DNA from: Verrucomicrobiales bacterium
GTDB taxonomy: Bacteria; Verrucomicrobiota; Verrucomicrobiia; Limisphaerales; UBA1096
Assembly (NCBI GenBank): GCA_002721375.1
Contig: PBKH01000079.1
Location: 1-20,609 of the forward strand
DNA length: 20,609 nt
Reading direction: 5' to 3'
Shown: positions 1-20,609 of the stretch, piece after piece
Layout of the letters: the number at the start of each line of letters is the position of its first letter
How positions within the stretch are numbered: the first letter of the stretch is position 1
The notes under the pieces: model-generated
What the model saw: only the letters and a program-made list of their open reading frames with translations
The model's database searches: none
What the model was told of the DNA's origin: nothing
Program-made: the position numbers and the translations under genes

Positions 1-231
1 AATAACGCATGGCACTTTTGCTACGTCACCGATTTTGCCTATATAGGAAACATCCCCTATGCAGAGCTAGCAAAAGACCTCGACTTTGATTTCGATGCAG
101 GTGTTTTTCAAAACCTGTTCGGTGTGTTTCCTATTGAGCAAGCAACAGATATGTATCAGATATGGGAAGATAACTTCTTGCATTACTGGCTGGATGTGGG
201 TGTTTATTTCATACGAGTGAAAGAAATATAA
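1..231 (+). CDS. 3' end of an unrecognised protein (partial)
   Basis: Frame 1 is open from the window edge to a TAA at 229-231 and gives 76 residues ending in FIRVKEI. The fragment is rich in aromatic and acidic residues (for example AKDLDFDFDAG and MYQIWEDNF) with no transmembrane stretch or motif that I recognise. The composition is that of a real soluble protein rather than a chance frame. The start lies outside the window. It is followed by about 130 bp of non-coding DNA carrying spaced GCTTGACA repeats, so it is probably not in the same transcription unit as the next gene. No function can be assigned. Confidence 0.6.
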   Translation, partial: NNAWHFCYVTDFAYIGNIPYAELAKDLDFDFDAGVFQNLFGVFPIEQATDMYQIWEDNFLHYWLDVGVYFIRVKEI

Positions 232-258
232 CATCATCATTTACAACTCAAGATGCTG

Positions 259-328
259 GCTTGACAAAATTAAGAATTCCCCCAAACTGCTTGACAGAAT
301 TAAGTTAATGCCGCAAGATAGCTTGACA
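259..328 (+). promoter_or_regulatory. Three spaced GCTTGACA repeats upstream of the XRE-ImmA/CHAT module
   Basis: GCTTGACA occurs at 259-266, 289-296 and 321-328, with starts 30 and 32 bp apart, close to three helical turns. The first two copies extend to a 16-bp repeat GCTTGACA(A/G)AATTAAG with one mismatch. TTGACA is also the sigma-70 -35 consensus, but none of the three has a convincing -10 hexamer 16-18 bp downstream. TATAAA at 353-358 lies 24 bp from the last copy, which is too far. The same-face spacing ahead of an operon encoding an XRE regulator makes operator sites for that regulator the best guess. This is inference. Confidence 0.45.
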
Positions 329-360
329 AACCCAGCATTTCACCAAGTAGAGTATAAAAG

Positions 361-1023
361 ATGTCAGAAAATGTACCATCAGATTTTGTGGCTAGCTTCA
401 CAAATGAACGATTAGCAATTATCGCGCAAGCGTTATTAGATGAATGTTTTTCCACAGATGACGACCTACAATCTAAATTTGATTCTGGCTATTCAATTGG
501 CTGTACGAGGTTTGACCGGCAGAAAAACAGATTGAAGAATCTTGCTCTAGACCACTGGTGGTTGGGAATAACGGATCCAAGTAATCGACTTGTAATGAAC
601 ATAGAGGGGGCTCCCTTTCGATTTACGCGGGATGATTACTTGTCTCCTACCAAAGTGGCTTTAACTGCTGTGTGCGAAACAGAGTCAACACAGATTAAAA
701 AGTTTGCCCGAGAGCAACAAACATCATTCAATTGGGAAGATGAACTGGATAATGACATTGAATCAGAAAATCCTGTTCGATGGCGATTTGTTATCGATGT
801 CAATCAAAGTGCTGAGGAAGATAATAGCCGTGACTATGAAGTTTTCTTCGTCGGATATAGTAGACATGATGACCCTAGTTGTATTTGGAAGCTTTCTGAA
901 CATGTGTCTGGATACGTGACATCAATAGATTCAGAACTTGCAAAAGCAGTTTCGCTTAGTTCACCGAAAACAAGTATACCGAATACGGATGAGTCAAAGA
1001 AAACTCACGATAAAAATGAATAA
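361..1023 (+). CDS. Unrecognised 220-aa protein, first gene of the XRE-ImmA/CHAT module
   Basis: The frame runs from ATG 361 to TAA 1021-1023 and encodes 220 residues. The N-terminal two thirds look folded (LAIIAQALLDECF, then DHWWLGITDPSNR). A stretch near residues 125-155 is strongly acidic (WEDELDNDIESE), and the last 25 residues are polar and probably disordered (SIPNTDESKKTHDKNE). There is no signal peptide or membrane segment. No Shine-Dalgarno sequence precedes ATG 361, so the start is uncertain. The end overlaps the next gene by 8 nt (ATGAATAA), which suggests translational coupling and shared function. I do not recognise the family. In this context it could be a sensor, a substrate of one of the two proteases, or an inhibitor of them, but nothing in the sequence decides between these. 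Confidence 0.75.
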   Translation: MSENVPSDFVASFTNERLAIIAQALLDECFSTDDDLQSKFDSGYSIGCTRFDRQKNRLKNLALDHWWLGITDPSNRLVMNIEGAPFRFTRDDYLSPTKVALTAVCETESTQIKKFAREQQTSFNWEDELDNDIESENPVRWRFVIDVNQSAEEDNSRDYEVFFVGYSRHDDPSCIWKLSEHVSGYVTSIDSELAKAVSLSSPKTSIPNTDESKKTHDKNE

Positions 1024-2137
1024 AAATACCGAAAAAGAAATGTTTATTGGAGATAACTTAAAGCTAGCTAGGGTTTTGAATGGTTTAACGTTAGCTGAAC
1101 TTGCCGACAGAATTGGAACAACTAGACAATACATTCATCAACTAGAGACAGACGTAAGAACACCTTCTCCGTTACAAATGCACGAACTGGCGAGCCACCT
1201 CAATATTGAGAGTGGCTTTTTCGGTATATTACCAATGGGGGTACTTGACGACTCAAGTATACACTTTAGAAGTAATCGGACCGCAAAGCAATCTTCTAGA
1301 ATTAGAGCTAAAGCGAACGTCGCTCTTTTTATCAGGTTGGTTAACCTTTTATCTAAGTACGTAAATTTTCCCGAAGTGAACTTTCCATCTGAAGGAGAAG
1401 TTCGTTCAGCGATGGATATTGAGCGAGTTGCTGAAAAAGCGAGAACACATTGGAGCTTAGGGCTCGGTCCAATAGAAAATATGACTAGAGTCGCGGAATG
1501 CGCTGGCGCAGTTGTAACTTCTTTCGAAGGTGTATCCGCAGATGTAGATGCCTTGTCTAGTGTTTTAAAAAGACCTGTAATTGTTAGAAATGACGCGAAA
1601 GATAGTCCTGGTCGTTTAAGGTTCGATATTGCACATGAAGTCGGACACTTGATAATGCACGAGGGTATTGTAACAGGTTGTAAGCAAACGGAATCTCAGG
1701 CTAATCGTTTTGCAAGTGCATTTTTACTCCCTCGACTTTCATTTGTGCAAGAGTTCAAAGTTGGACGCCGCATGGACTGGCGAATGCTATCTGCTTTAAA
1801 AGAGCGGTGGGGGGTCAGCAAAGCTGCTATTCTGTATCGGGCGCGTCAGTTGGATCTACTGTCTGAATCTAGATATAAGGGCCATGTCATAACTTTAAAA
1901 AAGCATGAAGCAAAAAAAGAAAAAGATGACTATTTGATTCCAATTGAGAAATCTGAGTTAGTAAAGGACGCGTTACAAAACTACATTTCAGTATATGGTC
2001 GTAGTTTCCAAGAACTAGCAAATGAGCTTTGTATCTCAAAGGTACTCCTGAGAGGGATACTTGACTTCGAACCCTCCGATGCTGGCGTTAATTCAGGAAA
2101 TCACAATGTTGTCTCAATTGAAAAATTCAAACAGTGA
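1016..2137 (+). CDS. XRE-family regulator fused to ImmA/IrrE (DUF955) zinc metallopeptidase
   Basis: The 373-residue protein begins with an XRE helix-turn-helix (about residues 11-70: NLKLARVLNGLTLAELADRI, then TTRQYIHQLE). A linker leads into an ImmA/IrrE-type peptidase. The zinc site is visible as HEVGH at 207-211, with the downstream glutamate in ESQANRFASAFLLP (E226) as probable third ligand. The family cleaves repressors or regulatory proteins, as ImmA does in ICEBs1 and IrrE/PprI does to DdrO in Deinococcus. ATG 1016 is preferred because it overlaps the previous stop. ATG 1040 (MFIGDN) is an alternative that keeps the whole HTH, and both have weak ribosome binding sites. It likely controls the module through the upstream repeats and, when activated, cuts a partner. 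A tail past residue 290 carries a second possible helix-turn-helix (SFQELANELCIS). Confidence 0.9.
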   Translation: MNKNTEKEMFIGDNLKLARVLNGLTLAELADRIGTTRQYIHQLETDVRTPSPLQMHELASHLNIESGFFGILPMGVLDDSSIHFRSNRTAKQSSRIRAKANVALFIRLVNLLSKYVNFPEVNFPSEGEVRSAMDIERVAEKARTHWSLGLGPIENMTRVAECAGAVVTSFEGVSADVDALSSVLKRPVIVRNDAKDSPGRLRFDIAHEVGHLIMHEGIVTGCKQTESQANRFASAFLLPRLSFVQEFKVGRRMDWRMLSALKERWGVSKAAILYRARQLDLLSESRYKGHVITLKKHEAKKEKDDYLIPIEKSELVKDALQNYISVYGRSFQELANELCISKVLLRGILDFEPSDAGVNSGNHNVVSIEKFKQ

Positions 2138-2187
2138 TTTCATTAAAGAACTTTATTTACTTCAGCGCAATTTAAAAGGAACATTCA

Positions 2188-4338
2188 ATGCATCTTGGCA
2201 TAGGAACAACATCAATCATAAACGTATTCCTCATGCCAAGTTCAAATCAGACATTGATTCACTCACCTTTTCAGGGGTTTCTTGCTGAGCTGATGAATCA
2301 AGGCTATCACTCAGCTTTAACTTTGGTGCCATTGTATCCTCAAGATGCCATTGAGATATTTTTTTCACAAGAAAAGCTTATTGAATTTAGATGCAATATA
2401 AGCGACCCGAACTACTTGTTTGTGAGCCCTGAGTCCGCAGTAGAAATCCTTCAGACTTTGAAAGATCACCCATTTATTTTCATAACTTATCTTCCTAGTG
2501 AAGAATACTCAGTTAAATCAATTGTTAGTGAGTTTAAGTATAGTCCAATAACAATATCTACAGATTCTTGCGCTCAGATAAATCTTGGTGATGATTTTAG
2601 TATTTTTTCATTCGACTCACTTATTAAAAGTAGATTCGAAGAGATACGTAACACAACTCTACTTCCTGAAGAAATCACTAGTCTTTTGGAGAATTACAGT
2701 CCTAGAAAAAATTGGAAAATTCAACAGGATGATTGGGTCTCTAGGGCTCATGGAGTAACGCAAGCCACTGAAGCCGCCCTTGTTAGTTTGGGATTTCAGT
2801 TTAACGATGTGCGTCTAATACCCGGTTCTTTTGACAAGGGTGAGTATATTGACGCAATGGTCAATATTGCGGAAAAAATGCTCTCAAAACTACCGCGAAT
2901 TAAAGCTGGCAATAAATCCGATCTAATCATTTACTCTCCAAGCATTTTCGCACACCAATATAAATTCAATAGCCAATGGTGGAATCAGATATTAAGACTA
3001 ATAAAGGACAAAAAAGCTAAAAGATTCCTGCTAGATGCAGTCTTGAAAAATCCAGCCTATTCAGGCGCAAGCTTTGAAGTAGACGATAGCGCACCGTTAC
3101 CCTTCAAAAACGATGTGGTAAGAGAGGTGTTGTCAATACGTCAGTTTGAACTTGCGTTTACAGTTATCGGAATTCAATGTCTAAGTATTTCGAACTGTTC
3201 ACCTGCTCTCAGATTGCCTAACTCGATAAATTTCCATGTCAGCAAAGTAAAAGAGTTGGAAAGTCTTTACGCATCTTATAAACCAAAGTCTCAGGCGAAC
3301 TTTAAAGAGAAACTAGGTACCTACCTCGAGACATTAAAAGATGAGATCGGGAAAAAACTTCAGAATTTCGTTGAAAAAAACGCGGATTCTTTGACCCTAT
3401 GTACAGATGTGCCAATTGAATGGGTCCGTTTTGGAAAGGTTCCACTGATGTTCTCGCATGAGATTTCTAAGATACATACTACACCTGGAAATCAATTTCT
3501 GATGCAGGCAACTCGTTCGACGACTTTATCAATGCATAAAGATGATTTTCAACATGTAACTGTAATTAGATCATTTAAATCAAATGACCCTCTTCGGAAA
3601 ATTTTAGAAGCTGGATTAAAACAGTATATTGAAATTGATAATACAGTAGAACTTAATATTATCGATGTATCTTCTAAAGCTGAATTCATCAATGCCCTGA
3701 AAGACAATGAAGCCCCAATTCTAATAATTGACTGTCATGGTAACCATGGCGGAAGTGAAGCTAACGGCTGGCTGCAAATAGGAGAAGACAAAGTTGATAC
3801 GTGGTTTTTACCGTGCAAAGGCGAATTGCCCCCTATAGTCATATTAAGCTCCTGTCTAACTGCGGCTTTAGCGGGATCACATGCAAGTGTAGCTAATGGT
3901 TTTTTGAATTTAGGAGCTATAACTGTAATAGGCACATTGCTTCCTGTTGATGGTTTAAAGTCAGCTGCTTTCGTTGGTAGGATTATTTATAGGTTAACAG
4001 GTTTTTTGAATGCACTTTCAGCGCTAGACATTCAGTATATTACATGGAGAGAGTTTATGACGGGGTTTCTAAGAATGTCATTCATTACTGATTTGCTGAC
4101 ACTTATGAAGAGCACTTTTATCAATCATGAGCAATATATGGAAGCACATAGTAAGGCTAATTATTTTATTAATTTAGGTCTTAAAGATTGGTTTGAGAAA
4201 ACTGTTGAGCTCATTTCTGAAATAGCTCAAGTTGAACTCGATATCTTGTATGCCTTTATCGACTCAATAGTTTTTACCGAAACTATGTGTTATAGCCAAA
4301 TCGGTCGACCCGAAACAATACTCATTAATCTGGAATAA
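2188..4338 (+). CDS. CHAT-domain (caspase-like) protease, probable effector
   Basis: The 716-residue protein starts at ATG 2188 behind AAGGA at a normal distance and lies 50 nt after the XRE-ImmA gene. About residues 505-610 match the CHAT (caspase HetF-associated with TPRs) fold. One beta strand ends in DCHGNHGG, giving catalytic His517, and the next strand-turn ILSSCLTAA gives Cys556. After this comes the usual SVANGFLNLGAITVIGT strand-helix region. The first 450 residues are not recognised and have no obvious TPR repeats. The last 100 residues are helical. CHAT proteins act as activated proteases in several bacterial immune systems, for example the type III-E CRISPR partner Csx29/TPR-CHAT and gasdermin-activating proteases. 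Next to a regulator with its own protease domain, it is most likely the toxic or activating effector of a defence module (inference). Confidence 0.8.
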   Translation: MHLGIGTTSIINVFLMPSSNQTLIHSPFQGFLAELMNQGYHSALTLVPLYPQDAIEIFFSQEKLIEFRCNISDPNYLFVSPESAVEILQTLKDHPFIFITYLPSEEYSVKSIVSEFKYSPITISTDSCAQINLGDDFSIFSFDSLIKSRFEEIRNTTLLPEEITSLLENYSPRKNWKIQQDDWVSRAHGVTQATEAALVSLGFQFNDVRLIPGSFDKGEYIDAMVNIAEKMLSKLPRIKAGNKSDLIIYSPSIFAHQYKFNSQWWNQILRLIKDKKAKRFLLDAVLKNPAYSGASFEVDDSAPLPFKNDVVREVLSIRQFELAFTVIGIQCLSISNCSPALRLPNSINFHVSKVKELESLYASYKPKSQANFKEKLGTYLETLKDEIGKKLQNFVEKNADSLTLCTDVPIEWVRFGKVPLMFSHEISKIHTTPGNQFLMQATRSTTLSMHKDDFQHVTVIRSFKSNDPLRKILEAGLKQYIEIDNTVELNIIDVSSKAEFINALKDNEAPILIIDCHGNHGGSEANGWLQIGEDKVDTWFLPCKGELPPIVILSSCLTAALAGSHASVANGFLNLGAITVIGTLLPVDGLKSAAFVGRIIYRLTGFLNALSALDIQYITWREFMTGFLRMSFITDLLTLMKSTFINHEQYMEAHSKANYFINLGLKDWFEKTVELISEIAQVELDILYAFIDSIVFTETMCYSQIGRPETILINLE

Positions 4339-4489
4339 ATTGATTTGTGAAAACACCACGTTCGCCGGCTCGGTGTTAACGAATAGGAATAATGGCCTAT
4401 TGCGTATGGGGTGATGTTATCAACCCTGTAAGATCGATGCCGCTCCCCTTTTATGGGGTAGAGCCCAACCTTGCAAAGAATTTAATGGA

Positions 4490-4550
4490 TGGTATCAGAG
4501 GCCGGACTTGAATCGTCACACCCTCGCTAGCAACGGATTTTGAATCCGAT
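4490..4550 (-). pseudogene. tRNA-Leu(CAA)-like 3' remnant
   Basis: Read on the minus strand, the segment has an anticodon arm with loop TTCAAAA (anticodon CAA, four of five stem pairs) and a variable arm of class II size. A T-loop TTCAAGT and a 3' end in CCA follow. The T-stem (GACGA against CCGGC) has two mismatches, and there is no D-arm or 5' acceptor strand upstream on that strand, so it cannot be a functional tRNA. The order of elements matches the 3' half of a bacterial leucine tRNA. Such 3' halves are typically left by islands that integrate into tRNA genes. A chance resemblance is unlikely given anticodon loop, variable arm, T-loop and CCA in register. Confidence 0.55.
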
Positions 4551-4573
4551 GTATTTACTACCTATAAAACAGC

Positions 4574-4607
4574 AACAAAAAAAGCCCTTGCAGAAATGCA
4601 AGGGCTT
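4574..4607 (-). terminator. Intrinsic terminator downstream of the tRNA-Phe relic
   Basis: The perfect 11-bp stem 4582-4592/4597-4607 (AAGCCCTTGCA) closes a GAAA tetraloop on the + strand. On the minus strand it is followed by a run of T (complement of the A run at 4577-4583). It sits 7 bp downstream of the CCA end of the tRNA-Phe-like relic, as expected for a tRNA gene's own terminator, so relic and terminator probably moved together. Confidence 0.85.
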
Positions 4608-4613
4608 CAATGA

Positions 4614-4663
4614 TGGTGCCTCGACCCGGGATCGAACCAGGGACACGCGGATTTTCAATCCCT
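4614..4663 (-). pseudogene. tRNA-Phe(GAA)-like 3' remnant
   Basis: On the minus strand the segment reads anticodon loop TTGAAAA (anticodon GAA at 4654-4656), then GTGTCCC, T-arm CCTGG-TTCGATC-CCGGG with all five stem positions paired (one a G-U), and acceptor strand TCGAGGC-A-CCA. This closely follows the 3' half of bacterial tRNA-Phe. The matching 5' acceptor strand GCCTCGA and a D-arm are absent upstream. The anticodon stem keeps only three pairs and breaks exactly where an inverted repeat CTACAGGCC begins (4662). It is therefore a 3' fragment, most simply explained as the att-type end of an integrated element or the footprint of one that was rearranged. Confidence 0.65.
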
Positions 4664-5063
4664 ACAGGCCTTGTAGCAATGATGCCACCTATTGATTTTA
4701 GCGGCCTGTAGCGCCGCTTCTCTGTGACAAAACACTGTGACAAAGCAAAAAATCGTCACACCTAATTTAAGTCGGATAGTGTAAAAATTCTTATAGGTTG
4801 AGTGCTTAGACCGTTATGACACAGCATAACAGAAATATAATTTCCAAAGTTCGCTAAAACGTAGTAGCTGATCACAATTTATTACAACCTGGTTAGTTGC
4901 CTCTTGTCCTGACATTCTCAAAGAAAGGGCTAAATCAAATCTGACAGTCTTAGTACGTATTGCAGACATTTACGATGTCAAATAGAAACGACAGCTTTGA
5001 GGCGAGATGTGGAGGATAATTCACTCTAATACTCTTCAGGACGAAGGTGAGCCAGATTGATTC

Positions 5064-6437
5064 TTAATCGTGATAGATAAACCCTAATTCACCTATCGAA
5101 TCCCTAATTTCCACCATGTCCTCTTTAGCGAGTAAGTCATGATCCAATGCTAAGACCAGCCTCTTTTGGGCACGAGTTAGAGCTACGTAAACCCGTTTCC
5201 ATTCTTTATTAAAACGATTTGCTTTACCAATACCATTTTGGGTTAGGTATTTCAGGGTGTTAGAGCTGAGTATGATTATACATGTATCGGCATCCAATCC
5301 CTTAATAGAGTCAATACTTTGAACTTTGAATTGAACGTCATCTTTTGAGCAAGAGTCGCACAGCTCATGTAATTGGGCGAAGTGCTGTTTATTAAGGGTC
5401 AATGAATACCGAGCAATGAGTTTTTGTATGGCTCGCTTATTACCCTCATTGACGACAGTGTCCATAAAGTCAGAAAAAGCGGCTTTAACAAATAAAGTTT
5501 TGTCTTTCTTGTGTTTAGACTCACGTATCATTTCCTCAATCTCTCGTGGGAATGCGTGTTTGTGTTTAGACGAAGTTGTATAACGACCATTCTTTTGGTC
5601 TATACAAACAAGTTGTTTTGCATCTATGTAATTCGTTAGTAGCTCGTCATATCGTTCGTCCACCGATTCTATGTACATTAGTTCACCAACTACTTCTGAT
5701 AGAGATTCCTGCTGTTGGTCTTCATAACAGAAGTTGTTTGATACAGCTAAAATCTCTTTGGGTACTCGTCTGGTTTGATTGTTGATTGGTAAGATATTTG
5801 CGTACTCTTTCGGAGCTATTTTTTTAACGAATGTCTCAAGTGCTTGGGGGTACTTGATAGCTTGTTTTGGATCTCCAATCATGTATACGTCAATATTGTT
5901 GCTGCCCATTACCTCAAAAAAGCGGAGAGCATCGACATCTAAGTCCTGGACTTCGTCGATGAATATCTTGTCAAAGCAACTCTCTAGAATAGCTAGAAGC
6001 CTCTGGACTCTTGCTTTCTTAGCTTTGTTGTTGTGCTTGCTGACGGTTTCATCAACAATCTGTTTAGCAATGTTGTATACATTATCCGTATGAATAACAT
6101 TTATTTCTCTAAGTCGTGCAAAAAGGCTATTTTTGTACTTGGGAGGAGGCAAAATCATTATTGATGTGTCGTTGTAGACATCACCGAGAGTGAATAACGA
6201 AAACGGGTAGATGATTTCGTTCAACAAAAAGCTATGGACAGTCTGAATACAAAGATTCGACGGAATAAAACCATGTCGTTTGATTATCTCTTGCTCTATC
6301 TTCGCTGTGGCTGAATTTGTGTATGTCAGTGCGAATGTCTTTTTGTGACTAGCGCAAGCTTTGATATGCTCTATCAACGATACAGCTAAGCCATAAGTTT
6401 TCCCCGCACCAGCTCCAGCGATTTGGACTTCGATCAT
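5064..6437 (-). CDS. gajB: UvrD/Rep-like SF1 helicase, Gabija GajB-like
   Basis: The 457-residue protein has the SF1 helicase motifs in order. Walker A is AGAGAGKT (7-14), motif Ia lies around TYTNSATAKIE (38-48), Walker B is DEVQD (161-165), motif III is GDPKQ (188-192), and motif V is DSIKGLDADTCIII. Motif VI is YVALTRAQKRL near 417-427. It is shorter than UvrD (about 720 aa) and near the size of GajB (494 aa in the Bacillus cereus system, from memory). The ATG overlaps the stop of the upstream OLD nuclease gene by 4 nt (ATGA), so they are co-translated. In Gabija, GajB works with the GajA nuclease against phage DNA. Order, overlap and size all fit, so the family call is strong, although activity is untested here. 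Confidence 0.88.
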   Translation of the reverse strand: MIEVQIAGAGAGKTYGLAVSLIEHIKACASHKKTFALTYTNSATAKIEQEIIKRHGFIPSNLCIQTVHSFLLNEIIYPFSLFTLGDVYNDTSIMILPPPKYKNSLFARLREINVIHTDNVYNIAKQIVDETVSKHNNKAKKARVQRLLAILESCFDKIFIDEVQDLDVDALRFFEVMGSNNIDVYMIGDPKQAIKYPQALETFVKKIAPKEYANILPINNQTRRVPKEILAVSNNFCYEDQQQESLSEVVGELMYIESVDERYDELLTNYIDAKQLVCIDQKNGRYTTSSKHKHAFPREIEEMIRESKHKKDKTLFVKAAFSDFMDTVVNEGNKRAIQKLIARYSLTLNKQHFAQLHELCDSCSKDDVQFKVQSIDSIKGLDADTCIIILSSNTLKYLTQNGIGKANRFNKEWKRVYVALTRAQKRLVLALDHDLLAKEDMVEIRDSIGELGFIYHD

Positions 6438-8131
6438 GATAGAGCCTCAACAACCTCTGCGATATGAGATGGTAATTTAATATCCAGAGGGTTATGTTCA
6501 TCAATCATCGCATCACAGACATCCAGCATTCTTGCTGTTTTACCGTTAATCATGTGTTTAGACACTTCTTCAATGTCGCCATCCATTTCGAATAAACCAT
6601 TTAGCAAAACTAGGTTGTCTTCTGCTTCTACTAAATCAATTTCAAGTGTGTAATTTGTCGTTGTTCTTACAGTGACATTATCGTGTGCTGCGTCATATGC
6701 ATCGTGTCTGGCTTTAGCTGCATCTGAATTGTCATAATCACGGATAACACCAATCTTCTTGATCTGGTTATCTTTGTTCAAGGTGAGCCATATATCTAAG
6801 AAAGTGGCGTAACCACGTTGACCAATCGGAATAACATCAATGTCGTTGAGGGTTGTTTGTTTAGACAAATAAGTGTTGATAAGCATTTCTTCAGTCGGCC
6901 CCTCTACGAGAATGACTTTATTTGCGAACAGCAGCTTTAGTATGTCGAAATTAGGTCTCTTTCTTAGGTAGTCAACTAGCTTTGTTGGAGTATCGGACAA
7001 ATTAATTGCTTTCTCGCCAGTAAACGCCAAAACATTAGAGATCTTCAGTTTGTTGATAATCGATGGGTTATGAGTAGAAATGATAGTTTGTACAAGCGAA
7101 CCACTATTGCTTGCGCTTTTCTCGATAAAGTCTCTTACTAAACGAAGGTTGTTAACGCTTAAGTGCGCTTCTGGCTCCTCTATGCAGCACAAGTTAAATG
7201 TATCACCACATGACTTGTAGTAAGCAAAGAGGATAAGTATGTAGATGAGATTTCGTTGCCCCAAGCCTTTTTGGTACAGAAATTCATCACCATATTTCAA
7301 AGTGATGTTCGATAAGATGTTCTTCAAATTAGGCAGGTTAGGAGTGCACTCAAGCTGTTTGATAATACTGTCGTAGTTCTTAAAATCTTCATTAGTTCCA
7401 ATAACTTTGTCGAATGTATCAGTATTTTCAATAGCACTAAAAAACTCAGAGTAGGCTGAGTTGATCTGACCTTTGTCGTCATCGCTTAATGTGTTCATAA
7501 GCAGCTTTGTGAAAATGCTATTTGACTTCATTGAACTGCTTTCAGAGAAGTCATCTCGCTCTGCATTGATGCTATGAACACTAACGTGTTTTAAGTCACT
7601 GTATGCGATAGGCTTTTCGTTGTTCACAGATACGATTTGGTAGTCGTAAAGCTCCACAGGTAAAGTAAACCAGTTAATCTCGTGTAATTCTTTACCAGCG
7701 AGTGATTTCTTCACGACCTCAATCAAGTCTTTGTCGTCTTTAGGCTTAAAGTCGTATCTGATTTTGTAAGTTTCTTCATCACCATCAGCCACAATCCACT
7801 TGGCTAATAGAGCTGTTTCATAAGCATCTTTAGGATCACCGAACTCTACAGTTACTGATACTTTAGGAATCTTGTTGAGCAGATTCTCTTCAGTGTCTTC
7901 ATTGACAAAAGACGTCAGAAAATCAATTACGGCATCTTTATTGATGTCAGAAACACTCAAACGTTTATGTTTGAAGTCTATTTGGTTCCCACTCAACGCT
8001 AACGAAAGTGCAGTGAAAAAGTTCGTCTTGCCAGTATCGTTTTCACCAATGACAAGTGTTAGCTGATTAAGCTTGGCTTCGAAAGAGCGAAAGCTACGGT
8101 AGTTGCTTATCGTTACCTTTTTGATATACAT
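6434..8131 (-). CDS. gajA: OLD-family ATPase/TOPRIM nuclease, Gabija GajA-like
   Basis: The frame is open to 8311, but the first 60 codons look non-coding. The start is placed at ATG 8131 (MYIKKVTISNYRSFRSF), the usual OLD/RecF-type N-terminus, preceded by GGAA 7 nt upstream. This gives 565 residues, close to the 578 of the model GajA as I remember it. The ATPase has Walker A GENDTGKTN (29-37), a signature region near QKGLGQRNLIY, and Walker B CIEEPEAHLS (E318/E319). The C-terminal TOPRIM nuclease shows VEGPTEE (E410) and the metal-binding RDYDNSD (D465, D467). Class 2 OLD nucleases paired with a UvrD-like helicase define Gabija, which nicks or cleaves phage DNA when nucleotide pools fall. 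All key residues appear intact. Confidence 0.9.
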   Translation of the reverse strand: MYIKKVTISNYRSFRSFEAKLNQLTLVIGENDTGKTNFFTALSLALSGNQIDFKHKRLSVSDINKDAVIDFLTSFVNEDTEENLLNKIPKVSVTVEFGDPKDAYETALLAKWIVADGDEETYKIRYDFKPKDDKDLIEVVKKSLAGKELHEINWFTLPVELYDYQIVSVNNEKPIAYSDLKHVSVHSINAERDDFSESSSMKSNSIFTKLLMNTLSDDDKGQINSAYSEFFSAIENTDTFDKVIGTNEDFKNYDSIIKQLECTPNLPNLKNILSNITLKYGDEFLYQKGLGQRNLIYILILFAYYKSCGDTFNLCCIEEPEAHLSVNNLRLVRDFIEKSASNSGSLVQTIISTHNPSIINKLKISNVLAFTGEKAINLSDTPTKLVDYLRKRPNFDILKLLFANKVILVEGPTEEMLINTYLSKQTTLNDIDVIPIGQRGYATFLDIWLTLNKDNQIKKIGVIRDYDNSDAAKARHDAYDAAHDNVTVRTTTNYTLEIDLVEAEDNLVLLNGLFEMDGDIEEVSKHMINGKTARMLDVCDAMIDEHNPLDIKLPSHIAEVVEALS

Positions 8132-8188
8132 AAAAATTTCCATATAAAAACATATAAGCGGGATTACCGCTAATGTATCACAGGAAAT

Positions 8189-8216
8189 AGTATAAAAATA
8201 AACCACTTCGTGTAAA
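8189..8216 (-). promoter_or_regulatory. Candidate sigma-70 promoter of gajAB
   Basis: On the minus strand TTTACA (8211-8216) and TATACT (8189-8194) are separated by 16 bp, each one base off consensus. Transcription would begin near 8182 and leave a leader of about 50 nt, in which AGCGG-TAATC-CCGCT can form a small hairpin. This position supports the gajA start at 8131, because the upstream part of the open frame would lie outside the transcript. Confidence 0.5.
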
Positions 8217-8451
8217 TTGCTTCGACTACCTGAGCAAATGCATAGAGGCTTATCTTGCACTGGTGCATAATATAGATAATTACCGACCTTGTCTGAAGCG
8301 GTCTGTCGCAATAGTTATATCCAATGTCCGCTATTCGTCTCAATGCCGCTTTTCAGACGCAGTGCACACCTATTTACCGAAACTGTAATCTCAGATATGA
8401 GTTACTACGTTTTAGCAAATTCTTCTCAGCTCTTCACATGAACGACTTCAA

Positions 8452-8565
8452 CTAGTCGTCAGTCTTAATATATTCTTCCACTAACCGTTCAAAAAAAGGT
8501 ATTAGCAATATAGCCAAAGCCACTAGCAGCAATAACACCAGTAAGGCTAATTGAAATGCAGTCAC
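8452..8565 (-). CDS. Single-helix membrane peptide, 37 aa
   Basis: The GTG at 8563-8565 follows immediately after the stop of the acidic protein gene (TAG then GTG), and the frame runs to a TAG at 8452-8454. GGAG lies about 8 nt upstream inside the previous gene. The product is a hydrophobic helix (ALLVLLLLVALAILLIPFF) with a short charged tail (ERLVEEYIKTDD), so it probably sits in the inner membrane with the acidic tail in the cytoplasm. Abutting genes with a plausible ribosome binding site suggest translational coupling. I do not recognise a family. It could be an assembly or membrane-anchoring partner of the acidic protein. Confidence 0.55.
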   Translation of the reverse strand: MTAFQLALLVLLLLVALAILLIPFFERLVEEYIKTDD

Positions 8566-8934
8566 CTACCAATCTCCATCTAACCCTGACAGGTCGTTAA
8601 TTCCAAAATCATCAAATCCACTATCGATAGACGTTGTGTCTGTCATCCAGTCGGTGTCAGAATGAATATCACATCCACCGATCACATCAGTATCCATAGA
8701 ACAAATATCGAGCGTGGTATCGATACCTAGGTGGTCTGACATATCAGTGCCGCGTGGATTTCCTTCTACGTCGATAGCACCAGGGCAACCTTTTACCCCA
8801 CTAGATAAAAGCGGTAATCCCGTTGCTTCATTAACTCCAGGCGCATCGTAGTCACTCTCATCTAGAGCTGAAGTATTAGCCTCTTCACCGCTTTCCGAGC
8901 AGTGTCCGAACAATTGATAACTTAGTAATGACAT
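8566..8934 (-). CDS. Highly acidic 122-aa protein of unknown function
   Basis: The open frame reaches a GTG at 8964, but ATG 8934 (MSLLSYQLFG) has AGAGGA eight nt upstream and is the better start. The product carries about 26 Asp/Glu against one Lys and one Arg, together with four Cys residues and many Ser, Thr and Gly. The second half is a run of D-rich segments (DTDVIGGCDIHSDTD; DSGFDDFGINDLSG) resembling a loose calcium-binding or DNA-mimic composition, though no classical EF-hand or DxDxDG loop is clear. It abuts the membrane peptide gene downstream. Between a Gabija pair and a hairpin-rich origin-like region, an anti-restriction DNA mimic or a mobile-element structural protein are both possible. 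Neither is shown by the sequence. Confidence 0.65.
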   Translation of the reverse strand: MSLLSYQLFGHCSESGEEANTSALDESDYDAPGVNEATGLPLLSSGVKGCPGAIDVEGNPRGTDMSDHLGIDTTLDICSMDTDVIGGCDIHSDTDWMTDTTSIDSGFDDFGINDLSGLDGDW

Positions 8935-9359
8935 TGTGCTGTCCTCTTGTTTTTTAATCAGCACAAAATTACGTTAATGAAAAATAACCCTAATGCAAAC
9001 CCTTTCCTTTTTACGTCCATCAGCATAGCGGTAGTATTGCAATTCATTAGTAAATTAAAGATGTCGAGTCTTCGTTCATAGAGCGTTAGCCGCCACGCAA
9101 AACTAGTCAGCTCTCAGTTGCTGAAACCCTGTTACATTTTTAGTTCATACCTTTTTCCTAATCATAGTTTTACTAGTTAAAGTTTGCGGCTTCTACTTAA
9201 GAAGCCAGACTCGACATGAATATTCTCCTTCAAAAAAATTTTTTAAATAAAGTCTGATTATGCTTGGGAAGCATGAATTACTAGTTGCAAAGCAAAGTGA
9301 TAACAACAAACTAAAAGTTTGTGTGCAAAAAAGCAGTTGTGAAACAACTCAATAGCTCG

Positions 9360-9397
9360 CTTCAAAAGAAAATTGCGAAGCACATTTTCTTTTGAAG
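9360..9397. repeat. Perfect 14-bp stem inverted repeat
   Basis: CTTCAAAAGAAAAT (9360-9373) and its exact complement (9384-9397) flank a 10-nt loop TGCGAAGCAC. There is no T tract next to it on either strand beyond the stem itself, so it is not a standard terminator. It is the first strong stem of the hairpin-dense region. Confidence 0.9.
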
Positions 9398-9399
9398 CT

Positions 9400-9589
9400 G
9401 GCGCATGTTCGCAGTTGCGAACTACCCCCTATTTTGTTTTGCCCTAGCAAAATTTGATGAATAGGGCGAAAGCGCTATGAATCAAACCCCTTGCCGCAAG
9501 CAACGCTAGCGCAACGAATAGCTGTGTATGAAATATAAAGATAGAAGTGTGCAGAATGGGGGGTAGTGCGCAGCACGGGAACATGCGCC
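9400..9589. repeat. Long-range two-block inverted repeat
   Basis: The left arm holds GGCGCATGTTC (9400-9410) and CTACCCCC (9422-9429). The right arm holds the exact complements in mirrored order, GGGGGTAG (9559-9566) and GAACATGCGCC (9579-9589). The unpaired spacers between blocks are 11 and 12 nt, so the two arms are symmetric, 19 paired bases each, around a 129-nt centre. That centre contains its own stems (CCCTAT/ATAGGG and TTTTGC/GCAAAA). Symmetry of two separate blocks is far beyond chance and argues for selection on structure. Confidence 0.9.
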
Positions 9590-9624
9590 TTAAGCGTTAG
9601 TGCTAGACGCGAATGCGTCGTAGA

Positions 9625-9660
9625 GTCGCTGCGTTGACGAACGTCAACATCAGCAGCGAC
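9625..9660. repeat. Two-level stem-loop
   Basis: The outer stem GTCGCTGC (9625-9632)/GCAGCGAC (9653-9660) encloses an inner perfect palindrome GTTGACG-AA-CGTCAAC (9633-9648), with only ATCA unpaired on the right side. Together with the neighbouring GACGC-GAAT-GCGTC hairpin at 9606-9619 it forms a compact double structure. Confidence 0.9.
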
Positions 9661-9679
9661 GGGCACTATAAGCGTTTAC

Positions 9680-9701
9680 GCTCACAACGAACGTTGTGAG
9701 C
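9680..9701. repeat. Perfect 10-bp palindrome with AA centre
   Basis: GCTCACAACG (9680-9689), AA, then CGTTGTGAGC (9692-9701). It has the same AA-centred design as the inner stem at 9633-9648 and lies 150 bp ahead of the MobC-like gene. It could be a protein-binding palindrome or a cruciform. Confidence 0.9.
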
Positions 9702-9716
9702 TTCCCTTTTTCAGGT

Positions 9717-9779
9717 GGGTTATAAACAGGGAGCCTCAGTGGGCGTTAGCGAGTTCAAGAAACTCCCTGTTAAAAACCC
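9717..9779. repeat. 17-bp inverted repeat (15/17) around a 29-nt spacer
   Basis: The arms 9717-9733 and 9763-9779 both contain AACAGGGAG or its complement CTCCCTGTT as an exact 9-bp core and extend to GGGTT/AACCC outside it, with two mismatches. It ends 76 bp before the MobC-like start. An inverted repeat with a spacer of this size resembles the relaxase-binding inverted repeat beside many nic sites, but no nic site is identified. Confidence 0.85.
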
Positions 9780-9855
9780 GAAAGCGATCCTTTAACACTT
9801 AAATTTTGCATTAGCTGTTCCTTTATAGCTTCTCAATTAATAAACAAGGAACACA

Positions 9856-10725
9856 ATGATAAACACAAACACACCCTTTCAAAACGCAGACCGCTGTCAA
9901 ACACACTTCGATATCGACATGAGATTTAAAAAAAGTACCAATGCCGTTCACAGAGGCCGAGAAAAAAAATGTTTAGCGATACTTCTTGCCGCAAGGTATG
10001 GCTTTGTATCTGCGATTACGTGCCAAGCAATATGGCAGATTAAGCGGCACAAAGTTTTGGAGTCTCTAAATAGAATAGTGAAAGAAGGCTTTCTATCTAT
10101 TGCAGAAACAGATAGGGCAGCCGATGGGCGTATATATGTACTAACCCATTCTGGTGCTAAGTTTGCGTCAGATCTGATGCGAATAGACGTCCCGTTCCGT
10201 TCTGCGCAAGAACCCATCACTCAGGTTAATCAGAATGCAATCATGCACGACTCAATTATGAGTTTTGTACTAAGCCTGGGATTGCAAAATCAAACAAAGG
10301 ATGGCATCCCAAAACCTCTATGGGATGGTTATTTAACTGAACTTGAATTTAAGCGAATTCACAGTTCATCAAACATAAAAAATGTCGATGCGTTGGTACG
10401 GCTAGCCAATGGCGAAGTAGCTGCTGTTGAACTAGAAGCGTCATTCAAGCGGAAGCTGCAACACGAAAAAACGTTACTCAAATTGCGTGACGCAATGCTA
10501 GGTGGAAATAGACTTTACGATAAAGTCTTCATTATTCCCTGCTCTCAAAAGATTAATAACGACACACAACGCTTCCACAAACAGCTGTTTGAGGAGATGC
10601 CTCATCGTTATGATCGTAAAACGAAACGGCCTCTGCTAAGTGAAACTGATGCCAAAAAACTCCAAGAAAAAATCATCTATAGAACAAAATTTATCGACAC
10701 AATAGAGCAGACATTTTATCGATAA
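9856..10725 (+). CDS. Replication-relaxation/MobC-like protein (probable)
   Basis: The 289-residue protein starts at ATG 9856 with AAGGA five nt upstream. Residues about 35-110 form a winged helix (CLAILLAARYGFVSAITCQAI, ending in the wing RIYVLTHSGAKFASDL). Residues about 155-220 look like a PD-(D/E)xK-type core: DALVRL (D178), GEVAAVELEAS (E192, E194), then a basic helix FKRKLQHEK. This layout is that of the replication-relaxation/MobC family (Pfam Replic_Relax), whose members help relaxases act at oriT or take part in plasmid replication. No relaxase gene lies in the window. The long structured region directly upstream fits an oriT that this protein serves. The alternative is a stand-alone DNA-binding nuclease. 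The terminator 17 bp after the stop makes it monocistronic. Confidence 0.65.
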   Translation: MINTNTPFQNADRCQTHFDIDMRFKKSTNAVHRGREKKCLAILLAARYGFVSAITCQAIWQIKRHKVLESLNRIVKEGFLSIAETDRAADGRIYVLTHSGAKFASDLMRIDVPFRSAQEPITQVNQNAIMHDSIMSFVLSLGLQNQTKDGIPKPLWDGYLTELEFKRIHSSSNIKNVDALVRLANGEVAAVELEASFKRKLQHEKTLLKLRDAMLGGNRLYDKVFIIPCSQKINNDTQRFHKQLFEEMPHRYDRKTKRPLLSETDAKKLQEKIIYRTKFIDTIEQTFYR

Positions 10726-10742
10726 GTTATTGTCGGAAGAAA

Positions 10743-10764
10743 AAGAGCACCTTGCGGTGCTCTT
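10743..10764. terminator. Bidirectional intrinsic terminator
   Basis: A perfect 9-bp stem AAGAGCACC (10743-10751)/GGTGCTCTT (10756-10764) closes a TTGC loop. It serves the MobC-like gene on the + strand (followed by AATATTTATT) and the small membrane gene on the minus strand (followed by TTTCTTCC), which converge on it. Confidence 0.88.
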
Positions 10765-10769
10765 AATAT

Positions 10770-11003
10770 TTATTGATGAAGTTTTTTACGAAGCCGTTTC
10801 TCTTGTAGGTAGATTGCGAGAGCGAATAGATATATTAGAAGTATATATAACGCCCCTTTAATCCCCACGAACGGATAGGTGCTGTGTGGCTCAAACCCAG
10901 TTATAATTTGAAATATCCAAATAACAAAAATTACGTCCCCGATGCTCATCAAAAATTTAGTAATCATGTCTAATGCAATGATTACGAGTTGTTGCTTAGT
11001 CAT
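10770..11003 (-). CDS. Small two-helix membrane protein, 77 aa
   Basis: The frame opens at 11033, but ATG 11003 (MTKQQLVIIALDM) has a near-perfect AGGAGG five nt upstream and is the real start. Two hydrophobic segments follow, about residues 18-35 (FLMSIGDVIFVIWIFQII) and 50-66 (ALYILLIYLFALAIY), and a basic tail KRLRKKLHQ. With the positive-inside rule both ends are probably cytoplasmic. No family is recognised. It ends at the shared terminator, and an imperfect palindrome lies just upstream of its ribosome binding site. It resembles the next gene in length, in its TK-rich N-terminus and in its two-helix layout. Confidence 0.72.
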   Translation of the reverse strand: MTKQQLVIIALDMITKFLMSIGDVIFVIWIFQIITGFEPHSTYPFVGIKGALYILLIYLFALAIYLQEKRLRKKLHQ

Positions 11004-11014
11004 TTGTCCTCCTA

Positions 11015-11041
11015 AGTTGCTTATGACCCGCATAAGTAACT
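11015..11041. promoter_or_regulatory. Imperfect palindrome upstream of the 77-aa membrane gene
   Basis: AGTTGCTTATG (11015-11025) and CATAAGTAACT (11031-11041) pair at 10 of 11 positions around ACCCG. It lies immediately upstream of the AGGAGG of the gene starting at 11003. It could act as an operator, or as a leader hairpin controlling translation. Confidence 0.5.
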
Positions 11042-11077
11042 AAGAACGACTAATGGTAACTTTCGTGGAACAAGAAA

Positions 11078-11096
11078 ACGGGCATAGAATGCCCGT
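11078..11096 (-). terminator. Intrinsic terminator of the 86-aa membrane gene
   Basis: The perfect 8-bp stem ACGGGCAT (11078-11085)/ATGCCCGT (11089-11096) has a 3-nt loop. On the minus strand it is followed by TTTCTTGTT, 14 bp after the stop codon of the gene ending at 11110. Confidence 0.85.
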
Positions 11097-11109
11097 CAGT
11101 AAAATCGCT

Positions 11110-11370
11110 TTATTCGTCTGTCATAAATCGTAGAACAATACCTGCTGACAGTGCGAAAAATAGCGACGCAGCTATACACACACAGTTGTAATAAAAATAC
11201 TTATTCAACTCAAAATCTGCTTCAGCAGCAGGCTTCCAATCTAGCAATACAGCGACTATCTCATGCCAAAATGGAAACAGTGCAAACGCGAGGAATATAT
11301 ACCCTAGTGTCATGCTATTTTTTGAAAATTTAATAAGTGTGTTAAACGCTATCTCTTTTGTGATCTTCAT
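11110..11370 (-). CDS. Small two-helix membrane protein, 86 aa
   Basis: It is encoded from ATG 11370 (MKITKEIAFNTLIKF) to 11110. The hydrophobic segments lie at about residues 20-42 (MTLGYIFLAFALFPFWHEIV) and 60-80 (YYNCVCIAASLFFALSAGIV), joined by an acidic loop (AAEADFELNK), with a short acidic end MTDE. The ribosome binding site is weak (GGTATC). Layout and size echo the 77-aa gene downstream, yet each has its own terminator, so they are separate units and perhaps distant duplicates. No function is recognised. Small two-helix proteins in islands are often holin-like toxins, immunity proteins or surface-exclusion proteins, but nothing here selects among these. Confidence 0.65.
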   Translation of the reverse strand: MKITKEIAFNTLIKFSKNSMTLGYIFLAFALFPFWHEIVAVLLDWKPAAEADFELNKYFYYNCVCIAASLFFALSAGIVLRFMTDE

Positions 11371-11437
11371 GTTGATACCATTAGTTAGTCCTAAAGATAT
11401 CTAAGCTCGCTAGAGGGAAATTTTTGCACAAAAGAAA

Positions 11438-11463
11438 AAAGCAGACATAAGAACGTCTGCTTT
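11438..11463. terminator. Bidirectional intrinsic terminator
   Basis: The stem AAAGCAGAC (11438-11446)/GTCTGCTTT (11455-11463) with loop ATAAGAAC is flanked by an A run on the left and TCTATTTTC on the right, so it works in both directions. It is the first terminator after the S1-like gene and could end the 11789-19226 operon, leaving a 3' tail of about 325 nt. Confidence 0.8.
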
Positions 11464-11788
11464 CTATTTTCTTTGCTCTGCCGATCATCAGATAAGCCAG
11501 ACAGCGCATTCGTGCTGACATATCAACTAGCGAGCCTAGCGCTAGCCCTTCACTGCTATAAAAGCTTTGTAAGCAGCCGGAGACCTTCGTTGGCATCCAA
11601 TCACGTTGCGGATTCTAGGAAATTCGCGGGTTGGCAGTTTACGAAGTGATGTTTGAGCGCCCTCAGTTAAAGTTTCAAATCCTCATTTATTTATAAGCAC
11701 ATGTAGAGAGAAAAAGTGAACAAGGGCAACCTTTACCACAAAAAATACACTACGCTATCTGTCCACTTCACCTTTAACTGTAAAATTT
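11464..11788. other. Non-coding stretch between terminator and S1-like gene
   Basis: This 325-bp stretch has no convincing gene. A 71-codon frame on the minus strand (11381-11596) runs through the terminator hairpin and has mixed composition, so I do not call it. A short palindromic patch CTAGCGAGCCTAGCGCTAGC lies near 11529-11548. The stretch is probably the 3' untranslated tail of the operon, or holds a small RNA that ends at the terminator. I see no direct support for an RNA promoter. Confidence 0.4.
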
Positions 11789-12847
11789 TCACAGCAAACC
11801 AGCGATATCAGAGAATGATAAAGTGTTTCTGTCTGTAAAAGTCAGTTCTATTACTTTTTCTTCATCATTTAGACTTGATACGAAAGCCTCGATCTCGTTA
11901 CCAAGTTGAATATCTTGCTCTGCTGTTGATTTAATTCGGCCTTGTACATTATTCATTAAATCGAGAACATAATAATCATCTAAACTTGCTATTATTTTTC
12001 CTGTCACCTTTTGACCAAGGGTGAAGTTTTCACGCTCTAGTTCCCAGCAGACGTCTTTTGGACTTCTTATACTTAATGAAATTTTTTTACTTTGGATATC
12101 AAGTCGTTTTATAACGACATTCACTTCATCGCCAACCTGTAGTAATTCTGAAGGAGATTTAATTCCTTTTACCTGTAAGTTCATTTCAGATTTATGTAGG
12201 AGACCATCAATACCACCAATATCAATGAAGGCACCATAATCAGTAACATTCTTCACGAACCCACGGATAATTTGCCCAGCACTTAAAGTTTCAATTGCTA
12301 TTCTGGGAGGTCTTTCAGTTTTCTTTTCTTCAAAACCAAACCTTGATAAAACAACATTATTTCTCTTTGCATCTGCTTTAATAACTTGAAAATCCAACTC
12401 TCTACCTTCTAGTGGACTACTGTCTCCCATTGGGATACCCGACTTTGAACCAGGTAAAAAGGCCCGAATGCTGTTAACCTCAACCGTAAACCCACCATTC
12501 ACCCTGCCTGTAATCACTCCTTTAACTGGAGTTTTTTCCTCAAGTGATTTTTCTATATTGACCCAAGCCTCATGCCTTTTCGCTTTTTCTCTAGAAAGAA
12601 TGAGGTCTCCAAACCCATCTGAATCAAAATCGAGGGCAACATCTACTTCATCTCCAACTTTCAGATTTACACGCCCTTCACTATCGCGAAATTGATCAAT
12701 GGGAATGCAGGATTCATATCTTTGACCCGCTTTAACAAGTACGACGTCTTTATCAATTGAAACAACCGTTCCTTTCACAATTGTGCCAGGTCTATCTTCT
12801 AGTTTTCTTAGTGCCTCTTCGAACAACTCAGCAAAATTTATTGTCAT
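11789..12847 (-). CDS. Truncated ribosomal protein S1 paralogue, four S1 domains
   Basis: The 352-residue protein aligns by eye with E. coli S1 from its first residues (MTINFAELFEEALRKLEDRPG; S1 starts [21 protein letters not shown]) through shared blocks. Examples are SREKAKRHEAW (85-95), GGFTVEV-SIRAFLPGS, KRNNVVLSR (161-169) and VTDYGAFIDIGGIDGLLH (201-218). OB-fold S1 domains fall at about 21-87, 107-170, 191-260 and 278-338. The fourth is divergent and the last two domains of the usual 557-residue S1 are missing. In S1 the first two domains dock on the 30S subunit via S2 and the later ones bind mRNA, so this copy keeps docking and part of mRNA binding. It has its own AAGGA eight nt from the ATG and follows the 473-aa gene by 12 nt, so it is part of the defence-like operon, not a stray fragment. 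Confidence 0.85.
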   Translation of the reverse strand: MTINFAELFEEALRKLEDRPGTIVKGTVVSIDKDVVLVKAGQRYESCIPIDQFRDSEGRVNLKVGDEVDVALDFDSDGFGDLILSREKAKRHEAWVNIEKSLEEKTPVKGVITGRVNGGFTVEVNSIRAFLPGSKSGIPMGDSSPLEGRELDFQVIKADAKRNNVVLSRFGFEEKKTERPPRIAIETLSAGQIIRGFVKNVTDYGAFIDIGGIDGLLHKSEMNLQVKGIKSPSELLQVGDEVNVVIKRLDIQSKKISLSIRSPKDVCWELERENFTLGQKVTGKIIASLDDYYVLDLMNNVQGRIKSTAEQDIQLGNEIEAFVSSLNDEEKVIELTFTDRNTLSFSDIAGLL

Positions 12848-12859
12848 AAGTTACATCCT

Positions 12860-14281
12860 TTATACTAGTGCTAATGACCCCAAATTATTAGGCTGGTCAA
12901 ATGATCTCATTCCATCAACATAATCATTAACCAACGATTGGATTTTTCTAACAATGGATTTATCTTTTGACATAAATCCTACTGGCATAGTTACAGGTAA
13001 AAGGTCTGGCTTGGTCAAGTGATAAAGCACTGTAACAAATTGATCTTCCATGAAAATCACTTCAACACACCCATTCAAAAAGCCCTCTAATAGTCCTTTG
13101 ATAAAGGCCGATTCTTTGCCAAAGTCATTTAACCAGCGTCTGATTGCCTGTTTATCGTTAGTATCTGGTACGGGTAAGAAAATTTCTGCTTCATACAGCT
13201 TTTGAGGTTTCTTAGACCTTGTGTTAGCAAAATTTTTCAGATCATCTATTACGGTTTTCAGTCTTGAGCTTTTTCCCCAATATTTATCTGAAGGAGCGAT
13301 CCAAGTCAGGCGTGAAACTTTTGGATTGTTTGATTTTTTACTGACTTCATTGGCCTTTTTGATAGACTCCAATACCAATTTCCAATTTTCTTTGGTATAA
13401 GCAGGCCCCACTAATGGTAGAGGAATCTTGGGGTTCATCTCTGACTCAGCTCTTTTAGCTGTAAAAGCGGGTACATCAATTGAAGAATTATTGAAAAATT
13501 GTACTGTCCAATTGTCTCCGATAGCTTTCATTGCTTCAGCCACTTCAGGTATGTTAGTTCGACTCCCATCAATAGACAGCGCCTTTGTAACCAGCTTATT
13601 AACCTCGTTAGAGTTTTCAAGCGATTCATAGTCATCCCGCTCTAGCGGATTACCCTCTAAATCAATTTTAAATAAGTTAGTCAACCTAAGAGAGTCTTGA
13701 CCTAGCTTATTTACAGAATCAAAACTGTAAATTGTAGGCTTTTCGTTACTGTCAGATTTCATCCCTTTGAGCCATTCTTTATCGTAATATTGATAAAACT
13801 TTCTTTGAAAAGTCGTCTTTGCGTGATTGGCGCTATTTGCAACAATCTCATTATCAACATTCAAAGCAATACCGAACTTCCAGTTATCCCTAATCCTTCT
13901 TGAACCAAGACAATTAAACCCACCGATTTCGAATGACAAAATTGATGATGTCTCCATGATAGACGATGTTTTAGGTAACTTACCTAAATCTTCAAAGTAA
14001 TCTTCCGACTGTGGTGTCAATAATATGTCACCTGATTCTGATATCTCTAAATCCCCCGTGCTCATTAAGTCAGATAGAGCTTCATTTAGTTCTTCTTTAT
14101 TTAAGCCCAAATAAGTCGCTATCTGATTTGGCTTTAGTGGGGAAAGCTGAACAATCCTCAGAACGAATTCTCGGATGAATGAAAGCCTTTCCTTTGTAAC
14201 GTAAGAATATTGGATATTAAATCTGTGTACAGGAACAATAAAATCAATCTCGTGAAAAGCGAGGTGAAGATCTTCGTACAT
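12860..14281 (-). CDS. 473-aa winged-helix protein of unknown function, middle gene of the helicase operon
   Basis: AAGGAG lies seven nt upstream of ATG 14281, and the gene starts 13 nt after the helicase stop. Residues about 32-95 form a helix-turn-helix/winged helix (FVLRIVQLSPLKPNQIATYL, then LSDLMSTGDLEISESGDILL), like the N-terminal recognition modules of many defence proteins. The rest (about 100-460) is mixed alpha/beta. It includes TWIAPSDKYWGKSSRL (a basic, surface-like segment near residue 320) and a C-terminal block WLNDFGKESAFIKGLLEGFL followed by VEVIFMEDQFVTVLYHL. I looked for the paired HxK motifs of phospholipase-D nucleases and for PD-(D/E)xK signatures and did not find them. 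It probably pairs with the kinase-helicase and could recognise a nucleic acid. The function is unassigned. Confidence 0.8.
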   Translation of the reverse strand: MYEDLHLAFHEIDFIVPVHRFNIQYSYVTKERLSFIREFVLRIVQLSPLKPNQIATYLGLNKEELNEALSDLMSTGDLEISESGDILLTPQSEDYFEDLGKLPKTSSIMETSSILSFEIGGFNCLGSRRIRDNWKFGIALNVDNEIVANSANHAKTTFQRKFYQYYDKEWLKGMKSDSNEKPTIYSFDSVNKLGQDSLRLTNLFKIDLEGNPLERDDYESLENSNEVNKLVTKALSIDGSRTNIPEVAEAMKAIGDNWTVQFFNNSSIDVPAFTAKRAESEMNPKIPLPLVGPAYTKENWKLVLESIKKANEVSKKSNNPKVSRLTWIAPSDKYWGKSSRLKTVIDDLKNFANTRSKKPQKLYEAEIFLPVPDTNDKQAIRRWLNDFGKESAFIKGLLEGFLNGCVEVIFMEDQFVTVLYHLTKPDLLPVTMPVGFMSKDKSIVRKIQSLVNDYVDGMRSFDQPNNLGSLALV

Positions 14282-14294
14282 TCTTAAACTCCTT

Positions 14295-17200
14295 TTACTG
14301 AACGTTAGAGATCATGATGGAATAGCCATCACTTAAATCTTTCGATTCAATGAAACTCAAGACTTTTCCAAGCGGTAGGTCACTGTTCCGGTTTTGCCAC
14401 ATATGCTTTGAACCAATAATGAGTAAACGATCCATTGCTCGGGATAGAGCTACATTAATCCTATTTGGAGTCTTCAAAAATCGTGGTTTCATGTCTCTAC
14501 TTGATCGAGTAATTGACAAAATGATGATTCGGTTCTCTTTACCTTGGTAGCTGTCAACAGTGTCAATTTTAACCAGTTTTTTGAAATCCTCATCCCACTC
14601 CAATTCATTAAACTTCTTTCGAATAAGCCTTTTCTGCTCGCCATACATGCAAATGACGCCAATCGCCGCTTCATTTTCTTTAACAACACTTTGCAGGGAA
14701 GTTTTAAAATGTCTTCTTTGCGCGATATCTTTTAATAAATTAATAATAATGTCAGCTTCACACCGATTATATATACTCACACCTTTATCATCTTGGTGGT
14801 AGCATTTAGAACCAAGGTTTGAGGTATCCAACCAAGTCACGGTATTTTGCAACTCTCTTGGCGCATTCCCATATATATCAGGAATAGCTCTTTCGCCGTT
14901 TTTCAAATCACCATCATAAAAAGATGAAGAGACTAAATCTCCTATTGGAGCTGCCATACGATATTGGGTCAAAAGTGCTGCACCAGCTTGCTTTCCATAA
15001 CTGGACTCAAATGCGCGAGCAAAGTCACTTTGCAAAACCGCATCCAGATCAGTTTCTCTGCTATCTATGCCTAGCTTTTGTGCCAATGCCTTTTTATGTG
15101 GTTCTTGGTATAAAGGAGGGAGTTGTCGGTGATCACCAACTAACAAAATCCGTTTTCCTGACTGCATCGCAATTGCAAGCTCACTAGCAATTGAGCGAGC
15201 CGCCTCGTCAATGATAACCCAATCATACTGATTCGCAGCAATTCCAATGTATCTTTGTCCAATACCAACACAGGTTCCGGTTACAAGCTGCCTAGAACGA
15301 GCAAAAAATTCTTCGTAATTAGCCTTTTCTGTATCCAACACGTCCAACATATCGATTGAAATATTAGCTAGGGCTACCGCTTTCCTGGCTTCATGAGGCC
15401 GTACAGAAAAATCGTGATTAAGCTTATTGATTATTTCTTGTTTGGCTTCCCGTATATCTCTTTTTTCTTCGAATACTAGACGATAATCATCTATAAGACT
15501 TCTTCTAATACTTTGATCCAATTCAGAAATAATCATCTTCAGCGAACGTTTATCTTCTTCATCCTCTTGAGATGAGAAGCTTTTCATTGCGTTAGCAAAT
15601 GCATCAATCTGCTTAAAAAGGTTTACTTGAGCGATTACTAATGTAGATAGATACTCAGCATCTAAACCCAATGGAGTCGATAACACTTCGACACGTTGTT
15701 TCAACTCGGCATGAAACAATGCTCTTTTTTCAGAAACAAGGGCATTTGAGTACACATCTTTTAAACCATCAGAAACAGCTCTTTCGCTATTACTAAATCT
15801 AACGACCTGTATGGAAGTATCGAGTCTTGAACAATGGGAACGAATTCTTTCTGCTGCGGTGTTAACCGCCTCATGTGATTGGCTAACTAGTAAAATTCTT
15901 TTTACGTTCTGCTTTTCTAGCAAATAGTGGACAAATGCTGCAATAAACTCAGTTTTACCCGTCCCAGGCGGCCCCTGCAACATAGATAAAGGGCCGTTTT
16001 GGATAATATTTTGGAATGCATTTCTTTGTTGAAGATTCAGACTTATTTTGTTGCCATGATCATCTTCTCTATCGTAGCGAGCAAAATCACTGTCCGTAAC
16101 TTTTACAGGATATTCAGTTGCTGTTAGTGAGCAATTAGGATCAAAATATTCAGTCAATCGACTGATAACTCCCTCATTATCTAATAGCCTCTCTAGTGCA
16201 GCCTTTCGCTTAGTGTATGAAGCTTTATCCTGCTTTGTCCTAAAGTAAACAACTTCTCCATCTTTTAATGCCCGAGTAATTGGTCTGACGCGCCCTACTC
16301 GAACCTCATTCATCGCAGAGTTTTTTAAAATTACCTCACCTAAAAAGATTTCCTTTTCGCCTTCGATCTTTAACGCTTCAACTGTGTCATCTTTTCTAAA
16401 CTTCCCAAGAATATCTACATCAGACGAGTAAGGGATAATCAATTGATCATTAGTTTCTTTTACTTCAACGATTTCACCCGTCATTTCAATGCAGGGATAT
16501 GACTCAGTCTCCGTGTCTATAATTGCTTGCCAAAGCTTAACCGTAGATATGTTTAGTCCAATATCCTTCGTAGATTTAGAATCGTCTATCGATTTGAATG
16601 CTGCTTTAAGCTGCTCAGTAAGTCCATGTTCTTGGTGAGTAGTTTCTTCAGGCTTTAGAACGATGGATTTGGTTCGTTGAAATGCTTCATTTTTCTGCAA
16701 TGCTACAGTTAGACTGTTTAATTTTGACGTAGTGCCTGATTTTATTCTGATTGGAAAATCTACAACGAACTGTGATGAGTCAATTATACTCGGTATAACA
16801 GAGCTTCTTGGTTTAGGTTCAAAACCCACACCAAGAGTATTTTCTCTACCTCGAAAGATGCTTTTAAAAATCCCACCTATTCCATGCATTTCTATAAACA
16901 AATCTCCGTGCTCTTTGGCTTTGGAGACTTGAACGTATAATTTGCCGTTGTCAGGGTAGATAGTAAGTTCTTCAAAGGGCTTATTAATGGTAACTTCTAT
17001 TAGGTTGCCAGTATCACTTGCTCTTGAATGTAGTGCTTTTTTAAACCTACTCAGAGTTTTAAAACCAGCTTCTCTATCGTTTAATTCTTTAACAATGCAA
17101 TCTGCTATTGAAGAATAGTCTTCTGACTCCTTTCCCCACGAAATGCCTAGTAGTTCTGATGCCATTCGTATAACAGCGAAGTTATCTCGCTCAAACGGTG

Positions 17201-19226
17201 TTGAATTATCAATGTATTCAGGGCTGTATCGATTATTTTTCACCTCATTAATGTCAGCTGAAAAATCGGGAATATCGATCAAGTAGATTTTGATGCTTTC
17301 ATCAGTCTGCTGAAGTAGTACGTTCTCGGGATGTAAATCACCATGACTAATGCCGAGGCCATGTAGATGCTCAATGACCTTAATCAAACTTTCTATAAGT
17401 TCAATTTTCTTATGAGATTCGACCTCAAGGCTTCCCCAATGTTTACCGTCAATTTTATCGGTAACTAAGTATAAGCTAGCTGATTTGTGAGCTAATCCGA
17501 AATCCCTAATAGTCGGAATATATTCTGGAGAAATTGTTTGTAGCTCTTCTAGTTGCTTTAAAAAATTGAGCACTTTAAAACAAAGAGCAGGGTTATTCGA
17601 ACTTGGTAGAATGTTCAACCAAGCCTTTACTATATGCCCATCCGACTCATAAACTTCTTTTTCGTCATTCTCCAAGATAAAAAAGTCGTCTCTGTAAACT
17701 CTAGTGTGATTAACCTGCTTTATATAAGGCTCTAACTCCGCAACATCAAAGTCAAAAGAGGTTTCGCAATTAGGATCTGCTTCAAAAAATTTATCAAAAA
17801 ACTCGTCGGCGTTAGTAAAACAATCCTCTCTCAGCGCTTGCTGCAATACGGCAGAGTACCATGCCGTTGAATTAGCGATCTCTTCGTTTAAACTTTCACA
17901 ACTCTTAACAGAAATTCGCTTTCCATTCAGAATATGCCAAGCCATAACTGCTAGACTGTTAACATCACTCTGGAATGGCGTCTGATTAGGGTTGTATGTA
18001 TCAAAAAGATCATTTACAGAAAGCTGTTGACGATAATCTCCAACTGTTCCCGCTGGCTGGTAATAAGCGGATATAAAGTTAGACAATGCGACTTCTTTGC
18101 TAGGGGATAACCATATACTGTGATCCCCTAAATCTCTGTGTGCGACCTTAATTTTGTGCAGATCTGCAAATTTAGCAATTAATAGCTTTACAATATTTAC
18201 CCGATCAATCTCACTGTAGTTGTCAGCATATTTAATAATAAATTCATTAAACCGACTATGGTGCGATGGGATCTCATAAAGTTCGCTATACTCCGTCGTT
18301 ACATTATCTTTTTCAAGACTAGACAACGCCCTCAAACAATTTTTATACAACTCATTATTCTTGTGCTTTATGTACTGCAAGACTTGTTTTTCACGCGATA
18401 CAATTTCGAATCTACCCTCAGGCGTTCTTCCTTTTACTCCTTCGAAATTGTCAAAGTTCCAGATACGTAACAACGCCGTATCTTGTCTTGAAGATTCAGA
18501 GACTGCATGAAATTCTTTATAGATCTTTTTGGGATGTTCATCTATCAGCTCACTGGCTTTATAACCTCCAACGCTAACCTGTTTCGGCGCAGTAGACTCA
18601 TCACTAAATACTCCATCTAGAGTTCTAAAATCTAGATTTAACGTTTTAGTATTTTCGAAAGGCCTAAATCTTTTATTGAAGACATCTTCATTTGCAAACT
18701 TTAAAAACTCTTCGAGAGAGATAGTATGTTTTTTGTCCTTTTCTGAAATGTTGTGGAATTTAGCGTTCCCACACATAACCACAAAAAAATCAACCCAAGG
18801 CAGTTTCTTACTGGTGAGTTTGTGTTTTACCTTGTCTAGCTTATCTTTTAATAGAAAAACTTTGTTCTGGGTAACGCTCACGGGAGAGCGCCCCATATCC
18901 TTGCTACCCTTGTACCATTTGTCAGCGTGTGACTTGATATCAGCACCGTTCCAATCTTTTAGCTCAACAATCAGGACGTTACAGTGGGTAACAATTACTA
19001 GGTCAAACTCGCCTTCATTTCCTTTTGTATCGACGTACCGGAAGCCTGCATAGCCTTTCCAGGGAAACATCGATGAGCCACCAATACTTTTTAATTGGTC
19101 TTGTAAAGAGCCTCCCCGTACAGGCTTTGAATCTTTTATTTTAGGCTTTTGAAATGCTTGCTTAATTCTTTCTATAGCTTTGACTTCTTGGGCATGAAGC
19201 CCACCGTTCCATGTTTTAACTTCCAC
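14295..19226 (-). CDS. NERD / tandem kinase-like / SF1 (COG1112-type) helicase, 1643 aa, Mokosh-like
   Basis: A GTG start at 19226 follows AGGA at seven nt. Domains in order: a NERD nuclease-related domain (about 8-125; FDLVIVTHCNVLIVELKDW carries the ExK-type strand), then a first protein-kinase-like domain (about 240-480). That domain has HRDLGDHSI at 363 but SNF where DFG should be. A second kinase-like domain (about 510-750) has HGDLHPEN at 628 and an LIDIPDF acidic strand. A divergent linker comes next, then a UPF1/COG1112-type helicase. Its Walker A is GPPGTGKT at 1085-1092, motif II DEAA at 1340, motif III GDHRQLPP, motif V DSYQGKENRIIIL and motif VI NVALSRAMDRLLIIG. As I recall it, Mokosh type I joins a kinase-helicase to a separate phospholipase-D nuclease. 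Here no such partner exists and NERD may supply the nuclease. It is first in a three-gene operon. Confidence 0.85.
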   Translation of the reverse strand: MEVKTWNGGLHAQEVKAIERIKQAFQKPKIKDSKPVRGGSLQDQLKSIGGSSMFPWKGYAGFRYVDTKGNEGEFDLVIVTHCNVLIVELKDWNGADIKSHADKWYKGSKDMGRSPVSVTQNKVFLLKDKLDKVKHKLTSKKLPWVDFFVVMCGNAKFHNISEKDKKHTISLEEFLKFANEDVFNKRFRPFENTKTLNLDFRTLDGVFSDESTAPKQVSVGGYKASELIDEHPKKIYKEFHAVSESSRQDTALLRIWNFDNFEGVKGRTPEGRFEIVSREKQVLQYIKHKNNELYKNCLRALSSLEKDNVTTEYSELYEIPSHHSRFNEFIIKYADNYSEIDRVNIVKLLIAKFADLHKIKVAHRDLGDHSIWLSPSKEVALSNFISAYYQPAGTVGDYRQQLSVNDLFDTYNPNQTPFQSDVNSLAVMAWHILNGKRISVKSCESLNEEIANSTAWYSAVLQQALREDCFTNADEFFDKFFEADPNCETSFDFDVAELEPYIKQVNHTRVYRDDFFILENDEKEVYESDGHIVKAWLNILPSSNNPALCFKVLNFLKQLEELQTISPEYIPTIRDFGLAHKSASLYLVTDKIDGKHWGSLEVESHKKIELIESLIKVIEHLHGLGISHGDLHPENVLLQQTDESIKIYLIDIPDFSADINEVKNNRYSPEYIDNSTPFERDNFAVIRMASELLGISWGKESEDYSSIADCIVKELNDREAGFKTLSRFKKALHSRASDTGNLIEVTINKPFEELTIYPDNGKLYVQVSKAKEHGDLFIEMHGIGGIFKSIFRGRENTLGVGFEPKPRSSVIPSIIDSSQFVVDFPIRIKSGTTSKLNSLTVALQKNEAFQRTKSIVLKPEETTHQEHGLTEQLKAAFKSIDDSKSTKDIGLNISTVKLWQAIIDTETESYPCIEMTGEIVEVKETNDQLIIPYSSDVDILGKFRKDDTVEALKIEGEKEIFLGEVILKNSAMNEVRVGRVRPITRALKDGEVVYFRTKQDKASYTKRKAALERLLDNEGVISRLTEYFDPNCSLTATEYPVKVTDSDFARYDREDDHGNKISLNLQQRNAFQNIIQNGPLSMLQGPPGTGKTEFIAAFVHYLLEKQNVKRILLVSQSHEAVNTAAERIRSHCSRLDTSIQVVRFSNSERAVSDGLKDVYSNALVSEKRALFHAELKQRVEVLSTPLGLDAEYLSTLVIAQVNLFKQIDAFANAMKSFSSQEDEEDKRSLKMIISELDQSIRRSLIDDYRLVFEEKRDIREAKQEIINKLNHDFSVRPHEARKAVALANISIDMLDVLDTEKANYEEFFARSRQLVTGTCVGIGQRYIGIAANQYDWVIIDEAARSIASELAIAMQSGKRILLVGDHRQLPPLYQEPHKKALAQKLGIDSRETDLDAVLQSDFARAFESSYGKQAGAALLTQYRMAAPIGDLVSSSFYDGDLKNGERAIPDIYGNAPRELQNTVTWLDTSNLGSKCYHQDDKGVSIYNRCEADIIINLLKDIAQRRHFKTSLQSVVKENEAAIGVICMYGEQKRLIRKKFNELEWDEDFKKLVKIDTVDSYQGKENRIIILSITRSSRDMKPRFLKTPNRINVALSRAMDRLLIIGSKHMWQNRNSDLPLGKVLSFIESKDLSDGYSIMISNVQ

Positions 19227-19248
19227 TAATTCGTCCTAAATTGTTGTT

Positions 19249-19588
19249 TTATCCAACGACTTTTAGCAAATCGCTGTAGCTTGCTACCATGTTGAATTTG
19301 ACCTTTTCAGCATCATCGTCAGATTCCACTTCCTGTTCGAGTCGCTCGAAGAATTTCTTGGCGCACTCAATTTTCGCTTCTTCAATCTTCTTCAGTTGCA
19401 TTACTTGGAAAAAATGTGGGAGAAGTGAATATAAATTCTAACTCAGCTATGTTTGTTAGTTCTTTCTTTAGTGCTTCAAATGCATAAATAGAAAAGAAGG
19501 AAGCCGCAATTTTTAACTTACTACCTGGATGAATCGTCTCTCTTAAATCATCGCCAAGTAGGTTGTTAATATTATCGATTATATTCAT
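19249..19588 (-). pseudogene. Gutted PLD-type helicase/restriction gene: N-terminus joined to C-terminus
   Basis: ATG 19588 has AAGGAG eight nt upstream and encodes 68 residues. The first 60 or so (NLLGDDLRETIHPGSKLKIA, then AFEALKKELTNIAELEFIFT) look like the start of the large helicases that carry an N-terminal phospholipase-D nuclease domain. The frame ends at 19382. A different frame then reads MQLKKIEEAKIECAKKFFER to VASYSDLLKVVG and a stop at 19249. That segment looks like the last residues of a type III restriction or DEAD/SNF2-type helicase. Both ends are well preserved but the roughly thousand-residue middle is absent, so this is an internal deletion that joined the ends out of frame. 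It lies 22 bp upstream of the kinase-helicase start, so its promoter may now drive that operon. Confidence 0.65.
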
Positions 19589-19811
19589 GTCTACTACTCC
19601 TTGTAACCAAGCACAGAAGCCAACAACGAGCCTTTACCGTATTGTTGAGCTTATAGCCTATCCAATTGATTATATTACCTCATCAAGCCCTACTCATCTA
19701 ACTTATTCATCATTACTTAAATTGCATACAATTCCATAACTTCATGCCTCTATCACGAGGTTAAGATGACCTACAAAAAAAATCGCCACCGAACATATTT
19801 TTCAAATAAAA

Positions 19812-19836
19812 AATGCAGCTCGAATTGAGCTGCATT
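19812..19836 (-). terminator. Intrinsic terminator of the 130-aa gene
   Basis: The perfect 10-bp stem AATGCAGCTC (19812-19821)/GAGCTGCATT (19827-19836) has loop GAATT. On the minus strand it is followed by TTTTTATTTG, four bp after the stop codon at 19840. It separates this gene from the helicase operon. Confidence 0.88.
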
Positions 19837-19839
19837 AAG

Positions 19840-20232
19840 TTACTTAAGTATCTTTCGCCATCGCGCTTTACATGCAATCATCCACGTTTCAGCGTCAATG
19901 CCAAAGATACTTTCTACATCATCAGAAAAGTTCCGAAGAAAGTTTGTTATCTCTTCGTGGTATCTCAGTAGAACAGTCAGCGCTTCGCGGTGATTTCGAT
20001 ATTTACCTTTGCCATCAGATAATTCATCAATTAATGAAGAGCTAAGTGATATCCCCAGCCATTGGCCTGTTTCACTGCGATGTAAGTAGATATATCGCTG
20101 GAAATCAAGCCGTAAGTCCTCATCTTCAATTTCTAAATTTGCTAAAAGCAATATGGTTGAATCATCACCTACAAAAGGAGATCTCGATTGCCTTTTGTAT
20201 TTTCGGATGATGCTAGTTTTTTTGTCTTGCAT
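19840..20232 (-). CDS. Hypothetical 130-aa protein
   Basis: ATG 20232 is preceded by AGGAG at seven nt and the frame ends at a terminator. The product has a basic N-terminus (KKTSIIRKYKRQSR) and a middle with a hydrophobic strand-helix pattern (STILLLANLEIEDEDLRLDF). The C-terminal half is helical (REALTVLLRYHEEITNFLRN; ETWMIACKARWRKILK). There is no signal peptide, membrane segment or motif that I recognise. Upstream on the same strand is the remnant of another small gene (20271 onward) only 38 bp away, so the two were probably co-transcribed before the insertion that cut that gene. The function is unknown. Confidence 0.7.
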   Translation of the reverse strand: MQDKKTSIIRKYKRQSRSPFVGDDSTILLLANLEIEDEDLRLDFQRYIYLHRSETGQWLGISLSSSLIDELSDGKGKYRNHREALTVLLRYHEEITNFLRNFSDDVESIFGIDAETWMIACKARWRKILK

Positions 20233-20270
20233 ATTGTTACTCCTATTTGTACTCAGAAGTAACTAAGCTC

Positions 20271-20440
20271 CTAGTCGGGAAAATCTTCGCTAATGTCGTC
20301 GAAGTCAAACTTCATTTGTTCTGAAAAGAATTCGAAGTCGTCCTCTGTCCACTCTGCATATAACAAAGGTTCACTCACTACTACACCAATTAATTCTCTT
20401 ATCACGGGGAGATAGTCTGAATGAGGTGGTTTAATTGAGT
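20271..20440 (-). pseudogene. 5'-truncated gene cut by an insertion sequence
   Basis: On the minus strand a frame runs to TAG at 20271-20273 and reads SIKPPHSDYLPVIRELIGVV, then ...SEPLLYAEWTEDDFEFFSEQ and ends DDISEDFPD. It has the acidic, regular composition of a genuine C-terminus. It remains open only to about 20471, and no start codon with a ribosome binding site occurs. Just beyond 20440 comes the leader of an IS3-type OrfA on the opposite strand, so the 5' part was most likely displaced by that insertion. The boundary at 20440/20441 (next bases TGACCAGTCC) is a guess. Confidence 0.55.
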
Positions 20441-20536
20441 TGACCAGTCCAGTTAAGGATATAATTGAACCTTAGCTGGAGAAAGTAAATGGCCGGAAGA
20501 AAGCGGTATACGAAAGAATTTAAACTGGATGCTGTG
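20441..20536 (+). mobile_element. Left end of an IS3-family element with the first 16 codons of OrfA
   Basis: ATG 20489 with GGAG upstream encodes MAGRKRYTKEFKLDAV, the highly conserved start of IS3-family OrfA (the helix-turn-helix subunit of the transposase). In intact elements the reading continues into an HTH and leucine zipper. Here the match stops dead after codon 16 and a TAA follows at once. The left terminal repeat cannot be verified because the right end is not in the window. TGACCAGTCC at 20441 is a candidate first base. Confidence 0.65.
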
Positions 20537-20609
20537 TAAGCGATCAATATAGACCCGGATCACCCCATTTTATCTAAGTCGCTCGTCAATTTTTTGTCCG
20601 CGAATTTCT
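20537..20609 (-). mobile_element. End of a second element inserted in the IS3 orfA
   Basis: Immediately where the OrfA homology breaks, the sequence changes to TAAGCGATCAATATAGACCC, followed by the end of a minus-strand frame (20570-20609, EIRGQKIDERLR then TAA) that enters from the right edge. A coding frame stopping about 30 bp before such a junction is typical of a transposase gene near its terminal inverted repeat. The element's family cannot be named from 13 codons, and the opposite end and any target duplication lie outside the window. Confidence 0.4.

Follow-up and report, generated by a model that had tools for sequence, protein, structure and literature searches.

Why should a defence operon encode a shortened form of ribosomal protein S1? 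The window, which is the whole of a 20609-base contig (C79) from a 78%-complete assembly, encodes on its minus strand an S1 paralogue, here called S1L, as the third gene of such an operon (Table 1). The frame is intact, with an ATG start in the open reading frame listing of the window, and Pfam S1 domains match it in three stretches (E 7.3e-31). The original prediction knew of no described system of this design. This does not hold for the kinase-helicase operon, which is already known as Mokosh type I: MkoA matches the PADLOC MkoA model with an E value of 0, covering residues 1–1638, and MkoB matches PADLOC PDLC03923 nearly over its full length (E 7.1e-115). A wholly new defence system is thereby ruled out. 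Judged by these model matches, S1L is an addition to a known defence system, and the paired genes are not new.

The mkoA–mkoB pair defines Mokosh type I, in agreement with the PADLOC models. In the window the two genes adjoin on the same strand, 13 nt apart, and a NERD domain (residues 55–150), a kinase region (Pkinase, 576–648) and an SF1 helicase (AAA_11, 1063–1373; AAA_12, 1399–1607) are found within the one protein, MkoA. S1L comes on top of this pair, and the operon is therefore termed a variant. Among solved structures, NAM7/UPF1 and SEN1 stand nearest to the MkoA helicase in sequence. Foldseek matches of MkoB are weak, and comprise F13 (E 2.7e-4), phospholipase D (4e-3), NucT and Zucchini; the VIA-align list contains winged helices only. 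The accessible text of PMC10952713 gives a PLD-like domain to both type I and type II of Mokosh, and that of PMC11291487, citing earlier work, attributes to Mokosh the degradation of viral transcripts. No explanation of target recognition by Mokosh was found in the accessible portions of the Mokosh literature.

Table 1. Features of the window, with position, strand and basis of assignment
Feature	Position	Strand	Basis
S1L (ribosomal protein S1 paralogue), 352 aa, third operon gene	11789..12847	-	ORF, Pfam, NCBIfam
N-terminal helix + OB1 + OB2 of S1L, residues 1–172, putative ribosome-docking half; Phe5, Phe9, Glu10, Arg43 and Phe79 present; R139/R142 sites lost	12332..12847	-	Alignment
OB3 of S1L, residues 188–262; 36/73 residues as in Alteromonas S1; loop longer by 2 residues	12062..12286	-	Alignment
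Degenerate OB4 of S1L, residues 274–337; 10-residue deletion common to S1L of L007	11837..12028	-	Alignment
New C-terminal tail of S1L, residues 338–352; motif SF[SA]DI common to L007; short predicted helix 345–351 (low confidence)	11792..11836	-	Alignment, model
AAAGGA, Shine–Dalgarno-like site of S1L, 8 nt 5' of ATG; overlaps mkoB stop codon	12856..12861	-	Read from sequence
mkoB, 473 aa: winged helix 33–106 + fold with weak phospholipase-D-superfamily matches	12860..14281	-	PADLOC, structure searches
mkoA, 1643 aa, GTG start: NERD, kinase region, UPF1/IGHMBP2-like SF1 helicase	14295..19226	-	Pfam, PADLOC, NCBIfam
Promoter-like site GTTACA-18-TATAAT, 10/12, upstream of mkoA	19578..19607	-	Consensus match only
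Terminator-like hairpin downstream of S1L	11436..11465	-	Consensus match only
RmrT- and RmrA-like genes	361-2137	+	PADLOC E 3.3e-32 and 4e-127
BovA-like protein (Borvo)	2188-4338	+	PADLOC E 8e-202; CHAT match just under cut-off
GajB and GajA (Gabija), frames overlap 4 nt	5064-8311	-	PADLOC
132-aa Asp-rich ORF	8566-8964	-	ORF list
MobC-like replication-relaxation protein	9200-10725	+	Weak NCBIfam match, under cut-off

S1L lies 12 nt from mkoB on the same strand and has a Shine–Dalgarno-like site of its own, as had been predicted. Coexpression with the kinase-helicase was also proposed; the genes share a strand, and the consensus scan of the window listed no minus-strand terminator-like hairpin between mkoB and S1L. 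A promoter-like site and a terminator-like hairpin flank the operon, in scans that are weak for the window as a whole (14 promoter-like sites against 25.3 in shuffles; 10 terminator-like sites against 5.3). Additional promoter-like sites fall within the genes. S1L itself matches no PADLOC family at E 0.001.

The closest relatives of S1L are three 352-aa proteins (P0065, P0066 and P0067, at 98, 86 and 84% identity), and the next step down is full-length S1 at 48% identity, the nearest named full-length proteins being those of Alteromonas (best 120 of 7997 matches in the protein search). No further 352-aa protein occurs among the best 120 matches of a profile search. A full-length 556-aa S1, P0185, scores above the other listed full-length S1 proteins against the S1L profile (576 bits, best 120); it does not have the OB4 deletion described below. 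Among 16 MkoB-bearing reference loci, one from Gammaproteobacteria bacterium 42_54_T18 (L007) has MkoA, MkoB and S1L in identical order, the three proteins being 67, 54 and 45% identical to those of the window. Its S1L is also 352 aa, begins 32 nt after mkoB, and is missing from both protein search lists; such genes can therefore escape those searches. These two S1L operons, of the window and of L007, were read directly. An S1-like protein with a conserved docking half, encoded in a defence operon, is thus borne out by the intact frame, by its MkoA and MkoB neighbours and by its presence in a distant homologous operon.

S1L had been taken for an S1 with the last third gone. OB5 and OB6 are indeed absent from all five S1L proteins, but the change goes beyond simple truncation, with a degenerate OB4 and a new 15-residue tail. 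The best match to the NCBIfam rpsA models (E 1.9e-96) reaches 323.6 bits against a cut-off of 918 for full-length rpsA, because the final third is absent. S1L resembles the bS1 of Alteromonas and relatives in OB1–OB3 and in the main docking residues, and is unlike it in length (352 against about 556 aa), in its C-terminal part and in its place in a defence operon. Identity between window S1L and Alteromonas S1 is 67% in the N-terminal helix, 67% in OB1, 65% in OB2, 49% in OB3, 19% in OB4 (12/64 residues, plus a 10-residue loop deletion) and 7% in the tail, so that the docking half is the best-kept part; Alteromonas and E. coli S1 are 83–89% identical across the helix and OB1–OB4 (86–89% for OB1–OB4 alone). 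The OB4 loop deletion is found in 5/5 S1L rows and in none of 58 host S1 rows, and the OB3 loop is one to two residues longer in S1L rows. L123, in which no S1 frame was detected, was dropped from the S1 comparisons, as were host loci with X or repeated sequences. Aside from the deletion, OB4 of the window is no closer to that of L007 (16/64 residues) than OB4 of L007 is to host S1 (16/64). The tails of the window and L007 have 4/15 residues in common, a likeness that 680 of 100000 shuffles equalled.

Within the close family the pattern is different. Residues identical between the window and P0066 number 53/70 in OB1, 59/68 in OB2, 69/75 in OB3, 61/64 in OB4 and 14/15 in the tail; for P0067 the corresponding values are 47/70, 64/68, 65/75, 55/64 and 15/15. 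OB1 is thus the most variable domain, OB4 and the tail are conserved, and docking is therefore not the strictest constraint. OB4 and the tail may be the family's own functional part, with OB1–OB2 an inherited docking part. The structure model of S1L is weak (mean pLDDT 69.6, pTM 0.32) and was excluded from fold searches; strands resembling those of OB folds and a short helix at the C terminus appear in it with low confidence.

In E. coli, S1 contacts uS2 or bS21 through Phe5, Gln7, Phe9, Glu10, Lys43, Gly78 and Phe79 (PMC10123108), and F5A or F9A abolishes ribosome and S2 binding (PMC4288201), according to the accessible text of both papers. Phe5, Phe9, Glu10 and Phe79 are conserved in all five S1L rows, and position 43 is Lys in two and Arg in three, so the main uS2-docking residues of bS1 are present. 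Other positions vary: residue 7 is Glu or Lys, Asp39 differs, P0067 has Val for Gly78, the four rows of the window clade have Asn in place of Lys117 in the mRNA pocket of OB2, and residue 120 is Tyr in L007. In the window protein itself, Glu replaces Gln7, Lys replaces Asp39, Arg replaces Lys43 and Asn replaces Lys117. OB1–OB3 is reported as the minimal S1 that binds the 30S subunit and retains most functions on structured mRNAs (PMC3858243), and S1 fragments with the N-terminal half displace native S1 (PMC3296737). The conserved contacts and this fragment behaviour make docking of S1L on the 30S subunit likely. Like the E. coli truncations of those two studies (1-106, 1-194, delta4-6 and delta56, as far as their accessible text describes them), S1L is an N-terminal docking half without the C-terminal domains; unlike these laboratory constructs, it is natural and has an altered OB4 and a tail.

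S1L is probably a real component of Mokosh. The reading preferred here, to which we give a probability of roughly 45%, is that it serves as a ribosome adaptor, docking at the 30S mRNA exit and bringing MkoA and MkoB to messages. OB1 would dock on uS2 in competition with host S1, and OB4 and the tail would bind MkoA or MkoB. The UPF1-like helicase-kinase and the PLD-like MkoB would thereby be placed where messages enter the ribosome and, once MkoA is triggered, phage messages might be unwound and cut, or initiation stopped. This is supported by the retention of OB1–OB3 and the uS2 residues, the identical gene order in L007, the private OB4 and tail, and the UPF1-like helicase. As S1L looks able to dock, this rare Mokosh variant, from a marine branch, may intervene directly as translation begins.

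UPF1/NAM7 helicases act on ribosome-linked messages. Those of nonsense-mediated decay resemble MkoA in the helicase, whereas MkoA also has NERD and kinase regions, and we know of no S1 partner in nonsense-mediated decay. A fuller version of the adaptor reading, which is somewhat doubtful, is of an immune system that keeps watch over messages on the ribosome. In it, a ribosomal protein taken over by the operon would tether the helicase-kinase, together with a nuclease-like partner, at the mRNA exit of the 30S subunit, while shedding the S1 sites that phages modify. If true, this would parallel in function the ribosome-linked decay of eukaryotes. The natural variant with an S1 paralogue is a direct and testable clue to Mokosh acting on messages when translation is initiated; the two Phe residues needed for S1 docking offer a handle on the docking role. 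No publication linking Mokosh with ribosomal protein S1 was found, bioRxiv and most subscription papers being outside the search. The accessible text of papers on ribosomal protein S1 with anti-phage defence or defence islands, including PMC12839542, PMC3353972 and PMC5512222, yielded no S1 paralogue in defence, and among the papers listed for S1/rpsA paralogues none was relevant by title.

The chief rival is unlikely. S1L might be a dominant-negative S1 that accumulates or is released on infection, displaces native S1 and stops initiation on leadered messages, an abortive arrest in which leaderless messages are spared, with MkoA and MkoB restraining or triggering it. When S1 1-106 (or 1-194) is overproduced in E. 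coli, growth is inhibited and ribosomes carry less native S1, and the 1-106 fragment inhibits bulk but not leaderless translation, as the accessible text of PMC3296737 reports; in S1L, too, the docking part is kept, OB4 is degenerate and OB5–OB6 are absent. However, OB3 is retained, and an S1 with OB1–OB3 remains able to support initiation, with growth that is extremely slow (PMC3858243, accessible text), so S1L may not be a pure inhibitor. In addition, constitutive expression of the operon would be expected to be costly, and a toxin–antitoxin layout is not seen at the locus.

Phage factors that use S1 suggest two further explanations. T4 ModB is reported to modify S1 at R139/R142 in OB2 and at R485/R487 in OB6 (PMC10468400, accessible text). 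Both OB2 residues are Arg in 58/58 host S1 rows; in 4/4 window-clade rows R139 is deleted, R142 is replaced by Gly and the OB2 loop is rebuilt (residues 135–142, about 12422–12445), and OB6 with its sites is absent from S1L. From the alignment, the lost ModB sites of the window clade are a lead rather than evidence of a function. Stimulation of RegB requires S1 D4–D5, according to the accessible text of PMC9409239. S1L could thus be a phage-proof stand-in for S1 that phage factors have modified or recruited, sustaining some translation or defence; L007 keeps R139 and has Gln at 142, however, and loop drift would look identical, and this explanation is clearly improbable.

Still less probable is that S1L is a sensor or bait, engaged by S1-binding phage proteins and so triggering MkoA. 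Several phages use S1, and OB1–OB2, reported to interact with Q-beta replicase (PMC9409239, accessible text), are kept in S1L; bait should preserve the sites that are bound, however, and the parts relevant to RegB and ModB are degenerate, missing or, for the window clade, mutated, D5 and the OB2 ModB sites among them, which argues against bait for those two factors.

The original prediction looked to homologous operons for a conserved S1 paralogue. One is present in the distant L007, but such a gene is regularly absent elsewhere: 26 of the 27 other distinct Mokosh I loci examined lack an S1 homologue (tblastn, E 1e-2), and S1L as a part of all Mokosh I is ruled out. The 27 loci derive from 32 (L059 and L125 repeat L018, L066 repeats L007, and L057 repeats L017, at 100% over the common stretch; L021 ends 74 nt past the match). 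They cover about 1.5 kb or more after mkoB each, and in L058, L060–L065 and L126 only about 1.5 kb, so that a farther S1 gene would be missed there; they are not independent, because several are close kin (L014, L016 and L017 at 93–96%). The L007 genome has a separate full-length rpsA besides S1L, and in the genomes of L018, L019 and L022, with Mokosh lacking S1L, a single full-length rpsA is present and a second such S1 is not. Taken together, the comparisons mark S1L as a real gene with an intact frame, specific to one clade, that stands third in the operon of an already described defence system.

MkoB was found in 9/394 genomes in the order, and 2/108 in the genus, of the Pseudoalteromonas genome of L018 (G385), and in 1/369 in the class of G384. 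In the class of G000, the matches of 12 other genomes to the MkoB model spanned no more than 92 positions (best 41.9 bits), and these genomes were not counted as having Mokosh I. P0002 was sought in 108 genomes, with relatives of 36% and 30% only. Searches with S1L in the 108 genomes of the Pseudoalteromonas genus gave only host S1 (107 single matches at E 1e-60, frames of at least 558 aa). In 395 genomes of the family of G386, 104 reached E 1e-125, all with frames of at least 554 aa, and 291 gave nothing at that strict limit, which a diverged S1L could escape; in 59 genomes of the genus of G1473 there was no match at E 1e-100, a search without a positive control and so uninformative. Viral contigs contained no relative of S1L or MkoB, and phage records only S1 below 60% identity (33 records; best-coverage rows 39–49%). 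Four of 127 plasmid records with MkoB were inspected. In a Vibrio harveyi plasmid (L070) the Mokosh genes look broken, with MkoA in five tblastn pieces and nothing annotated there.

The MkoB tree unites the window and L007 with P0002 and P0024 in a single clade (99/97) that contains none of the 14 S1-free reference loci, so the presence of S1L amounts to one change, a single gain. For MkoA, the proteins of L015 and L020, split or partial, were dropped. That S1L is a passenger, a decayed rpsA copy that chanced to sit after mkoB and has no Mokosh role, has a slim chance of being right: its absence from nearly all other loci and trees that permit two separate captures would suit it, but the frame is intact, the length is constant across 45–98% identity, the position is the same in two operons as diverged as the window and L007, the deletion and tail motif are private to S1L and common to both, and the MkoB tree needs one change. 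Two outcomes would have told against the original prediction. The first, homologous operons that regularly lack the gene, is seen. The second, a recent chance duplication of rpsA, is ruled out by the 48% identity to the nearest host S1 and the derived, private OB4 deletion common to the five S1L rows.

The trees of S1L itself conflict. On OB1–OB3 the window clade stands beside Alteromonas S1, and L007 near the S1 of Colwellia and Thalassotalea. A single clade of the five S1L rows is rejected on OB1–OB3 (p 0.036 with 22 rows, 0.009 with 63) and, with 63 rows, on OB1–OB2 (p 0.027), but not on OB2–OB3 (0.37). Because the OB4 deletion is common to all five and the MkoB tree needs no more than one gain, we favour one origin of S1L, the docking half having perhaps been exchanged later against local rpsA. 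Two separate captures that converged would also fit, as would a long-branch error behind the conflict.

The rpsA of the assembly is only 36% identical to S1L, and a 119-bp stretch (20418-20536) is 98.3% identical to four plasmids of Alteromonas mediterranea in a region for an IS3-family transposase. With Alteromonas as source of the nearest named S1, this stretch indicates that the contig is probably of Alteromonas origin and misplaced in its assembly. The remainder of the contig encodes further defence-related genes (Table 1), including RmrT- and RmrA-like genes of the Rosmerta system. The MobC-like gene and the intergenic stretch before it are possibly a mobilisation region; this region had no match among plasmid records. 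The intergenic stretch, of 650 bases, looks palindrome-rich.
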